Assembly (NCBI GenBank): GCA_017503015.1
Contig: JAFVTX010000001.1
Coordinates: 1-64,000 of the forward strand
Direction of reading: 5' to 3'
Length of the DNA: 64,000 nucleotides
From: Fibrobacter sp.
GTDB lineage: Bacteria > Fibrobacterota > Fibrobacteria > Fibrobacterales > Fibrobacteraceae
Under the pieces are notes generated by a model, which searched no databases, was not told the origin of the DNA, and saw only the letters and a program-made list of their open reading frames with translations. The position numbers and the translations under genes are program-made. Positions 1 to 64,000 of the stretch are shown one piece after another (the first letter of the stretch is position 1; every line of letters begins with the position of its first letter).

Positions 1-189
1 ATGCGCTTTTCGGTGGTAACGCTAGTCCATCGGGGATATCCGAACTGGTCGTATTCCGCGACTCTCTTTATTACCTGTTTTGTCTTCATTGGCACTACTC
101 CTGCTTTTTTGAGTAGTGTCAACTTTTTTCAGTATAAGACACCGCCCTTTCATGGGCAACTTGTAAGTATCCCTTACAAGTTGATGTGT

Positions 190-1131
190 TCATCTCGGCT
201 GCTGTTCCAGCTCAATCCGTTTTTCTTCCGATTTTTTCAGCACCTCTTCTAGTGTGAAATCCTCTTTCGTGAAGAAGAACGTGTTCGTGCCCAGGTCTTT
301 CAGGGATGCCCCGAAATGGTAGGCCGTATCGTCGACAAACAGGAAGCGGTCGTGCATGCCGTAGCTCGGCAAAACCTTGAGCGGGCAGTCGGCATACTGC
401 GCATTGTATGTCGCCAGGTCCACCTCGAAGACCTTGCTCTTGTCGTAAGTGTAGATGGTCGCCGACACGCCCTCGGCGCGTTTGAGCATCATCGCGAGAA
501 CCTTCTCGTCCACGTAGCGGTCCACCAAGACAATCCGTCTTTTTGCCTGCTTGATTAACCCGCATACGAACACATAGGCGTCAAACATCTGGTTGTTGTA
601 ATAGAGCCCCTTCGACTTGAGCTCGTTGCGGTCCATCGTCTCGAAAATTGTGTCGAATTTATGGTCGTGTTCCAGCAAGCGTGCGTCCTGCTCAAGCATT
701 TTGGACTCCACGTTGGACAGGCGGTTGACCAGACCGCCATTTTGCATCAGGATTTGCCGTGCTGCAACAAAAGCACGCATGATGGCAATGTTCACTCTGA
801 TGGCTGTTTCACTTTTTAGAACAGACGAGAGCATCGCGATGCCTTGTTCAGTGAACGCGAAGGATCTAGACGAAGAATGCTTCAGTTTGTTGAACCGGTC
901 GCAATTTGCGACCAGTTCCTTAAATTCAGATTTGTCTATCTGAAAGCAAAAATCCTCAGGAAATCGCTCTTTATTGCGTTTGACCTGCTCGTTGATACGC
1001 TTCGTTTCCACCCCGTAGAGCGTTGCCAAATCGCGGTCCAACATGACCTGTTTATCCCGGATGACAAGTATTTGCCGAGCAATCGGCATGTCCTCGGCAG
1101 TGGGTTCTAGCGGTTTTTCGCCATTTTTCAT
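190..1131 (-). CDS. ORF6N-domain protein with PLD-like C-terminus
   Basis: The N-terminal ~100 residues are an ORF6N domain (KilA-N relative found in phage antirepressors and island genes): they run from IRDKQVMLDRDLATLYGV, through RFPEDFCFQ, to SFAFTEQGIAMLSSVL. A short coiled region follows. The C-terminus has a HDRFLFVDD...YHFGASLKDLG segment near residue 260 that resembles a phospholipase-D-type half motif (HxR in place of HxK). DNA binding is expected from the family; the role of the C-terminus is unknown. I place the start at 1131 because AGGAG lies 7 nt upstream; an in-frame ATG at 1149 has no ribosome site. Palindromes lie upstream and inside the gene (892-918). It is a distant relative of the gene at 14227. 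Confidence 0.8.
   Translation of the reverse strand: MKNGEKPLEPTAEDMPIARQILVIRDKQVMLDRDLATLYGVETKRINEQVKRNKERFPEDFCFQIDKSEFKELVANCDRFNKLKHSSSRSFAFTEQGIAMLSSVLKSETAIRVNIAIMRAFVAARQILMQNGGLVNRLSNVESKMLEQDARLLEHDHKFDTIFETMDRNELKSKGLYYNNQMFDAYVFVCGLIKQAKRRIVLVDRYVDEKVLAMMLKRAEGVSATIYTYDKSKVFEVDLATYNAQYADCPLKVLPSYGMHDRFLFVDDTAYHFGASLKDLGTNTFFFTKEDFTLEEVLKKSEEKRIELEQQPR
892..918. repeat. Intragenic palindrome in ORF6N gene
   Basis: Two 13-bp arms around a single base, with one mismatch. The core TCGCAATTTGCGACC differs at one base from a site upstream of the same gene (1191-1205). It lies in the variable loop between the two halves of the ORF6N domain. Confidence 0.7.
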
Positions 1132-1151
1132 CAAAAATCTCCTATTCATCG

Positions 1152-1205
1152 TTCAAAGTCACAATTTGTGACTTTGAAGCCATTTGGAAATCGCAATCTG
1201 CGACC
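1152..1205. promoter_or_regulatory. Operator-like palindromes upstream of ORF6N gene
   Basis: A perfect palindrome with 13-bp arms (TTCAAAGTCACAA, one central base) lies at 1152-1178. A second site, TCGCA-atc-TGCGA followed by CC, lies at 1191-1205. Both sit just upstream of the minus-strand ORF6N gene. Their cores (GTCACAAATTGTGAC and TCGCAATCTGCGACC) resemble the palindrome inside that gene, as expected of an autoregulated DNA-binding protein. No clear -35/-10 pair was assigned. Apart from these sites and the repeat at 1323-1417, nothing was recognised in 1150-1500. Confidence 0.55.
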
Positions 1206-1322
1206 TCCATTTCTCGTATTTCTATATGGGATGCTCTTGCAATATTGTTGGCGGGGGCCTTCCCCGGCGTTACCTGGTGCGGCTTTCGCCACACACTCGA
1301 GCAGGCTGCTTCTCCTGCCAGC

Positions 1323-1417
1323 TATCCAACAACATCAACAAGAAGGTTGATGAACCCCACCGCGGATGCACGTACGGGCGCATGGCCTATGCCGACTGTC
1401 GCAGGGATTGTCGTAAT
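1323..1417 (-). repeat. Island repeat, inverted partial copy
   Basis: About 95 bp that are the near-perfect reverse complement of part of the repeats at 14006-14226 and 22023-22212. It includes the segments GCCGACTGTCGCAGGGATTG and CAACATCAACAAGAAGGTTG. In the other orientation it contains a CATCAAC-cttctt-GTTGATG hairpin. It lies near the left edge of the island, opposite in orientation to the copy at the right edge. Confidence 0.85.
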
Positions 1418-1512
1418 CTCAGGTTGGGTGCGCAGAAAGAGGTCTGCACACCCGTTCACTAAATATACATCCTCGCGCGGCACCTGTCAAGAGATTTCTC
1501 GAAAATTAATCG

Positions 1513-1529
1513 TACCGAATTCGGTATAA
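1513..1529 (+). promoter_or_regulatory. Palindrome overlapping a TATAAT box
   Basis: TACCGAATTCGGTA (1513-1526) is a perfect 14-bp palindrome that runs into TATAAT at 1524-1529, about 55 bp upstream of the gene at 1584. A site overlapping a -10 box is typical of a repressor operator. No convincing -35 box was found, so the promoter is tentative. Confidence 0.45.
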
Positions 1530-1583
1530 TTAACATGTCATTTTCTGTCACGAACATTATCTATCTTTCGGGGCGGAGGCACT

Positions 1584-1901
1584 ATGGAAAACGACACGTT
1601 CGGCGGCGCGATACTCGCATGGGTCAAGAGCGCGAAAGCGTTCCTGAAAGTCCAGGCCGGCACGGGCGACAACCTGCTCGAAGAAGACATTCGGGAAGGG
1701 TTCACCGACTATTGCCTATGGTCCACGTTCCGGCCGGAAAGCATCGACACCGACGGCGAGCTTGACATGGAATGCCTGGACAGCGGCATGGTCCTGTTCA
1801 GTGAAAACTGCACCCCCGGAGAGGCGCTGGAATCGAGCTACCGGCAAGCCTTCGGCACCGACTTCGACAAGGACAACATCGCGGTACTGATGGAAGAATG
1901 A
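1584..1901 (+). CDS. Hypothetical acidic 105-aa protein
   Basis: I do not recognise this protein. It is short, acidic and without signal peptide or membrane segment. It has a strong ribosome site (GGCGGAGG, 7 nt before the ATG) and GC-rich codons like those of the host core genes, unlike the AT-rich restriction operon that follows. It stands alone between a palindromic promoter candidate and a stretch of intergenic repeats. Its position at the island edge would fit a small accessory or regulatory protein, but nothing in the sequence shows a function. Confidence 0.65.
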   Translation: MENDTFGGAILAWVKSAKAFLKVQAGTGDNLLEEDIREGFTDYCLWSTFRPESIDTDGELDMECLDSGMVLFSENCTPGEALESSYRQAFGTDFDKDNIAVLMEE

Positions 1902-1972
1902 CGCCGCCTTTTTACTTGGTGGGGGAAGCCTCCCCCTGCCTGCAGCCGCTTTGTCCGCGGGTTCCGCAGACT

Positions 1973-1999
1973 GTCATCCCCGCGAAGGCGGGGATCTCC
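1973..1999. repeat. Small palindromic intergenic repeat
   Basis: ATCCCCGC-gaag-GCGGGGAT forms an 8-bp stem (1976-1995) inside a TGTCATCCCCGCGAAGG-type repeat common in intergenic DNA of many bacteria. It is followed at 2040-2066 by a GCTCCGCCCCTAAAACCCTG element that recurs at 31676-31700. Confidence 0.6.
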
Positions 2000-2119
2000 T
2001 TTCCAATCCGCGTCCAAACCGTCTTCCGGACACCCCCTCTCCTAGGAGCTCCGCCCCTAAAACCCTGGATGCTGGAGCCGAGCCGCGGAAATTTCTGCAT
2101 TACAACTATATTTCAGAAT

Positions 2120-2863
2120 ATGAGAAGAAATACAAAAATAAACCACTCCTTTCCACAATGCTTAATTAAACAGTGGATAAATAACTCCGTTGATAAATAT
2201 CCGAATGCATTGCAAATATGTGACAAAGAGCTCAATTTCAGAAGAAAAGAAGCACATAACATCTTCTTTGAGAAAAATCAGTATACGCAAAATACAGAAA
2301 CACAAACAAGCAAGGATGACGATCTGCTTTTCAAATATATAAGGGAAATCGAAACTGCTGACAACATCAACGAGAAAGCCAAAATCTTTCAGGATATTAG
2401 TTTTTTGCAATTGACTTACAAACTCCTCTGCAGGACAAAAACCATAAACAATCTTTTTGTTAAAGAAACTTACGAGAACTTAACTTTTGCAAAGGATCTA
2501 TATTCGCCCGAGAAAACTTTGCCAAACGGCTTTACTGCTTATAAGCTTTTGAGGCAGACCGTAAACTTCCATTTGCTGGTAGAGGGCAATGACGATTGGG
2601 CGAAAATAGATTACCATTTTATGGTTAACCGCACAAACAAAAGGTTTGTCCACGCCGACAATATTAAGAATAAATTAATTATAAGCCTTTCTCCAAATCT
2701 CTGTGTCGGTTATTCCTCAAATAGGCGAAATGGCGGCAGAATCTCTGTTTTTACTCACGAAATTGAAGATGAAGGTCTTATTGTAAAACTGAACAAAAGC
2801 ATGCTGGATGGATGTGATAAATTTGTTGTTTTTTATCAAAAAAGCGATTTAGGGATTGTTTAA
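2120..2863 (+). CDS. Hypothetical protein, possibly DUF4238-like
   Basis: The open frame reaches back to 1898, but its first 74 codons run through intergenic repeats, so I place the start at the ATG at 2120 (about 247 aa). The gene is AT-rich, like the restriction operon that begins 137 bp downstream, and may have arrived with it. The overall pattern loosely resembles DUF4238 proteins: an N-terminal NHSFPQCLIKQWI, a middle helical part, and a C-terminal LIISLSPNLCVGY segment. That match is weak and from memory. No signal peptide or membrane segment is seen. Function unknown. Confidence 0.55.
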   Translation: MRRNTKINHSFPQCLIKQWINNSVDKYPNALQICDKELNFRRKEAHNIFFEKNQYTQNTETQTSKDDDLLFKYIREIETADNINEKAKIFQDISFLQLTYKLLCRTKTINNLFVKETYENLTFAKDLYSPEKTLPNGFTAYKLLRQTVNFHLLVEGNDDWAKIDYHFMVNRTNKRFVHADNIKNKLIISLSPNLCVGYSSNRRNGGRISVFTHEIEDEGLIVKLNKSMLDGCDKFVVFYQKSDLGIV

Positions 2864-3000
2864 GGTTCTTCCACCTTAGACCTAGACCCGAAGCTGGACG
2901 TTGATTGAAACAGCGAAAGTAAGAAAAAAAAGATGTAACGGTTTACCTAGAAAGACGAAATATGTATATTAAATTCGGGAAAATATAGGTTAACGACAAT

Positions 3001-4053
3001 ATGAGAGCAATTGACTTTTTTTGCGGTGGTGGCGGAATGACCTGTGGTCTGCGTCAAGCTGGTATTGATGTTGTGGCTGGTGTTGATTTTGACGAAGACG
3101 CAAAAGAAACGTATGAAGCGAACAACGAAGGCGCTAAATTTGTTCCCGCGGACATAAGTAAACTTGAATTAGACTATTTTGAAAAGGAATTGGGCGTTCG
3201 TCGAAATGACGATGAATTGATTCTTGTCGGTTGCAGTCCATGCCAATTTTATAGCATCATTCGATCTTCAAAAGAGAAATCAAAAGCGTCAAAAGACTTA
3301 CTTTTACAATTTCAAAAATTCATTGGATATTATAACCCAGGATACGTCCTTGTTGAAAATGTTCCTGGGATTATTTCAAATAAGGAAACGGTCCTTTATG
3401 ATTTTTTAGATTTTTTGAAAGATCACGGATATGGAGCTCCAAAATCAAAGACTTGCAAATATGCTATTATCAATATGAAAGATTACGGTGTTCCGCAAAA
3501 CCGTCGTCGTTTTTCACTCATAGCTACTAGGCTGGATAGAGAAGTTCACTTGCCAGAAAAAGAGACGGAAGAAATTACAGTAAGAGATGCAATAGGCGAC
3601 AGAAGAGTATATAGGCGCATAGAAGCGGGACATCGCGATGTTGACAAAAAAAGATTCCACTCTGCAATACAGCTGTCTGAAATTAACCTAGAACGCATTC
3701 GAAACACCTCTCATGACGGAGGGAATCGTTTAGAGTGGAGTAAAAATAGACACTTGCAATTAAAGTGTTATCGAGGCAAAGATCACTCTTTTTGTGATGT
3801 TTACGGACGAATTTTCTGGGATAGACCGTCTCCGACGATCACAACTAAATTTTTGAGTTATTCAAACGGACGTTTTGGGCATCCTGAAGATGATCGGGGA
3901 CTTTCTGTTCGGGAAGGGGCGACCTTACAGTCGTTTCCTTGGGATTATGAGTTTAAGACGACAAGATTAGAAGTGGCTGCAAAGCTAATTGGAAATGCTG
4001 TGCCACCTGAATACGCCAAGCGGTTGGGCCAGGTGATTTTGGAGGATTATTAA
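3001..4053 (+). CDS. DNA (cytosine-5) methyltransferase, first of two
   Basis: A complete C5-cytosine DNA methyltransferase of 350 aa that transfers a methyl group from SAM to cytosine in a specific DNA site. Motifs appear in canonical order: I (DFFCGGGGMTCGL, residues 5-17), IV with the catalytic Cys81 (GCSPCQF), VI (ENVPG, from residue 119), VIII (QNRRRFSLIA), IX (PSPTITT) and X (GNAVPPEYAKRLG). Motif IV reads SPCQ rather than the usual PPCQ. The target recognition region between VIII and IX is short. It is the first gene of a six-gene operon and ends 1 nt before the ATPase gene. With the second methyltransferase (7632) it probably covers the two strands of an asymmetric site, as in LlaJI. 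AT-rich codon use suggests horizontal transfer. Confidence 0.93.
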   Translation: MRAIDFFCGGGGMTCGLRQAGIDVVAGVDFDEDAKETYEANNEGAKFVPADISKLELDYFEKELGVRRNDDELILVGCSPCQFYSIIRSSKEKSKASKDLLLQFQKFIGYYNPGYVLVENVPGIISNKETVLYDFLDFLKDHGYGAPKSKTCKYAIINMKDYGVPQNRRRFSLIATRLDREVHLPEKETEEITVRDAIGDRRVYRRIEAGHRDVDKKRFHSAIQLSEINLERIRNTSHDGGNRLEWSKNRHLQLKCYRGKDHSFCDVYGRIFWDRPSPTITTKFLSYSNGRFGHPEDDRGLSVREGATLQSFPWDYEFKTTRLEVAAKLIGNAVPPEYAKRLGQVILEDY

Positions 4054-4054
4054 T

Positions 4055-6217
4055 ATGAATTCGTCATTTACAATTAATCCTCGGGTGATAGCTCATTTAG
4101 GCGAAGCATTGATAAAAAACGAAAGTATCGCCTTGCTAGAATTGATAAAAAATTCATATGATGCTATGGCGTCAACATGTGATGTATTTTTTTATCATGA
4201 AAAAAATATTTTGTCTGCAATAACAATAACGGATGATGGCGAGGGAATGGATTTTGACACAATTACAAAAAAATGGCTAGTTATAGGAACAGACAACAAA
4301 AAAAGACTTCTAAATGAAGGTATTGAAAAAAAATACAACCGTCTGCCTCTCGGGGAAAAGGGAATAGGACGGTTAGGGGTACATAAACTTGGTAATAAAA
4401 TAAGGCTGATTACAAGAAAACAAAATGCGGAAGAAATTGAGTTGTCTATAAATTGGTCTGAATTAGACAAAGTTAGCGCAATTGAAGAATTTAAAATTGA
4501 AATAAACCGTCATAAGGAACCAAGTTTTTTCAAAGAGAATGCACACGGGACAAGAATAGAAATAAACGATCTTAAACCAGGATGGGATAGACGAAAAATA
4601 AGGGATGTTTATAGAAACATTTTATCATTGAATAGTCCTGTTTTTTTTGATGCTAAAGAGAATGTTTCGGAATCATTTTCTGTTCAAACAACCAGTAACG
4701 ACGAAAGCCTTTTCGAAGGTTTGCCAACATTCGATGAAATAAAATCTGTTGGGATGTATTTTGCACATTGTGAGATGTCTGGGAGTCGTATCACACAATT
4801 TGATTATTCCTTCGTACCATGGAAAACACTGGATAGGGTAAAAGGAGGAAGATCTATAAAGGTTGAAGACCTGTCTAAAACAGATTTTTTGACATTAAAG
4901 AAAAAAATAGTTATTGAAGAGAATGGTCGAGAAAAACAGAAAGATGTTGATGTTGATTTGAACAAAAATAAAGTGGGAACAATACAATTTGATGTTATTA
5001 TTTTTGAACCAGACACGCAAATTATCAGTTTAATGAATTTGGAAAAAACAACATTCCGTTCGTATATGAGGGCGAACGGAGGTGTTCGAGTTTATAGAGA
5101 TAATGTTCGTGTATATGATTATGGCGAGGCGGGGAACGATTGGTTGGGAATAGATGCTGCTAGAATTCATAAACTAGGCGGCAACATTAGTAATCAAATC
5201 GTGCTTGGGGCCGTACGAATTCGTAGAGACCAAAGTCTTGGCCTTGTAGAAAAAACAAATCGAGAAGGATTTGTAGAAAATGAGGCTTATGAGGATTTTG
5301 TCGCAGCTGTTCAGCATGCATTAAAGTTAATTGTTATTCAGAGAAATATAGACAAAGCTTCTTTATCAATTCTTTATAAAGAAAAAAAAGTTATTGAGCC
5401 TGTGTTATCCGATTTAGATGAAGTCATTCAATTGGTTCATGACAAGGTAAAGAATGAACAAGACAAGAATGAAATTTTGAAATCGATTCGTAAGGTAAGT
5501 GATCAGTACAAAAGTGTTAGGGAGATTCTTTTACGCAGCGCTAATGCAGGATTGAATTTGGGAGCCATTATTCATGAAATAGAAAAACAAATTTCAATTT
5601 TGAAGGGATGTGTCGAGCGAAAAGACACTCAAGGCGTTAGTGAAGTATCTGGCAGATTGGATGTTGTCGTTAGAAATGCAATGTCATTGCTAAGGAAAAC
5701 GGATGTTAAGCAAAATAATTTAAATGATATTGCAAACGCTGTGTTAAATGGATTTAAATACAGATTTTCTGACCACCATATAACGGTTTTACAGAAAGCA
5801 GATTCGACGGATATTACGGCATTTGTCTCGGAATCTAGAGTAAAAAGCATCCTGAGCAATTTGTTTGACAACTCTATTTTTTGGCTTTCTCATGCAAATA
5901 ATGATGGTGAAAAAATATTATCCATATATGTTACTGACCAAATGAATGATTTTAACAGTATTATAGTTTCAGATAATGGTCCAGGATTCACAATTCCAGA
6001 GTCATTAGCGGTAGAACCGTTTGTAAGTGGCAAGCCTGATAATATGGGAACGGGTTTGGGTTTGTATGTTTGTCACGAATTTGTTAAATCAATGGATGGA
6101 AAAATGGAATTCTGCAATATAAATGACTATAAACTTCCTGCGGAAATAAAGAAAAGCAATGCAACAAGAGCAATAATTGCTCTTTCTTTCCCCAAAAATA
6201 ATCCGAAGAAGAAATGA
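4055..6217 (+). CDS. Two-headed GHKL ATPase with histidine-kinase-like C-terminus
   Basis: A 720-aa protein with two GHKL (Hsp90/MutL/kinase-fold) ATP-binding domains. The N-terminal one has ELIKNSYDA (29-37), DDGEGM (60-65) and GEKGIGRLG (100-108), like the MORC/Hsp90-type ATPases found in restriction systems. The C-terminal one looks like a sensor-kinase catalytic domain: SNLFDNSIFWL (N box), VSDNGPGF (G1) and GTGLGLYVC (G2). Just before it lies LGAIIHEIEKQI, with His507 placed as in a histidine-kinase H-box. No membrane segment or periplasmic sensor is seen, so it is cytoplasmic. Its stop overlaps the start of the receiver gene by 4 nt (ATGA), so the two are translationally coupled and plausibly partners. 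ATP binding is well supported; autophosphorylation is inferred. Confidence 0.88.
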   Translation: MNSSFTINPRVIAHLGEALIKNESIALLELIKNSYDAMASTCDVFFYHEKNILSAITITDDGEGMDFDTITKKWLVIGTDNKKRLLNEGIEKKYNRLPLGEKGIGRLGVHKLGNKIRLITRKQNAEEIELSINWSELDKVSAIEEFKIEINRHKEPSFFKENAHGTRIEINDLKPGWDRRKIRDVYRNILSLNSPVFFDAKENVSESFSVQTTSNDESLFEGLPTFDEIKSVGMYFAHCEMSGSRITQFDYSFVPWKTLDRVKGGRSIKVEDLSKTDFLTLKKKIVIEENGREKQKDVDVDLNKNKVGTIQFDVIIFEPDTQIISLMNLEKTTFRSYMRANGGVRVYRDNVRVYDYGEAGNDWLGIDAARIHKLGGNISNQIVLGAVRIRRDQSLGLVEKTNREGFVENEAYEDFVAAVQHALKLIVIQRNIDKASLSILYKEKKVIEPVLSDLDEVIQLVHDKVKNEQDKNEILKSIRKVSDQYKSVREILLRSANAGLNLGAIIHEIEKQISILKGCVERKDTQGVSEVSGRLDVVVRNAMSLLRKTDVKQNNLNDIANAVLNGFKYRFSDHHITVLQKADSTDITAFVSESRVKSILSNLFDNSIFWLSHANNDGEKILSIYVTDQMNDFNSIIVSDNGPGFTIPESLAVEPFVSGKPDNMGTGLGLYVCHEFVKSMDGKMEFCNINDYKLPAEIKKSNATRAIIALSFPKNNPKKK

Positions 6218-7626
6218 TAAGAAGTTTTTTAAATTTTTTAAGAGAGAAGATTGTCTATTTGCTAGATCTGGTAATTTCGCCCCTTAAGAAAAAAACTGCG
6301 GAGAATCACTCAATGTTAGAAACAATAAAAAATGTTTTAATAATAGATGACAATTATGACGAAGTTAAAGGTTTGGAAGATGAACTGAAGAAACAAGATG
6401 TTGGCGTCATTTGTTTAAATGCAGATGAAGCAATGACAGTAAATTTGAGACCCAAAGATTTATTATTCTTGGATTTTATGTTAGATGATATGGAAGACAA
6501 GTTTAAGTCTATTATGTCTGCGAAAATTAGGCCTCTTCTTAACAAGCATTTTTGTAAGAAATCTCCATACGGCATAGTGGTTTGGTCGAAACATGAGGAA
6601 AAATTAGATGTTTTTTATGAAAAGTTATACATAGACGCATTAAAAAATAAGGAGTACGATGCCCCTCTATTTGTAATTGTTTTGGATAAAAAACAATATT
6701 TACAATCAGGAAATTTCCAAAATATCATGTCCGATATAGAGGAGAAAATAAAACAATCTGCATCAGCCTCTTTTTTCATTAATTGGAACGCAGGTATTTC
6801 GAAAGCCTCATACGATTCTATTTCGGATATATATGGCTTAGCATCAAGTTTTGCAGACCATGATGACGAAATAAAAAAAATCCTTTTTAAATTAGCCAAA
6901 AGTCAAACAGAAATTCCTAAAAAAGAATTAGAAAAATACATTACAGACAATCTGTTGTCAGATGATGCTTATAAAACTATGGACGAAATACTTTGTTCAA
7001 ATCTAAAATTGAACGACAGAACGTTCCATGATAATTTGTTTTCTTCGATAATGCCGTCCAAAGAGTCTTTTGAAGAAAAAATAAAAATAGCCTCTCACCT
7101 TAATACAAAATTGTTTATAAGTGAAATTCCGCATAATATGACCAATATTGTTCCTGGAAATGTGTATGAAATTTTAGATCCAGCATCCATGCTTAAACTG
7201 GACAATGTTCCTTCTAAATGTAAAAAAATTGCCATTGAACTGTCTCCGCCATGTGATGTTGTTAATAAAAGAAAAAATAATAGATTAGTTGGAGGTATTC
7301 TACTTCCTGCACCATTGAATGAGGCTGATTACATAAACAAATTTAAGGGCCACTATAACCAGGAAGAACATGTGTATAAACCTGGAACGTATTCAAATGC
7401 GTACTATTATGTGTTGCATGCGATGCATCTTCCAAAAAACGAAAGCAAAGCGTTCACGATGATTTTTGATTTTCGTTATTTTTCAAGCGTGCCGGATGCT
7501 GATATACAAAACACTTCAAAATATAAACTCCTATTTAAAGCAAAAAATGATTTGTTTGCAGACATCCTACAAAAATTTTCTTCTCATGGAGCAAGGCTTG
7601 GCTTGGCAGAAATGAGTCTTGATTAA
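6214..7626 (+). CDS. Receiver-domain protein paired with the GHKL ATPase
   Basis: A 470-aa protein. Residues ~39-160 resemble a response-regulator receiver: VLIIDDNYDEV carries the acidic pair Asp45-Asp46, and LLFLDFML carries Asp87 at the phosphoacceptor position. There is no DNA-binding output domain of a usual kind. The C-terminal ~250 residues are not recognised; they include IAIELSPPCDVV with Cys347 and a following GGILLPAPL. An alternative start at Met34 (6313) would keep the receiver and drop a basic, hydrophobic N-terminal leader. The gene overlaps the ATPase gene by 4 nt and ends 5 nt before the second methyltransferase. I infer that it receives a signal or phosphate from the ATPase and acts on the restriction machinery. 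Confidence 0.78.
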   Translation: MIRSFLNFLREKIVYLLDLVISPLKKKTAENHSMLETIKNVLIIDDNYDEVKGLEDELKKQDVGVICLNADEAMTVNLRPKDLLFLDFMLDDMEDKFKSIMSAKIRPLLNKHFCKKSPYGIVVWSKHEEKLDVFYEKLYIDALKNKEYDAPLFVIVLDKKQYLQSGNFQNIMSDIEEKIKQSASASFFINWNAGISKASYDSISDIYGLASSFADHDDEIKKILFKLAKSQTEIPKKELEKYITDNLLSDDAYKTMDEILCSNLKLNDRTFHDNLFSSIMPSKESFEEKIKIASHLNTKLFISEIPHNMTNIVPGNVYEILDPASMLKLDNVPSKCKKIAIELSPPCDVVNKRKNNRLVGGILLPAPLNEADYINKFKGHYNQEEHVYKPGTYSNAYYYVLHAMHLPKNESKAFTMIFDFRYFSSVPDADIQNTSKYKLLFKAKNDLFADILQKFSSHGARLGLAEMSLD

Positions 7627-7631
7627 ATAAG

Positions 7632-8735
7632 ATGAGTATTGGTATTTTTTCTTTCTTCGCTGGATCTGGCTTCCTTGACCTCGGTTTTGAAAAATCGGGT
7701 TATGACATTAAATTTGTTAACGAGTATTTGCCCGCTTTTATGAGCGCCTATAAGTATTCTCGAGAACAAATGAAATTGGACTGTCCTGAATTTGGTTATC
7801 AGAATAACGATATTAATGATTTTCTTAACAATCGAAAAAAAGAATTAAAAGACTTTGTAAGCGTGAGTAAAAAAGAAACTCTTACTGGATTTATTGGAGG
7901 CCCCCCATGTCCTGATTTTTCCGTTGCAGGAAAAAACAAAGGACGGGAAGGTGATAACGGCAAATTATCTTTGTCCTATGTAAATTCCATTGTGACGTTT
8001 AATCCAGATTTCTTTTTGTTTGAAAACGTGAAGGGGCTTTGGCGAACAGCTCGTCATCGTGCATACTTCGAAGAACTGAAAAAAATGTTACACTTTGCTG
8101 GGTATTGTACCACAGAAAGGCTGACAAATTCATTGGAGTTTGGGGCACCACAAGACAGAGATCGCATCCTTCTTTTCGGTATAAAAAAGAAGTATTTAAG
8201 GTCTAAGGATTATCATGATGATGAAATTCTGAATTTTCCATGGGAGTCAAAAATGATTTATTCTATGGAAGATATTCAAAAGTGCAAATGGCCTACAGAA
8301 TCAGTGTTTAAAAAAGACGGAAAATTGTCGCAGCCGAAAAAAATTATTCCAGAACTGACGGTTGAACATTGGTTTAAACAAAATGATGTTTTGAACCACC
8401 CTAATGGTAATGATTTCTTTCAACCCAAGGCTGGCTTGGCAAAAATGAAAGTTATTAAAGAAGGTGATGTTTCAAAAAAATGTTTTAAACGGCTGCATCG
8501 CTGGAGATATTCTCCAACTGCAGCGTACGGCAACAATGAAGTGCATCTTCACCCTTATAAGGAACGTCGACTTTCTGTTGCGGAAACTTTGGCAATCCAA
8601 TCGCTTCCTAAAGATTTTATTCTTCCTCCTGAAATGACGCTGACCGACAAATTTAAAACTGTTGGCAATGGAGTGCCGTATTTGATGGGGAAAGGTATCG
8701 CGGAAACTATTATTGAATTTTTGGAGGGCTTATGA
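7632..8735 (+). CDS. DNA (cytosine-5) methyltransferase, second of two
   Basis: A 367-aa C5-cytosine DNA methyltransferase, different from the first (7632 versus 3001 products share only family motifs). Motifs: I (FSFFAGSGFLDLGFEKSG), IV with catalytic Cys93 (GGPPCPDFS), VI (FENVKGL), VIII (QDRDRILLFGI), a IX-like YSPTAAYG, and X (VGNGVPYLMGKGIA). Having two distinct m5C enzymes in one operon is what a system with an asymmetric recognition site needs, one per strand. The stop overlaps the McrB-like gene by 4 nt (ATGA), so modification and restriction genes are co-translated. AT-rich codon use matches the upstream operon. Confidence 0.93.
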   Translation: MSIGIFSFFAGSGFLDLGFEKSGYDIKFVNEYLPAFMSAYKYSREQMKLDCPEFGYQNNDINDFLNNRKKELKDFVSVSKKETLTGFIGGPPCPDFSVAGKNKGREGDNGKLSLSYVNSIVTFNPDFFLFENVKGLWRTARHRAYFEELKKMLHFAGYCTTERLTNSLEFGAPQDRDRILLFGIKKKYLRSKDYHDDEILNFPWESKMIYSMEDIQKCKWPTESVFKKDGKLSQPKKIIPELTVEHWFKQNDVLNHPNGNDFFQPKAGLAKMKVIKEGDVSKKCFKRLHRWRYSPTAAYGNNEVHLHPYKERRLSVAETLAIQSLPKDFILPPEMTLTDKFKTVGNGVPYLMGKGIAETIIEFLEGL

Positions 8736-10648
8736 CCTACGAAGAATTTCTTGCCAATGTAAAAAAATTAGACAAAACAAAGGAATATAATTACATTTCT
8801 AACAAAGGAAAATTTAAATTAACGGGCGTTGAAAATAGTATTGTAAAAATACTTGTCACTAAAGAAGATTTATCAAAAAAAGAAAGCTCTGTATCAAAAA
8901 ACATCATCGAAGCTTATCTTACCGAACTGGCAAAAGGATATCCTATTGATTGTGCTAAAGTCAGCGGTGAAAGCGGTAGTAATCGTTCGATTCCTCCGTC
9001 TTTATTATGTCTGATGCCGCATATTTTTGCGCTAAAATTAAATAAAAGGGCGCATATTATTGAATTAAAAGAAAAATCGCACAACTTGGGTGAGTTAGAA
9101 TTTATTAATGAATTAGATATTGCAGAAAAGATAAAATTAGGGGAAAAATCGAATCGTGAAAAAATTGAATCTGAATTTAAAAATTATCTGAAAAATATTG
9201 CAAGAAGCAAGCAAACTGGAAAAAAATTAAAAGATTCGTCCATCTCAAGTTATTTACTTTTTCTGAAACCAGAAAAACTGTTTGACTACAATCCTCAAAA
9301 ATGGTCAAATATAGAAAGCATTTATGATATCACAAGTTTAGATAAAATAAATGAAATTCTGCAGACGCTTTTAAAAGATCCTGTCTTTATCAACAGAAAT
9401 AGCAGTGATAACAATGGATTTCGGGCTAGATCGTTAAAACAATACAGAGACTTTCTTATACATCAAACAAATGTGTTTGATAATTACGATTTTGAAGAGG
9501 GAGTGATGCAAGGAATGAAAAATGAACTATCTCAAAAAATTTTCTTCGGAGCTCCTGGCACAGGCAAGTCTCACAAAATTGATTATGACCTTTTTAAAGA
9601 TGAAAATGGGAAACCCATTGGAATGGGTATAAAGGAAATTCCTGAGAACCAGAAATTTCGCACCACGTTCCACCCGGATTACGATTATGCGCAGTTTGTA
9701 GGTGCATACAAGCCCAAGAAAGAATTAAACAAAACTACAAACAAAGAAGAACTAACCTATTCCTTTGTTCCGCAGGTTTTCGCGAAGGCTTACGCTGCGG
9801 CTTGGAAGCTGTATTTAGATGCTAAGGGAGATTCCCGTGATTCTATCGGGGCTTCGCCCCTCCAGAATGACAGCGGGAAAGATATTCAAGTCTATCTCGT
9901 TATCGAAGAAATCAATCGCGGAAACTGCGCCCAGATTTTTGGAGACATTTTCCAATTACTCGACAGGAATGACAAAGGTTTTTCTGATTACAGCATCATT
10001 ATTGACAGTGATTTTGCTGATTGGCTGAAAACGGATTCAAAGGATGGATTGCAAACTGTTTGGAACGATTATATCGGCTTTAGTTATGAGAAAAATGGAG
10101 AAGAAATATACCCTGTTTCCGAAACAAACATTGCTCTCCCGCCGAACCTGAACATTCTTGCCACCATGAACACCAGCGACCAGTCGCTGTTTCCCATGGA
10201 CAGTGCGTTCAAGCGCCGTTTTGACTGGGAATACGTGCCAATCAAATACGCAAAAGATAGTGACTGCGGCGAAGACTGGAATGCCGATAAATTCGCAATC
10301 GACGTCAGTGGTTCAACTTACATGTGGCTCGATTTCTTGAAAAAAGTTAATGCCGACATTTACGACGCCACGCAAAGCGAAGACAAGCAGATGGGCGAGT
10401 TCTTCATTAAGCCGAAGAGCGATGATTTGAAAATTGCGTTCAATGAATTCCGTTCCAAGGTCCTGTTCTATTTGTGGGATTCCGTGTATAAAGACGAGAC
10501 TGAACGGCAGGCCGTGTTCCACTTCCCGTATGGGGATGGTGATGATAAAATAAAAAGCGTGACGTTCCAATCGCTTTTCGGTAAAGATGCTGAAGCTATC
10601 GTGAACAAGATTATGGAAAATCTGAAAGTTGAGAAAGTGACCGCCTAA
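8732..10648 (+). CDS. McrB-like AAA+ GTPase, restriction subunit R1
   Basis: A 638-aa motor subunit of a McrBC/LlaJI-type restriction complex. The N-terminal ~260 residues are unrecognised and probably hold DNA recognition. The AAA+ module has Walker A GAPGTGKS (273-280), Walker B VYLVIEEINRGN, and the McrB-family signature ATMNTSDQS, followed by SAFKRRFDWEY. In this family GTP hydrolysis drives DNA translocation and activates the nuclease encoded next. Residues ~367-383 (9829-9878) are encoded by an intergenic-type palindromic repeat inserted in frame between Walker A and Walker B. The first ~900 bp are AT-rich like the upstream genes, while the rest is GC-rich like the host and the nuclease gene, so the gene looks mosaic. 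Confidence 0.9.
   Translation: MTYEEFLANVKKLDKTKEYNYISNKGKFKLTGVENSIVKILVTKEDLSKKESSVSKNIIEAYLTELAKGYPIDCAKVSGESGSNRSIPPSLLCLMPHIFALKLNKRAHIIELKEKSHNLGELEFINELDIAEKIKLGEKSNREKIESEFKNYLKNIARSKQTGKKLKDSSISSYLLFLKPEKLFDYNPQKWSNIESIYDITSLDKINEILQTLLKDPVFINRNSSDNNGFRARSLKQYRDFLIHQTNVFDNYDFEEGVMQGMKNELSQKIFFGAPGTGKSHKIDYDLFKDENGKPIGMGIKEIPENQKFRTTFHPDYDYAQFVGAYKPKKELNKTTNKEELTYSFVPQVFAKAYAAAWKLYLDAKGDSRDSIGASPLQNDSGKDIQVYLVIEEINRGNCAQIFGDIFQLLDRNDKGFSDYSIIIDSDFADWLKTDSKDGLQTVWNDYIGFSYEKNGEEIYPVSETNIALPPNLNILATMNTSDQSLFPMDSAFKRRFDWEYVPIKYAKDSDCGEDWNADKFAIDVSGSTYMWLDFLKKVNADIYDATQSEDKQMGEFFIKPKSDDLKIAFNEFRSKVLFYLWDSVYKDETERQAVFHFPYGDGDDKIKSVTFQSLFGKDAEAIVNKIMENLKVEKVTA
9829..9878 (+). repeat. Palindromic repeat inserted within the McrB-like gene
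   Basis: GGGGC-ttc-GCCCC (9848-9860) is followed by TCCAGAATGACAG, the same layout as the intergenic repeat near 22995-23035 (ATCGctgCGCTCCAGGATGAC). The insert keeps the frame and encodes GDSRDSIGASPLQNDSG. Confidence 0.65.
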
Positions 10649-10664
10649 AACTTTTTGGTTGTTC

Positions 10665-12548
10665 ATGATTTTCCTGTTCGAAGAATTTGCCTACAGTACC
10701 GATTACCTCAAGGAGGTTATCGGTTATAGGGGCAATAGCGATTTCCAGAGCGAGAGCGGTTTTAATACCAAAGCGGCCGACACGGGCGCCAAAATAAATG
10801 GCGTCGGTTATTGCTTTTTCAACGGGAATCCTGTATTCGTGCTGCCCAAGGTCTTTCTCGACAGCAACAATACAAGGGCTTTCGGCGTGCCGATTGCCGC
10901 CGACGGCAAGGATATTTTCGGTAAGGGCGAGTCGCCCATAAAGAACGTTCAGCGCAGGTTTCTATCGTCGCTTTCGACTTGGCTCTATTCCGCTATCGAC
11001 AAGTACCGCGCCGACAGCGATATGACTGGCGTCCGTTCCCCGGACCACATGGAACATTCCAAGTTCAGGGGCGATGCCCGCTATGCGACGCTGCTCGATG
11101 TCATGAGTAGCATGGAACTGTTCTACAAGAAAAACCAGAACCTGTTCGTCTTTGTCGCCAAGAACAAATATAGCGGAAACAATCGGATTAACTGGCAGCG
11201 GACCATCGCGAAAAAGACGCCCTTTATTCAGGGCGATTCGCCAATCTACATGGAACTGGTGAACAAGAAGAAGGTTTTTGATTTGGACGACCGTCTGCTT
11301 GTTCTGTATTTCTCCGCGATGAAGTTTATCCAGGACGAGTTCGGGTTTGAAATGCCGCAGAGCGAGTTCTACGTTCCGCTCAAAAGGCAGGAGTTCGCAC
11401 GCCTTCTGGAATGCGAACGCGGGCTGCGCGAACTTCGCCGTATCAAGTACAAGTATTTCGAAGACCGCCTGCTGAAACTCTATAACATAATGGAGGCGTT
11501 TTTCCGTTGGGGCGCCAAGTACACCAACAAGAACGTAAAGGCGAAGGAATACCTGATTGCAAATTCGTTCAACAACGTTTTCGAGGCGATGATAGACAGC
11601 CTCATCAGCGACCAGGACGAAAAAGTCACGAAGTTGAAGAAAAACGAAGACGGCAAGATAATCGACCACCTGTACAAGGAAAAGTCTTTGATATTCGCCG
11701 ACGGGAACGAAAGCATTTGGCACATTGGCGATAGCAAGTATTATAAAGAAGAAAACGAGGTGCTCGGCCAGTCGGTTGCAAAGCAGTACACCTACGCCAA
11801 GAACATTGTCCAGGACTTTTTCTCTCCCGATTTTGTCGATGGCAATGACGAATGCTATAGTTCGGGTGTCCATCAAGGGGTGCGCTACAGGGACTCGGTG
11901 ACAGAAGGCTACAGCGTCACGCCGAACTTCTTTATCCGCGGATTTGTCCCGGAGTTCGAAAACGACGATCAGTACGACGATCCGTATTTTTCGAAGAAAG
12001 GCGAATCGAAAGACCCGATCAAGCCCGGCGAAGACATGTGGGGTAAGCGCAACCGTCATTTCCGCAATCGCCTCTTTGACCGCGACACGCTCCTGCTGAA
12101 GGTGTACAACATAAACTTCTTGTACGTGCTCAAGACCTACACCTCCAAGCATTCGTCCCTGCGCGACGATTTCAAGAAGAAGACCCGAAAGAGATTCCGC
12201 GAAGATTTTTTGGAGCTGCTGGGCGACAATTACTACTTCTGGGCCGTATATTTGCCGGACTGGCAAAAACCCGATTATGCAGAACGGCTCCAGGATTTTG
12301 TTGACCGCCATTTCCATGCGCTAGTGGGCCGCGTGTTCCAGCCCGCAGGAACGCCGCACTGCCTGATACTCGCGCTGGAACGGAATGTTGTCGATAAATC
12401 AAAAGAAGGCGACAAAGACGATTATCGAGCGATCCGGAAGATTGTCGACGACGCAAAATGCGAAGTCTTTTACGTATGGCCCCATGAAATATGGGAAGAC
12501 GACGACCTGCGAAATGATAAGTATCGGGGTTGGAATACTGATTTCTAG
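10665..12548 (+). CDS. LlaJI-type restriction nuclease, subunit R2
   Basis: A ~627-aa protein resembling the LlaJI restriction endonuclease family (McrC-like partner of a McrB GTPase). The central segment IWHIGDSKYYKEE fits a PD-(D/E)xK nuclease core (Asp, then Ser-Lys), preceded by acidic residues in SLIFADGNES. The N-terminus (LFEEFAYSTDYL) and C-terminal half show no other domain that I recognise. It follows the GTPase gene by 16 nt and is the last gene of the operon. I chose the ATG at 10665 over a TTG at 10659; neither has a strong ribosome site, so translation may depend on coupling. Codon use is GC-rich, unlike the first four genes of the operon. Confidence 0.82.
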   Translation: MIFLFEEFAYSTDYLKEVIGYRGNSDFQSESGFNTKAADTGAKINGVGYCFFNGNPVFVLPKVFLDSNNTRAFGVPIAADGKDIFGKGESPIKNVQRRFLSSLSTWLYSAIDKYRADSDMTGVRSPDHMEHSKFRGDARYATLLDVMSSMELFYKKNQNLFVFVAKNKYSGNNRINWQRTIAKKTPFIQGDSPIYMELVNKKKVFDLDDRLLVLYFSAMKFIQDEFGFEMPQSEFYVPLKRQEFARLLECERGLRELRRIKYKYFEDRLLKLYNIMEAFFRWGAKYTNKNVKAKEYLIANSFNNVFEAMIDSLISDQDEKVTKLKKNEDGKIIDHLYKEKSLIFADGNESIWHIGDSKYYKEENEVLGQSVAKQYTYAKNIVQDFFSPDFVDGNDECYSSGVHQGVRYRDSVTEGYSVTPNFFIRGFVPEFENDDQYDDPYFSKKGESKDPIKPGEDMWGKRNRHFRNRLFDRDTLLLKVYNINFLYVLKTYTSKHSSLRDDFKKKTRKRFREDFLELLGDNYYFWAVYLPDWQKPDYAERLQDFVDRHFHALVGRVFQPAGTPHCLILALERNVVDKSKEGDKDDYRAIRKIVDDAKCEVFYVWPHEIWEDDDLRNDKYRGWNTDF

Positions 12549-12582
12549 CATATTTAAATTCTCGATTTTGCGTTAGGGATAG

Positions 12583-12677
12583 TGACCCGAAGGGCGGCGC
12601 TGTGGCGTCGTGAGCGAAGCGAGTATAGCCCGACCCAGCCCTTCGGCAAGCTCAGGGACCTGGGCCGGGGGAACGCC
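12583..12677. repeat. Intergenic palindromic repeat cluster
   Basis: Contains GACCCGAAGGGCGGCGC and CCCTTCGGCAAGCTCAGGGA, GC-rich elements of a type widespread between genes in many genomes. No gene is seen in 12549-12678. Confidence 0.55.
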
Positions 12678-12678
12678 T

Positions 12679-12849
12679 TGTAAAATTTTCTTACCCCTCT
12701 TGCCAATTTTGGGGATATTAGGTACATTAATGCCCGACGTGTTTCTCCGTCTAATGGAGAAATGCGTCTTTTTTTTATTCCGGAATTTCGGGGTAAAGGG
12801 GACGCCTCTAACATCAACAAGCCGCAACATGCGGCAAATGGAGGCTAAA
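12679..12849 (+). promoter_or_regulatory. Duplicated leader, copy 1 (full)
   Basis: About 170 bp directly upstream of the DUF1016 gene, repeated almost base for base at 16145-16315 and, with an internal deletion, at 18549-18594. In order it holds TTGTAAAATTTTC, a conserved ATTAGGTACATTAATG stretch, an intrinsic terminator, GGGGACGCCTCTAACATCAA, a small hairpin (GCCGC-aacat-GCGGC) and the ribosome site GGAGG, 7 nt before the start codon. Confidence 0.8.
12736..12776 (+). terminator. Intrinsic terminator inside leader copy 1
   Basis: The stem pairs GACGTGTTTCTCC with GGAGAAATGCGTC (two G-T wobbles in 13 pairs, loop gtctaat) and is followed by eight T. It lies about 75 bp upstream of the DUF1016 start. 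It could end the restriction operon transcript or act as an attenuator for the next gene. Confidence 0.85.
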
Positions 12850-13926
12850 ATGGCTAAAAAGAAAGACTCGAAAAACGGGTCGATGTTTGTGTTTCGTGAT
12901 GGAATGGTGGCGGATAGCAGTTATGTTGAATGGTTGTCGGACATAAAACAGCGTTTTCGTCAGAGCCAAACAAAAGCATCAATTCGCGTGAACACCGAAA
13001 TGCTGGAATTTTACTGGGGGATAGGTCGCGATTTAGTAGCGTTACGCGCTGAAGAACGTTGGGGAACTGGAGTTGTAAAACAGTTTGCGCTTGACATGCG
13101 TCGGTCATTTCCAAACGAAACAGGCTTTTCTTTCACGAATGTGAAGTATATGAAGCAATGGTATTTGTTCTATTTTGATCGAATAAAAAAAGGCCAACGG
13201 GCCGTTGGCCAATTGGAGATGCCCAAAATCTTTGGTAAGGTCCCCTGGGGACAGCATATAGATATTGTTTCTCGATGTCAATTAATAGACGAAGCAATGT
13301 TTTATGTAAATAATGTAGTGAATAATGGATGGTCACGTCCCGCATTAAACGCAAACATTGATGCCAATCTATTTCAAGCAAAGGGAACTGCGGTCACTAA
13401 TTTCGACAAAACCTTGCCTTCTTCTCAGGAAAAAATTGCAAAGGAAATTTTGAAGGACCCCTATCATTTTGAATTCTTAAAGATGCGGGAAAAATACGAA
13501 GAAGGTGATCTTGAAGACGCTCTTATTGCCAATGTAACGCAGTTTTTGTTGGAATTGGGGAAGGGATTTTCGTATGTCGGGCGTCAAATGGAATTTCGAA
13601 TGCCAGGTGGTCAGGCGTTTTTCCCAGACTTGATTTTTTATTTTATTCCGCAGCATAGATATGTCATTATTGACCTTAAGGTTGTTAAGTATACACCTAA
13701 GTTTGCTGGTAAACTCAATTTTTATGTAACAGCAGCAGATGAACTACTTCGTGGTGAAGGAGATAATCCTTCCGTGGGTTTGATTATTTGCAAATCAACA
13801 GATAAGACGGTTGTAGAATGGTCGCTCAAGGATATTAACAAACCGTTAGGTGTGGCAACATACAAGTTGAGGGAGGTTGTTGATCGTACTATGGCAGAAA
13901 TGAAAATGAAGAAAAAAAGGAGGTGA
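12850..13926 (+). CDS. DUF1016/YhcG family PD-(D/E)xK nuclease-like protein
   Basis: A 358-aa protein of the YhcG (DUF1016) family. The N-terminal winged-helix-like part includes FYWGIGRDLVALR, WGTGVVKQFALDMRRSFP and FSFTNVKYMKQWYLFY. The C-terminal nuclease-like part has FFPDLIFYF, then YVIIDLKV, fitting a D-(D/E)xK core. Family members occur in defence islands and beside type I restriction genes; their precise activity is not settled. The open frame reaches back to 12610, but the ATG at 12850 follows GGAGG at the correct distance and begins exactly where homology would. Full length, so probably functional. Confidence 0.88.
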   Translation: MAKKKDSKNGSMFVFRDGMVADSSYVEWLSDIKQRFRQSQTKASIRVNTEMLEFYWGIGRDLVALRAEERWGTGVVKQFALDMRRSFPNETGFSFTNVKYMKQWYLFYFDRIKKGQRAVGQLEMPKIFGKVPWGQHIDIVSRCQLIDEAMFYVNNVVNNGWSRPALNANIDANLFQAKGTAVTNFDKTLPSSQEKIAKEILKDPYHFEFLKMREKYEEGDLEDALIANVTQFLLELGKGFSYVGRQMEFRMPGGQAFFPDLIFYFIPQHRYVIIDLKVVKYTPKFAGKLNFYVTAADELLRGEGDNPSVGLIICKSTDKTVVEWSLKDINKPLGVATYKLREVVDRTMAEMKMKKKRR

Positions 13927-14005
13927 CTTGAAATCACAAATTTGGCTTCAAGTTGGATGGCCGGAATACCTTCATGGAATTGCGCACGTGTTGACTTTCC
14001 TCAAA

Positions 14006-14226
14006 CCTCTTTGTATATTTATCCCCGTATTACGACAATCCCTGCGACAGTCGGCATAGGCCTTGCGGCCCGTACGTGCATCCGCGGCGGGGTTCATCAA
14101 CCTTCTTGTTGATGTTGTTGGATAAAAGCATCCCAAAACATAACAAACCCAAATTGTGCCTGCAGTGCAGACGCAATTAAAACCGTTTTTAACGTTCGCT
14201 CATGCCGAGCGGGCTAGAGGATTATT
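14006..14226 (+). repeat. Island repeat, full copy A (ORF6N leader)
   Basis: About 220 bp, shared with 22023-22212 (nearly full length), 20108-20236 (3' half) and 1323-1417 (inverted part). Structure elements are a GGCC-ttgc-GGCC hairpin, CATCAAC-cttctt-GTTGATG, an imperfect 13-bp hairpin (AATTGTGCCTGCA paired with TGCAGACGCAATT), and CGCTC-atgcc-GAGCG just before the AGAGG ribosome site. It fills the interval 13927-14226; no gene is seen there. Confidence 0.85.
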
Positions 14227-15312
14227 ATGGCAAGAAAAACTGATAAATTGGCTGTCGCGGAATTCCCGCTTATTGACGAAACCCTGCTCAAATCGCGGAT
14301 ATACACCATTCGCGGGGTCAAGGTGATGCTCGATGCAGATTTGGCCGGGATTTACGGGTATAGCACCAAAGCATTTAATCGGCAGGTCAAGAATAATATC
14401 GATCGTTTTGCGGAGGATTTCCGGTTCCAGCTGTCCAAAAGCGAAGTCGATGAATTGCGGTCAAAATTTTTGACCGCAATTACCGGTGCAAATAACACTG
14501 AAAATTTGCGGTGCAAAAATTGCACCGCAAATCTCAGCACGATGAGCCGCTCCTGTCCCTTTGTTTTTACGGAACAGGGTATTTATATGCTCATGACAGT
14601 GTTGAAAGGTGATTTGGCAGTACAACAGAGTATGGCTCTTATTCGCCTTTTCAAGCAGATGAAGGACTATATCGTTGCTGAAAACCATCAACTGCTCGGA
14701 ACTGCGGGAATTGCCCAGATTGCGGCGCAGACTGTTCAAAATACACATGAAATCGCGGCCGTTTCCGCCGAAGTAAAGGAACTTTCTGGCGAAGTTCGCG
14801 ATATCCGGAGCGATCTGGGAAAAATCAATGTGGACCTCCGGATGGTCATGGAAAATTTCGTCAATCCTTCGTCTTTCAGGCACTTCCTGATTCTGAACGG
14901 GCACAAGCTGGAGGCGGACGTCGCTTACGCGCAGATTTACGGTATGGCGAAGAGGTCGGTGCTGATAGTCGATAACTACGTGGATATTAAGACGCTGAAT
15001 TTGCTGCGGAATGTGCACAAAGGCGTTTCCGTCCTGATTTTCAGCGACTTGCTCGGTGGAAGCCGCATGACAGATGACATGCTTGCCGATTATCGGGCCG
15101 CCCGCCCGGACGTGTCGATTGACAAGAAACCCGCCATGCACAAGTTCCACGACCGCTACATTCTCGTGGATTTCAAGATCAAGAGCGAAAAGTTGTACCA
15201 TTGCGGGGCGTCTTCCAAAGATGCCGGCAACAAGATTACGACCATCGTCCAACTCGACGATGTTGATGCATACCGGAACATGTTCGAGGAAGTGTTGGAG
15301 CAACCAAGATGA
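14227..15312 (+). CDS. ORF6N-domain protein with PLD-like C-terminus
   Basis: A 361-aa relative of the gene at 190-1131. The ORF6N domain spans residues ~20-130 (IYTIRGVKVMLDADLAGIYG, RFAEDFRFQLS, FVFTEQGIYMLMTVLKGDLA). A coiled-coil stretch follows (~residues 165-205, QTVQNTHEIAAVSAEVKE onward). The C-terminus has KFHDRYILVDFKI and LYHCGASSKDAG, a PLD-like half motif. Expected to bind DNA, perhaps as a phage-type antirepressor or island regulator. Two long palindromes lie inside the ORF6N coding region (14453-14532). Its leader is the island repeat, so this gene and the broken copy at 20207 were duplicated together with their control region. Confidence 0.83.
   Translation: MARKTDKLAVAEFPLIDETLLKSRIYTIRGVKVMLDADLAGIYGYSTKAFNRQVKNNIDRFAEDFRFQLSKSEVDELRSKFLTAITGANNTENLRCKNCTANLSTMSRSCPFVFTEQGIYMLMTVLKGDLAVQQSMALIRLFKQMKDYIVAENHQLLGTAGIAQIAAQTVQNTHEIAAVSAEVKELSGEVRDIRSDLGKINVDLRMVMENFVNPSSFRHFLILNGHKLEADVAYAQIYGMAKRSVLIVDNYVDIKTLNLLRNVHKGVSVLIFSDLLGGSRMTDDMLADYRAARPDVSIDKKPAMHKFHDRYILVDFKIKSEKLYHCGASSKDAGNKITTIVQLDDVDAYRNMFEEVLEQPR
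14453..14532. repeat. Two intragenic palindromes in ORF6N gene
   Basis: 14453-14481 is a perfect palindrome with 14-bp arms (AATTGCGGTCAAAA) around one base. 14504-14532 has perfect 13-bp arms (ATTTGCGGTGCAA) around 3 bases. Both fall in the loop region of the ORF6N domain, where the other ORF6N genes of this window also carry palindromes. Confidence 0.85.
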
Positions 15313-15379
15313 CCTTGTATTGGATACGGGAAACTGGTGAAAAAAAACAATTCAGTCAACCAAATAAAGGAAAATTACT

Positions 15380-15712
15380 GTGAAGAAAAAAGCAGAGAAC
15401 GAGAATGAATTTGAGTTGCCGAAGGAACTCTTGGAATCAATAGCTGGGCTTAATGAACTTATGAGCCAGCAGCAGGATCAAGCCGCCGCAATGCTGTACA
15501 GATTAATGTTTCGCCATGAACGGGATCTCCATGTACTCGACCACTATTCAGATGTCGTACTTGAAGGCGTTTCTGGCATGGGTAGCGAGTTCGCGAAAGA
15601 GGATTACAGGAATTTCTTGCAATACCTGTCGTATGTTATTCCTAGCGAATATGCTCCGCATAAGGAAATGTACGAAGAAGAGCTCAGAATCGCCGAAGAT
15701 GATGATGAGTGA
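15380..15712 (+). CDS. Hypothetical 110-aa protein
   Basis: Unrecognised small acidic protein, probably helical, starting at GTG (15380) after an AGGAAA ribosome site. It begins MKKKAENENE and ends EEELRIAEDDDE; the last 37 bp of coding sequence recur at 18607-18643 at the head of a different gene set. It lies 67 bp after the ORF6N gene and directly before a promoter with iterons. No motif suggests a function; the size and island setting would fit a small regulator or an antitoxin-like protein, but there is no positive evidence for either. Confidence 0.6.
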   Translation: MKKKAENENEFELPKELLESIAGLNELMSQQQDQAAAMLYRLMFRHERDLHVLDHYSDVVLEGVSGMGSEFAKEDYRNFLQYLSYVIPSEYAPHKEMYEEELRIAEDDDE

Positions 15713-15717
15713 ACAGC

Positions 15718-15775
15718 GTGTATTACAATGTGTATTGCAATGTGTATTGACAAGTGTATATACATTTTCTACAAT
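15718..15775 (+). promoter_or_regulatory. Promoter with four 12-bp iterons
   Basis: Four tandem units of GTGTATTRCAAT type (15718, 15730, 15742, 15754). The third and fourth overlap a near-consensus promoter: TTGACA (15747-15752), 17-bp spacer, TACAAT (15770-15775). The next gene (15809) encodes a ribbon-helix-helix protein, a class that often binds tandem repeats in its own promoter. Confidence 0.75.
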
Positions 15776-15808
15776 AGGGAGGGTGTGCAATAACTGTAAG
15801 GAGAGCTC

Positions 15809-16144
15809 ATGAAGACGAAGAGCAAAAAGCGCGAGAAGATTAAGCTGCCCAAGGGGTTCAAGCTGGTTGACGATTTCCTGTCTAAAGAGGAAATCGAGGC
15901 GCTCGAGAACGATACCACGATGAGGGATCCGATGGTTATCACCGGTGGTCATGAGTCGGAGACGCTAGAGGAATCCATTGCGCGCATCAGTCGCGCAATT
16001 GCCGAGGCCAAGGAAGAAAAGAAGATGTATTCCATAAGGCTCAAGGTCAAGACGGTGGAATCGATCAAACGCAAGGCCGCCGCCGCGGGCATCCCTTACC
16101 AGACTTACGTGAACGTGTTGCTCGACAACGCCGCGTCTGCCTGA
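15809..16144 (+). CDS. Ribbon-helix-helix (CopG/BrnA-like) antitoxin or repressor
   Basis: A 111-aa protein. The C-terminal ~40 residues (MYSIRLKVKTVESIKRKAAA, then GIPYQTYVNVLLDNA) have the beta-strand plus two-helix pattern of CopG/BrnA-type ribbon-helix-helix DNA-binding proteins. The N-terminal part is charged and probably the toxin-binding or flexible region. Strong ribosome site AAGGAGAG. The upstream iterons suggest that it represses its own promoter. No BrnT/RelE-like toxin is adjacent: the next genes are a duplicated leader and an AlbA_2 protein. It is therefore an orphan antitoxin or a stand-alone regulator. Confidence 0.75.
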   Translation: MKTKSKKREKIKLPKGFKLVDDFLSKEEIEALENDTTMRDPMVITGGHESETLEESIARISRAIAEAKEEKKMYSIRLKVKTVESIKRKAAAAGIPYQTYVNVLLDNAASA

Positions 16145-16315
16145 TTGTAAAATTTTCTTGCTCCCCTAGCCAACTTTCCGAATATTAGGTACATTAATGC
16201 CCGACGTGTTTCTCCGTCTAATGGAGAAATGCGTCTTTTTTTTATTTCGATTTTCGGGATAAAGGGGACGCCTCTAACATCAACCGGCCGTTTTTGCGGC
16301 TAAATGGAGGCTAAA
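16145..16315 (+). promoter_or_regulatory. Duplicated leader, copy 2 (full)
   Basis: Second full copy of the leader at 12679, here before the AlbA_2/ATPase gene. Differences cluster outside the terminator stem and near the small hairpin, which reads GCCG-tttttg-CGGC here against GCCGC-aacat-GCGGC in copy 1: the sequence changes while pairing is kept. Confidence 0.8.
16203..16243 (+). terminator. Intrinsic terminator inside leader copy 2
   Basis: Same 13-pair stem (GACGTGTTTCTCC with GGAGAAATGCGTC) and eight-T tract as in copy 1, about 70 bp before the start codon of the next gene. Confidence 0.85.
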
Positions 16316-17773
16316 ATGACCAAAGAAGAAATTCTAGCTGGTGAATCAGAACTGCTTGAGTTCAAGCGGGATGTTCCCGAACAGAGCGTCAAGTATATCA
16401 AGACCGTTGTTGCCTTTGCTAACGGCAAGGGCGGCACGATTGTCTTTGGCGTGGACGACAAGACCCATAAAATTATAGGCATAAAAAAGAGCGAGGTCTT
16501 TCAGAAAGCCGACACAATCGCTGATACGATTTTCAACAGTTGCGAGCCCAAAATCAGGCCGAGTATCAATCTTCAGGAAATTGACAAGCGCTACATTATC
16601 GTGGTGACGGTTCCTTCTGGAATGCAGCAGCCCTATTACATAAAGAGCATGGGCATTACCGAAGGCACTTTTGTTCGCGTGGCGGCAACGACCCGTGAAG
16701 CAGAACGATACATGCTCAAGGAACTGCTTCTTGAAGGTGAAAACGAATCGTTCGATCAGCAACCAGCTGGCGAAACCGTTTCGAAGGAAGAAGTCGAAAA
16801 TCTTTGTGACAAGATTTATGATTTTACAGCCGGGACATTGAGCAAAAAAGAACGTGCAGCATTGCGAAGGCCGACCGTCAACCAGTTGCTTTCGTGGAAA
16901 CTGTTGAAGAAGGAAGGCCGTTCTTTAGTGGCTTCGAATGGGTTTAAACTTTTGCAGGGGACAAACGGGGATTTCCCTGACGCAAAGATTCAATGCGCCG
17001 TATTCAAAGGAAATATCCGGGGCGATTTCTTGAAGCGACAAAATATGGAAGGGCCTCTTTTTGAGCAGATTGAGTCGGCCTACCAGTTCGTAATGCAGAA
17101 TTTGCCTGTTCAATCCAAGGTAAAGGGGCTTTTTAGGCACGACAGTTCCCTTTTGCCCGAATCTGCCGTGCGCGAAGCCATTGCAAATGCGGTGTGCCAT
17201 CGCAGTTACCTAATCCCTCGCAAGGTGCAGGTAGCATTGTATGATGACCGCCTGGAAGTGACGTCCCCAGGGACGCTTTGCAGGGATATCACCTTGGAAA
17301 AAATGCGTGAAGGCATGTCTAGCGTGCGCAACAAGGGGATTGCAGAAACGTTTATCTATATGCGCATTGTCGAAACATGGGGAAGCGGTATTCCGAACAT
17401 CTTCAAGGCAATGCAAGAAAGCGGCTTGCCGGAACCCGTGATGCAGGATTTTCATGGGGATTTCAGGATAACCTTATATTGGAAGAAATCCGTCCAATCC
17501 CACCCAATCCTACCCAATCCCACCCAATCCCACCCAATCCTACCCAATCCCACCCAATACAGTGAGGTGGAATGGAATCTGCTTAAAATCTTAAAGGACA
17601 ATCCTAAATTAAGTCAAAGCGAAATGGCCGAAAGAATGGGAATGAAGATAAATCGTCTCAAGTATTACTTAAACGAACTTCGAAAGGCTCCGAATCCAGC
17701 AATTCGCCATATTGGCACAACTCGTGATGGCTATTGGGAAATCCTAGTTGATATTAAAGGAGAAATACGATGA
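16316..17773 (+). CDS. AlbA_2 (Schlafen-type) / HATPase_c_4 / winged-helix protein, 1
   Basis: A ~485-aa regulator-like protein. The N-terminal AlbA_2 domain (~8-140) shows ESELLEFKRDVPEQ and VVAFANGKGGTIVFGVDD. The middle ATPase-like HATPase_c_4 region has REAIANAVCHRSY, DDRLEVTSPGTL and ETWGSGIPNIFKAM. A Pro/Asn/His-rich linker encoded by 10-bp tandem repeats (17491-17560) leads to a C-terminal winged helix (SQSEMAERMGMKINRLKYYL). Members of this family are often called ATP-dependent DNA-binding transcriptional regulators or RecG-like proteins; they are common in islands. The start at 16316 follows GGAGG; an upstream in-frame ATG (16304) contains that ribosome site and is unlikely. The 10-bp unit is not a multiple of 3, so repeat slippage would cut off the winged helix. 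Confidence 0.85.
   Translation: MTKEEILAGESELLEFKRDVPEQSVKYIKTVVAFANGKGGTIVFGVDDKTHKIIGIKKSEVFQKADTIADTIFNSCEPKIRPSINLQEIDKRYIIVVTVPSGMQQPYYIKSMGITEGTFVRVAATTREAERYMLKELLLEGENESFDQQPAGETVSKEEVENLCDKIYDFTAGTLSKKERAALRRPTVNQLLSWKLLKKEGRSLVASNGFKLLQGTNGDFPDAKIQCAVFKGNIRGDFLKRQNMEGPLFEQIESAYQFVMQNLPVQSKVKGLFRHDSSLLPESAVREAIANAVCHRSYLIPRKVQVALYDDRLEVTSPGTLCRDITLEKMREGMSSVRNKGIAETFIYMRIVETWGSGIPNIFKAMQESGLPEPVMQDFHGDFRITLYWKKSVQSHPILPNPTQSHPILPNPTQYSEVEWNLLKILKDNPKLSQSEMAERMGMKINRLKYYLNELRKAPNPAIRHIGTTRDGYWEILVDIKGEIR
17491..17560 (+). repeat. 10-bp tandem repeat in coding sequence
   Basis: Seven units of YACCCAATCC (first and last degenerate). In frame it encodes repeated SHPILPNPTQ. Each gain or loss of one unit shifts the reading frame. 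Confidence 0.9.
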
Positions 17774-17967
17774 AGAAAAAATCAGAAGAAGAGAACAAGA
17801 AAGATAATACTGGATGGAATGCCTTTTTGGAATTGCGTAGGCAGGCTCAGCGCGGTATGCTCCGGACCATGCAGCAGCTTTCCGCCGATGCCGAAAAGGT
17901 TGGTTCCGCCGAAATGACACTCGACGAAATCAACGCCGAAATCGCCGCAGCCCGGCATGGGAAATAA
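17770..17967 (+). CDS. Small hypothetical protein, antitoxin-like C-terminus
   Basis: A 65-aa protein overlapping the previous stop by 4 nt (ATGA), so co-translated with the AlbA_2 protein. N-terminus MKKKSEEENKKDN resembles that of the protein at 15380. The C-terminus (MTLDEINAEIAAAR) resembles the tail of several small type II antitoxins, but there is no recognisable toxin next to it. It could equally be an accessory subunit of the AlbA_2 protein. No function can be assigned. Confidence 0.6.
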   Translation: MKKKSEEENKKDNTGWNAFLELRRQAQRGMLRTMQQLSADAEKVGSAEMTLDEINAEIAAARHGK

Positions 17968-17993
17968 ACTTAACCATAAAAGTGAGGAAAAAA

Positions 17994-18353
17994 ATGAACT
18001 ACACATTTACAGAAAAAGAAGTTGAAATGATGTATAACTGGGGGATGTACGCTGATGGGGAAAGCGGCTTCAATGAAGAAGAACAAAAATTGTACGATAA
18101 ATTGGAACGAATATTTACACCATTGCAAAAAGAAAAAAGTGAATCTCGTAAGATTTTAGATTTTTTTGAAGAGGTATGCAGCACATATAAGGGTGTATCA
18201 TATTCTTTGCGAATCCCCGGAGGGAATTGCATAAGATTCATCGACATAGACAAAGACCTTTGCTTTGACACGGAAAAGTCTAGGTATACGGATGTGGTGC
18301 TGGAGGTTTCGAAGGTGATAAATAAATTGAAGTTGAAGAAACGGGAGGTCTAG
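17994..18353 (+). CDS. Hypothetical 119-aa protein
   Basis: Unrecognised. The ATG at 17994 follows GAGG by 7 nt and is preferred to the GTG at 17982. The protein is charged and mostly helical at the N-terminus, followed by an alternating hydrophobic stretch (GNCIRFIDIDKDLCFD) that could be a small beta sheet. No membrane segment. It comes 26 bp after the small protein at 17770, so the three genes from 16316 probably form an operon. A hairpin (18361-18381) follows directly. Confidence 0.6.
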   Translation: MNYTFTEKEVEMMYNWGMYADGESGFNEEEQKLYDKLERIFTPLQKEKSESRKILDFFEEVCSTYKGVSYSLRIPGGNCIRFIDIDKDLCFDTEKSRYTDVVLEVSKVINKLKLKKREV

Positions 18354-18360
18354 ACTCAAT

Positions 18361-18381
18361 AGGGAACGCACTGCGTTCCCT
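18361..18381. terminator. Hairpin after the 17994 gene
   Basis: AGGGAACGC-act-GCGTTCCCT, a perfect 9-bp stem 8 bp after the stop codon. The downstream T tract is weak, so it may be a terminator or a repeat. Confidence 0.5.
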
Positions 18382-18460
18382 ATTAGCCGCTACTAATATG
18401 GCTTTTATTCCGACATTAAAGGCTACAAAAAGCGCAACAATATTTTTGATCTAATTGAAT

Positions 18461-18481
18461 TTCGTAAACGGTGTTTACGAA
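18461..18481. promoter_or_regulatory. Inverted repeat in intergenic DNA
   Basis: TTCGTAAAC-ggt-GTTTACGAA, perfect 9-bp arms. It lies in a 240-bp stretch (18354-18594) that also holds a short, possibly degraded coding remnant read as YGFYSDIKGYKKRNNIFDL. It could be an operator; no promoter was assigned. Confidence 0.45.
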
Positions 18482-18548
18482 AAATGATGATGCTCTCAAT
18501 GGTTTATAGAAAAGTTCGGTGAAACAGAGAGATGATCAGAAATCCCGC

Positions 18549-18594
18549 TTGTAAAATTTTCAACCGGCCGTTTTTACGGCTAATGGAGGCTAAT
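18549..18594 (+). promoter_or_regulatory. Duplicated leader, copy 3 (terminator deleted)
   Basis: Begins TTGTAAAATTTTC like copies 1 and 2, then jumps to AACCGGCCGTTTTTACGGC and the GGAGG ribosome site. About 120 bp, including the terminator, are missing. The small hairpin (GCCG-ttttta-CGGC) is kept. Confidence 0.8.
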
Positions 18595-18666
18595 ATGGCT
18601 AAAAATGAAGAAGAGCTCAGAATCGCCGAAGATGATGATGAGTTTGCGGATAGGGAGGCCACGTAA
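18595..18666 (+). CDS. 23-codon leader ORF fused from two island genes
   Basis: The start MAKN comes with the leader (compare MAKKK of the DUF1016 gene); the middle EEELRIAEDDDE is a 37-bp copy of the 3' end of the gene at 15380. The stop overlaps the next start (TAATG), so this mini-ORF would couple translation of the AlbA_2 gene. It looks like a recombination product rather than a selected protein. Confidence 0.55.
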   Translation: MAKNEEELRIAEDDDEFADREAT

Positions 18667-20123
18667 TGAATCTTGCAAAATTTGAGAATGCCCTGAAGAT
18701 TGGGGAAACTGCGGCCATAGAGTTCAAACGGGCTGGTGGCACCATTGAAATGGACACCTTTGAAACGGTCTGCTCGTTTTCGAACCGATTCGGAGGAGAT
18801 ATTTACTTGGGGGTGCTTGACAATGGGACTGTTGTTGGCGTTCCTGAAAATGCAGCCCAGCCGATGGTGAAAAACTTTATCAGTGCCATCGGTAATCCGG
18901 ACTTGTTCAGCCCCACGCTTTATCTTGAACCAGAAATTTTCAAGTACCGCAAGAAAACCTTGATTCATATCCATGTTCCTTCAAGCGGCGAGGTACATTC
19001 GTTCAAGAAACGGATTTATGACCGCGTAGACGAGGCGGATGTCAAGGTGACTGCGACAGCAAAAATTGCGCAGATGTATATCCGCAAGCAAGAAATCTAC
19101 ACAGAACGCAGGGTGTATCCGTACGTAAAGTTGAAAGACTTGCGCTTGGATTTACTGCCGATGATACGGATTCTGGCCAAGAACAACGCTGGCGGTAGCC
19201 ACCTTTGGGAAAAACTATCGAATAGGGATTTGTTGAAAAGTGCAGGGCTTTATGCCGAGGATCATGTTACCGGCAAAAATGGGTTCAATCTTGCCGCGGT
19301 GATGCTTCTTGGTCGCGACGAGGTTATTCGCGATATTTGTCCTGCTTACCAGACTGACGCCCTTGTCCGCAAGGTGAATGTCGATCGTTATGACGACCGT
19401 TTGACGGTAGTTACGAACTTGGTCGAAAGTTTTGAACTGCTTTTTAAATTCGCGGCGTTGCACCTGCCCGATAAATTCTATGTGGAAGGGGCCGAACGCA
19501 AATCTCTTCGGAATATTGTGGCTCGTGAAATGTTGGTAAACACACTGATGCATCGGGAGTATTCAAGTTCGTACCAGGCGAAGTTTGTGATAGAACAGGA
19601 CAGGATGTATGTGGAAAATGCGAACAGGGCTCGGTTCAACGGTCCGATAACGCTGAGGAATCTTGAGCCGTTCCCGAAGAATCCGCTTATCGCAAGCTTT
19701 TTTCGCAATATCGGCTATTCGGAAAAGCTCGGTTCCGGTGCCCGGAAAATGTTCAAGTACGGGAGGCTTTATTCCGGTGTTGAACCTGAATTTTTTGAAG
19801 ATGATGTTTTTCGCATCATTCAACCGCTGAACGAAAATTATTCGTTTGATGCGGAAAATGAGGCTGGTGGTCAGAATGAAGACTCGGAAACTACCCAGAA
19901 AACTGCCCAGAAAACTACCCAGAAAACTACCCAGAAAATACTTGATGCGATATCAAACAATCCTAATGTGACTAGGTTGGAGTTATCGGAAATTTGTGGA
20001 ATAACTGCTGACGGCGTAAAATGGCAATTGAGAAATCTCACAAAGTCTGGGCGCATTGTTCGTATTGGCGGAGATCGCGGTGGCCACTGGGAGGTGCACG
20101 ACATGGAGCATCCCAAAACATAA
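18666..20123 (+). CDS. AlbA_2 (Schlafen-type) / HATPase_c_4 / helix-turn-helix protein, 2
   Basis: A 485-aa paralogue in architecture of the protein at 16316. AlbA_2 domain: ETAAIEFKRAGG and FSNRFGGDIYLGVLDNGTVV. Middle ATPase-like region: REMLVNTLMHREYSS, YVENANRARFNGP and GYSEKLGSGARKMFKY. A linker of TTQK-type repeats (12-bp DNA units, 19890-19937) leads to a C-terminal helix-turn-helix (LSEICGITADGVKWQLRNL) ending with GGHWEV. Probably a DNA-binding regulator with an ATP-dependent switch; family knowledge, not shown here. The last codons (MEHPKT) come from the island repeat at 20108, so the 3' end is a recombination junction. Its leader lacks the terminator that the paralogue has. Confidence 0.85.
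   Translation: MNLAKFENALKIGETAAIEFKRAGGTIEMDTFETVCSFSNRFGGDIYLGVLDNGTVVGVPENAAQPMVKNFISAIGNPDLFSPTLYLEPEIFKYRKKTLIHIHVPSSGEVHSFKKRIYDRVDEADVKVTATAKIAQMYIRKQEIYTERRVYPYVKLKDLRLDLLPMIRILAKNNAGGSHLWEKLSNRDLLKSAGLYAEDHVTGKNGFNLAAVMLLGRDEVIRDICPAYQTDALVRKVNVDRYDDRLTVVTNLVESFELLFKFAALHLPDKFYVEGAERKSLRNIVAREMLVNTLMHREYSSSYQAKFVIEQDRMYVENANRARFNGPITLRNLEPFPKNPLIASFFRNIGYSEKLGSGARKMFKYGRLYSGVEPEFFEDDVFRIIQPLNENYSFDAENEAGGQNEDSETTQKTAQKTTQKTTQKILDAISNNPNVTRLELSEICGITADGVKWQLRNLTKSGRIVRIGGDRGGHWEVHDMEHPKT
19890..19937 (+). repeat. 12-bp tandem repeat in interdomain linker
   Basis: Four units of ACTRCCCAGAAA encoding TQKT-type repeats. Being a multiple of 3, slippage here would change linker length without changing frame. 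Confidence 0.9.
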
Positions 20124-20236
20124 CAAACCCTAATTGTGCCTGCAGTGCAGACGCAATTAAAACCGTTTATAACGTTCGCTCTTGCCGAGCGGGCCAGAGG
20201 ATTATTATGGCAAGAAAAACTGATAAATTGGCTGTC
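20108..20236 (+). repeat. Island repeat, 3' half (copy B)
   Basis: From GCATCCCAAAACATAAC to the first codons of the ORF6N gene, nearly identical to 14128-14260. It includes the AATTGTGCCTGCA hairpin and CGCTC-ttgcc-GAGCG. The preceding gene stops inside it. Confidence 0.85.
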
Positions 20237-20511
20237 GCGAATATACACCATTCGCGGGGTCAAGGTGATGCTCGATGCCGACCTGGCCGAGATTTATGGA
20301 TACGAGACGAGATTTTTCAATCGCCAGGTAAAAAATAACATTGATCGATTTGCGGAGGATTTTCGGTTTCAATTGAATGAGGATGAAATGCAAAACTTGA
20401 TGTGCAAAAAATGCACATCAAGTTGGGGTGGAACACGAAAATTGCCGTATGCCTTCACCGAACAGGGCATCTATATGCTTATGACGGTTTTAAAAGGTGA
20501 CCTTGCTGTTG
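20207..20511 (+). pseudogene. Broken ORF6N gene
   Basis: A partial copy of the ORF6N gene at 14227. The start (MARKTDKLAVA) is intact, but a 38-bp deletion between short TCGCG repeats shifts the frame. The correct frame then resumes (IYTIRGVKVMLDADLAEIYG ... FTEQGIYMLMTVLKGDLAV) and homology ends near 20511, directly before the AbiE promoter. The whole coiled-coil and PLD-like part is missing. A palindrome with 12-bp arms (ACTTGATGTGCA) is present at 20395-20423, at the same place in the domain as in the intact genes. Confidence 0.88.
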
Positions 20512-20522
20512 ATGTTAAAATT

Positions 20523-20563
20523 TCTACGGCATATTTGCAAAAGTGCCGTAGATTTGTTATATT
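20523..20563 (+). promoter_or_regulatory. AbiE promoter with inverted-repeat operator
   Basis: TCTACGGCA (20523-20531) and TGCCGTAGA (20544-20552) form perfect 9-bp arms around a -35-like TTGCAA (20535-20540). After a 17-bp spacer comes TATATT (20558-20563). AbiEi antitoxins are known to repress their own promoter through such repeats. The start codon lies 7 bp after the -10 box. Confidence 0.7.
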
Positions 20564-20569
20564 GTAGGT

Positions 20570-21148
20570 ATGGCAACATACGATGGAAAAGAAGTAAAGA
20601 TCCCAGAGGGGATGTTCGCCCGTGAAACCATGAGCGCGTACCAGTATCATCAGGCCTTGAAAAAGGTCAAGTCCGGTGAATTGTTCCGCTTGCGTCCGGG
20701 CTTTTTTGTCAATGCAAGTGTCCTTGCCGATGTAATGATCGACATCGATGCGCTCGTGCCCGGCGGTGTGCTGTGCATGTATTCTGCTTGGGAGCATTAC
20801 GAGCTGACGACGCAAATTCCGAATGCCTTCTGTATCGCTATTCCCCGCAAGCGAAAAGTCGTCCTGCCTGAATTTCCGCCTGTCACTCTGTATTTCTGGT
20901 CAGACCATTTGCTGGAATTTGGAATCGAACAGGCATCCGTTCATGGGCACAATGTTCGAGTCACAGATTTGGAACGTTCCGTCTGCGATGCCGTAAAATA
21001 CCGCAACAAAATCGGATTGGACGTTTGCGCCGAAATTCTCAAGACGTATCTGCGCAACCCTAGGCGAAATATTTCAAAACTGATGGAATATGCTAGAAAA
21101 TTGCGCATTGCAGCAACCCTGAAGAAATACCTAGAAATCGGGGGATAA
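20570..21148 (+). CDS. AbiEi-family antitoxin and autorepressor
   Basis: A 192-aa protein matching AbiEi type IV antitoxins: an N-terminal winged helix (EGMFARETMSAYQYHQALKK, LFRLRPGFFVN) and a C-terminal domain (VTDLERSVCDAVKYRNKIG, LRNPRRNISKLMEYARKL). It should counteract the AbiEii nucleotidyltransferase and repress the operon through the upstream inverted repeat. The ATG sits where transcription would begin (7 bp after the -10 box) and has no ribosome site, so the mRNA may be leaderless. Intact, while its toxin partner carries a stop codon. Confidence 0.85.
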   Translation: MATYDGKEVKIPEGMFARETMSAYQYHQALKKVKSGELFRLRPGFFVNASVLADVMIDIDALVPGGVLCMYSAWEHYELTTQIPNAFCIAIPRKRKVVLPEFPPVTLYFWSDHLLEFGIEQASVHGHNVRVTDLERSVCDAVKYRNKIGLDVCAEILKTYLRNPRRNISKLMEYARKLRIAATLKKYLEIGG

Positions 21149-21149
21149 T

Positions 21150-22007
21150 GTGGTTCAGGATATTGCCAAATCCGTTCGTAATCGTCTTTTGGAACAGACC
21201 AGGATCACGCATGGAGACTACTAACAGGTAGTAATACGGTTTGTTCATGAAAGATTGATGTACCGTCTTGTCCAAAGCAGGTACAGACAGTCCTTTTATC
21301 TGAAAGGTGGTTCCCTGTTATATGCGTTGAATCCATTAATTGCAAGGCCGACATTGGATGTTGATTTTCTCGGAGTCAATTTTCCGTCGGATCCGGAACG
21401 GCTTCGGGATATTTTCGCCGATATATGTTCACAGCCCTGCCCTGAAGATGGCGTACTCTTTGACATTGGTAGCATAAATGTTGAAAGGATTATGGATGAT
21501 AAGGAGTATAAGCGTCTCTGTGTACAGGTAAAAGCATTGTTAGATACTATTGTTCAGCGAATTTCTATTGATGTTGGGTTTGGCGATGCCGTAGTTGGAG
21601 TGAAAGAGATTTCGTATCCCGCTTTGCTGGAAACGTTGCCTCAGGCAAATTTGTATGTCTATTCAATAGAGTCTGTAATTGCTGAAAAATTTCATGCAAT
21701 GGTCTTGTTGGACGAGAGTAACAGTCGCATGAAGGATTTCTACGATGTGTATCAAATTTTTTCGAATCAAGAAATAGATTATCAAAGCCTGGAAAAGGCG
21801 ATTAAGGCGACATTCCGAGCGAGGGATGTTGTGTTCAATCCTGAAATAAAACTGTTTGACTCTGATTTCGCCACTGACAAAGTGCGACAGGCGCTTTGGA
21901 AAAATTTTCTGCACAAGATTAAGCAAGACAACCGTTTTGATTTTGAAGACGTGATGAAACTGATTCGCGAAAAATTGCAAAAATATTGGATGGATTTGAC
22001 TGCTTAG
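21150..22007 (+). pseudogene. AbiEii-family toxin gene with in-frame stop
   Basis: A nucleotidyltransferase-type toxin (AbiEii family). From GTG at 21150 the frame reads VQDIAKSVRNRLLEQ...HGDY, hits TAA at 21222-21224, and continues in the same frame with QVVIRFVHERLMYRL, then FYLKGGSLLYAL and RPTLDVDFLG (the GS and D-x-D catalytic signature). A single base change, probably CAA to TAA by alignment with the usual family N-terminus, explains the break. Restart at TTG 21255 or ATG 21258 would give ~250 aa lacking the first 35 residues but keeping the catalytic core. GTG overlaps the end of the antitoxin gene region (1 nt after the stop). Confidence 0.82.
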
Positions 22008-22022
22008 GCGACTTTTCTTTGG

Positions 22023-22212
22023 TCTCTTTGTATATTTATCCCCGTATTACGACAATCCCTGCGACAGTCGGCATAGGCTTTGCGGCCCGTACGTGCATCC
22101 GCAGTGGGGTTCATCAAGCTTCTTGTTGATGTTGTTGGATAAAAGCATCCCAAAACATAAACAAACCCAAATTGTGCCTGCAATGCAGGCGTAGTTAAAG
22201 CCATTTTTAACG
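22023..22212 (+). repeat. Island repeat, copy C at right edge
   Basis: About 190 bp nearly identical to 14006-14205, but with no ORF6N gene after it. The hairpin AATTGTGCCTGCA...TGCAGGCGTAGTT keeps pairing through G-T wobbles. No gene is seen in 22008-22232. Confidence 0.85.
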
Positions 22213-22232
22213 CAGTCCAGGTTATCGCTACG

Positions 22233-22988
22233 TTATTCCCCAACAGCCTTGAAGCTCTTGGGGATATTCAGGCGCCAGGTGCCCAGGCTGAAGGGTTTTC
22301 CGTGGGTCACTTTCTTGATGAAAATTTCCAGAAAGACTTTTCCGTCCCGCTCGAAGCGGATGTTCCTGGGCATGGTGCGGCCTTCGAGGGTCCCTTCGTC
22401 CAAAAAGACGGTCTTTTCCGGCTTGCCGTCGCGGCCCGTGCGCAAGAGCCACTGGACGCGTCCGTCTTTTTCGCCGTAGCTGAACAGGCGTCCGGTGGAT
22501 TCCTTCGCACTCACGACGGTCACGCCCGACGAATCCTTTGACCCGGTTTTCTCGAAGCGCTCCGGAAGAAGCTTGCCTTCGAAGAGGGCCGCGACCTGAT
22601 GGATATGCACCAGCGGGAGCGTGTTGTCGTTCAAGAGGCCCACCATGTAGCCGTTCCCCTTTACGTAGATTTTTTCTGTCGGGAACACCATCTGCCAGCC
22701 TGTTTCGGTCCAGAGCATAGAGGCGACGCCGATTCCCAAGGGTCCCGTCAGCTCGAGCCTGTAGCGTTTTCCAGGCACAGAGAAAAGTACGGCGTCGAAC
22801 TCCTGGACCTTTCCGTCTTCTTGGGTGATGTTCAGCTGGAATTTAGCCCGCAGACTGTCGGGGCGGGCCTGCTCCTGGACGCATGCCGCAGAACCTTCGC
22901 AGGCACCTGCGGTGCCACGGCTCCCGGCGCAGCCTGCCAAAAGGAGAGCAGCAAAAAAAATGAGTATGAATGTTGATGCTTTTTTCAA
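22233..22988 (-). CDS. LolB/DUF4292-like outer-membrane lipoprotein
   Basis: A ~251-aa lipoprotein: signal peptide KKASTFILIFFAALLLAGC with a lipobox Cys, then a beta-rich domain (FQLNITQEDGKVQEFDAVLF, GKRYRLELTGPLGIGVASML, KVFLEIFIKKVTHGKPFSL) reminiscent of LolB or DUF4292 proteins, which handle lipoproteins at the outer membrane. The match is by pattern only. The start is probably TTG at 22988; the longer frame upstream runs through intergenic repeats. The first gene of a minus-strand group would be the PASTA gene at 25804; this one ends the group. Confidence 0.7.
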   Translation of the reverse strand: MKKASTFILIFFAALLLAGCAGSRGTAGACEGSAACVQEQARPDSLRAKFQLNITQEDGKVQEFDAVLFSVPGKRYRLELTGPLGIGVASMLWTETGWQMVFPTEKIYVKGNGYMVGLLNDNTLPLVHIHQVAALFEGKLLPERFEKTGSKDSSGVTVVSAKESTGRLFSYGEKDGRVQWLLRTGRDGKPEKTVFLDEGTLEGRTMPRNIRFERDGKVFLEIFIKKVTHGKPFSLGTWRLNIPKSFKAVGE

Positions 22989-22989
22989 G

Positions 22990-23095
22990 CGATGGCAAGA
23001 ACTGTATGGATCCCATCGCTGCGCTCCAGGATGACGCTGGGAGAAATCCGTGGCTGACGCAGTTGCTCCTGAATGACGCCGTTGTGAAAAGACCC
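22990..23095. repeat. Intergenic palindromic repeats
   Basis: Contains GATCCCATCGCTGCGCTCCA-GGATGACGC and a second TCCTGAATGACGCC half. Similar to the element inserted in the McrB-like gene (9829-9878). Confidence 0.5.
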
Positions 23096-23111
23096 GAAAA
23101 GACATAGCGCC

Positions 23112-25040
23112 TTACTTCTTGTGCTGTTTCAAAAATTCCTTGGCGGCCTTGTTGTTGGGCCTGAGTTTAAGCACCAGCTTGTAAGACTTGACCGCATCGG
23201 CGGTCTTGCCGAGCCCCGCCTGTATGGCGCCCATGTGTTCCCAGTAAACGTAGTCTTCCTTGAAATTTTCGGACTTTATCTGCTGCATCACGGCGTAGGC
23301 TTCTTCGAATTTTCCCTTGCGGTAGAGCCCCCAGGCCTTTGAATCCAAGAAGGCCTCCGACGGAGCCTTGCCCTTTTCGAGTGCAAGAGCCTTGTCCACC
23401 AGCGCAATTCCCTTGTCCACTTCTTCGGGAGAGCGGTTCAGGTCGATAAGGGAGTATCCGTAGTAGTTGTACACTTCGGGCCTGTCCAGCTCGCCCCTGT
23501 CGGGAGCGGTCAGCAGGTATTCGAACAGCTTGAAGGATTCGTCAAATTCTTCCATGCGTTCCAGATTCATGGCCATGTTGAAACGGATGAGCAGGCTGGT
23601 GGAATCTCCCATCAGCATGCTTTCCCAGAAGAGGTTCGCCTTGGACCGCGCCTCGTGCGCCTGGAAAAGCTTGAGGGAATCGGCCTTGCCGTCGGATTCG
23701 ATTTCTTGCGCCTGCGCTACCAGAATTTTGGCGTAGGTATGCTGCAAGTGCCTGTAAGTTTTTTGGGCTTCGTGATTCACCTGGGCAACCGACGCGGAAT
23801 CGGCGATGCCCGCCATGGGCGTCCAGTTGGTCCAGACTCCAAGCAGGGAGTCCAGCAGATAATAGGCCTGCTGGTACTTGCCCGCATAGCCATAGGTCAT
23901 GGCCAAGAAATCCTTGTCGTTACCGTCCAGAATGGAGTCCGCACGCACGGCGTAGGCAACGGCATCGTCCTTCTTTTTTTCGGTGAGGGCGATTCCGGCC
24001 AGAGCCCTGCAGGCCTGGGCCGCAAAGGGCTTGCTCGTGAGACCCTCCAGGGCCTTGTTGTAATGGACCTTCGCGCTGTCCACCTCGTTCTGGGCGTATT
24101 CGTAGTTGGCCAAGAAATAAATCAGCACGGGAGATTCCAGATGGTCGGTGTAGATCTTTTTCCGCAAAAAGGCGAGAGCGTCGGCACGGCTGTCTTTGGC
24201 GATTACCAGGAGCACCAGGTTGATCATATTCTCTTCGTATTCCGACACGGTGCTGAGGGTATCCACGATGGCACGGGCCTCGGCATTGCGTTTTTGGATG
24301 ATAAGACCCTGCACCTGCTGGAGCAACATCTTCTTGTCACCGGTAGCCTCGTAGCCCTTGGCAAAAAGTTCCACCACGGCGGAATCCTTGTGCATGTCGA
24401 TGAGCAAGTTCAGCTGCCGCTGGAAAAGCGAAGAGATGTAGTTCACCTGGGGGAGCAGCAGGTCATAGACCCGCACCAGTTCCTTCTTGTCTTGCACCGC
24501 TTCCAGAAACAGGCTGTAATCGTACAGGAGCGTCATGTCCTGGTAGCGCGAAGAATCCAGCGCCAGATTGAAATACCGACGGGCAGAATCGGCAATTCCC
24601 GCTTTTACATACAACTTAGCAAGCAGTTCGAACTGACCGGGGTTCGTCTTGCCTTTCAGCTGGTTGGCACGTTTAGCTAGCACCAGCGCGGCAGAATCTT
24701 CGCCGTGGGCGGCAATCCTTTCGGCCACGGCGAAGGAGAGGTAGCGGCTTTCGGGATCCGCCTCGAAAGCCCGCTGCCAGAAAATTTCGGCCAGGGCCTT
24801 TTCGCCCCGGAGTTCCATTTCCATCGCCCGAATAAACGATTCGTGAGCCACGTCCAGATTCTGGACCGTTGCCGGCTGTTTTGTTTCGGCCTTCTGTGCA
24901 ACGGCTTTTGCGATGGCGGCAGAATCCGCCGCCGTCAGGGTCGCCTGGCCGCCAGCATCCTTGCGGGGTGCAGAACTGCACGCCGCCAAGAGCGCCACCA
25001 GCGCCAACGTCCAGAAAAATGTCAGGCCTCTACGGAACAT
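23112..25040 (-). CDS. TPR-repeat lipoprotein
   Basis: A 642-aa lipoprotein with signal peptide and lipobox (LALVALLAACSSAP). The mature protein is almost wholly alpha-helical tetratricopeptide-like repeats, e.g. AEIFWQRAFEADPESRYLSF, KVHYNKALEGL, and AVKSYKLVLKLRPNNKAAKE near the C-terminus. Such proteins are scaffolds for envelope assembly complexes. It ends 6 bp before the next lipoprotein gene and begins 2 bp after the PASTA gene, so all three are one operon. Partners are not shown by the sequence. Confidence 0.85.
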   Translation of the reverse strand: MFRRGLTFFWTLALVALLAACSSAPRKDAGGQATLTAADSAAIAKAVAQKAETKQPATVQNLDVAHESFIRAMEMELRGEKALAEIFWQRAFEADPESRYLSFAVAERIAAHGEDSAALVLAKRANQLKGKTNPGQFELLAKLYVKAGIADSARRYFNLALDSSRYQDMTLLYDYSLFLEAVQDKKELVRVYDLLLPQVNYISSLFQRQLNLLIDMHKDSAVVELFAKGYEATGDKKMLLQQVQGLIIQKRNAEARAIVDTLSTVSEYEENMINLVLLVIAKDSRADALAFLRKKIYTDHLESPVLIYFLANYEYAQNEVDSAKVHYNKALEGLTSKPFAAQACRALAGIALTEKKKDDAVAYAVRADSILDGNDKDFLAMTYGYAGKYQQAYYLLDSLLGVWTNWTPMAGIADSASVAQVNHEAQKTYRHLQHTYAKILVAQAQEIESDGKADSLKLFQAHEARSKANLFWESMLMGDSTSLLIRFNMAMNLERMEEFDESFKLFEYLLTAPDRGELDRPEVYNYYGYSLIDLNRSPEEVDKGIALVDKALALEKGKAPSEAFLDSKAWGLYRKGKFEEAYAVMQQIKSENFKEDYVYWEHMGAIQAGLGKTADAVKSYKLVLKLRPNNKAAKEFLKQHKK

Positions 25041-25042
25041 AA

Positions 25043-25804
25043 CTAGTCGGCAATCACAAAGTCTATCTTGGTGTCGGGCAGCAGGTAGTCACCTTCCTTG
25101 GGAGAAGTTTCTATGACGGTGTTCGGGGCTTCGCCATTTTCGGCCTTGACGCGCTTCACGTTGCCTACCTTGAACCCCAGCTGTTCCACTTTCACGAACA
25201 CGTCGTCGATGACTTCACCTGCAAAGGAGGGCAGCAGCACGCGCCCGAGAGTTTCGCCTGCAGAGATGATGACGTTGACGGTATCGCCTACGCGGGCGGT
25301 GTCGCCGGCCATAGGGTCTGTGCGGATAACCACTCCGCGGGGAATGCTCTTGTGGGCGCCCTTGATAATCTGGCCCTGCACAAGGCCTGCGCGGGTCAGC
25401 GTTATGGTGGCCTGCTTCTGGCTCTTTCCGCGAAGGTCCGGAATTTCCACCTGACGGAGTCCAAGACTTCTCGTGATCTGGACGGTGCGGCCTACCTTGG
25501 CCATGCGACCGGCGGCAGGCATCTGCACCAGCGCCCGACCTGCGGGCACCTGGGCGTTGTAGCGGCCCTCTTCCAACCACTTGGCCTTGAAGCCCACAGC
25601 CGAAAGCGCAGCGTCCGCTTCGGCTTCGGTCATGCCTTCCAGATTGGGCACCTCGGCGGTGCTGGTGAACTGTCCGGAGAAAATAGGCAGCGCAATCTTA
25701 TCTACCACAAGGGCGAGAATCACCAGGAGTACCACCCAGAGGATGAACGCCCTGATGAACGGGGATGTCTTGAACCACTTAAAAAAATTCTTTATCTTAC
25801 TCAT
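25043..25804 (-). CDS. Membrane-anchored PASTA-domain protein
   Basis: A 253-aa protein with one N-terminal transmembrane helix (IRAFILWVVLLVILALVV) and three PASTA-like repeats outside: VPNLEGMTEAEADAALSAVG, IPDLRGKSQKQATITLTRAG and LPSFAGEVIDDVFVKVEQLG, each followed by a VGDTV-type strand. PASTA domains bind peptidoglycan or beta-lactam-like ligands and are usual on Ser/Thr kinases or PBPs; here neither kinase nor transpeptidase domain is present. Likely involved in cell-wall sensing or assembly with the downstream lipoproteins. Start MSKIKNFF at 25804. Confidence 0.88.
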   Translation of the reverse strand: MSKIKNFFKWFKTSPFIRAFILWVVLLVILALVVDKIALPIFSGQFTSTAEVPNLEGMTEAEADAALSAVGFKAKWLEEGRYNAQVPAGRALVQMPAAGRMAKVGRTVQITRSLGLRQVEIPDLRGKSQKQATITLTRAGLVQGQIIKGAHKSIPRGVVIRTDPMAGDTARVGDTVNVIISAGETLGRVLLPSFAGEVIDDVFVKVEQLGFKVGNVKRVKAENGEAPNTVIETSPKEGDYLLPDTKIDFVIAD

Positions 25805-26062
25805 TTCCTTTTTTCACCTTGTCGTCCGGATTCACAATCCGAACTTCAAACTTTTCATTCCTTCGAACTGGCGCTCCCTATCCCCTAAATCCTAGCCTCT
25901 AGATCCTAGCCCCTAGCCCCTATCCACCTTCCCGGGGTTTTAGGGGTGTCCCCTAGGAGAGGGGGTAGCTGCTGATGCGGCTAGGTGGCGGGTTCTTTTG
26001 ATTGCCGCTCTAGGCAAGTTGCCCGCCACGACGCAGCAGCGGCGAGGGGGAGGCTTCCCCCT
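25805..26062. repeat. Intergenic repeats, no gene
   Basis: Holds TCCTAGCCTCTAGATCCTAG-type short tandem repeats and GGGGTTTTAGGGGTGTCCCC, related to the GCTCCGCCCCTAAAACCCTG element at 2045 and 31676. No gene seen. Confidence 0.5.
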
Positions 26063-26773
26063 TTATCCCTTGGCGGCTTTTTCCTGTAGCGACTCCTCGT
26101 CAAAGATTACGATGTCCTTGCCCGTGATGGCGATGGCGCCGGCTTTCACCAGGATGGAACTGATGCGGCTCACGGTTTCGCGGGTGGTGCCGGACATGTC
26201 CGCCAGCTGCTGCTGGGTGGGACGGTTGTGAATGACGGTGACCATCTTGCCGTTGTCGGTGTGGATGCGCACGCCGCGTTCTTCCATGAGGTTCAGCAGG
26301 GTGCCGGCCACGCGGCCGCTGACCGACATGGTGGAGAGGGAGCCGATTTGCTTGTTGGCCTTGCGGAGCCGCTTGCTCATTTCGGAGAGGAGCGACATGG
26401 CGAGTTCGGGGTATTGCTTGATGAGCGAGAGGAAGGCGTCGCGGTAGATGATCATCAGCTGGGAGTCGCTGACGGTGCGGACCGAGGCGGAGCGGGGCTC
26501 GCCGTCGATGAGGGACATTTCGCCGAAGAAGTCGCCGCGCTCGAGGAAGCTGAGGATGGTTTCGCGGCCGTCCACGCCGGTCATGTACACTTGGACGGAG
26601 CCCGAGGCGATGAGGTAGAGCGCCTGGACGGAGTCGTCGCCTTCCAGCACTACGGTTTCGTCGCGGTTGAAGTTCTGCACCTCAACCAGGTCGCCCAGGA
26701 GCCTCAGCTGGTCGTCGGACAGTTCCGAGAACAGTTCTACGCCTTTCAGCAGTTCCAATACAGATGCGTCCAT
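26063..26773 (-). CDS. Crp/Fnr-family transcription regulator
   Basis: A 236-aa regulator. The N-terminal cyclic-nucleotide-binding fold (~residues 10-120) includes GDFFGEMSLIDGEPRSASV, close to the phosphate-binding cassette of cAMP receptors. The dimerisation helix is followed by a Crp-type helix-turn-helix (TQQQLADMSGTTRETVSRI). No cysteine cluster of the Fnr type is seen. It probably responds to a nucleotide or acts without a ligand. It lies between purA and the PASTA operon, separated from purA by ~40 bp on the same strand, so it may be co-transcribed with purA. Confidence 0.9.
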   Translation of the reverse strand: MDASVLELLKGVELFSELSDDQLRLLGDLVEVQNFNRDETVVLEGDDSVQALYLIASGSVQVYMTGVDGRETILSFLERGDFFGEMSLIDGEPRSASVRTVSDSQLMIIYRDAFLSLIKQYPELAMSLLSEMSKRLRKANKQIGSLSTMSVSGRVAGTLLNLMEERGVRIHTDNGKMVTVIHNRPTQQQLADMSGTTRETVSRISSILVKAGAIAITGKDIVIFDEESLQEKAAKG

Positions 26774-26815
26774 GTTTTCCTCTCTTCTTTTGGCCGCGCC
26801 GGGGCGGCGGTGGCT

Positions 26816-28099
26816 TTAGTCCAAATCCACGATGATGCTCTGGTCGCGCTTGGCGCCGATGGAGATCATGCCGATTTTCACGCCCACCAGTTCCGCCATG
26901 CGGTTCAGGTACTTGCGGGCGTTTTCGGGCAATTCTTCTAGCTTGCGGCACTTGGTGGTGTCGCACTTCCAGCCGGGCATTTCTTCGTAGACCGGCACGC
27001 AGCGGCCCACCTTCGAAAGCTGGTTCGGGAAGTTTTCGATTTTTTCGCCGTCGCATTCGTAGTGGGTGCAAATCTTGATGGTATCAAAGGTGTCCAGCAC
27101 GTCGAGCTTGGTGATGGCGAGGTGCGTGAGGCCGTTCACCACTGCAGCCTTGCGGACCACCGGGGCGTCGAACCAACCGCAGCGGCGGTTGCGGCCCGTG
27201 GTGGCGCCGTATTCGTTGCCGATCTTGCGGAGGGTGTCGCCGGTTTCGTCCAAGAGTTCTGTCGGGAAGGGGCCGTTACCCACGCGGGTGGTGTAGGCCT
27301 TGACCACGCCTACCACCTGGTCGATGGCCGTGGGGCCGATGCCGGCGCCGCAGCTGGCGTAGCCTGCCACCGTGTTGCTGGAGGTCACGAAGGGGTAGGT
27401 TCCCTGGTCCACGTCGAGGATGGTGCCCTGGGCTCCTTCGAACACCAGGCGCTTGCCGGCCTTCACGGCGGCATAGAGCATGGCGCTCACGTCGCGCACG
27501 AACGGCTTGATCTTCTGGCCCAGTTCCAGGTAGTCCTTGATGACCTGTTCGGGGTCGATTTCGGGAACGTCGTACATCACCTTGAATTCTTCGTTGTGGA
27601 CCTTGGCCATGGCTTCGACGCGGGGGCGCAGTTCGCGTTCGTCCATCAGGTCGCCCACGCGGACGCCGATGCGGTTCACCTTGTCGCTGTAGCAGGGGCC
27701 GATGCCACGGCCCGTGGTGCCGATGGCGGCCTTGCCGGCCTTCTTTTCTTTGGCCTTGTCGAGAGCGGAGTGGTACGGCAGCACCACGTGGGCGTTATCG
27801 GCAATGAACAGGCGGCCTTCGGGGTTGATGCCCTTGGTGTGCAGGTCGGCGATCTCGGCCAGGGTCTGCACCGGGTCCAGCACCACGCCGTTGCCGATGA
27901 CGCAAATCTTGTCGTCGTGCATAATGCCGGAGGGAATCAGGTGGAACACGAACTTCTTGTCGCCCACTTCGACGGTGTGGCCAGCGTTTGCGCCGCCCTG
28001 GAAACGCACAATGTAGTCTGCGTCCAGCGTCAGAAAATCAACTACCTTGGCCTTGCCTTCGTCACCCCACTGGGAACCGATTACAACACGATTTGCCAT
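26816..28099 (-). CDS. purA: Adenylosuccinate synthetase
   Basis: Catalyses the GTP-dependent joining of IMP and aspartate to give adenylosuccinate, the first committed step to AMP. At 427 aa it has the usual length. Signatures: the N-terminal QWGDEGKAKVVD (GTP-binding loop with catalytic Asp), NAGHTV (active-site His), GTTGRGIGPCYSDK and the C-terminal GATTGRNRRCGW. Start at ATG 28099. The enzyme is cytoplasmic. Standard GC-rich host codon use. Confidence 0.97.
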   Translation of the reverse strand: MANRVVIGSQWGDEGKAKVVDFLTLDADYIVRFQGGANAGHTVEVGDKKFVFHLIPSGIMHDDKICVIGNGVVLDPVQTLAEIADLHTKGINPEGRLFIADNAHVVLPYHSALDKAKEKKAGKAAIGTTGRGIGPCYSDKVNRIGVRVGDLMDERELRPRVEAMAKVHNEEFKVMYDVPEIDPEQVIKDYLELGQKIKPFVRDVSAMLYAAVKAGKRLVFEGAQGTILDVDQGTYPFVTSSNTVAGYASCGAGIGPTAIDQVVGVVKAYTTRVGNGPFPTELLDETGDTLRKIGNEYGATTGRNRRCGWFDAPVVRKAAVVNGLTHLAITKLDVLDTFDTIKICTHYECDGEKIENFPNQLSKVGRCVPVYEEMPGWKCDTTKCRKLEELPENARKYLNRMAELVGVKIGMISIGAKRDQSIIVDLD

Positions 28100-28241
28100 A
28101 TATCCTTCATTCTGTTGGCGGCCCGGCGGCGCAAAACTCCAAAAGGAGCAGTCCCGCGGGTCGATTGCTTGTTAAACGACGAAATTCAAGCGCAGAGGCC
28201 TTCCCTGCGCCCTTTTTCGCCTAAAAGATAAAAAAGTGGGC

Positions 28242-28297
28242 GGGGCGCTGGACCGGAAGGGGCTGGCAATGCGGCAAAAACGGCCAGAAAACGCCCC
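28242..28297 (-). terminator. Possible terminator after the hydrolase gene
   Basis: On the minus strand GGGGCG pairs with CGCCCC around an inner CTGGC/GCCAG stem, followed by CCCACTTTTTTATC. It lies between the hydrolase stop and purA. Confidence 0.45.
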
Positions 28298-28314
28298 GGC
28301 CAAAACACCGCAAG

Positions 28315-29583
28315 CTAATCGTCGGCGCGTTCTAACCCACGCAGGCTTTCGTCTATAAAGTTAAACGTCTTTGCGTAGGCTTCGTCGCGCACGCCCTTGC
28401 GGGAAAGGTACAGGTCGTGCAAGCCGCCCGCCACCGTTTCCGTCGTTACTTTCGTCCCGACTTTCGGAGCCCACATCTCTATATGCTCCACATCCAGCAC
28501 GCCATCGCAATGCATTTGGTTCTCTGACCATTCATCGTCATTTTCGCTACAGTCCCCATGCAACACAAGCACCGGTGAATTTATATGAAATCCCTTGTGC
28601 AATTCCAGCTGGGCCCTATATACCCCGCGTATCCACCCCAAGAACTGCTCCGGCCGTTCTTCGCTTTTCCACTCCGTATTGTATTGCCACTCGCCATAAC
28701 GCTCCCTGTTGATCGCGTAAGCGTAATTCGGATTCCCGCTGGACCCAATCGAAAAGTCGGGCAGGTACATGGCCAGCTCCGAAATGACCGGAATCGCGAC
28801 ATTGCGCACAAGCCAGTTGAAATTGAAATCAAAGAAAGGACTGTTCAAGACGAGAGCCGCAAACTTTTCGGCTGGACGGGACTCCGCATAAAACGACACC
28901 AGCAAGCCGCCCTGGGAATGCCCTATCAAGACCAGCGGCAGCGAATGCGCATGCCCTGTACGCTCCTTCGTAATCACCCGCGCAAGCTCCACCGCAAAAT
29001 CCAGCTCCGGAAAAAACTCCCGCATGTTCCGCAGGTCACCCCGACGGTCCCCAGGCGCAAAGGAACGCCCGCAATAATGCAGGTCTATCGCAAAAAAGGC
29101 ATAGCCCGCCGAATCCGCCTTTTGAGCCATTTCCTTCTGGAAATAATAATCGTTGTAACCATGCACATACAGGATTATCCCCCGCGCAGGCTTGGCACCG
29201 GCCGCATTTTGCGCAGACTTGACACCGGCACCCTCCTCGACATCGGTCAACGCGGAGTCACTCCCGACACTGCCATTTCCTGCGGAATCAGCCTCAACGG
29301 AATCAACCGCCACCGAACTCCCGAAAGGAAATTCCACCAGAGTCGAACGGAATTCCTTTCCGCCCACATTTGTGCGCATCGCATACTGACGGAAAGGCGC
29401 ACCCAACGCCACGTCGTCAACACCGTCCGCATAAGCCTGCCACACGTCATGGGCGCTCACCGGAACCTTGACGCCGGAATCAAGCGCTCGCTCCTCTTTC
29501 AAAACCCCGTTGGCAAACCCGATGTGGAGCAAAACGGCCACCACAAAAAACAGGCCGAGAGCGTCAAGTCTAAATTTTTTCAC
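28315..29583 (-). CDS. Secreted or membrane-anchored alpha/beta hydrolase
   Basis: A ~422-aa serine hydrolase of the S33/monoglyceride-lipase type. It has an N-terminal hydrophobic segment (LDALGLFFVVAVLLHIGFA), then a linker with low complexity, then the hydrolase fold: ILYVHGYNDYYF (oxyanion strand), the nucleophile elbow IGHSQGG, and a C-terminal GGLHDLYLS with the catalytic His. Substrate is unknown; lipid or carbohydrate esters are plausible. Start chosen at GTG 29583 (VKKFRLD) after GCAGGG; a GTG at 29610 is possible but its GGAG is too close. Confidence 0.8.
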   Translation of the reverse strand: MKKFRLDALGLFFVVAVLLHIGFANGVLKEERALDSGVKVPVSAHDVWQAYADGVDDVALGAPFRQYAMRTNVGGKEFRSTLVEFPFGSSVAVDSVEADSAGNGSVGSDSALTDVEEGAGVKSAQNAAGAKPARGIILYVHGYNDYYFQKEMAQKADSAGYAFFAIDLHYCGRSFAPGDRRGDLRNMREFFPELDFAVELARVITKERTGHAHSLPLVLIGHSQGGLLVSFYAESRPAEKFAALVLNSPFFDFNFNWLVRNVAIPVISELAMYLPDFSIGSSGNPNYAYAINRERYGEWQYNTEWKSEERPEQFLGWIRGVYRAQLELHKGFHINSPVLVLHGDCSENDDEWSENQMHCDGVLDVEHIEMWAPKVGTKVTTETVAGGLHDLYLSRKGVRDEAYAKTFNFIDESLRGLERADD

Positions 29584-29723
29584 AAGAACACCCTGCAAGT
29601 GCAAAAACACTCCATAAACACTTCATCCATGCCGTAAATGATAGCAAGTTTTTCCCAAAAAACTACACACGATAAAAATATAGCCTACGGATAGAAATCC
29701 GCAAATTAATCTATATTCCTTTT

Positions 29724-30362
29724 ATGCCAGCAAAGACTCCCGACCCAAGCGTCATCCAGCCTATCGCCAACGTGGAGGCATTGACCTTCGTCAAGCCCGC
29801 CGTCAAAAACCCAAACATCATTGTGGGCGATTTCACCTATATTGCCGACAAGGACTTTGAGCAGCACGTCACCCACCATTACGACTTTATCGGCGACAAG
29901 CTCATCATCGGCAAGTTCTGCCAGATTGCCGCCGGCGTGGAATTCGTGATGAACGGGGCGAACCACCAGATGAACGCGGCCACCACTTACCCCTTCTACA
30001 TCTTCGGCACATGGGAGCAGCCCGCCCCGGCCCAGAGCGACCTTCCGCTCAAGGGCGATACCGTCATCGGAAATGACGTATGGATCGGGCAGAATGTGAC
30101 GATTCTCCCAGGCGTCCACATCGGCGACGGAGCCATCATCGGGGCAAACTCCGTCGTAGCAAGCGACGTGGAGCCTTACACCATCGTGGCAGGGAACCCT
30201 GCCAAACTCATCCGCAAACGATTCGACGACGAACTTACCGCACTGCTGCTCAAGTTCAAGTGGTGGGACAAGCCCATCGACGAAATCAACAGTCTCATCC
30301 CCGTCCTCACTTGCAGCGACCTCAAAAAAGTGAAAGCCGAGCTCAAGGCCCGGCTTATGTAA
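29724..30362 (+). CDS. Vat-like xenobiotic (streptogramin A) acetyltransferase
   Basis: A 212-aa left-handed beta-helix acyltransferase of the Vat/CatB (XAT) family, which transfers acetyl from acetyl-CoA to a hydroxyl of streptogramin A or chloramphenicol-type drugs. Visible features: hexapeptide repeats (IIGKFCQIAAGVEFVM, VIGNDVWIGQNVTILPGVHI, GAIIGANSVVASDV), the catalytic-His loop MNGANHQMNAAT, the AGNPAKLIRKRF turn, and the C-terminal FKWWDKPIDEIN. The loop and tail follow the Vat pattern closely. It stands alone, with host-like codon use, so it is probably a resident gene. Drug specificity cannot be read from the sequence. Confidence 0.87.
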   Translation: MPAKTPDPSVIQPIANVEALTFVKPAVKNPNIIVGDFTYIADKDFEQHVTHHYDFIGDKLIIGKFCQIAAGVEFVMNGANHQMNAATTYPFYIFGTWEQPAPAQSDLPLKGDTVIGNDVWIGQNVTILPGVHIGDGAIIGANSVVASDVEPYTIVAGNPAKLIRKRFDDELTALLLKFKWWDKPIDEINSLIPVLTCSDLKKVKAELKARLM

Positions 30363-30486
30363 GTGGAGATCCCGCAACGAGTGCGAGATAACAACGTCGG
30401 TTAGAGATGCCCGCGACGCTCCTTACACGACCGCAACGCTCTACCGCAATTGACATGCCTCCGGTCTGAGCGTTGCTCTCGTCGTC

Positions 30487-30508
30487 GCGGCTTGTTAATA
30501 CAAGCCGC
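30487..30508. terminator. Hairpin between converging vat-like and moxR-like genes
   Basis: GCGGCTTG-ttaata-CAAGCCGC, a perfect 8-bp stem in a repeat also seen near 46117-46134 (GACTCG-ttaata-CGAGTC). It may end transcription from one or both sides. Confidence 0.5.
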
Positions 30509-30517
30509 TTCTCCTCA

Positions 30518-31501
30518 CTACGGCACTTCCACAGAATCGAGAATCTTCTGCACCACGGTCTCGGCGGAGACTTCTTCCGCTTCGGCCTCGTAGCTCAGGA
30601 TAATGCGGTGGCGGAGCACTTCCATGGCGACGGCCTTCACGTCTTCTGGCGTCACGTAGGCGCGGCCCTGGATAAACGCATGGGCCTTCGAAGCCTGGGC
30701 AAGGCCGATGGATGCACGGGGCGAGGCGCCCACTTCCACAAAGCCCACCAGGTCGCTACGCTTGATGCTGCCCGGATCGCGGGTCGCAAGCACCAGGTTC
30801 ACGATGTATTCGCGCACGCGTTCGTCCACGTACACCTGCTTCACCAGCTGGCGGGCGGCCAGAATATCTTCCTTCGTGGCGACGGCCTGCGGCTGACGGA
30901 GCCCCGCACCGGCGACAGCGTCGAGAATCTTCATTTCGTCAGCCTTGTTCGGGTAGCTGACCTTCACCTTCAACAGGAAACGGTCCACCTGGGCTTCGGG
31001 CAGCGGATACGTACCTTCCTGCTCGATGGGGTTCTGCGTGGCAAGCACCAGGAACGGCTCGTCCAGCTTGAACGTCTCGTCGCCGATGGTGATGTGGCGT
31101 TCCTGCATAGCTTCGAGCAAAGCGCTCTGCACCTTCGACGGCGCACGGTTGATTTCATCGGCCAGCACCAGGTTCGTAAACAGCGGGCCCTTGCGGGTCT
31201 CGAACTTCGCTTCCTTCGCGTTGTAAATCGTGGTACCCAGCAAGTCGGCCGGCAAAAGGTCAGGCGTGAACTGGATGCGCTTGAAATCCAGCGACACGGC
31301 ATCGGCAAAAGCCTTCACCGCAGTCGTCTTGGCAAGGCCCGGCAAGCCTTCCAGCAGCACGTGACCGTCGGCCAAGATACCCGTCAAAATGCTTTCCACC
31401 AGAGCCTTCTGGCCAATCACCGTCCCTTCCACTTCACGCAGCAAATTCATGCAAAAAGCACTCTGCTGGCGCACCTTTTCCGAAAGTTCCTGAATATCCA
31501 T
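30518..31501 (-). CDS. MoxR-family AAA+ ATPase
   Basis: A 327-aa AAA+ chaperone-like ATPase of the MoxR group, which helps mature or activate partner proteins, often von Willebrand-type ones. Walker A EGLPGLAKTT, Walker B LVLADEINRAPSKVQ, sensor 1 VLATQNPIEQEGTYPLPEAQ, and a C-terminal lid (GASPRASIGLAQASKAHA). Usually it heads a bat-type operon; here the BatD-like gene lies 6.5 kb away (37176), with no DUF58 or VWA protein between. Standard host codon use. Confidence 0.93.
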   Translation of the reverse strand: MDIQELSEKVRQQSAFCMNLLREVEGTVIGQKALVESILTGILADGHVLLEGLPGLAKTTAVKAFADAVSLDFKRIQFTPDLLPADLLGTTIYNAKEAKFETRKGPLFTNLVLADEINRAPSKVQSALLEAMQERHITIGDETFKLDEPFLVLATQNPIEQEGTYPLPEAQVDRFLLKVKVSYPNKADEMKILDAVAGAGLRQPQAVATKEDILAARQLVKQVYVDERVREYIVNLVLATRDPGSIKRSDLVGFVEVGASPRASIGLAQASKAHAFIQGRAYVTPEDVKAVAMEVLRHRIILSYEAEAEEVSAETVVQKILDSVEVP

Positions 31502-31675
31502 TTAGTTAACCTCTTCTGTTTTCGCGAATTAAGATACAAAATTCCACGAAAAAAGGCAAATTAGTTATGAGTTTTGAGTCATGAGTTATGAGTATGGACG
31601 CTAGCAAGACGAGTGATTTATAAAAGGGGGAAGAATCCCCCTGGTTCGCACTCCGTTGCTCTCCACCCCCACGCC

Positions 31676-31700
31676 TAAGGGCTCCGCCCCTAAAACCCTG
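31676..31700. repeat. Intergenic element GCTCCGCCCCTAAAACCCTG
   Basis: The same 20-base string occurs near 2048-2067; a related reverse form lies near 25936. It abuts the end of the lipoprotein gene at 31704. Confidence 0.6.
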
Positions 31701-31703
31701 TTT

Positions 31704-32549
31704 TCATTCAACGGGATAATGGAAACTCCACCGAGTCAAAACCTCGTGAACCCCTTTGGTATAAAGAGGCACTTCTTTCCCATCCACTACAAAAACCTTT
31801 ACATTTTCGACTTTGTCACCATCCGTTTCATAAGTGACGGACATCGACAGAAAGGGAGCACCGCTTTTATACAAGACAATTTCATTGGCTCTTGTCGAAA
31901 CAGCAAAAGAAATATTAACCCATCGCTTTTTGGTACAAGATTTGCATGTCCTAAGGGTAAACTCATAAGGAACCATTCTAATTCCTATAGAGTCATTTCT
32001 ATAAATTCCAACCTGAAAACTTTCATATGAAACATCATTGGGAACATCCACCGAAAGAGAAACTTCGTCTTCGTATCCCGAATATTCTTTTTGAAAATCT
32101 TCGCCAAGATTTATAATCCAGGTATATTGTTTCGAAGAATCCTCCACCACCGAGATTTCTTTTTCATTGTCGTTCTTATCAAATATAAACGCACGATATC
32201 CCCTGCGAGAATCATTGCAGATGATTTTCATTTTTTGATACGGTTTTCCTTTTTTATACCAGACAAGAATATCGTCATCGAAATCATGCGAGCATTTTTC
32301 TTTAGTTCCTCGCCAAAAGTCTATCTGACGATTCCGTCCATCCTGATATATTGGTATTGGGACAGCGCCAGCAACCGCAAATTGTCCAGAACAATGTGGA
32401 CATCTAGGATTCCAACCAACAATAGACTCGTCCTTAAAATCTTCTGTTGAGAGATTATCCTTCACTATGATATGGTGCGGAGTAACACTGCACCCCGCAA
32501 GCAGCAGGGCACACACCATCAACACAATCCATAAAATTCCGCGAGCCAT
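31704..32549 (-). CDS. Hypothetical lipoprotein A
   Basis: A 281-aa lipoprotein. Signal peptide and lipobox: MARGILWIVLMVCALLLAGC. The mature part includes a CPHCSGQFAV motif and a CKSCTKKRW motif, possibly a two-part zinc site, within otherwise beta-rich sequence. Not recognised. Its promoter region and signal peptide are nearly identical to those of the gene at 33577-34482, although the mature proteins differ: the 5' module was duplicated and joined to different bodies. AT-rich codon use compared with neighbours suggests transfer. Confidence 0.7.
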   Translation of the reverse strand: MARGILWIVLMVCALLLAGCSVTPHHIIVKDNLSTEDFKDESIVGWNPRCPHCSGQFAVAGAVPIPIYQDGRNRQIDFWRGTKEKCSHDFDDDILVWYKKGKPYQKMKIICNDSRRGYRAFIFDKNDNEKEISVVEDSSKQYTWIINLGEDFQKEYSGYEDEVSLSVDVPNDVSYESFQVGIYRNDSIGIRMVPYEFTLRTCKSCTKKRWVNISFAVSTRANEIVLYKSGAPFLSMSVTYETDGDKVENVKVFVVDGKEVPLYTKGVHEVLTRWSFHYPVE

Positions 32550-32625
32550 TATCTATAAAATAGAATATCTAGGCAAAAACCGAATTCATTCCATCCAACA
32601 ATTCGTGGACTTCATCAAATAAAAC

Positions 32626-32657
32626 GAACCATTTTCCCAGCACCGGGAAAATGGTTC
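32626..32657. terminator. Terminator-like hairpin after the zeta-toxin gene
   Basis: GAACCATTTTCCC-agcacc-GGGAAAATGGTTC, perfect 13-bp stem, 6 bp beyond the toxin stop codon. Confidence 0.7.
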
Positions 32658-32663
32658 ACTCTA

Positions 32664-33260
32664 TCAAAGCACTAATTTTGCCCATTCGGGAATATCGTCT
32701 GAATACTGCTTTATGAGCTTGCCCTCCGCTTTACGGAATAGCAACCTAGCATCAACTCCATCAACGGAGTTATCATAGATATAAAGTCTATCGACAAGTT
32801 CCGAAATGCACTTACAGTTGAAGATTGATTTCTGATATCGAGAAATAATTTTTGTGATAGGAACGTCGTGCCCGCCCTGCATCACACGTTTGGCAATTCT
32901 TGCCGCGTTAATAGAAGGATGGTTCGTTGCAACAAAGAAAACACGAATAAAGTAACCCAAATCTTTAGCGCGTTTGATAAATTCAACTTTTCCATCCGAC
33001 GAAAGGACACTTTCAAAAACAAGACTCTTTTGCTGTTTAAGACAGTCCTCACGAAGCGCTTCACAATACTTTACAGCTTTAAGGACTGCATCCGGAGAAT
33101 TCCAATCACCAAACCGTTCCTGTGCTACAACATCAGGATTAATATAGACAGCATCTTCCATCCATTCATGACGAAGAATTTTTGAAGTAATGGTTGTCTT
33201 ACCCGAACCATTCGGTCCAGCAATAACAATTAGTACAGGTCGATGTTCTGTCGGTGACAT
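32664..33260 (-). CDS. Zeta-toxin-like kinase
   Basis: A 198-aa P-loop kinase of the zeta-toxin family, which phosphorylates UDP-activated sugars (or similar small molecules) and blocks wall synthesis when not held by its antitoxin. Visible: strand plus Walker A IVIAGPNGSGKTT (residues ~11-23), YINPDVVAQE, a LVFESVLSS motif, and RVFFVATNHP. It is in an operon with the 57-aa gene immediately upstream (2-bp gap), which I take to be the antitoxin. A 13-bp stem terminator follows. The toxin class is well supported; the target is inferred. Confidence 0.82.
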   Translation of the reverse strand: MSPTEHRPVLIVIAGPNGSGKTTITSKILRHEWMEDAVYINPDVVAQERFGDWNSPDAVLKAVKYCEALREDCLKQQKSLVFESVLSSDGKVEFIKRAKDLGYFIRVFFVATNHPSINAARIAKRVMQGGHDVPITKIISRYQKSIFNCKCISELVDRLYIYDNSVDGVDARLLFRKAEGKLIKQYSDDIPEWAKLVL

Positions 33261-33262
33261 AA

Positions 33263-33436
33263 TTATCGAATGGTTGCTATAGCACGTTTGATTTCATCAA
33301 AATAACGGGCTGTTGCCTCTGCATCAGCCTTACGGGCATCGTCAAAAGCCTCCTTCATCAACTGCGCAAGGAGTTCATCCGAGGGCTCTTCGGTGCTCGT
33401 CAACTTATACGTATCTAAAGTCATCGGTTCAGGCAT
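33263..33436 (-). CDS. 57-aa putative antitoxin of the zeta-like toxin
   Basis: MPEPMTLDTYKL...ATARYFDEIKRAIATIR, a small acidic, helical protein with a strong ribosome site (AGAGGAG, 6 nt before ATG). It stops 2 bp before the toxin start, the typical order for such pairs. It has no DNA-binding motif that I recognise. Confidence 0.75.
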   Translation of the reverse strand: MPEPMTLDTYKLTSTEEPSDELLAQLMKEAFDDARKADAEATARYFDEIKRAIATIR

Positions 33437-33519
33437 AAAACACTCCTCTCCATAATATATACAAATAAAACCTCAAAGGCAAGTCCTTTGTAACCCGCAA
33501 AACACTAAAACACACATAA

Positions 33520-33564
33520 ATTTGGCAAGCGACGATTGCCAAATCGGGCAAGCAGTGCTTGCCC
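33520..33564. repeat. Two adjacent hairpin repeats
   Basis: ATTTGGCAA/TTGCCAAAT (33520-33544) and GGGCAAGCA/TGCTTGCCC (33546-33564), after the stop of the lipoprotein gene at 33577; they may serve as its terminator. Confidence 0.6.
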
Positions 33565-33576
33565 AATCTTAAAAAA

Positions 33577-34482
33577 TCAAAAGTCAAAGTGTTTTGCGTT
33601 TTTTAATTCTCGAACTTTCATTTTCTGCTGATCCGCGGCCCTTCTCAATTCCTGAAGCTGCCGTTTCTCTTCTTCAATTTCTTCTTCGGTAACAGACCCC
33701 TGACTCTCCTTTGTTCGAATAAGCCACTTCACTTTTTCCTTTCGCACATTCAATTCCGAACGCAACACCTCGTACCGATTCAATGCACTTTTCAATTCCA
33801 GACGACGTTGTTTTTCTTCTGGAGTTTTTTCCTTCAAACCAAACAAGTAATTCAACGTAAAATAAAAACGATTGTTGGATTTCCCTATTTCCCGCCCATA
33901 ACGGTATTCTAGCGAAGCACCCCAGAAGGAAACATAAGCACCGACACCATATTCCCCAAAAGCATCAGCAGACCAAAAACTAAGACCACCCAAATTTTCA
34001 TCGACCTTATAGACGTTACGCGAAATATGTTCACTGGCACCTATTCTAAACTTTTCAGTTATCGGCAGTTCCTCTATTAGCATTACACCCCCATAAAACG
34101 AGCCTCCGCGTCCATAGCGTTCTTCCACTGCTCCCATCCCAGTCCAAGCCCATCCTTGCAATCCGACATACTGACTAAGAAAACCTGCATGCAAATTGGG
34201 AGTAAAATTTTCAAGCGATAAACCGAACACACCATAATGGATGCGATAAAAAAATGCAAGATCTAAATTCCTTGCTTCTTCAACACAAAAATAATCATTA
34301 TGATCATAATTATTGCATTTTCCATCATAAAGATCACCTGTTCGCAGTGTTCCTCCAGAACCAAAGCCAAAACTTTTATTTTTCATATTCATGAACTGTG
34401 CAGCAGAAGGCGGATGACTCGAGCACCCCGCCAAGAGCAGGGCGCACACCGCCAAGACAATCCATAAAATTCCGCGAAACAT
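33577..34482 (-). CDS. Hypothetical lipoprotein B with coiled-coil tail
   Basis: A 301-aa lipoprotein: signal peptide MFRGILWIVLAVCALLLAGC, then a region with alternating aromatic strands (FFYRIHYGVFGLSLENF, FYGGVMLIEELPI, GVGAYVSFWGASLEYRYG, FYFTLNYLFGL) that looks like a small outer-membrane beta-barrel or beta-sandwich. The last ~85 residues are a charged coiled coil (EEEIEEEKRQLQELRRAADQ). Not recognised. The 5' module (promoter and signal peptide) is shared with the gene at 31704-32549. Confidence 0.7.
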   Translation of the reverse strand: MFRGILWIVLAVCALLLAGCSSHPPSAAQFMNMKNKSFGFGSGGTLRTGDLYDGKCNNYDHNDYFCVEEARNLDLAFFYRIHYGVFGLSLENFTPNLHAGFLSQYVGLQGWAWTGMGAVEERYGRGGSFYGGVMLIEELPITEKFRIGASEHISRNVYKVDENLGGLSFWSADAFGEYGVGAYVSFWGASLEYRYGREIGKSNNRFYFTLNYLFGLKEKTPEEKQRRLELKSALNRYEVLRSELNVRKEKVKWLIRTKESQGSVTEEEIEEEKRQLQELRRAADQQKMKVRELKNAKHFDF

Positions 34483-34583
34483 TTTCTACAAAATAGAATA
34501 TCTAGGCAGAACCCGGATTCATTCCATCAGCCTATTCGCGGGCTTCGTCAAATAAAATAGACCACTTTGCTTCTAGGAAGGTG

Positions 34584-34604
34584 ATGCCGGGACAAGCCCG
34601 GCAT
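34584..34604. repeat. Palindromic intergenic element
   Basis: ATGCCGGG-acaag-CCCGGCAT, perfect 8-bp stem, 14 bp from the stop of the TfoX-like gene; possible terminator. Confidence 0.5.
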
Positions 34605-34617
34605 GACAAAATGCCGG

Positions 34618-34959
34618 TTATTTCTTCTTGGCTTTCGCGGGGGCAGGCAGTTCCGGCAACATGGCTTCGAGCAAGCGAACCAGCAAAGCGCCGTCTTCAA
34701 TCTGCTCGCTCGTCACGCGGAGCATGGGCTTTGCACCATCGTAGGGCAATTGCTTCTTTGCGCCGGGGAGCATTTCCACGGCCGCGGGCACGGGCTTCAC
34801 CAGCAGGCGGTCATCGTAAATCCCGCCGAAGATTTTCCCGTCGGCATAGAGGATGTATTCGCCCATCATCTTGCGGGTGGTCACGCGGAAACCACCTTCA
34901 ACCAGTTTTCCGTTGAACTGTTCCAAAACGTGGTCACGGAATTTTTCAGAACTCGGCAT
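34618..34959 (-). CDS. TfoX N-terminal-domain protein
   Basis: A 113-aa protein matching the TfoX/Sxy N-terminal domain: TTRKMMGEYILYADGKIFGGI, DDRLLVKPVPAA, and PYDGAKPMLRV. In gammaproteobacteria TfoX controls competence genes; stand-alone N-terminal domains elsewhere are of unknown role. The C-terminus ends in a Pro/Ala/Lys tail. ATG at 34959 follows AAGGGA. Single gene with its own flanking elements. Confidence 0.85.
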   Translation of the reverse strand: MPSSEKFRDHVLEQFNGKLVEGGFRVTTRKMMGEYILYADGKIFGGIYDDRLLVKPVPAAVEMLPGAKKQLPYDGAKPMLRVTSEQIEDGALLVRLLEAMLPELPAPAKAKKK

Positions 34960-34989
34960 TATTCCCTTATGAGTATTGGCACAATACCC

Positions 34990-35778
34990 CTAGATTTCAC
35001 CCATACATTTCATGGCAAGACCCATGATAATCATCTGGAAGGCTTCGCTGTTTTTTACGGAAGCGGCCACAAGGGCCCTGAGGGTATATTCTTTTTTAAG
35101 TGTTTTCAAAAAGCACTGCCCCACCGACTTGGGCACGCCATTTTCGTTCAAAAGTTTCAGAAGGTTCTTCTCCACATCGGGAGAATACCCCTCGGGCGTG
35201 CACTCGATAATGTAATCTGCGCCCCACGCATTGGAAGCTCCAGGCGCGCCCTCTTCCTTGACCATCTTCGCAAAGCGATCGAAATCCCCCACCACACGGT
35301 CGTAGGCGCAGCCGCACACGCTGTTGGCCATCTTTTCGCCAAAAACCGCCTTCGCTTCGGGAGCGCACCCCTTGACAAAATCCTTCTTGGGCAAGTCCTT
35401 CTTTATGGCATTAAAAAGCAGCTTCATGTCGTCATCTGAAATTTCCCCGGAGCCCTCGGCCAAGGCATCGCCCACATCGTCGCTAGCCAAGACGCAACTC
35501 ATTGCAGCGCCCATCATAAAGGAAATGAATTCCGGGTCCTCATTTCCTTCCTGCATATCGGCATTGTGGGCCAGATAGACCTTCTCGCTGTATTTTCCCT
35601 GCAATTGGTCCAGCACACAGAGGCACTCCTTCTCGTTTGCCTCTCGGGTACAATCCTGCATAAAGGCCTTGCGGGTAGGCCCGGAATACTCCCCTGCGTA
35701 AGCCACAGCAGAGGCCAAGAAAAATCCCAAGAACAGCCACAAGGATGACTTAGTAGTAATTATCATTTTCCGAAACAT
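34990..35778 (-). CDS. Hypothetical exported protein
   Basis: A ~262-aa protein with a signal peptide (SSLWLFLGFFLASAVAYA). The mature part has two similar halves, each with paired cysteines (FMQDCTREANEKECLCVL near the start, FVKGCAPEAKAV and NSVCGCAYDRVV in the middle), suggesting a duplicated, disulfide-bonded helical domain. Not recognised. Starts at 35766, 35778 and 35787 are possible; 35778 has AAGG at a usable distance. The start overlaps the 3' end of the upstream lipoprotein gene, so both are co-expressed. Confidence 0.65.
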   Translation of the reverse strand: MFRKMIITTKSSLWLFLGFFLASAVAYAGEYSGPTRKAFMQDCTREANEKECLCVLDQLQGKYSEKVYLAHNADMQEGNEDPEFISFMMGAAMSCVLASDDVGDALAEGSGEISDDDMKLLFNAIKKDLPKKDFVKGCAPEAKAVFGEKMANSVCGCAYDRVVGDFDRFAKMVKEEGAPGASNAWGADYIIECTPEGYSPDVEKNLLKLLNENGVPKSVGQCFLKTLKKEYTLRALVAASVKNSEAFQMIIMGLAMKCMGEI

Positions 35779-37114
35779 AGCCACCAACCTTAATCATATC
35801 TATGTAATAAAAATCAGAAGGCACGGCACCGTCGGTATACGGAACTGATTCAAAAATTTTAGCCAGGGCCAAGGTGTCGTAGGGCACACTGTTATCGAAT
35901 ATAAAATTACTATAATCCAATTGCTCCCGGATTTGCCTTTCCTCGTCTAGAACGAAAGTCTCTGCCCAAAATGTGGCTAGAACCTGAACAGAATCCTTCT
36001 CCGTAGACGATGTAGGATCGTCATAAATGTCAGCGACGGGAATTAAAATGAAGTCAAGGCCAGCGTCATTTTCTTCGTAGCGACGCACATGGCGATATTC
36101 GGCCTTACCGTCTTTTACAACCTTTACCCAGATGTTCCTGGATATATTTTTTTCTCCTTTGACCTCCAAAATAAGCCTTCCTCCATGCCAATAAGCTTTG
36201 GTGATACGGAATTTTTGAGCCTTCTTGAAGGTTACAGGCTCGGTTTCGTATTTCAGCGAATCTATTTTGGCAGGAACCATCCAACTCTGGTAAGTCAGCG
36301 CACAATTCAATGTGGCTGCCGTATCCCCCTGGAGAAAATTTTCAAGCTTTAAGCTATCATGCACCGCCACAAATGCACTGGGATAGTGATAATCATCTTC
36401 GGCCAGTTTCTCAAACGTCATATCCAAATCCATAGTATTGGTTGCGGTCTTCAAGAAGCACTTGGAATTCGCGGTGTCGACCCACACCTTATAATTGGGC
36501 CAATAGTAAGCCGCATGAACCTTGGCAAAAAAATGTCCCCTGGGGTAAGGCAGGTCGAATCCCTGAGGATCAAACCCTAATTCGGTATAGGCAATCGCGC
36601 CAGGCTTTGTGGAGGGAACCAGAACATGGGTTTCACGAATATTTCCGCACAACAGCGAATCCAACTGGATGGTAATGGTATGGGTCTGGTCATAGGCCTT
36701 CATAAAGTCCCGGGCCACAAACCCCGTTCCATACGGAGTCGTCTCGACCCCTCCCCCCAAGGGCTTTCCGTCAAACAGAATTTTCGTATTGGAATAATTA
36801 CATACGGTAGTATCCTTAAAGGGAATTTCGACTAACGCCTGGGCCACATAAGAGGTGATCTCGGTGGTATCAGCCATATCCGTAGTCATACGAGCACTTT
36901 GAATATATATCCTGTACCCGTCATTAGGCGTAAAGTCTAGGCGAATGGCTGTCGACCGACCATCGACGATACTGTCCATGATCTGGCGTTCCTCCATTTG
37001 TTTTTGGACATTTCGGGAAATTTCCTCATCCGGCGATCCCGAAAAGTCGTCGGAACAGGCGGCAAAAAATAGCGAAACAAGTAAAATGAGCAAAAAAATT
37101 GCTTTCAGTTTCAT
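35750..37114 (-). CDS. Hypothetical lipoprotein, 454 aa
   Basis: Signal peptide and lipobox: IFLLILLVSLFFAACSDD. The mature protein is beta-rich and acidic, with a QLDSLLCGNIRETHVLV stretch and repeated Asp/Thr loops; it resembles the surface or carbohydrate-associated lipoproteins of Fibrobacter and Bacteroidota in style, but I do not recognise a family. No linker repeats. It probably forms an operon with the exported protein that overlaps its end. Full-length appearance, good start (ATG 37114). Confidence 0.7.
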   Translation of the reverse strand: MKLKAIFLLILLVSLFFAACSDDFSGSPDEEISRNVQKQMEERQIMDSIVDGRSTAIRLDFTPNDGYRIYIQSARMTTDMADTTEITSYVAQALVEIPFKDTTVCNYSNTKILFDGKPLGGGVETTPYGTGFVARDFMKAYDQTHTITIQLDSLLCGNIRETHVLVPSTKPGAIAYTELGFDPQGFDLPYPRGHFFAKVHAAYYWPNYKVWVDTANSKCFLKTATNTMDLDMTFEKLAEDDYHYPSAFVAVHDSLKLENFLQGDTAATLNCALTYQSWMVPAKIDSLKYETEPVTFKKAQKFRITKAYWHGGRLILEVKGEKNISRNIWVKVVKDGKAEYRHVRRYEENDAGLDFILIPVADIYDDPTSSTEKDSVQVLATFWAETFVLDEERQIREQLDYSNFIFDNSVPYDTLALAKIFESVPYTDGAVPSDFYYIDMIKVGGYVSENDNYY

Positions 37115-37175
37115 ACTAAATCACCCCCCTCTGTCTTTCATAAACATAACAAAAGAAATGGCGACACGGCCTCGT

Positions 37176-38060
37176 TCATTCTTCTTCCACGCCCATAAGG
37201 CGCATGGCCGCTTTCCAGGTTTCCCTGTTCTCGAAACTGTCCCGCTTGCCGCCGCCGTAGCGGGCGTGGGCGAATTCTTCCACAAGGGTTTCCCAGCCTT
37301 CTAGCTTGCCTTCTTTTACCAGGTTGTCGAGATTGACCGGGTCGGCGGTCGCCGTCCCGAATTTACGGGCCACATACCCCTTGCAGATACTTTCCAGCTC
37401 CAAGAGCCACTCGCGACTATCGGCGGAATTGACGCGCTGTTTCAAGACCAGCATCTGATTACGCAAGGCCTCGTCGGCCGCATTCCTTGCGGCAACGGCC
37501 TCACGTGCAGCGGCGCGACGCTTGACACGCCAGAGTCCGGCCAGCAGAACGCAAAGGGCAACAATCCCACCTACCGCAAACGGTAGCGGATTGAAAGGCT
37601 CGTCTACGCGCACGTCCACGCTTTCACTCCGCAAGTCAAGGGGCTGGCCCACTTGCGTCGGGATTTCGAACTTAAGGGCGGGAATGTGCAGATTGCCCGT
37701 ATCCTGTGCCACAATCTTGTATGTAAAGGTAATGGAGGCGATTTCCTTGCCATCCTTTACGGACCGTGCCGACTCCTGGGACACCCCCAGCTGGGTTAAA
37801 CCCTTCGCGTTGGCAGAACCCGTTGGCACTACCAGGAGAGCGCTTCCCTGCACGCTCCAGGAGACCGTCACCGGAAACTCAAAAGTATCACCTACAGTAA
37901 TGGCGGGCAGGCCACCTTCGGGCCCCGCCTTTATAGAAATTCCCAGCTGTTCCGGCGTGGGCATTTCCGGCGCAGCGGTAGAATCCAACACCGCAACGGA
38001 ACTGTCCGTCACGACGGCATCCACACCGCCAGCGTCCATATTCAAAGAATCGTTTTCCAT
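37176..38060 (-). CDS. BatD-like membrane protein
   Basis: A 294-aa protein: an extracytoplasmic beta-domain (VTVSWSVQGSALLVVP, ITFTYKIVAQDTGNLHIPAL) followed by one transmembrane helix (FAVGGIVALCVLLAGLW) and a cytoplasmic helical domain (ESICKGYVARKFG...). This is the layout of BatD/oxygen-tolerance proteins. No clear signal peptide precedes the beta-domain, which is odd for this topology: either a short uncleaved start is missed or the 5' end has been altered by the repeats upstream. I placed the start at MENDSL (38060); upstream frame runs through a terminator and repeats. A functional link with the MoxR gene at 30518 is possible. Confidence 0.65.
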   Translation of the reverse strand: MENDSLNMDAGGVDAVVTDSSVAVLDSTAAPEMPTPEQLGISIKAGPEGGLPAITVGDTFEFPVTVSWSVQGSALLVVPTGSANAKGLTQLGVSQESARSVKDGKEIASITFTYKIVAQDTGNLHIPALKFEIPTQVGQPLDLRSESVDVRVDEPFNPLPFAVGGIVALCVLLAGLWRVKRRAAAREAVAARNAADEALRNQMLVLKQRVNSADSREWLLELESICKGYVARKFGTATADPVNLDNLVKEGKLEGWETLVEEFAHARYGGGKRDSFENRETWKAAMRLMGVEEE

Positions 38061-38086
38061 ACAGAAAGAATATACAAAAAGAAAAA

Positions 38087-38108
38087 GGCCCGCCCGTCTG
38101 GGCGAGCC
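38087..38108 (-). terminator. Terminator of the sigma-factor gene
   Basis: On the minus strand GGCTCGCCC-agac-GGGCGGGCC followed by TTTTTCTTTTT. It lies between the sigma-factor stop and the BatD-like start. Confidence 0.85.
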
Positions 38109-38123
38109 TCCATGGAGGTAATG

Positions 38124-38248
38124 AATCGTGACCTGACTCTGGGAAAGGGGTCCAGGGGGCAAAGCCCCCTGCGTCATGGAGCGGCTATTATTTGTTAATC
38201 GTGACCTGACTCTGGGAAAGGGGTCCAGGGGGCAAAGCCCCTTGCGTC
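38124..38248. repeat. Direct duplication with GGGGGC hairpins
   Basis: About 51 bp at 38124-38174 repeated at 38197-38248 (AATCGTGACCTGACTCTGGG ... CCCCCTGCGTC). Each copy holds GGGGGC-aaa-GCCCC(C/T). Confidence 0.85.
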
Positions 38249-38261
38249 GCATGGCAGCGAT

Positions 38262-39074
38262 TTACTTATTAATCGCTGCCAAGAACGCGTCTTTCTTTTC
38301 TTGCAGGAATTCCTTGCTGTTGTACTTGCGGATACGGCGAAGCGCCTGGTCGCGCAACTGACGGACACGTTCGTGGGAAATGTTCATGGACTCGCCCACT
38401 TCGCGAAGCGTCTGGGGAGCTTCCTGGTTGATACCGAAAATGCCGGTAATGACCTTCGCTTCGCGCTCCGGGAGCTGTTCCATCAGGTCGCGGGCAAGGC
38501 TTTCTACACTCTGGATTTCGGAATCGGCCTCGGGATTGGACGCTCCATTGTCGGGGAGCACTTCGGCGTATGTGGCCTTGGAGTCCGCCTTCAGGGGGCT
38601 ATCGAAGGACACGCCGCGCTGACCGATTTGGATAAGTTCGCGAATCTCTTCGTTAATCTCTTTACCGCGGCTCTGTTCGTGCAGGGCCTTGCGCACGCGC
38701 AGGTGCTGGTTTGCCGGCAAGCGGATCAGGTTACCCTGCTCGTTGATGGCGCGGGTAATGTAGGCCTTGATCCACCACACGCCATAACTGATGAACTTGA
38801 GGCCGCGGGTGTGTTCAAAGGACTCGATGGCACGCACCAGGCCCATTGCACCCTCGCTCACCAGGTCCGGCAGCGGAATCGGGCAGCCACGGTACTGGAT
38901 GGCCACTTTCAAAACGAAACGCATATTGGCAGAAATCAGTCTCTTTCTAGCAATCTTGTCGCCTTCCTTCGCCTTCTGGAAAAGAATCTGTTCTTCTTCG
39001 CGGGAGAGGGGGGCTGTGCGTCTAATGTCTTCGAGGTATCTTTTTAGGGTTGTATCTGTTGAATCAATATGCAT
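38262..39074 (-). CDS. Sigma-70 family RNA polymerase sigma factor
   Basis: A 270-aa group 2/3-like sigma factor. Region 1.2 (LKRYLEDIRRTAPLSREEE), region 2 (ANMRFVLKVAIQYRG, DLVSEGAMGLVRAIE, FISYGVWWIKAYITRAI), region 3 (LIRLPANQHLRVRKALHE) and region 4 (LREVGESMNISHERVRQLRD) are all present, with no N-terminal region 1.1. It directs RNA polymerase to -10/-35 promoters; size and content fit an alternative or RpoD-like primary sigma of the short type found in Fibrobacter and relatives. Divergent from the methyltransferase gene at 39328. Confidence 0.93.
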   Translation of the reverse strand: MHIDSTDTTLKRYLEDIRRTAPLSREEEQILFQKAKEGDKIARKRLISANMRFVLKVAIQYRGCPIPLPDLVSEGAMGLVRAIESFEHTRGLKFISYGVWWIKAYITRAINEQGNLIRLPANQHLRVRKALHEQSRGKEINEEIRELIQIGQRGVSFDSPLKADSKATYAEVLPDNGASNPEADSEIQSVESLARDLMEQLPEREAKVITGIFGINQEAPQTLREVGESMNISHERVRQLRDQALRRIRKYNSKEFLQEKKDAFLAAINK

Positions 39075-39327
39075 TTCTTTAACCTTGTCTCTCTAAATAT
39101 CGCTTTTTTTTGAGCAACTTGTATGCCAAAAGAACAAAATTTTACAACTTGGCAAAAAAACGCCCCTTATCGTCCTTAAACCTTGGTCAAAGATACAAAT
39201 TTTTGTCACAAATTTCAAACATTGTCATCTTTTTATTACAAAATTAAGTAAAAATGACGGAATTCGCCCCAAAGTTTCGTAATTCGTTGATACTCCACAA
39301 GATACAATTTCGTATATTTTGCCGGTT

Positions 39328-40107
39328 ATGACAGTAAAAGAACCAGACCAGTCCGTATGGAACCGTTTTTGGAAACAGAAAAACGACATGGACAAGGTGT
39401 ATCCTTCGTCTCCGTCGGTGCTGAATACCATCAAGAAGAATTTCAAACTCGAAGGACTCAAGGTGCTGGAAGTTGGTGCCGGCACCGGACGTGACAGTGC
39501 CGAGCTTGCCCGCCTGGGCGCCGACGTGTACGTGCTGGATTTTGCCGAGAACAGCTTGAAGATTGTAGATGGCCTGCGGGCAAAAGACAATCTGTACGAC
39601 AACTTGAAACTTATCCGTGGCGACGCCTTCAAGGCGCCTTTCCCCGACAACACCTTCGACCTGGTTTTCCATCAAGGGCTAGCGGAACATTTCAAGGATT
39701 CTCTCCCGCTCATCAAGGAAAACTTCCGCATCTTAAAGCACGGCGGGCACTGCCTCTGCGACGTACCGCAAACAGTGCACCCCTACACCATCATCAAGCA
39801 TATCTTGATTGCCATGGACAAGTGGTTCGCCGGTTGGGAAAAGCAGTTCACCATGCCCCAGCTGAAAAAGCTCATGACCGATGCCGGTTTTGAATGCGTC
39901 TATGAGTACGGCGACTGGATGCGCCCGAACCTCTATTACCGAATTCTTCGCGAAATCGGTTTCAAGGTAGGCGTGGAGTTGCCCAAGTATCCGCTGCAGG
40001 GAACAGCATACCAGAAAGCGAAAGATAAAATTCTGGATTCTCTGGAAACAAACCCGATCATGCACTATACCCAGCTGTGCATAGGAGTCCTGGGCAAAAA
40101 GCCCTAG
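39328..40107 (+). CDS. Class I SAM-dependent methyltransferase
   Basis: A 259-aa methyltransferase with motif I (VLEVGAGTGRDSAELA), the acidic end of strand 2 (VYVLDFAEN) and FDLVFHQGLAEHF. A C-terminal part with aromatic and basic residues probably binds a lipid or saccharide substrate. The start is ATG at 39328; the frame opens at a TTG 9 bp earlier. It begins a + strand operon whose next genes are a glycosyltransferase (3-bp gap) and a flippase-like protein, so its substrate is likely a glycan or lipid intermediate. Confidence 0.85.
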   Translation: MTVKEPDQSVWNRFWKQKNDMDKVYPSSPSVLNTIKKNFKLEGLKVLEVGAGTGRDSAELARLGADVYVLDFAENSLKIVDGLRAKDNLYDNLKLIRGDAFKAPFPDNTFDLVFHQGLAEHFKDSLPLIKENFRILKHGGHCLCDVPQTVHPYTIIKHILIAMDKWFAGWEKQFTMPQLKKLMTDAGFECVYEYGDWMRPNLYYRILREIGFKVGVELPKYPLQGTAYQKAKDKILDSLETNPIMHYTQLCIGVLGKKP

Positions 40108-40110
40108 TCC

Positions 40111-41262
40111 ATGAATATCCTTGTGGTCAATTACCGCGACCGGCTGCACCCTGCCGCAGGGGGCGCCGAAAAGCACCTGCACCGTATCTTTTCACAACTG
40201 GTAGATGCGGGCCACAAGGTCGTACTTTTTACGACGGCATTTGCTGGCTGCAAAAGTCGTGAAACCGTCGATGGAATCGAAGTCGTCCGCAAAGGTGGCG
40301 ACATGCTGTTCCAGCTTACCGTCGCCATGAACATCCGTAAGCTGGACCGGGAATTCAATTTTGACGTGGTGGTAGAAGACTTGAACAAGCTTCCGCTATA
40401 TACGCCGTTCTGGATTAAAAAGCCGGTGGTGGTGCAGATGCACCATCTGTGGCGCAGCTCCATTTTCCACGAGGCGTTTTTCCCGGTAGCGGCCGTGGTA
40501 TGGGCCTTTGAACGGACCATCCCCTGGTTCTACCGCAAGCAGCCGTTTATCGTGGTAAGTCCGAGTACCAGGCGCGAGCTCAAGGAAATCGGAATTGACG
40601 GCAAGCGCATTTCTGTAATTTACAACGGCTCCGACAGCAAAGGCGCTCCCGATCCATCAACAGAAGTGCCGCCATTAGAAGCCGAGGGTCTGCCCTACTT
40701 CTTGTGGCTTTCCCGTGTTCACCGCTACAAGGGAATCTGGACGGCGCTGGAGGCCTTTGAAAAATTTGCGTGGAAGCACCCGGACATCAAGCTTTTGGTG
40801 GCCGGAGACGGACCGCTCCTGAAAAAGATCCCCGCCTGGCTAAAACAGCGCAATCTTGAAAATCGCGTGGTGCTTCTGGGATATGTCAGTCCTTCCAAGA
40901 AACAGCAGCTGCTTCGTCACGCCGTGGCACTGTTGCAGACGAGCTTCAAGGAGGGCTGGGGTCTTACCGTCGTAGAAGCGGCAAAGCTTGGCACTACCAC
41001 TATTGCAAGCGATGTGCCGGGACTTCGCGACAGCGTCAAGAACGGCGAAACCGGTCTTTTGTTCCCCATGGGAGATGCCCACACCTGCACCATGGAAATG
41101 GAACGCCTTTATGGCGACGACGAACTGCGCTCCAGGCTTTCGCAAGAGGCACGTGTCTATGCCGACGAATTCCGCTGGGATACCGCTGCCGACCTGACGT
41201 TCAACCTGCTGCAAGATACCGTCATCCGTCATCGGGTGGCCGAAGGGGGACCCGATGAATAG
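40111..41262 (+). CDS. Family 4 glycosyltransferase
   Basis: A 383-aa GT-B glycosyltransferase. N-terminal domain: VVNYRDRLHPAAGGAEKHLH. C-terminal nucleotide-sugar domain: FLWLSRVHRYKGIWTALEAF, LLVAGDGPLLKKI, and EGWGLTVVEAAKLGTTTIAS with the E-x7-E motif. Acts at the cytoplasmic membrane on a lipid-linked or surface glycan. Overlaps the next gene by 8 bp. Donor and acceptor cannot be read from the sequence. Confidence 0.92.
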   Translation: MNILVVNYRDRLHPAAGGAEKHLHRIFSQLVDAGHKVVLFTTAFAGCKSRETVDGIEVVRKGGDMLFQLTVAMNIRKLDREFNFDVVVEDLNKLPLYTPFWIKKPVVVQMHHLWRSSIFHEAFFPVAAVVWAFERTIPWFYRKQPFIVVSPSTRRELKEIGIDGKRISVIYNGSDSKGAPDPSTEVPPLEAEGLPYFLWLSRVHRYKGIWTALEAFEKFAWKHPDIKLLVAGDGPLLKKIPAWLKQRNLENRVVLLGYVSPSKKQQLLRHAVALLQTSFKEGWGLTVVEAAKLGTTTIASDVPGLRDSVKNGETGLLFPMGDAHTCTMEMERLYGDDELRSRLSQEARVYADEFRWDTAADLTFNLLQDTVIRHRVAEGGPDE

Positions 41263-42253
41263 CCGTCTGAAGTCTTCCCTGATTTTTTTGCTGAAGTTGG
41301 TGGTGACCATCGTCCCTGCATATTTTGTCTGCAGGAACATCGTGATGGACCCGGAGTGGAGCGTAGATGACCTTTACCAGCTTTTCGATGCCAAGAGCCT
41401 CTGGCCCTTGCTTGCGGCCATCCTTTGCCTTGCGGCGTCCAACTTTACGGCATGCCTCCAGTGGAAACTCCTGCTAGAAAAGCAGAACGTGAATCTCAAG
41501 TACGGCCACTTGCTGAAGCTTTACTACGTGGGTCTCTTCTTCAACAACTTTATGCCCGGAAACGTAGGCGGCGACGCCAAGAAAATTTACGATATCCGCA
41601 TGCAGGGCGGTCAAGACACCGTAGGCGCCGGACTCACCGCCACTTTCTTCGACAGGCTTTTCGGACTTTTCTTCATTACCCTATTCGCCCTGGCGGTTGG
41701 TCTCCTGTTCTTTATGCACGACGAGGCCCAGCGGGCATTCATGTGGCCGTCGCTCTGGATCTTTTTGGGATTCTGCGCCCTGTTCGCCTCCCTGTTCAGC
41801 CGTAGGCTGGGCAGGCTCCTGTGCAAAATCCTGGAAAAGATTTTCCCCGCCAAAATCAATAGCCGGCTAATCCACATGTTCGAGCGATTCCAGCAGTTCC
41901 GCTCGACAAAACTGTGGGCCCGCATCAGTGGACTTTCGGCAGTGACACAGGCCCTCCGCATACTGGTGCACTTCTTCTGCGGTATCGCCGTCGGCGTGGA
42001 ACTTTCTATCTCCTGGTATTTCTACTACATCCCGCTGGTCGCTATCGTAAGCGCCCTGCCTATTTCTATCGGCGGGTTTGGCCCTAGGGAACTGCTCGCC
42101 CAGTCCCTGTTTGCCCGCGCCGGAGTGCCCGGTCTCGAATCGGTGGTAATCCAGCTGCTGGCTTATTTTGTAAGTTTGTTGTTGAGTCTGTTCGGAGGCT
42201 TCGCCTTTTTGCTGGGCGGTCACCCGAATGTTTCGGACAAGGAAACCACCTAG
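41255..42253 (+). CDS. Lysylphosphatidylglycerol-synthase-TM/UPF0104 flippase-like protein
   Basis: A 332-aa polytopic membrane protein with about eight hydrophobic segments. Family pattern: FFNNFMPGNVGGDAKKIYDI, then ATFFDRLFGLFFITLFALAV, and near the C-terminus LPISIGGFGPRELLAQSLFA. Members include MprF flippase-type domains and YbhN; they are thought to move or bind lipid-linked substrates. Overlap with the glycosyltransferase supports a joint role in making a glycolipid. Start GTG/ATG at 41255. Confidence 0.88.
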   Translation: MNSRLKSSLIFLLKLVVTIVPAYFVCRNIVMDPEWSVDDLYQLFDAKSLWPLLAAILCLAASNFTACLQWKLLLEKQNVNLKYGHLLKLYYVGLFFNNFMPGNVGGDAKKIYDIRMQGGQDTVGAGLTATFFDRLFGLFFITLFALAVGLLFFMHDEAQRAFMWPSLWIFLGFCALFASLFSRRLGRLLCKILEKIFPAKINSRLIHMFERFQQFRSTKLWARISGLSAVTQALRILVHFFCGIAVGVELSISWYFYYIPLVAIVSALPISIGGFGPRELLAQSLFARAGVPGLESVVIQLLAYFVSLLLSLFGGFAFLLGGHPNVSDKETT

Positions 42254-42312
42254 TCCCTTTCCCATATCCCGCAGGCGCAAATTTCGGGGCGCCGCATTCC
42301 ACACGGTAACCT

Positions 42313-44469
42313 ATGGATGCCGAAAGCATCTTGAAAGGTCTGAACGGCGACCAGCGTATGGCCGTCTTGCACGACCATAAACAAAACGGAGCTCTCCTGA
42401 TTCTTGCAGGAGCGGGCTCGGGCAAAACTTCTGTACTGACCAAGCGGATCCAGTACCGCATCATGAGCGGGGTACAGCCCGAAAAGATTCTGGCCCTTAC
42501 CTTCACCGCCAAGGCCGCCGCCGAAATGCGGGAGCGGGTAGAAGCACTTTTCCCGAAGGCAGGGGTACGGCTCTGCACCTTCCATTCCCTCGCGCTGTTC
42601 ATGCTCAAGCAGAAAATCGGAGAGCGATTTGCCTACGAGATTCTCGGGTTCAACAAGATTCCCACTCCCAAGGAAACGGACCAGCGGGAATTCTTGCGGG
42701 AACTGGCAAGGCGGAAGATTCCTGCCGCCAAGTTGAACCGGGAGGAACTTTTTTCGGAAGACTTGCCGGGCGCCATCAAGAAAAAAATTTCACCCCTGCA
42801 GAAAAACGTTATTTTGTCTGGAAACGTGGTTTTCGAAGACCTGATTTACCTCGCCATCAGGCTGCTTGAAACCTGCGAAAAGGCAAGAGAATACTTTCAG
42901 TCCCTGTGGGCCGAAATCCTGGTAGATGAATACCAGGACATCAACCCTTCCCAGTACAGGCTGGTCAAGAACATTCTCGGAAACCGCAAGGACCTGTTCG
43001 TGGTAGGCGACGACGACCAGGCCATCTACGGCTTCCGCGGAGCGGACATCGGGAACATCCGGCGTTTCCAGGCGGACTTCAAGGACAGTACCCTCATCCG
43101 TCTGGAATGGAACTACCGCTCCGTACCGAACGTGCTGCATTTGGCCAACGATATTTTTGTGAACAAGCCCGTAACATTACGGAAGGTTCTCCGGGCAGGG
43201 AACCCCAAGGGCTCCGGTGGCAACAGGATTTTCACCGAAAACCGCAAGCCCGAAGTCTGGGTATCGGACAACCCCATCGAAGAAATCGAAAAGATAAAGA
43301 CCGCCATTCATTCCCTGCGCGAAAACTACGGACTCCAATGGAAAAACTTCGCCATTCTGGTGCGGTACAACCGGCTTCGGCAATACTTCGAAGAGGCCCT
43401 GCGGGAATGCGAGCTGCCCATCGCCGGCGACCCCATGGCAGGCGACGAAGTGCTAGAAGACGGCATCCATATCGAGACGGTGCACGCCTCCAAGGGCCTC
43501 CAGTACGCCGTAGTCTTTTACGCGGGACTTGCCGAAGGATTCACGCCGGGCAAGTGCGAAGGTAACCGAAAACAGCGCAAGGCACAGATGGACGAAGAAA
43601 GGCGGCTGTATTACGTTGGGGTGACCCGTGCCGAGTCTTACCTGGTTTTGCTATATTGCAAGCAGAGGTATTGGAAAGGGAAACTGCTAAAACTGAAACC
43701 ATCCAGGTTCCTGCCCCGCTACCCCAAGCAACCCCGATGGACTATGCCTGTTATCTTGTTTAGAATATACGTGGTAATTGTAGTGCTTGGCTATATGCTT
43801 GCGCATATTCTCGCGCTGCCCTTTATCTTGGTTGCCTACGGAAAAAATTTCAACACCTGGCTCGAAGGAAAAATCCAGAAGTTCTCCCGATTCTGCATGA
43901 ACGTGCTGCGGGTTGACCTGGAAATAAAAGACCAGGCGATACTTTCCAAGGTGGACTGGAGCCGCCCCGTGTTTGTCATGGGAAACCACAATTCCTACGC
44001 CGACATTCCCGTGATGTTTCTTTCCATCGAACGCATTGTAGGGTTCATCGCCAAGGCTTCGCTCAGGTTCATCCCATTCCTCAATTTCTGGATGCACAAG
44101 ATCGGCTGCATTTTTATCAACCGCAAAAAAGGTGGCGGCGGAGCGCTGATTCGCGAAGCCATGGCCTCTGGTCGGGCACCACGGCTCTGTCTGTTCCCCG
44201 AAGGCACTCGCGGAAAAAGTGAAGCACTCTCGCCCTTTAAGAGCGGCGGTTTCAGGCTTGCGCTAGAGGCACATGCTATCGTGCTCCCTGTGGTTATCCG
44301 CGGAACATCTGCCGTGTGGGAACGCCGCAAGAATACCGGGCGCTGCAAGGTGAGCGTACAGATTCTAGAACCCATCGATGCAGGCGAAATCGAAAAACGC
44401 CAGGGTGACAACGACCCGAGAAAGGAACTGATGCCCCTGGTCCGTTCCCGCATGGAGGCCGCCCTGTGA
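42313..44469 (+). CDS. UvrD-type helicase fused to PlsC-type acyltransferase
   Basis: One uninterrupted 718-aa frame with two unrelated enzymes. Residues 1-~470 are a compact SF1A helicase: Walker A LAGAGSGKTS (31-40), VDEYQD (204-209), GDDDQAIYGFRGA, TVHASKGLQ, and VGVTRAESY. Residues 478-718 are a 1-acylglycerol-3-phosphate acyltransferase: a hydrophobic N-terminus (IYVVIVVLGYMLAHILALPF), the catalytic NHNSYADI (H-x4-D), FPEGTRGKS and FKSGGFRLAL. Met478 (43744) sits exactly where a free PlsC would start, but has no good ribosome site. The helicase part is shorter than Rep/UvrD (reduced accessory domains). The gene lies in an envelope operon; the stop overlaps the next start (GTGA). Confidence 0.88.
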   Translation: MDAESILKGLNGDQRMAVLHDHKQNGALLILAGAGSGKTSVLTKRIQYRIMSGVQPEKILALTFTAKAAAEMRERVEALFPKAGVRLCTFHSLALFMLKQKIGERFAYEILGFNKIPTPKETDQREFLRELARRKIPAAKLNREELFSEDLPGAIKKKISPLQKNVILSGNVVFEDLIYLAIRLLETCEKAREYFQSLWAEILVDEYQDINPSQYRLVKNILGNRKDLFVVGDDDQAIYGFRGADIGNIRRFQADFKDSTLIRLEWNYRSVPNVLHLANDIFVNKPVTLRKVLRAGNPKGSGGNRIFTENRKPEVWVSDNPIEEIEKIKTAIHSLRENYGLQWKNFAILVRYNRLRQYFEEALRECELPIAGDPMAGDEVLEDGIHIETVHASKGLQYAVVFYAGLAEGFTPGKCEGNRKQRKAQMDEERRLYYVGVTRAESYLVLLYCKQRYWKGKLLKLKPSRFLPRYPKQPRWTMPVILFRIYVVIVVLGYMLAHILALPFILVAYGKNFNTWLEGKIQKFSRFCMNVLRVDLEIKDQAILSKVDWSRPVFVMGNHNSYADIPVMFLSIERIVGFIAKASLRFIPFLNFWMHKIGCIFINRKKGGGGALIREAMASGRAPRLCLFPEGTRGKSEALSPFKSGGFRLALEAHAIVLPVVIRGTSAVWERRKNTGRCKVSVQILEPIDAGEIEKRQGDNDPRKELMPLVRSRMEAAL

Positions 44470-45275
44470 TAGGCGTCTTCGATTCCGGATTTGGCGGGCT
44501 CACGATTTTGCAGGACTTGCGCAAGGCCCTGCCCGAATACGACTTCTTGTACCTGGGCGACAACGCCCGGGCGCCTTACGGGAGCAGGAGTTTCGAGACC
44601 ATCTTCCGCTACACCCTCCAGTGCGTGCGGGAACTTTTCAACAGGGGCTGCCCCCTGGTGATTCTCGCCTGCAATACGGCATCGGCCCGGGCGCTCCGGA
44701 GCATCCAACAGCAGGTGTTGCCCGTAGAGTTTCCGGACAAGCGGGTGCTGGGTATCATCAGGCCCACTACCGAAGAAATCGGCAAGTTCAGCCGCACAGG
44801 ACACATCGGCATCTTCGCTACCGCAGGTACGGTCTCGTCCAACAGCTACCAGATAGAAATCAGCCATTTCTTTCCGGAACTGAAGGTCACCCAGCACGCC
44901 TGCCCCATGTGGGTTCCCCTGGTAGAAAACGGCGAGATGAATACGGAAGGCTCCCGCTTTTTCGTCAAGAAAGAAGTGGACACCCTGCTGAAAAAAGACC
45001 CCGAAATAGACACCGTCCTTTTGGCCTGTACCCATTATCCCCTGCTGGAAAAGGAAATCCGGGAGGCACTCCCAGCAGGAGTGCGCCTGGTCATCCAGGG
45101 CCAGATTGTGGCGGACAAGACCGTCGACTACCTGAACCGCCACTCCGAGATGGATGCCCGGCTTTCGCGGTCCGGCAAGACCCGCTTTTTGACTACGGAC
45201 ACCGCCAAATTCTTCGAAAAAGGGGCTAATCTGTTCGGAATGAAGGATATTTCGGCAGAAGCCCTCACCCTCTAG
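44466..45275 (+). CDS. murI: Glutamate racemase
   Basis: Interconverts L- and D-glutamate for peptidoglycan synthesis. 269 aa, usual length. Start region IGVFDSGFGGLTILQDLRK, LYLGDNARAPYGSRS, the first catalytic Cys in ILACNTASARAL and the second in LLACTHYPLL. GTG start overlaps the stop of the helicase-acyltransferase gene. Cytoplasmic. The two catalytic cysteines and the substrate-binding DSGFGG loop are all intact. Confidence 0.96.
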   Translation: MIGVFDSGFGGLTILQDLRKALPEYDFLYLGDNARAPYGSRSFETIFRYTLQCVRELFNRGCPLVILACNTASARALRSIQQQVLPVEFPDKRVLGIIRPTTEEIGKFSRTGHIGIFATAGTVSSNSYQIEISHFFPELKVTQHACPMWVPLVENGEMNTEGSRFFVKKEVDTLLKKDPEIDTVLLACTHYPLLEKEIREALPAGVRLVIQGQIVADKTVDYLNRHSEMDARLSRSGKTRFLTTDTAKFFEKGANLFGMKDISAEALTL

Positions 45276-45366
45276 CACTGATTTTTGTATTTTGGCAACG
45301 TAAATAACGAACCTTTTTAGGTCCGCTGGTTTTTTTATTATGTATCACTTTTTTAGGGGTTGAATA

Positions 45367-46005
45367 ATGCCTAAGACACAAATCAATCTTGAAGGTTGGC
45401 AAGACTACCGTGGCAACGCCGCCGGCAGCCTGCTCTATGTGGAGACCAGTCACCAGTCCGAAATGCCCGTCCGCGACCAGCTGAACGAAAACGGCAAGGG
45501 TTTCTTCTATGAACCCAACTACGAGACCAGCACCTACGGTCTCATGAGCTGCTGCAACGTGAAAAACATCAACGCCATCGTCCGTGCCAAGAGCCGCTAC
45601 ATTCTGTTCGGCACCCGCTACGAAGGCCTCAGCGATTCCGAAATGCGCAACAAGTACCTGATCATGGGTTATATGCGCATCGACAAGATCAAGGATGTTC
45701 GCACCCGCCATATCCAGCGCTACATGGCCAACCCCGAAATGCAGGAACCGGAATGCATGCAGATGGAACACAACTGGGCTGTCTATGGCCCCATGCGTTT
45801 CGTGTCTATGGACGATTCCTTCGTGGTCACCGACGAAATCCTCAAGGAATGGGGCTACAAGGGTCACGCCAGCCGCCAACTCAAAGCCGTGTTCAACAAG
45901 GAACACCTGGATAAGATTCTTGCCCACCTGGATTCCAAGCCCGACATGATCGACGAATACATCGCCACGGTGGACGAATTCAAGGAAGCCCTGGAAGAAG
46001 GGTAA
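45367..46005 (+). CDS. Conserved-looking hypothetical protein
   Basis: A 212-aa soluble protein, not recognised. Codon use is strongly biased towards frequent codons, and a good terminator follows, so it is probably well expressed. Segments such as YILFGTRYEGLSD, YLIMGYMRIDKI and GPMRFVSMDDSFVV suggest a small beta-fold that binds a ligand. No signal peptide. It is a single gene between glutamate racemase and the Fic gene, with its own AT-rich upstream region. Confidence 0.7.
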   Translation: MPKTQINLEGWQDYRGNAAGSLLYVETSHQSEMPVRDQLNENGKGFFYEPNYETSTYGLMSCCNVKNINAIVRAKSRYILFGTRYEGLSDSEMRNKYLIMGYMRIDKIKDVRTRHIQRYMANPEMQEPECMQMEHNWAVYGPMRFVSMDDSFVVTDEILKEWGYKGHASRQLKAVFNKEHLDKILAHLDSKPDMIDEYIATVDEFKEALEEG

Positions 46006-46030
46006 TCAAGCTTTTCTTTTGGAAAATCAA

Positions 46031-46055
46031 GGCCCGCGAAAGCGGGTCTTTTTTT
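46031..46055 (+). terminator. Terminator of the 45367 gene
   Basis: GGCCCGC-gaaa-GCGGGTC followed by seven T. Confidence 0.9.
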
Positions 46056-46198
46056 GACCGCTCGGGCTAGATTTTGGAGAACAAGTTCAGGGCTGGCCCT
46101 CGCTCTCGCCTTCGGCGACTCGTTAATACGAGTCACCTACGGCTCACATTTGACCGTTCGGGCTAGATTTTAGAGAACTAGTTCAGGGCTGACCCTCG
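46053..46198. repeat. 50-bp direct repeat with a TTAATA hairpin between
   Basis: 46053-46102 and 46149-46198 are near-identical (TTTGACCGCTCGGGCTAGAT ... CCCTCG). Between them lies GACTCG-ttaata-CGAGTC (46117-46134), related to the hairpin at 30487-30508. Confidence 0.85.
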
Positions 46199-46205
46199 TT
46201 TCGCT

Positions 46206-47303
46206 TTACGCCAAGGAGTATTTCTGGCTGCGGCCGCCCTTCTCGTCGGATTTCAAGATGCCCTTGGCGATGAGTTTCTGGATAGTGCGGAGGGCCGTGT
46301 CGTGGCTCTGGTCGATAATTGCCGCCAGTTCCTTGGCGGTAAAACTTGCAGGAAGCGTTCCTGCAAATAGGGCGGTAAACAACTTCTGGTCCTTTTCGTC
46401 AAAAGCCTCTCCGGCATGGCGGTTGTAAAAGGCCGTCTTGCGCTGTTCCTTGAGAATGCGCTCCCGAGTGCTCGACATGGCAGCCTGCAATGTTTCGATA
46501 AACCAGAGAATCCATTCCGTCAAGTCGCCGTTACCGCGCTGGGTCGCGTTGAGAATCTTAAAATAATCTTCACGGCGCTCCAGAAAAGCCTGGTTCAGGG
46601 AGAACTGGCAACGGGTGGTCTGCTCGCTGCGGGCAAGGGCCACGATGGTGAGGAGCCTTGCCAAGCGGCCGTTGGCATCGGCAAAAGGCCTGAGGGTCGC
46701 AAACCAGAAATGGGCCACCGCCGCCTTGATGACGCCGTCCATGCTGGAACTTTCCATCCACTGGATGTAGCGCTCCACCTCTTGCTCCAGCCGTTCCGGA
46801 TTCGGCCCTTCGAAATCCAGCTGGAGCTCACCCTGGCGGTATTGGACCGCACTGGGTACAGCGCGAAAACTGGCCACCTTGTTCTGCCCCATAGCGGCAT
46901 GCCATGCAAACAGGCGTTCCTGAGTCAACGGATTGAACGCCTTGGTAATGGCGGCGAGATATATGCGTACCGCAGGGTCTGCCGACTGGGCGGAGCCCTC
47001 CTGCACAAGAGCCACCTGCTGCTCCACAAAGGCCTTGTCCAGACGGATCCCATCAATGGCAGAATTGGAGCGAATATCCTGAATCAACAGCTCCTGCTCC
47101 AAATCCTGGAACCCGCAAGTCTCCATAGCGCCAATAAGCTTGCCCTCTTGCAAGCGGGTTTCGCCAAGAGCGTTCAGGACCTTCCGGGAATCGAACCGAA
47201 AATGAGTCCAATCGGGTATTGATGGATATAGAGCATACCTATCCGTAATATACTTTATTATTTTGAGTCTAAGGAGTGATTGTGAGAATTTTTTCGACAA
47301 CAA
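46206..47303 (-). CDS. Fic-domain protein lacking the catalytic histidine
   Basis: A 365-aa Fic/DOC-family protein with a DUF4172-like N-terminus (SIPDWTHFRFDSRKV) and a C-terminal winged helix (TAKELAAIIDQSHDTALRTIQ). Fic enzymes transfer AMP or other groups from nucleotides to proteins, using the His of HPFxxGNGR. Here the motif reads LRPFADANGRLAR: His is replaced by Arg205 and GNGR by ANGR, so classical AMPylation is unlikely. The start is also doubtful: the frame opens at TTG 47303 without a ribosome site, and where a family start (MKY) is expected the codon is ATA (47258). It may be a decaying or re-purposed gene. It overlaps the start of the divergent M6 protease gene. Confidence 0.8.
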   Translation of the reverse strand: MLSKKFSQSLLRLKIIKYITDRYALYPSIPDWTHFRFDSRKVLNALGETRLQEGKLIGAMETCGFQDLEQELLIQDIRSNSAIDGIRLDKAFVEQQVALVQEGSAQSADPAVRIYLAAITKAFNPLTQERLFAWHAAMGQNKVASFRAVPSAVQYRQGELQLDFEGPNPERLEQEVERYIQWMESSSMDGVIKAAVAHFWFATLRPFADANGRLARLLTIVALARSEQTTRCQFSLNQAFLERREDYFKILNATQRGNGDLTEWILWFIETLQAAMSSTRERILKEQRKTAFYNRHAGEAFDEKDQKLFTALFAGTLPASFTAKELAAIIDQSHDTALRTIQKLIAKGILKSDEKGGRSQKYSLA

Positions 47304-49270
47304 TGCTTATGCTGCTGATGGCAAGCTACTGCCTGGCTGTCCCGGCAGACGAGGGAACATTCCCCCTGAAACAACCCGACGGCAGCGTGCTGGAAGCCCG
47401 CTTTGTTGGCGACGAAAAATTCCATGTGTTGCAGACCGAAGACGGTTACTTTTTGAAAGAAGACCTTCTCGGGTATTACACCTACATCAACAACGAAGGC
47501 GAACCTTCTGGAATATACGCCCGCAACTCGAATGAACGCAGCGATTCCGATGTAGAATTTTTGGCAAGTCTTGACCAATCCCGCATCTACGGCTTGCTGC
47601 TCAAAAAAAATCCCCCTATGGAACCTATGGACTACCGGGTGCCGGATTTCGCCTATCGCGAAGTGATGCGCATGCCCAGCTATAATCCCAAAGTTACGCA
47701 AGGCGACGTTCGCGGCATAGTAATCCTCGTACAATTTCAAGATGTCAAGTTCAAGAGTGCCGACCCCAAGTCCCAATTTACGGACTACATGAACAAGGAA
47801 GGGTACAACGAATATTACAACCTCGGAAGTATTCGCGATTATTTCGTCAAGAATTCCATGGGTCTTTTCCGCCCCACCTTCGACGTCTATGGGCCCGTGA
47901 CCATTTCTCGGAATAGAAACGACTACGGAACGACATCCAGCGGTAACGACGGCAGAAACTACGAGGGGGCACGCTCCGCACTAATAGAGGCGCTAGATTC
48001 CTTGAAAAAAAAGGAGAGCATTGACTATTCCAAATACGACAACGATGGCGATGGAGAAATCGATTTTACCTATATGTTCTATGCAGGAGTGGGCGCCAAC
48101 AATTCCGGCGTAGTGGGCGCTATCTGGCCCCACGCCTGGTACATCGGCAATTCTGTGAACAAACGATCTGGAAAGAATATGGGGAACGACATTTACGCCA
48201 ACCGCTACGCCTGTTCCAACGAAATTGACGGATACGCCTACAAAAAGGACAATTCCACGGATATCCTGGGCGGGATAGGAACTTTCGCTCACGAGTTCAG
48301 CCATGTTCTCGGGTTGCCTGACATGTACGATTTAAAGGGAAACAATCCTCGCAAGACGCCTAAAAAGTGGGACGTGATGGACAACGGCAATTACAACTGC
48401 CCTTACAATTCATACGGAACACAAAACTGCGCACCGCCTTTTTATTCTGCCTTCGAGCGGATGTCCCTGGGGTGGATGAACCCTACGGAACTCTATGCCG
48501 TAGGCCAAGTAAAGCTTGATAAAATCGACGGTAACAACGCCTATAGCATTACTAACCCGAATAACCCCGATGAAATGTTCCTGCTAGAATACAGGACGCA
48601 AAAAGACTGGGACGTAGGGCAACCCAATTCGGGAATGTTGATATGGCATATTGACTATGTGGCATCTGTCTGGAAAGAAAAAACGGTCAACAACAACGGC
48701 GATCACATGCACGTGGATATCGAAGAAGCCGTTCCCGAAACGGACAAGTACGCAAGAGCCAGCGACGCTTTCCCCGGATCAGGAAAAGTGACGGACTTTG
48801 ACCAATTTATATTCTGGAGCGGTTCAGATATGGAAATCTCCCTGTCGGAAATCACCGAAGCTACCGACAAGGAGTACATTACCTTCGTCGTGAATATGTC
48901 CGTCTCGTCTTCCGAAACGGTGTCGTCCAGCTCCGTCGAAGAAATATCGTCCAGCTCCGAGATGGAATCCTCGTCTTCGACGGTAGCAAGCTCTTCAAGC
49001 GCTCCTCGCTCAAGCTCGAGCATGTCTAGCTCCAGCGCAGCTCCAACCGCTATAGCCTTTAACAACGGGCTGTTGCAAGTCCAGGCTCACGGGCCAAAGA
49101 CCATCCGGATATTCTCTCCTCACGGAAAACTGTTGTACGAAACCATCGTTTACGAAAAAGGGAACCTATTCGCAGTACCTCGCCAGTTCAAGAACTCGAA
49201 AAACATCATCACCATTTCGCAAAACGGGAAAGCCCTGTTTACTGGCGTCCTGGCGACTATCCCTAGATAA
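47282..49270 (+). CDS. Secreted M6-family metalloprotease
   Basis: A ~662-aa exported protease. Signal peptide MLMLLMASYCLAVPA; an N-terminal propeptide-like part; catalytic HEFSHVLGLPDMYD (zinc-binding HExxHxxGxxD) and the downstream GMLIWHID, as in immune-inhibitor-A/M6 peptidases. A Ser-rich linker (residues ~545-580) leads to a C-terminal beta-domain (IRIFSPHGKLLYETIVYEKG) of the kind that carries sorting signals in this phylum. GTG start at 47282 follows AAGGAG. Probably degrades proteins around plant fibre or at the cell surface. Confidence 0.9.
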   Translation: MRIFSTTMLMLLMASYCLAVPADEGTFPLKQPDGSVLEARFVGDEKFHVLQTEDGYFLKEDLLGYYTYINNEGEPSGIYARNSNERSDSDVEFLASLDQSRIYGLLLKKNPPMEPMDYRVPDFAYREVMRMPSYNPKVTQGDVRGIVILVQFQDVKFKSADPKSQFTDYMNKEGYNEYYNLGSIRDYFVKNSMGLFRPTFDVYGPVTISRNRNDYGTTSSGNDGRNYEGARSALIEALDSLKKKESIDYSKYDNDGDGEIDFTYMFYAGVGANNSGVVGAIWPHAWYIGNSVNKRSGKNMGNDIYANRYACSNEIDGYAYKKDNSTDILGGIGTFAHEFSHVLGLPDMYDLKGNNPRKTPKKWDVMDNGNYNCPYNSYGTQNCAPPFYSAFERMSLGWMNPTELYAVGQVKLDKIDGNNAYSITNPNNPDEMFLLEYRTQKDWDVGQPNSGMLIWHIDYVASVWKEKTVNNNGDHMHVDIEEAVPETDKYARASDAFPGSGKVTDFDQFIFWSGSDMEISLSEITEATDKEYITFVVNMSVSSSETVSSSSVEEISSSSEMESSSSTVASSSSAPRSSSSMSSSSAAPTAIAFNNGLLQVQAHGPKTIRIFSPHGKLLYETIVYEKGNLFAVPRQFKNSKNIITISQNGKALFTGVLATIPR

Positions 49271-49363
49271 ACCGTCTAGACAAATTGTCAAGGTTTTTTG
49301 TTTTTCTCCTCAAAAAATGATTAGGGCAAGGTGTTATTTTTGAGAAAAAGAGGAGACGTTCGG

Positions 49364-51412
49364 ATGAATTGCAGATTAAACTTTTTCGCCTTATCAGTTT
49401 GCGCTTTCGCGGCACAGTCTTTTGCCGCTGACTGGTATGCGAAAGATAATTTGCAACCTGGTCACGACCCGAGCATGGTACGGTTCGAGGACGGCTACGC
49501 CCTCATGAGCACGAATAACAATCTGCAACTGTGGACCTCGGAAGATGCCTACAACTGGCAGAACCACCGCTCCACCGTGAGTGCCATTCCGCAGTGGGCC
49601 TTCACCTACGCGCCCAAGACCGAGGGCATCTGGGCTCCGGATATTTTCTACATGAACGGCGAATTTCGCGTTTACTATTGCGTGTCGGAATTCGGCGTGC
49701 GCAATTCGGCCATCGGCTATACCGCAACGACCTCAATTGTGCCGGGAACAACGGGCTACGGCTGGAAAGACCACGGCCATGTTTTCCATACCAAAGAAGG
49801 AACGGACAAATACAACGCAATTGACGCCGACGTGGTGCGTGACACCGAAGGCAATTACTGGATGGCGTTCGGTTCGTTCGGGCTCGGCATCCAGCTAATC
49901 AAGCTTGACGCAACTACGGGCTACCAAGCGAGTGACGACAAGACCGTCTACAACATTGCGCGCCGTACGAGCAGCGCGAGCGGTGGAGCCGAAGAAGGCC
50001 CGAGCCTGATTGAGCATAACGGTCAGTACTTCCTGTTTACCGCATGGGACAAGTGCTGCATGCAGGGCCCGGATATCGAGCAGACTACCTACAAGACGGC
50101 TTACGGCCGCGCCGACAAGGTGACTGGTCCGTATGTTGACCGCGCCGGTTATACCATGGCGAACGGCGGCGGCACAATTCTGTTGGAGCGTTACGGGCGC
50201 TATGTGGGGCCAGGTGGCGGCGAGGCTTTCCAGGACCTGAACCGCGTGCGCTTTGTGCACCATTATTACGATTTGAATGGCGACAAGTACAACCATATTC
50301 ACATTCGTGACGTCGTGTTTACCGACGATAACTGGGCAGAGATGGGACAGCCCTTTCTCGGCCGTTATTTGAGTGCCGAAGTCGAACACGGCGCGCTGAC
50401 CCGCGCAGTGTCGAGCGACCTTGTGATTTCTTCGAGCAGTACTGCGTCGAACGGGGAATACCTCGCTTACGTGAATACCGAAGGTTCCAAGATTCTCCTG
50501 CCCATGAACATTATGCAGGCGGGAGATTACCTGCTGCGTTACCGCTACGCCAACGGAGGCGATGCGGCCGCGACGCACAAGGTGACGGTGAATGGCAAGT
50601 CACAGACGGTAACGCTCCCGCCCACAGGTTCCTGGGGCACATTCCCCGAAAAGTCTGTGATGATGGTGCCCGCGAAACTCAAGCGGGGCGGTAACTTCAT
50701 CGAACTTGAACCATTGCCTAACGGAAATTTTGCGGAACTGGACCGCATCGACTTCTTGCGCATTATCCGCGATACGATTCCCGCGAACGGCTTTGACAAC
50801 GGCATCCGCGTGCGTTTGACTGCTGACGACGAGTTCGCCATCAAGGACGGCGGCTACGCGATTTTCGAGAACGTGGTGTTGGATTCCATTACGAGCACGG
50901 AAGTGGCTATCGAGGTGAAGAGCCTTACGGGCGGCAAACTCAGCATTCGCGACGGCAAAAAGGACGGGACCGTTCTTTCGGAATGCGAACTGGTGGCAGC
51001 CAATGCAAAGTCGGTGGCTAACGGTTGGACAACGGTGTACTGCTCGGACCTCAAAAGCCTCGGTGGCGTGAAGGACTTTTACCTGACGGCGTCCGGCATC
51101 TCGGGCGAAGCGATTGTCAAGAACATCGTACTTGCAAGTTCGCCGGGGACGAATGTTTGCAATCAGGAACCGTGCGGCGACCCGATTTCCAGTTCCAGCA
51201 AAATTCCAAAGGTTTCGCTCAACAGCCATCACTCCGTTTTATTAGATAATGGCGTCTATACGGTTCACTTCAACAAACCAGGAAACTATGAAGTCTTCGC
51301 GATCAATTCAATTGGACAAGTGATGGCTCGCCGTAGTACAAATGGTGTTGCCGACATTCAATTTAATAGACTTCCGAAAGGGAAATATTTTTTTAAGGTA
51401 AATACGCAGTAA
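49364..51412 (+). CDS. GH43 glycoside hydrolase with CBM6 modules
   Basis: A ~682-aa secreted enzyme for plant polysaccharide breakdown, most like arabinan-active GH43. Signal peptide (FFALSVCAFAAQSFA). Five-bladed GH43 domain with three acidic catalytic positions: PGHDPSMVRF (base Asp), NAIDADVVRD (Asp) and GGAEEGPSLI (acid Glu). Then a CBM6-like beta-sandwich (GEYLAYVNTEGSKILLP ... ELDRIDFLRI), a second CBM6-like module (YAIFENVVLDSI ... DFYLTASG), a short Ser linker and a C-terminal sorting-like domain (GNYEVFAINSIGQVMARR). ATG 49364 follows GAGGAG. Confidence 0.9.
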   Translation: MNCRLNFFALSVCAFAAQSFAADWYAKDNLQPGHDPSMVRFEDGYALMSTNNNLQLWTSEDAYNWQNHRSTVSAIPQWAFTYAPKTEGIWAPDIFYMNGEFRVYYCVSEFGVRNSAIGYTATTSIVPGTTGYGWKDHGHVFHTKEGTDKYNAIDADVVRDTEGNYWMAFGSFGLGIQLIKLDATTGYQASDDKTVYNIARRTSSASGGAEEGPSLIEHNGQYFLFTAWDKCCMQGPDIEQTTYKTAYGRADKVTGPYVDRAGYTMANGGGTILLERYGRYVGPGGGEAFQDLNRVRFVHHYYDLNGDKYNHIHIRDVVFTDDNWAEMGQPFLGRYLSAEVEHGALTRAVSSDLVISSSSTASNGEYLAYVNTEGSKILLPMNIMQAGDYLLRYRYANGGDAAATHKVTVNGKSQTVTLPPTGSWGTFPEKSVMMVPAKLKRGGNFIELEPLPNGNFAELDRIDFLRIIRDTIPANGFDNGIRVRLTADDEFAIKDGGYAIFENVVLDSITSTEVAIEVKSLTGGKLSIRDGKKDGTVLSECELVAANAKSVANGWTTVYCSDLKSLGGVKDFYLTASGISGEAIVKNIVLASSPGTNVCNQEPCGDPISSSSKIPKVSLNSHHSVLLDNGVYTVHFNKPGNYEVFAINSIGQVMARRSTNGVADIQFNRLPKGKYFFKVNTQ

Positions 51413-51443
51413 GGCAGAATCTCTTACGTGTTGAGCAATATTT

Positions 51444-51476
51444 TTTTTCACTATGCGTGTGACGCATAGTGAAAAA
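51444..51476. terminator. Bidirectional terminator
   Basis: TTTTTCACTATGCGT-gtg-ACGCATAGTGAAAAA, perfect 15-bp arms with T/A ends on both sides, between converging GH43 and PAP2 genes. Confidence 0.9.
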
Positions 51477-51477
51477 C

Positions 51478-52347
51478 TTATATTCTCACGCTGAGCACGG
51501 CGCCTTTGGTGTCGCTGTAGAATAGCGGGGCGATGGTGACCTTGGGCGGGGTCTGCTTTTCGCCGGCTTTTTCCTTGTAGAACACGCTGCCGATGTACCA
51601 GCCGATGGAGGCTCCCATCAAAGTTCCTGCGACGGCGTCGGAGAACCAATGGGCCTCCCCTTTTGCGCCGAGCACCATGCTTGTCGCGATGTAGCCCGCA
51701 TACAGGGCGCAGCCCGCCACGACGAGGGGCTTGTCGCGGTTGTAGCTTGCGATGCTCATGGCCATGGCCGCGTTGGTCATGGAATGCCCCGAGGGCCAGC
51801 CGTAAAAGACTCCGCGCCTGAAGAACCCCCACTTGAAATCGCGGGAACGCTCGCCGCTGTTGAGTTCTGCGTCAGGGTGCTCGCGTGCCGAAATCGCCTT
51901 GAGAATATTGTTGTAGAGGAACGCCACGGCGGTGGCCTGCACGGCGACGGCACCGGTGTTGTTCAGCGCGCGGTTGTCGCTGATAAAGTACATGTAGCCG
52001 GGGACGAGTATCGGGAAGAACGTCCCCATCATCATGCCGGGAGTGAACGCGATGCCGTACGTGAGCTGGTCCTGACGGGCTGCAAAACGCGCCACCATCA
52101 AGTCGTTATTTTCCATCGAGAACTTGTACGTAAGCGCTCCACCGAGCATGTGGAACCCGAGCGGCCAGCCGAACGCACTCAGCAACATGTTATGGCCCAA
52201 GTGATCGAACGGGGAAAGCTTTTGCGCGGTATCGACAGTCACCGAGGTTGTTACGGAATCTGCTTCGACAGCAGCGGAACCCGTGGCACAAGCAAAAGCC
52301 AAAACCACCATCCAACGAAGCGCTATTTTGTCTAGACGAAAAATCAA
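51478..52347 (-). CDS. PAP2-family phosphatase
   Basis: A 289-aa exported or membrane phosphatase of the PAP2 superfamily (lipid phosphate or undecaprenyl-diphosphate type). Signal segment (MVVLAFACATGSAAV), several membrane-type helices, and the family motifs ISAREHPDAE (K/RxxxxxRP-like, degenerate), WPSGHSMTNAA and GEAHWFSDAVAG with the catalytic His. TTG start at 52347 follows GAGG by 8 nt. Role: dephosphorylation of lipid-linked phosphates at the envelope; the substrate is not known. Confidence 0.85.
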   Translation of the reverse strand: MIFRLDKIALRWMVVLAFACATGSAAVEADSVTTSVTVDTAQKLSPFDHLGHNMLLSAFGWPLGFHMLGGALTYKFSMENNDLMVARFAARQDQLTYGIAFTPGMMMGTFFPILVPGYMYFISDNRALNNTGAVAVQATAVAFLYNNILKAISAREHPDAELNSGERSRDFKWGFFRRGVFYGWPSGHSMTNAAMAMSIASYNRDKPLVVAGCALYAGYIATSMVLGAKGEAHWFSDAVAGTLMGASIGWYIGSVFYKEKAGEKQTPPKVTIAPLFYSDTKGAVLSVRI

Positions 52348-52363
52348 GATTTGACCTCGTTTA

Positions 52364-52981
52364 TTATTTCGAGAGCGCCTTCACCCAATCGCGGACAACG
52401 TTTTCGGAATCCTTGACCTTGCTTCCGCGCACAGAAAGGGCGGCCTTCTTGTCGAATGCAGCACCCTTCGCCTGCATTAACTTTTCGAGCGTAGGTAGGC
52501 TCCCGGCACCGTCAGAGGAGCCCTCGTGAGAGAAGAACGCATAGACGTTTTTGCCTTGCAGGTTCGCCTGCTTCAGGAATGTCATCACGGGCATCGGCAC
52601 GTCGTACCACCAGACCGGAAAGCCGACAAACACCGTCTTGTAACGTTTCATTTCTTCGTCGCTCAAGGAGAGGTTTATCTCGGGATAAATATTTCCGTCC
52701 TTTTCCTTTTTGGCGACATCGACTGTTTCGTTGTAGCTAACAGGGTATTCTTCCTTGCGCAAGATGCGGGCGTAATCGGCTCCGACTTCGTCGGCAATCC
52801 AGTGCGCCATGCTCCGCAAGTGCCCAGACCAGGTGAAATACACCACCAGCACATCGCCTTTTTTCGAGAAATCCGCATCGGCGTTTTGGTCGGCCCTGTT
52901 GCGCTCGGCACAGCCCACCAAGGAGAGCAGGGCCAGCGCAAGCGTTAAGACAAGAGTAAAAATTCTAGCGAGTTTTTTCAT
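52364..52981 (-). CDS. Flavodoxin-like lipoprotein
   Basis: A 205-aa flavodoxin-fold protein with a lipoprotein-type signal (TLALALLSLVGCAERN). The FMN-binding region starts VLVVYFTWSGHLRSMAHWIA; the second loop FVGFPVWWYDVPMPVMTFL and the third AFFSHEGSSDGAGS are typical of exported flavodoxins. It carries electrons or acts as an NAD(P)H-dependent quinone-type reductase at the outer face of the membrane. ATG 52981 follows AAAGGA. It lies 150 bp after the SirTM gene on the same strand, which with that group suggests a redox role. Confidence 0.87.
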   Translation of the reverse strand: MKKLARIFTLVLTLALALLSLVGCAERNRADQNADADFSKKGDVLVVYFTWSGHLRSMAHWIADEVGADYARILRKEEYPVSYNETVDVAKKEKDGNIYPEINLSLSDEEMKRYKTVFVGFPVWWYDVPMPVMTFLKQANLQGKNVYAFFSHEGSSDGAGSLPTLEKLMQAKGAAFDKKAALSVRGSKVKDSENVVRDWVKALSK

Positions 52982-53130
52982 GGAATGTTCCTTTTGGGCT
53001 ATCTTTCTTAAATACAAATTAGATAAAACATCACCGATTCGCAATAGTAAAAATACGGCCGAAATTAACGATTTTACAGTTCGGAAATTTTTATAATTAC
53101 CGGTTTGCGACGGGAACACCGACTAGAGCA

Positions 53131-54030
53131 CTAGAAGAGAGACGTCACCACCTCGCCGATATCGCCGTCGACGCATAACGAGCGGGGCCCGATGTCGTCG
53201 GGAGCGTAGGCCTGTCCGTAGTTGATGCAGGCGTAGGTGGCGTTCGAATTCAGGGCGGTCATTTGCCAGAACGGGTACTTGATGATTCCGGGGGTGTTCA
53301 TGCCTACGCCCAGTTCCAGGAACAGCACGTTTCCACCGCGCATGGCGTTACATCTGTCGAGAAATTCGCGGTAACGTTTTGCAGCACGGTGCCAGCCGTC
53401 GTCTTCTACGAAGGTGGAATCGGAACGCAGGTTCATGGACATGGGGCGGCCGCAAATGGGGCACCTGGGCAACAGTTCCGCAGGGACGGTCATGGCGCCG
53501 AACAAGCCCGTCTCTTTTGAAAAGCCCTGGGCGTCGAACATGGCACGAATCTGCTTTTCGTTGTCGTAGGTGCAGGGGTGGCACGGCTTGCTGCATTGGA
53601 AAAGCCCGTAATCGCCCTGGGTGTAAAAGAGCCGTTCCTTGTCAAAGCCCGCTTTCTGGAAACAATGGTCCACGTTGGTGGTAAGGACAAAGTAATCCTT
53701 ACACTGTAGGATTTTCAGGAGGTTTTCGTAGACGGGTTTCGGGGCGGCCATGTAGCGGTTTATCGTGACATAGCGGCTCCAGAAGGCCCACATTTCTTCG
53801 GGAGTCCCGTAAGGGAAAAAGCCGCCGGAATACATGTCCGAAAAACCATACTTTACAGAAAAGTCGGCGAAGTACTTGACAAAGCGTTCCCCGGAATAGG
53901 TAAATCCCGCCGATGTTGAAAGTCCGGCGCCCGCGCCCACGACGACGGCCTCCGCCCTTGCCAGCGCCTTTTTCAGTCTCGATACTTCGGCAGAAAAATC
54001 ATCCGTTGATTTTTTCAAAAATCCACGCAT
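53131..54030 (-). CDS. SirTM-class sirtuin (protein ADP-ribosyltransferase)
   Basis: A 299-aa sirtuin. NAD-binding GAGAGLSTSAGFTYSG (near residues 32-47), VLTTNVDHCFQKAG, and a zinc ribbon with CSKPCHPC and CPICGRPM. Sirtuins of this class sit next to a zinc-macrodomain gene, as here, and ADP-ribosylate a partner protein, classically a lipoyl-carrier GcvH-L; no such carrier or lipoate ligase is in this operon, so the target is open. The start MRGFLKKS (54030) lies inside the end of the macrodomain gene (32-bp overlap). Confidence 0.87.
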   Translation of the reverse strand: MRGFLKKSTDDFSAEVSRLKKALARAEAVVVGAGAGLSTSAGFTYSGERFVKYFADFSVKYGFSDMYSGGFFPYGTPEEMWAFWSRYVTINRYMAAPKPVYENLLKILQCKDYFVLTTNVDHCFQKAGFDKERLFYTQGDYGLFQCSKPCHPCTYDNEKQIRAMFDAQGFSKETGLFGAMTVPAELLPRCPICGRPMSMNLRSDSTFVEDDGWHRAAKRYREFLDRCNAMRGGNVLFLELGVGMNTPGIIKYPFWQMTALNSNATYACINYGQAYAPDDIGPRSLCVDGDIGEVVTSLF

Positions 54031-54820
54031 AGATAGCCTCGTCCTTTTCGCTGAAAACGTTGAAGACAACCTTCATGGGGTTTTGCGTACGGCGTTTCCA
54101 TTCCAGCACCGTATCCACCGCGATTTGGGCGGCACGTTCCGGCGGGAAACGGAATACACCTGTAGAAATACAGCAGAAGGCAATAGATTCAACACCGTTC
54201 CGGGCCGCAACTTCGAGGCAGTTCCTGTAGCACGATTCCAGCAACTCGCAGTCCCGTTCCGTAAGGCCGTAGCCCACGATTGGCCCCACCGTGTGCAGCA
54301 CGTATTTGCAGGGCAGGTTGTAGGCCGGCGTGATTTTCGCCTGTCCCGTAGGTTCGGGGTGCCCTTGCCGTTTCATCAGGGCGTCGCAAGCGCTACGGAG
54401 ACGAACTCCCGCGAAAGTGTGGATGCAGTTGTCGATACAGCTGTGGCAAGGCTGCCAGCAACCCGTCATGCCGCTGTTTGCCGCATTCACGATTGCATCC
54501 ACCCTGAGGGTGGTGATGTCGCCGTGCCACAGGAACAAGGAATCGCCAAACAAGTCTGGCGCACCCGCACTGAACCGCCTGCCAACACTTTCGATGTCCG
54601 CAATGTCCGTTATTCCGCGGTCACGGATGGATTCCTGCAGGTATTCGTCCTGAATCCTGTAGAATTCATCGCTTGCGGGGGCGGCCTCCCGCACGTTCAT
54701 CAAGGAACGTAGCAGGATTTTCTGTCCTTCGGCGTCCGCGGGGATGGTCGTGCCGCTGTACCTGGGACTTTCCGCCAATAGATACTTTATCAGGAATAGT
54801 CTGCGCTCTGCTTGGTTCAT
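53999..54820 (-). CDS. Zinc-type macrodomain ADP-ribosyl hydrolase
   Basis: A 273-aa protein that removes ADP-ribose from proteins. Signatures: VDAIVNAANSGMTG, the zinc site CWQPCHSCIDNCIH, KYVLHTVGPIVGYGLT, and the phosphate loop SISTG-like (CCISTGVFRFP). This is the eraser that pairs with the SirTM writer immediately downstream. ATG 54820 follows GGGAGG. Its 5' end is overlapped for 155 bp by the extended frame of the Rrf2 gene. Confidence 0.9.
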   Translation of the reverse strand: MNQAERRLFLIKYLLAESPRYSGTTIPADAEGQKILLRSLMNVREAAPASDEFYRIQDEYLQESIRDRGITDIADIESVGRRFSAGAPDLFGDSLFLWHGDITTLRVDAIVNAANSGMTGCWQPCHSCIDNCIHTFAGVRLRSACDALMKRQGHPEPTGQAKITPAYNLPCKYVLHTVGPIVGYGLTERDCELLESCYRNCLEVAARNGVESIAFCCISTGVFRFPPERAAQIAVDTVLEWKRRTQNPMKVVFNVFSEKDEAIYAWIFEKING

Positions 54821-55268
54821 GTTTCCTCCCGGACGGTTCAGGGGCGGTCTTGAGTTGTGCGGCGAGACCCTTCAGGGTCGTCTTCTCCAGTTCCATTTCC
54901 AGCGCCATCTGCGCCGAATTCAGGGCCGGGTCCAGCAGGCGGTGGATGTTCTTGCCTACGGGGCACAGCGGATTCGGTTCCGGGTGGAAACTGAAGACGA
55001 TCCGTTCCTCGTCGTTATCGTTGATGGCCTTGTAGACATCCAGGAGCGTTATCTTGTCGGCAGGACGCGCAAGGTGAGAGCCCCCTACGCCAGGAGCCGT
55101 CTCTACCAGGCCCGCCTTTTGCAACTGCAAAAGGACCTTGCGGATGATGACCGCATTCACGCCGGTGCTGCCCGATATGAATTCCGAGGTCACCCGTTCC
55201 GAACCCTCGAAGAAGTGGATGCAAAGCAAGGTATGGACCGCCGCCGTAAAACGAACGCTGACTTTCAT
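54666..55268 (-). CDS. Rrf2-family transcription regulator, extended C-terminus
   Basis: An Rrf2 regulator: winged helix (KVSVRFTAAVHTLLCI, TSEFISGSTGVNAVIIRKVL, LQKAGLVETAPGVGGSHLAR) and dimer helix. It lacks the three-cysteine Fe-S triad of IscR (only LCPVG is seen), so it probably senses something else. A normal Rrf2 ends near residue 145; here the frame runs on ~55 residues into the macrodomain gene with low-quality sequence, so the normal stop seems lost. Start ATG 55268. It is the likely controller of this operon; AACAATTGTT (55281-55290) precedes it. Confidence 0.83.
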   Translation of the reverse strand: MKVSVRFTAAVHTLLCIHFFEGSERVTSEFISGSTGVNAVIIRKVLLQLQKAGLVETAPGVGGSHLARPADKITLLDVYKAINDNDEERIVFSFHPEPNPLCPVGKNIHRLLDPALNSAQMALEMELEKTTLKGLAAQLKTAPEPSGRKHEPSRAQTIPDKVSIGGKSQVQRHDHPRGRRRTENPATFLDERAGGRPRKR

Positions 55269-55280
55269 AATCCACAATTT

Positions 55281-55290
55281 AACAATTGTT
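55281..55290. promoter_or_regulatory. AACAATTGTT palindrome before Rrf2 gene
   Basis: Perfect 10-bp palindrome 13 bp upstream of the Rrf2 start, sharing ATTGTT/AACAAT with the operon promoter region at 56169-56212. Confidence 0.4.
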
Positions 55291-55314
55291 GCCCGCGTTC
55301 ACGCGTGCCTTGGC

Positions 55315-56112
55315 CTATTTGTAGAACATTCCTGCCGTCATGTCCAGGTAATTTTCGCCGGAGTAGTTCGCGAATTCCTGCTTCATGGCGCTCTTGAATG
55401 CCGCCGGGTTCACGTTCTTGAGGGCGATATTCTTCATCACCTTCAGGTACTGGATTTTTGCACGGGCATCTTCCAGATTTTCCACCGTGTAGTGTGACGT
55501 GAGAATCAGGGAAATTCCGCGGTCGATGTAATCCGTGAGCTGCGCGATGATGGCATCGGCGTGCTTGCTCCCTGCCACGATGGAATGGACGTCGTGGCCC
55601 ATCATGTGGGTGTAGACAACGTTGATTTCGGGAAACTCGATATCGAATGCCTCCTGGGTCGCGACAATGCGCATGTCGATGTCCGCCAAATTCAAAGTCT
55701 CGCCTTCGATAAAGTCTGTCGTCGCGTAGATGGAACAGTCGAACGCATCGCCAAAAGCCGCCGTGAAATTCTTGACCAGGGCCGCACCTCCCCCGTTATG
55801 GTTGTAATCGTCGGCATGGCGGGTGCTGTACACGGGAGCCCCCTTCATGAAAGTCGCGCCCGCGCCATGGTAGGCAATCACCGTGCCCACGAATTCAACC
55901 GAAAGGCCCTTGATGTAGGCCTCCAGTTCCTTGATGTTGTCGAAGAAACAGGGGGCTTCGACCATGAACATCTTGCCGCCCTTTTCCAGCAAGAAACATT
56001 CGTCGGTTATCAGGTCGTTTGTCTTGTAGGCGTGCAGCTTGACCGCGCCGAAATCGTAGACTTCCACGACGCCCTTGCCAAGTTTTACGGTCTTGAAATT
56101 GTTCTTTTCCAT
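55315..56112 (-). CDS. Metallo-beta-lactamase-fold-like protein
   Basis: A 265-aa protein that looks like the N-terminal half of FprA-type flavoproteins (MBL fold: DECFLLEKGGKMFMVEAPCF, VGTVIAYHGAGATFMKG, VYSTRHADD, YTHMMGHDVHSIVAG, ILTSHYTVENLEDA). The canonical metal motif HxHxDH is replaced by YHGAGATF, so a standard dimetal site is not present. No flavodoxin domain is attached, but a flavodoxin gene lies nearby (52364). First gene of the operon with Rrf2, macrodomain and SirTM; good ribosome site (AAGGAG) and promoter. Function unknown, probably redox-related. Confidence 0.75.
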   Translation of the reverse strand: MEKNNFKTVKLGKGVVEVYDFGAVKLHAYKTNDLITDECFLLEKGGKMFMVEAPCFFDNIKELEAYIKGLSVEFVGTVIAYHGAGATFMKGAPVYSTRHADDYNHNGGGAALVKNFTAAFGDAFDCSIYATTDFIEGETLNLADIDMRIVATQEAFDIEFPEINVVYTHMMGHDVHSIVAGSKHADAIIAQLTDYIDRGISLILTSHYTVENLEDARAKIQYLKVMKNIALKNVNPAAFKSAMKQEFANYSGENYLDMTAGMFYK

Positions 56113-56172
56113 TTTGAATCTCCTTGGGCCAAGCCCGTTTTTGTTTGATTTTAATCAGTTGTTCTTTAATTG

Positions 56173-56212
56173 TTACAACACAAAATATATCCAATTATCG
56201 TTGTAATGTCAA
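56173..56212 (-). promoter_or_regulatory. Sigma-70 promoter and operator of the ADP-ribosylation operon
   Basis: On the minus strand TTGACA (56212-56207), 17-bp spacer, TATATT (56089+95 = 56189-56184). GTTGTAA/TTACAAC inverted repeats lie at 56200-56206 and 56173-56179, in the spacer and just past the -10 box, well placed for repression. Confidence 0.8.
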
Positions 56213-56285
56213 TAGAACAACTAGAAATTTAAAGTAAAAATTTGGTTACAAAAAAGAACAAGGGGTAGTTAGAGTTTTCGGACGT

Positions 56286-56810
56286 TTATTCCACCGAGAA
56301 TGTCGCCTTCACGTTCCCTTTTCCGAGGATTTCTTTGAGGCGTTTCTTGTTCACGTTGTCGATACGGGCGAGGCGCGTGAAGTTCCAGGAGTTCTTGTCG
56401 TAGTAGATGGTGATGGAGTTGCCCTGATAAAGGATGATGTCGCCCGCGTCGGTGTCGATTTGCGTGTCGTTGCGCGGAAAACTGCGCGGCAGGTCGGCCA
56501 CCTTCTCGAAACTGCCGTAGTCGTGCATGTCGAGCGTGAGGTCGCCCTGCGCAAGGAATTCGGCGAAGGCCTTGGCGGAGGAATTTTCTTCGAACGTTGC
56601 CGTGAAGGCGGTATCGTTCACATGGATTTTGAGTTTCACGGGAGCCTCCCCCACTTTAGATGTTGAACTGGCCGATGAACTTGCGGGCACTGCGTCGGGC
56701 GTTTTACTGGCGGACGATTTCGGCGTCTGGGTTTCGGGTTGCGTCGAATGGCTTGCGGCATCGCTGCAGGCGACCAGAAAGAACAACGCTATAAGTACAA
56801 TGTTTCGCAT
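56286..56810 (-). CDS. Lipoprotein with cyclophilin-like domain
   Basis: A 174-aa lipoprotein. Signal peptide and lipobox IALFFLVACSDA, Ser/Thr/Pro-rich linker, then a compact beta-domain (LKIHVNDTAFTATFEENSSA, DLTLDMHDYG, AGDIILYQGNSITIYYDKNS, FTRLARIDN) of the cyclophilin-like type often found beside flavodoxins in other genomes. Role unknown; family members are not shown to be peptidyl-prolyl isomerases. Start MRNIVLIAL (56810). Confidence 0.82.
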   Translation of the reverse strand: MRNIVLIALFFLVACSDAASHSTQPETQTPKSSASKTPDAVPASSSASSTSKVGEAPVKLKIHVNDTAFTATFEENSSAKAFAEFLAQGDLTLDMHDYGSFEKVADLPRSFPRNDTQIDTDAGDIILYQGNSITIYYDKNSWNFTRLARIDNVNKKRLKEILGKGNVKATFSVE

Positions 56811-56849
56811 ACACACAATATAAATAATTGTGCGAGCGATTCAAAATAC

Positions 56850-58040
56850 TTATTTGCTATGACTCACTATGCCTTTTGCGCATAGTGAACCGCTGGCGAG
56901 AACCGAAACAAGCGTCAAAACGGCACCCACAACAAGGACAATCAAAACGCTCGTGGCAATGTCCCCCATGCCGACCAGCGGAGAGACGATTCCGCCCATC
57001 AAGAAGCCCGATGCCCCGATGGCCGCTGCAGCGGTGCCTGCATTTGCGCGTTCCGCATTCAATGCCAATGCATTTGCGGGGGGTTGACTCATGCCGAACA
57101 TGAACGTAAGCCCCATGAAGGCAACCTGCACAAGCGGGAGTAAAGCGTGTGTCAAGAGGGCGGCAGCGACGGCAATCGCGAAAACGAGCATCCCCGCGCC
57201 CGCGATTTTAAGAGCCCTGCGTTCGCTGCCGACTTTACCCGACAACGCACAACCGAACGCCGTAAACAACGCGTTCAGCGCAAAGCAGAGACTGAAGCCT
57301 ACAGGCGAAAGTCCATAGATTTTCTGGTAAATGAACGGCGAAGAGGCGATATACCCGAACAAAATAATCATTGGGAATGTGCATACTAGAAAATACAAAA
57401 CGTAGGTGCGGTTCTTGAACACTTTTGTATACAAGCTAAAGCTTGCCAAGACGGATTTTTTGCTGCGGCGCTTTACCGGGAGCGATTCCTGAAATTTTCC
57501 TGACATAAAGAGCAGCAGAGCACCATACAGGAGCAACACCGCGAAAGTCCCTTTCCAGCTCATGAAATTCAGCAAGAAACCACCCAGCACGGGGGCTACA
57601 ATCGGGGCGACTCCGTTCACCGCGCTCACCATGGCAAGGAACTTGGTGAGCACCGGGCCGCGGTAGGAATCCGCCGAAATGGAACGAGCAATCACGATAC
57701 CGCCGGATGCCGCCATGCCCTGCAACAAACGAAACACGTTGAAGGTTACGATGTTCGGTGCGACAATGCAGGCGACAGTCCCGCAAACAAAAAGCAACAG
57801 ACAAACTAGCAACAACTTTTTGCGGCCGTACTTGTCACTCAGTGGGCCTACAAAGAGCTGCCCCACCGAAAGCCCCAGCATGCTCATGGTGAGGCTCAGT
57901 TGCGCCATCGAGGGGCTTGCCGCAAAGTAATCGGCAAGGCTCGGAAGGGCCGGTAAGTAAAGGTCTGTCACGAAGGGGCCAAATGCCGAAAGCAAGCCAA
58001 GTAACAGCATAAGGAAAGTGAATTTCTGTTTTCCGCTCAT
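56850..58040 (-). CDS. MFS drug-efflux transporter (Bcr/CflA type)
   Basis: A 396-aa major-facilitator proton antiporter with 12 hydrophobic segments. Family signs: DLYLPALPSLADYF after helix 1, GPLSDKYGRKKLLL (motif A, loop 2-3), GMAASGGIVIARSI (motif B region) and LNFMSWKGTFAVLLLYG. Members export chloramphenicol, bicyclomycin and other drugs. ATG 58040 follows GAGGAA. A strong terminator lies only 36 bp upstream in the leader (58076-58115), suggesting attenuation control. Confidence 0.9.
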   Translation of the reverse strand: MSGKQKFTFLMLLLGLLSAFGPFVTDLYLPALPSLADYFAASPSMAQLSLTMSMLGLSVGQLFVGPLSDKYGRKKLLLVCLLLFVCGTVACIVAPNIVTFNVFRLLQGMAASGGIVIARSISADSYRGPVLTKFLAMVSAVNGVAPIVAPVLGGFLLNFMSWKGTFAVLLLYGALLLFMSGKFQESLPVKRRSKKSVLASFSLYTKVFKNRTYVLYFLVCTFPMIILFGYIASSPFIYQKIYGLSPVGFSLCFALNALFTAFGCALSGKVGSERRALKIAGAGMLVFAIAVAAALLTHALLPLVQVAFMGLTFMFGMSQPPANALALNAERANAGTAAAAIGASGFLMGGIVSPLVGMGDIATSVLIVLVVGAVLTLVSVLASGSLCAKGIVSHSK

Positions 58041-58075
58041 AAATTCCTCTTGGCGAAACCGCGCGGAATCGCCAT

Positions 58076-58115
58076 AAAAAAAGCCCGCAAAGCCATACAA
58101 CTGGACTTATGCGGG
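58076..58115 (-). terminator. Leader terminator (attenuator candidate) of the MFS gene
   Basis: Minus-strand stem CCCGCA(T)AAG(T)CCA-gttgta-TGGCTTTGCGGG followed by C and seven T. The gene on the other side (58195) is divergent, so no upstream minus-strand gene needs this terminator. Confidence 0.8.
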
Positions 58116-58194
58116 ACCGCTACACGTTGATTTCGCAAGCGAATTTAGGAAAAAATTTTTCCGTTGGCAAGGATTTTATCTATTTTTTGCTTAC

Positions 58195-58860
58195 GTGACA
58201 GGCATCGAAGAACAATTCAACGGCAAGAAACTCCTTGTCAAGAAACTCATTCCTTTCGGGTTCACGAAGGAAGGGTCTAACTATGCGCTCGTCCGCGAAA
58301 TACTTGGCGGACAGTTCCGTCTTGAAATCAGAGTGGGACGGGGCAAGAAAGTTTCAGTCAAGGTGTTCGATAACGATTCCGGCGAAGAATACCTACTGTT
58401 TTCGGTGCTTTCCGTGCAGGGGTCCCTCGTGGGTCGCATCCGCAAAGAAGTTTCTGCCATTACGGATAAATTTATTAGCGAATGCTTCGAAACGCAGATT
58501 TTCAAAAGGAAATCAGCGAACGACCTGATTGGCTACGCGGAGCAAAAATACGGAGACAAGCCCGAATATCTGTGGGAACGGTTTCCGCAATTCGCCGCCA
58601 TCCGCAAGCACGAAAACAAGAAATGGTATTGCCTATTGGGGACTGTCGAAAAATCAAAAGTTGGCCTCAAGGGCGACGAGATTATCGAAGTGGCGAACTT
58701 CAAGATAGTCCCGAAGGAATTGCCGGGACTCCTGAAAAAGCCCGGCTACCTCCCCGCATACCACATGAACAAGAAAAGCTGGGTAACGGTCATCCTTGAC
58801 GGAACGGTGCCGCTAACCGAAATCAAGAAATTGCTGGATAAAAGCTATACGCTGGCGTGA
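58195..58860 (+). CDS. MmcQ/YjbR-family protein with N-terminal extension
   Basis: A 221-aa protein. The C-terminal ~110 residues match MmcQ/YjbR (FPQFAAIRKHENKKWYCLLG, EVANFKIVPKELPGLLKKPG, YHMNKKSWVTVILDG, IKKLLDKSY), a cytochrome-c-like alpha/beta DNA-binding-type fold of unclear function. The N-terminal ~100 residues (RLEIRVGRGKKVSVKVFDND) form an extra domain seen in longer members. GTG start at 58195. Cytoplasmic. Confidence 0.85.
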   Translation: MTGIEEQFNGKKLLVKKLIPFGFTKEGSNYALVREILGGQFRLEIRVGRGKKVSVKVFDNDSGEEYLLFSVLSVQGSLVGRIRKEVSAITDKFISECFETQIFKRKSANDLIGYAEQKYGDKPEYLWERFPQFAAIRKHENKKWYCLLGTVEKSKVGLKGDEIIEVANFKIVPKELPGLLKKPGYLPAYHMNKKSWVTVILDGTVPLTEIKKLLDKSYTLA

Positions 58861-59049
58861 ATGACTTATGCTAGCCCAAAAGTTTGTCGGCACCTGTTTT
58901 CAGAAAGTCGATAATTCCTGTAATCAAAAAACCGTTTTCATCGGTATGCACGGGCTAAAGTCATCGCTAGTGGCTAAACGACCGAAAATGACGAAAAAAC
59001 GTCAAATTTTAAGATTTCCGTTTCCCCATCGAAAATTGTAAAAGATGTC

Positions 59050-59530
59050 TTTAACGCTTTGGACGTAGCCTTTTACATTTCCCGTGCAAAAAACAATACT
59101 ATGACAGGGTACGTCCAAACTACAAGGAAGAGCCGATTATGGAATACACATTTGAGGAAAAACGCCTTTTTTCCGAAAAAAAAGAATTTTTCTCCACTTT
59201 CGTGCGCTTTTTAGACTATTTTATGTTATTTTTAGTAAGAAATAGAGAGTTTAGCTCTTGTTCTCTGGCCGAAATCTGCAAATTTCACAAGAACGGGGAC
59301 AAGGCGAACGCTCACGCAGGCATGCCGTTTTGCGGTATGCTTCAGATTGTCGTATCAGCCATTCGGCTGATTTTTGGTCGTGTAGACCAAGGGCAACAGC
59401 CCATTTGGGGCGTGGGTCGTTTGTGTTTATCGTTCTTGGGCAATGCAGAGCCTCGGCTTGAAAAACGCAACGATCTGCGCCTTTTTTGTGTCCTCACAAA
59501 ATTTGGCACGGTTCCTTGTGGAACAGGGGC
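59050..59530 (+). ncRNA. Hairpin-rich region, candidate structured RNA
   Basis: A 733-bp gap (58861-59593) without a convincing gene; an open frame of 138 codons at 59139 runs through it but has no ribosome site and no protein-like pattern. Stems: TTTGGACGTA (59058-59067) with TACGTCCAAA (59110-59119); GCATGCCG-ttttg-CGGTATGC (59320-59340); TCAGCC-attc-GGCTGA plus TTTTT (59355-59375); GGTC-gtgta-GACC (59376-59388); TTTTGTG-tcct-CACAAAA (59484-59501); GTTCC-ttgt-GGAAC (59511-59524). Confidence 0.35.
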
Positions 59531-59593
59531 GAACTCTAAATATCTACATCAATAAACACCAGTATCATCTACTTAAACAACAAGGAGACTTAT

Positions 59594-60718
59594 ATGGGAT
59601 GGTATAAAGAATATCTTAGAGATTTAGCTGAAATAAAAGCCGCAGAGGACAAAAAACAAGGCATGTGGATCGGAGGCGTTATTTGCGGTATTATTGGACT
59701 AGTTTGTTTTATCGTAGCAGCTTCTTCTTGGCATAATTCAGGATATTTACCCGCTGTATTTTTTGGTGCAATTTGGTTATTAATGGTTTTTCTAACATTT
59801 ATTTGTTTTGCAAAAGCTGAAGGTGGATGTGCAGGACTTGTGTTCTGCCTATTTATTGCGGGATGTGACGTAGTTTGCGTAACAAATTCTCTTGATAAAG
59901 TAAGCTCTCAAAAAGAGGAAACCCATCAAACTGAAAAACAAAACAGTATAACTCCTGATTCTGAAAAACCTATTCCAAAAACATTTAACTACCTTAACCG
60001 AGTGAACGACATCAATAACAGTGACGAATTGTCGCAATTCTATTTTGACATTGCTGGTAAGTTTCACAACAACAAAATGGGGCTTAAGGGATCTCAGGAA
60101 CAAATCAATGCCGGCAATGAGTTGATGAGTGTTGTATATGTGTTTTTAGCCCGTTCTGCTAAAAAAGAAACAGATTTAAATGTTGATAACATACGGACTG
60201 CGATTCAAAGCATGTCTAATGTTTCAGATTTTCGAAAGAAGAAGGCTCTTGAAGAGTTGCAATTAGGTATAGACAAAATTAAATCCATAAACAATGAAGT
60301 GGAGCAAAACCAAGCAACAAAAAAAATAGACGAGCAAGTCAATCAATTAGAGGATTCGCAGGAGATTATTTTGAAAAAAGCAATGAAGGAAATCGTTCCT
60401 GCTATGAAATCGTATGCAAAAAAAATAGATGTCTATAAAGCAAAATGCCCTAGCGGGTGTGACGAATACCCATATTGGAATGTAATCGGCTTTAAATCTC
60501 CAAAATCCGCGTTTTTTGAGTTTAAGGATGGTACGGAGATGGGAGGCTTTGATTGGCAACTTGGAATGGAAGCAAAAGAAGATGTTCTTGGTATTACCTG
60601 CCATTGGATAATACGATGCGTTAACAGTGATAAATGCGAATGCAATATTTCTGAAGACTGTAAGAATATCTCGCCCAATCTTAAATCAATATGTGATGTT
60701 GAATATGACGAATATTAG
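59594..60718 (+). CDS. Hypothetical membrane protein with C-terminal Cys-rich domain
   Basis: A 374-aa protein with three hydrophobic segments near the N-terminus (MWIGGVICGIIGLVCFIVAA, AVFFGAIWLLMVFLTFI, GCAGLVFCLFIAGCDVVCV), a long charged helical middle (residues ~115-270), and a C-terminal domain with CPSGCDEYPYWNV, TCHWIIRCVNSDKCECN and a Cys-rich end, probably disulfide-bonded or metal-bound. Not recognised. AT-rich relative to neighbours. Good ribosome site (AAGGAG). ATG at 59594. Confidence 0.75.
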   Translation: MGWYKEYLRDLAEIKAAEDKKQGMWIGGVICGIIGLVCFIVAASSWHNSGYLPAVFFGAIWLLMVFLTFICFAKAEGGCAGLVFCLFIAGCDVVCVTNSLDKVSSQKEETHQTEKQNSITPDSEKPIPKTFNYLNRVNDINNSDELSQFYFDIAGKFHNNKMGLKGSQEQINAGNELMSVVYVFLARSAKKETDLNVDNIRTAIQSMSNVSDFRKKKALEELQLGIDKIKSINNEVEQNQATKKIDEQVNQLEDSQEIILKKAMKEIVPAMKSYAKKIDVYKAKCPSGCDEYPYWNVIGFKSPKSAFFEFKDGTEMGGFDWQLGMEAKEDVLGITCHWIIRCVNSDKCECNISEDCKNISPNLKSICDVEYDEY

Positions 60719-60769
60719 AATCTCCGTAAAAAAAAATACGATGATTGTATTTATAATATTTTTATTTCC

Positions 60770-61390
60770 ATGAAAAGAGTTCTTCTGCTAGCACTCGCAC
60801 TTTCGACCCTAGCTTTTGCCGACAAGCCGACCGGCGTGTGACGTTTCGCCCGCACAAATTCCATGTATTCTACTGCATGGAACCATCCGGGAACCATAAT
60901 CGACCTTGGCGACAAGGAGGTATGCCATTATGTCGGACAGATTAACTTCCCAGTGAACAGTGACGGGCAATGTGACAACATTCTCATACTGCACCTTGCG
61001 AAGGCACAGGCGATGGAGGAGAACGGCAAGATTATCGGACTGTATTGTGCCTACGACTGGTCGTACCCTGACATGGGCGGCAATTTTCTGACCAACGACG
61101 TATACCGCGAGAATTGCCCGGACATTTTGGCTACCGTCAACGGCGGGTTCGACGTGGTTGGAGAATACTGGTTCAAGCCGAAGGAAAACCAGACCATATA
61201 TTACGAAGATGGAGCACCAATCAGACAGACCCTATCGAATACCAGGGAGGTGCTTGACAGGTTCGACAAGAAATACGAGAACCAGATAAGGTATCGCGAC
61301 ACATACGACTGGATACAGCTGAAGCCAGGCTACGGATGGGACCAGTGGGAGCGACCGGGGAGCGTGTATGGGAAACGGATGGGCAAATAA
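60770..61390 (+). pseudogene. Exported-protein gene with in-frame TGA
   Basis: ATG 60770 starts a perfect signal peptide (MKRVLLLALALSTLAFA) followed by DKPTGV, then TGA (60839-60841), then the same frame continues as RFARTNSMYSTAWNHPGT to 61390. The downstream part (from Met at 60863) is intact and Trp/Tyr-rich, but would lack the export signal if translated alone. One base change (CGA or TGG to TGA) explains it; a selenocysteine reading has no support that I see. Function of the mature protein is unknown. Confidence 0.8.
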
Positions 61391-61826
61391 AAAATTTATC
61401 ATCGCCTTTGCGCTTGCCCTGTTTATTTGTGCCTGCGCTACGACACATGACAGGGAGAACTACTTCGACACGCTCGTTTCTGCCAGATTCAACAGCATTA
61501 CGAAAATCCATTGTCTAAACCGGACGGCGCTTTCCGAAGCGACGCGGGCCGAATTCCACGTAAAAGTTCAACAAAGTAGGGATAACCCGTTGCGCGTCTG
61601 TTATGACCTTTCCGGTCGAAAAACCTGCTTCGAGACATCCCGCAACTACACCTATACGGAATGCCGCGAGACAACGCCGCCTTACAAACGTTGTCACGAT
61701 GACCGTTTTGATGGCAACGAGGTCTGGAAAATTTATCACATCGGGGCGGGCGACACCCTGATGCTGGGGAAAGACATTTTCGTAGCCGTCACGGGCGAAG
61801 GATGCTTTGCCGCGGCTAAGCAATAG
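61368..61826 (+). CDS. Hypothetical lipoprotein, Cys-rich
   Basis: A 152-aa lipoprotein: signal KKFIIAFALALFICACATT with lipobox Cys, then a small domain with several cysteines (KIHCLNRT, RVCYDLSGRKTCFE, TECRETTPPYKRCHDD, GEGCFAA) likely forming disulfides. Not recognised. It overlaps the end of the broken exported-protein gene by 23 bp; the ATG at 61368 follows GGGGAG. Probably part of a small operon with the membrane protein at 61830. Confidence 0.7.
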   Translation: MGNGWANKKFIIAFALALFICACATTHDRENYFDTLVSARFNSITKIHCLNRTALSEATRAEFHVKVQQSRDNPLRVCYDLSGRKTCFETSRNYTYTECRETTPPYKRCHDDRFDGNEVWKIYHIGAGDTLMLGKDIFVAVTGEGCFAAAKQ

Positions 61827-61829
61827 GTT

Positions 61830-61982
61830 ATGGAAGCTCTCTTTTTAGCAATGATTGTCGGCATTGTGACCTTATGCCTACTTGCGCTCCTTGTGGTGGC
61901 CACTATAAAGGTGTTTCTTGCCGTTTTGTCGCTTTTGCTTGTTGTTGCGGGATTTATCGTTTTGGGGGTAGCCATCATTTAA
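61830..61982 (+). CDS. 50-aa hydrophobic membrane protein
   Basis: MEALFLAMIVGIVTLCLLAL continuing to a second hydrophobic stretch ending GFIVLGVAII: about two membrane helices and almost no loops. It starts 3 bp after the lipoprotein stop. Such proteins can be small toxins or transporter accessories, but nothing decides this here. Confidence 0.6.
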   Translation: MEALFLAMIVGIVTLCLLALLVVATIKVFLAVLSLLLVVAGFIVLGVAII

Positions 61983-62033
61983 TCCTTTTACTATTATCAA
62001 ATCACATAATAAATGTGTTGAATGTTTTTTTAT

Positions 62034-63887
62034 ATGAGCAAGCAGGACATCTGGAATATTCTCGAGAAAATTGCACCTAAGCCTTATTTTAATTGGGGCG
62101 ACAAACAGTTGATTGCAAATGGAGGATATGCGAAGAGTTCCTGGGATGTAGGCAAGGAAACCCATGAACGGATGTTTGTATTCTATAAGGATATCGAATT
62201 TGCACAAGAATGTTTGCGTCGCGATTATGAAGAACCGACCGAAGACAACGCAATCTTGAAACTGTGCGGTTCCAGGCGCACGGGCAACCGTAGGTTCCCT
62301 CGCTTTGGTTGGCTATTTCCGCAGCAAGGCTGCATTATCGGCCGAGAAGAGTTTCTGAAACATCCAGGAAAAACAAGCGCTTGGCAATCCCTTTACGCTT
62401 TGGTTGCCGAATCGAAAACCGAAGGCCGGCAGAAGGCGTCAATCCTCGCAAAAATCGACAATATGACGAAATGCGACGAATCGAAGAAGCGAGTTTTTGG
62501 AGAAGCTGGCCCTAGGTTCATCCTGGTTCGCAACCATTATCAGGTTCAATTCTCAACAGACGAAATGTCCGCAATCCTCCCCATCCTTTACGAAGCCGCC
62601 ATCCCTGTGCAAAAAATATCTGCAACGGAAACTAGCTTGCCCGAAGACTGGGCCGATAAGGAGGAAACGCCATTAGGCATGTCTTCTTGGGAACAGTTTT
62701 ATTCTGCCGCCAAACAAAAAGAAATCATCGACGCCCTGAGCATCATTTACCGAAAATTTCCAAATCCCAAAATCAAGAACTGGGAATTATTTGCGGATAA
62801 CCGAAATTTCTGGGAAAGCTACGATAAGTTGAAACACGGGGTAAAGGGGCTTGAAATCGAAGACTTGTCCGTGATGGTGGCTCATGTTCTCGCCGAGATA
62901 ACGAAATGTGACGGGAATGGCAGATTGACATTTTTTACGGGGCGAGCAAAAATAGCGAAAAACGGAGCAATCACCTATATCAACGATTTTGGTCTGATTC
63001 GCGAGGCGAACGAATATTACAACAAGATCTACCTACCAAAACTCAAGCCGCATAAATTCGTCAACAGGGATGGCCGCGAAGTATTGACCGCCAGGGGCTT
63101 TGAATACGCAGACACTTTTGCGGCAAGCCTTATCAAGGCGATGTTTGGAAACGGCAAGGGATACGGAATCAGCGGCCCGGTAGAAAGACTGGTGAAGTAT
63201 GCAAACGACATGAGGAAACTTGCGAAGGATTCACCTGTGCGTACAAGAGCTTTGCCAGAGTCGAATCTATTTAAGAATCCAGAAAACCTGCTATTGCTTT
63301 TAAGCAGCATTTCTGTCGGTGAAATACAATCTTTCCCGCAAGAATATGGTTCCATCGCCTATGCGGTTTTCGTTTCTATTTTTCCGAATGCATACGACCG
63401 CTACGAATTTATCGAAGACTACTCTGAATTTTACGAAAAAAACAGTGTAACTGACGGTCGTGACGCCAACCGTAAATTCAATAGCCGCTACAAGTTTCTT
63501 TATGAACCTGCATTCAAGAACAAGAGAAAGCCGAGCTTTACAAACTGTTCGATTCTCGATATGGCGCTCCGCAACGGGGATATGCCAGAATGGTCTTCGA
63601 ATATCATGACCGCACTTTATGAAAACGCCTATGGCAAGAATGATGAGGAAGGCTATAAGAAAAAAACCGAACTATTCCCGATAGCAAAACTAGATGGTTT
63701 GACAAAACTAGGTACTGTGCAATACAGCTACTTTGTTGACGATGTCGAAAAGTACGCTGTTATTCATTTGCAAAATGCGCTAAGAAGTTTCCTTGATAAA
63801 TTTTGCCAAACGAAATCGCCTCGTACTGCGCCCACGAAAAAATTGCCACGGTTGACGGTAGCGGATAATATCCTAATCCTGGAATAG
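62034..63887 (+). CDS. Large hypothetical protein, 617 aa
   Basis: Not recognised. A soluble, charged protein with no signal peptide. Readable landmarks include SKQDIWNILEKIAPKPYFNW at the start, LKLCGSRRTGNRRFPRFGWL, a helical middle (IIDALSIIYRKFPNPKIKNW), and ILDMALRNGDMPEWSSNIM near the C-terminus. No nuclease, ATPase or DNA-binding motif is clear to me. Start at 62034 (ATG) or 62022 (ATG); neither has a strong ribosome site. The upstream TCACATAATAAA recurs at 63942, before whatever follows the window. It might be a defence or phage-type protein given the accessory setting, but this is only a guess. Confidence 0.65.
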   Translation: MSKQDIWNILEKIAPKPYFNWGDKQLIANGGYAKSSWDVGKETHERMFVFYKDIEFAQECLRRDYEEPTEDNAILKLCGSRRTGNRRFPRFGWLFPQQGCIIGREEFLKHPGKTSAWQSLYALVAESKTEGRQKASILAKIDNMTKCDESKKRVFGEAGPRFILVRNHYQVQFSTDEMSAILPILYEAAIPVQKISATETSLPEDWADKEETPLGMSSWEQFYSAAKQKEIIDALSIIYRKFPNPKIKNWELFADNRNFWESYDKLKHGVKGLEIEDLSVMVAHVLAEITKCDGNGRLTFFTGRAKIAKNGAITYINDFGLIREANEYYNKIYLPKLKPHKFVNRDGREVLTARGFEYADTFAASLIKAMFGNGKGYGISGPVERLVKYANDMRKLAKDSPVRTRALPESNLFKNPENLLLLLSSISVGEIQSFPQEYGSIAYAVFVSIFPNAYDRYEFIEDYSEFYEKNSVTDGRDANRKFNSRYKFLYEPAFKNKRKPSFTNCSILDMALRNGDMPEWSSNIMTALYENAYGKNDEEGYKKKTELFPIAKLDGLTKLGTVQYSYFVDDVEKYAVIHLQNALRSFLDKFCQTKSPRTAPTKKLPRLTVADNILILE

Positions 63888-63917
63888 ATTCATCTGATTT
63901 TGTCGTATTTGCTGCAT

Positions 63918-63936
63918 TTTGACATTTAATGTCAAA
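63918..63936. promoter_or_regulatory. Inverted repeat after the 62034 gene
   Basis: TTTGACATT-t-AATGTCAAA, perfect 9-bp arms, 31 bp past the stop. It may be an operator or a weak terminator. Confidence 0.5.
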
Positions 63937-64000
63937 TGAATCACATAATAAACAGCGGTGATTAGAATCAAATAATTTTCCTCTGCAAACGCCCGTGTTA

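Follow-up and report, generated by a model that had tools for sequence, protein, structure and literature searches.

Results

Gene organization of the locus

The window, by which we mean the whole stretch of 64,000 nucleotides that was analyzed, contains six co-directional genes on the plus strand at positions 3001 to 12548. In the list of open reading frames (ORFs), the gaps between the six genes are +1, -4, +5, -4, and +10 nt. The genes and the features in and around them are as follows.

2973..9532, no strand assigned, exchangeable front end, from M1 through the kinase, the receiver, and M2 to the McrB N-terminus (comparison with L056)
3001..4053, plus strand, M1, C5-cytosine DNA methyltransferase, 350 aa (PF00145, E 8e-53)
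4055..6217, plus strand, dual-GHKL (paraMORC-type) histidine-kinase-like protein, 720 aa (PF13589, E 6e-20; PF02518, E 3e-14)
4127..4552, plus strand, N-terminal GHKL domain of the kinase, residues 25-166 (PF13589)
5573..5575, plus strand, H507 in IIHEIEK, candidate phospho-accepting His (position, homologues)
5831..6112, plus strand, C-terminal HATPase_c domain of the kinase, residues 593-686 (PF02518)
6214..7626, plus strand, receiver protein, 470 aa, REC plus C-terminal output domain (profile, AlphaFold2)
6331..6693, plus strand, receiver domain, residues about 40-160, with D46, predicted phospho-acceptor D87, S125, and K159/160
7141..7611, plus strand, C-terminal output (CD) domain, residues about 310-466 (G...PxCD...R conservation)
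7632..8735, plus strand, M2, second C5-cytosine DNA methyltransferase, 367 aa (PF00145, E 5e-47)
8732..10648, plus strand, McrB-like subunit, whole gene (Pfam AAA_5)
8732..9532, plus strand, N-terminal part of the McrB-like subunit, presumed specificity (41.6% identity to L060)
9533..10648, plus strand, AAA GTPase-like part of the McrB-like subunit (AAA_5; 88% nucleotide identity to L056 from 9533)
10659..12548, plus strand, LlaJI-family restriction nuclease, 629 aa (PF09563, 36 bits, E 5e-9)
12736..12768, plus strand, terminator-like stem of 15 pairs followed by eight T, 3' of the operon (consensus match only)

An earlier note on this DNA had described the gene order M1, kinase, receiver, M2, McrB, and LlaJI on one strand, with 4-nt overlaps or small gaps, and the ORFs confirmed this order. 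The family identities and the LlaJI-type core that it had assigned were also upheld by Pfam, profile searches, and an AlphaFold2 model.

A LlaJI-type restriction core

Both methylases, M1 and M2, have intact PC, ENV, and QxRxR catalytic motifs. M1 is 88% identical to its counterpart in L014, 64% to that in L060, and 49% to the methylase of a stand-alone triple in L148. M2 shares 88% identity with its counterpart in L060, where the kinase/receiver pair is missing. The McrB-like protein has a Walker A motif, GAPGTGKS, at residue 273 and an MNTSD motif, and no similarity to its N-terminal part was detected in L014, L052, or L056. In LlaJI itself, R1.LlaJI is the sole specificity-determining subunit (PMC1459862). 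The nuclease scores 36.2 bits with PF09563 (cut-off 23.6), contains a PD-(D/E)xK-type motif, D...DSK, within residues 346-362, and is 94.6% identical to the nuclease of L052 and 93.5% to that of L057. Since its homologues begin with MIFLFE, translation more probably starts at the ATG at 10665.

The operon thus has a PF09563 nuclease, two C5-methylases, and a McrB-like subunit with an exchangeable N-terminus, and judged from its sequence it is a LlaJI-type restriction-modification (R-M) system for which sequence-specific cutting of unmethylated DNA is predicted. It resembles LlaJI and BsuMI (PMC1459862) in its two C5-methylases, its LlaJI-family PD-(D/E)xK nuclease, the co-directional genes, and the McrB-like GTPase subunit with a variable N-terminus. 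LlaJI, however, consists of four genes (PMC1459862), whereas the window has two more between M1 and M2, and the nuclease of the window is longer than that of the LlaJI/BsuMI type and scores only 36 bits with the family model.

A dual-GHKL kinase and a receiver with an output domain

The first of the two additional genes encodes a protein with two complete ATP-binding heads. E29, N33, D60, G62, G64, G100, G105, G165, and T166 of the N-terminal GHKL domain are invariant in 14 homologues, and so are N606, D640, G642, G644, G665, G667, and G669 of the C-terminal HATPase_c domain. A profile of the kinase family matched the Hsp90-type GHKL fold at the N-terminus and, over residues 477-696, the DHp and CA domains of sensor kinases (E 6e-27). 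At the site of H507, a His followed by E, D, or Q recurs in most homologues whose receivers are of the CD type, and the site matches the H-E signature of HEF_HK (PMC8011034). The N-terminal GHKL domain resembles the BbrUII/HgiDII restriction enzymes (NCBIfam, E 5e-28). Because of this match and the R-M context, we group the protein with the paraMORC ATPases (PMC2292703); its GHKL motifs are intact, and its S5 region was placed by position, without a match to a domain model. The kinase is 51% identical to that of L148 and matches MzaB only marginally (E 0.0014). It was found in 82 plasmid records, mostly of Campylobacter, and in two short phage records.

The adjacent 470-aa protein had no Pfam match, even at E=10. 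A profile built from 22 members nonetheless matched receiver domains in the PDB (E 2e-6), and the AlphaFold2 model shows a beta/alpha receiver fold in which D46 is in place and strand 3 ends at D87. Foldseek searches with this model returned mostly receivers. D46 and D87 are invariant in the 22 homologues, and the two-component residue set is complete by sequence (H507, the CA motifs, D46, D87, S125, and K159/160). We conclude that the kinase and the receiver are a two-component-like pair with intact active residues, for which phosphotransfer is predicted.

Behind a helical linker, the AlphaFold2 model places a beta-rich C-terminal domain, which we call the CD domain, in which G315, C347, R461, and G463 are invariant and D348 is nearly so. 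Profile searches with this domain found no match in Pfam, PHROGs, or the PDB, and Foldseek did not assign it either, returning only receivers and spurious matches. In a second class of receivers, found in sister loci, the C-terminal domain is helical instead, and R263, N264, and H268 are invariant in 12 proteins. An RNxxxH-type motif defines the HEPN ribonucleases (PMC3710099). The part of the sister receivers that carries the motif is mostly helical in a structure model, with Foldseek matching the receiver part only. The RNxxxH domain of the sister receivers is thus a candidate HEPN-like ribonuclease, but the window's own domain differs from it. A role as a transcriptional response regulator was rejected, as none of the 34 receivers scanned matched a helix-turn-helix family, and none of those examined has a domain that could be recognized as DNA-binding. 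The receiver of L014 is a full gene broken by a frameshift at a run of nine A rather than a loose C-terminal domain.

A single-protein scan of genome contigs with the receiver gave only one distant match, in Ferruginibacter, and receiver homologues were therefore sought by whole-genome searches. The window receiver had no match in plasmids, its closest homologue had none in phages, and a LlaJI query against viral contigs found nothing.

Among 30 dereplicated loci, divergence of the C-terminal half of the kinase correlated with that of the REC domain (rho 0.54) and with that of the output domain (rho 0.76), with P 0.002. In the 20-locus subset with an adjacent methylase, rho was 0.59 for kinase and REC versus 0.13 for methylase and REC. 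The kinase and the receiver thus co-evolve more closely than the receiver and the methylase.

The front end of the operon is exchanged against a conserved nuclease

The window and L056 occupy one chromosomal site. Their nucleotide identity is 92-98% up to position 2972 and 88% from 9533 onward, and nothing is alike between these borders, the second of which immediately precedes the McrB Walker A motif. In place of the window's genes, L056 has a front end in which the methylase, the dual-GHKL kinase, and the McrB N-terminus all differ and the receiver is HEPN-like. L052 combines a front end of the L056 type with a LlaJI nuclease nearly identical to that of the window, and L057 has, next to such a nuclease, only an XRE regulator and an McrB of the MrcB_N type, without a methylase or a kinase. 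In L060, an OLD/AAA_21-type ATPase stands instead of the pair, with M1 (64%), M2 (88%), and the McrB N-terminus (42%) kept, and L058 has a GHKL-TIR fusion in the same slot. GC3 is 0.25-0.33 in the cassette and rises to 0.50 in the McrB motor and to 0.68 in LlaJI. The sequences thus show that the front end is swapped as a module against a conserved nuclease back end.

In Bacteroidota, the closest relatives of the three proteins (identities of 49, 51, and 30%) are encoded by L148, a stand-alone M1-kinase-receiver operon without McrB or LlaJI. The idea that M1 belongs to the kinase cassette alone was rejected: in L060, M1 and M2 are retained on either side of an OLD-type ATPase, so M1 is common to the cassette and the core. 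Our best interpretation of the pair is a mobile sensor-effector cassette that is linked to a methylase and lies within a LlaJI system.

The pair recurs in LlaJI operons

The genome contains 80 copies of the Fibrobacter succinogenes paralogous domain, which makes a Fibrobacter the most likely host. In the window's phylum (Fibrobacter), 58 of 168 genomes have matches to PF09563, at 87 places in all. A profile search of the same 168 genomes placed 11 of 13 full-length dual-GHKL genes in LlaJI loci, although near-copies among the 11 reduce them to fewer independent events, perhaps six. The probability of this linkage by genome fraction is about 3e-26. Given a preference for methylases (n=249 C5-methylases in the phylum), it is about 1e-3 to 1e-4, a value that assumes linkage to C5-methylases of which roughly a third, by a rough estimate, are LlaJI-linked. 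In a tree built from 68 LlaJI proteins, 13 of 34 rows in two clades have the pair, in scattered positions, and none of the 34 rows of the third clade does (P 6e-5). This third clade is the classic short-nuclease one with the order M-McrB-LlaJI.

In Bacteroidota, a dual-GHKL gene is present in 36 of 396 genomes, about half of the loci lying directly behind a C5-methylase, and PF09563 detects LlaJI in only two of the 396. One Bacteroidota locus, L154, carries XRE-M-M-x-McrB-LlaJI-kinase-receiver in a single run, an order unlike that of the window. The pair therefore recurs in LlaJI operons, in L154 as well as in the Fibrobacter phylum. The earlier note had reckoned with a pair that stands beside this operon merely by chance; the linkage and its P values rule out such a chance neighborhood. 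Because the pair also stands beside C5-methylases without LlaJI elsewhere, its link to restriction may be solely by way of the methylase.

Discussion

Relation to known systems

The parent class of the window's pair is already known and is not a new category: paraMORC proteins were described in 2008, and HEF_HK (PF19191) and Response_reg_2 (PF19192), a two-component-like pair linked to R-M, in 2021 (Bellieny-Rabelo et al. 2021, PMC8011034). The HEF_HK pair and the window share a soluble kinase composed of HATPase_c_3, a DHp-like region, and HATPase_c, an adjacent receiver without other known domains, and a neighboring C5-methylase. The window has this architecture, with HATPase_c_3, a His-Glu helix, HATPase_c, an adjacent REC gene, and a C5-methylase. 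An assignment by Pfam model failed, as PF19191 and PF19192 did not match the window proteins even at E=10, and the distant members L014 and L016 score 15-18 bits to HEF_HK, below the cut-off; membership is therefore by architecture only. That paper names Vsr, HNH, EcoRII-C, MvaI, and other nucleases as neighbors of HEF_HK; LlaJI is absent from its text, and no description of receiver output domains was found in the sections consulted (PMC8011034).

The MORC and paraMORC proteins encoded in R-M operons (Iyer et al. 2008, PMC2292703) resemble the window protein in having a GHKL domain, followed by an S5-like region that is presumed in the window protein, and methylase neighbors, and paraMORC4 carries TIR, as in L058. 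Unlike them, the window protein ends in a complete histidine-kinase module and is partnered with a receiver, and that paper does not mention McrB or LlaJI. Other defense genes are found next to the array in sister loci. MzaC/D/E-like genes lie directly upstream of a methylase-kinase-receiver-LlaJI array in L013 and have homologues in L020, and DrmA and DrmB of DISARM take the corresponding position in L014; the window has neither MZA nor DISARM genes. VcSduA (paraMORC3) is an experimental parallel in which a GHKL head controls a defense effector (PMC12137116), and the combination of HATPase and REC appears only among untested predicted defense systems in a 2026 paper (PMC13092281). The association with LlaJI and McrB, the exchange of alleles, and the output domains of the receivers were not found in the open-license literature searched, which is weak evidence of novelty; the nesting within LlaJI operons, the swapped cassettes, and the outputs of the receivers seem unreported in it.

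A proposed back-up effector and its alternatives

We propose, with middling confidence, that the operon is a LlaJI system with a nested two-component cassette, in which a sensor of DNA state acts through phosphorylation of D87 on a receiver that serves as back-up effector. The N-terminal GHKL/S5 half of the kinase would be an ATP-gated clamp that senses a methylase-linked state of the DNA, the genome sensed being infecting, unmethylated, cut, or anti-restricted. The C-terminal half would phosphorylate D87, and the C-terminal domain of the receiver (CD here, HEPN-like in sister loci) would act alongside restriction, probably by arresting growth. The logic would be comparable to that of PrrC, the HEPN anticodon nuclease that guards the EcoprrI R-M system (PMC3710099): an effector is latent in an R-M locus, and the sister receivers share the HEPN-type RxxxxH motif with PrrC. 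Unlike in EcoprrI-PrrC, a receiver/kinase pair would exert the control here, and the candidate effector domain of the window is unassigned rather than HEPN. HEPN-like, TIR (L058), and OLD-type alternatives fill the same slot, which fits a back-up effector, possibly an abortive one. A bolder version, in which a paraMORC-type kinase responds to the condition of the methylase or the DNA by phosphorylating a receiver whose end is a new enzymatic effector interchangeable with a HEPN ribonuclease, so that a phosphorelay-triggered suicide arm of the LlaJI locus would be swapped as an abortive back-up cassette, is possible but doubtful.

The earlier note had gone another way and proposed that the pair senses a cue and passes a signal to the McrB-LlaJI complex, which would put restriction under phosphorelay control. 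The tight operon with its 4-nt overlaps, the recurrence of the pair directly before restriction genes in one transcription unit, and the linkage of 11 of the 13 dual-GHKL genes to LlaJI in the phylum would fit such a controller. In keeping with the phosphorelay part of that proposal, its residues are conserved and the kinase co-diverges with the receiver. That the pair controls the restriction complex is the less well supported reading: the triple occurs without McrB or LlaJI in L148, LlaJI occurs without the pair in L057, L060 (where the OLD-type ATPase fills the slot), and L181, and the receivers bear their own exchangeable output domains, CD or HEPN-like, with no recognizable link to McrB or LlaJI. 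Moreover, nucleases 93.5-94.6% identical to that of the window are accompanied by an unrelated pair or by none, and L154 already has a separate XRE regulator. We regard such control as rather unlikely and consider a role as back-up effector more probable for the pair than one in controlling the nuclease.

Another possibility follows the model that Iyer et al. put forward for MORC and paraMORC proteins (PMC2292703), in which the GHKL/S5 region would loop or clamp DNA as a cofactor for methylase and endonuclease, the kinase half would be structural, and the receiver would be a non-phosphorylated partner. The BbrUII/HgiDII-like N-terminus is in its favor, as is the finding that the GHKL ATPase of VcSduA is required for phage defense (PMC12137116). 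Against it stand the complete ATP-site motifs of both halves, the conservation of the candidate His and of the receiver Asp, and the co-divergence of kinase and receiver; we consider it unlikely. Quite unlikely, in our estimate, is that M1, kinase, and receiver form an independent defense or selfish module that sits at a LlaJI recombination hot spot without coupling to restriction. Cassette swaps between conserved anchors, the low GC3 of the cassette next to that of LlaJI, and stand-alone triples elsewhere speak for such a passenger. The enrichment with two LlaJI clades and absence from the third, however, as well as the single tight transcription unit, argue for coupling, and in L052, L056, L014, and L070 the sole methylase of the operon belongs to the front end.

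Significance

Since 2021, pairs of a kinase and a receiver have been recorded as neighbors of restriction genes (PMC8011034), without a described output in the literature searched. The receiver ends, with either a conserved CD or a HEPN-like RNxxxH domain, and the exchange of the cassette against a near-identical nuclease make the function of the pair testable. The natural series of alleles in the slot (a CD-type pair, a HEPN-type pair, an OLD-type ATPase, or nothing) is a ready-made experiment. The question raised is whether a phosphorelay fires a second effector once restriction has been evaded. The apparent effector ends of the receivers suggest a second line of defense wired into a restriction system and, if this is true, it would give a role to the class of paraMORC ATPases, which are relatives of the eukaryotic MORC proteins.

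Defence genes and repeats around the window operon

Further defence genes extend the island past the LlaJI operon, at 12610-22007 of the window, and include:

within 12610-22007, YhcG/DUF1016 nuclease (PDC-S02)
within 12610-22007, ORF6N protein (PDC-S05)
within 12610-22007, protein with SLFN_AlbA_2 and HATPase_c_4
within 12610-22007, AbiEi/AbiEii pair

Short repeated segments at 1227-1417 and 13982-14124 were found again around sister LlaJI loci, with 79-98% identity. These repeats are possible recombination anchors for exchange of the cassette that runs from the first methyltransferase (M1) to the McrB N-terminus.

Related loci

In the sister locus L014, DrmA and DrmB (DISARM) and a NERD-helicase (11222-20000, - strand) are followed directly downstream by an M1-kinase-receiver-McrB-LlaJI array, and this arrangement is a DISARM/LlaJI composite. 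Its receiver gene has a frameshift at nine consecutive A (8700-9060, - strand) that interrupts the gene and places the N-terminal receiver half and the C-terminal CD output domain in separate frames; assembly error, decay or phase variation could each account for it.

A paraMORC4-like GHKL-TIR fusion was present in the LlaJI locus L058 (13051-18573, - strand); behind the fusion, the locus has an insertion of two transposase genes that are nearly identical to each other. On a Campylobacter jejuni plasmid (L012, 9001-13454), dcm adjoins a dual-GHKL kinase and a response regulator; Campylobacter accounted for 43 of the 82 plasmid records that matched the kinase.

Five sister loci (L053, L055, L057, L061 and L063) carry LlaJI with an XRE regulator and McrB, without a methylase. 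The L057 McrB has an MrcB_N domain, and the McrB N-termini of L053, L061 and L063 resemble it. These methylase-free loci seem to represent an allele of the same LlaJI nuclease that is modification-dependent (type IV-like).
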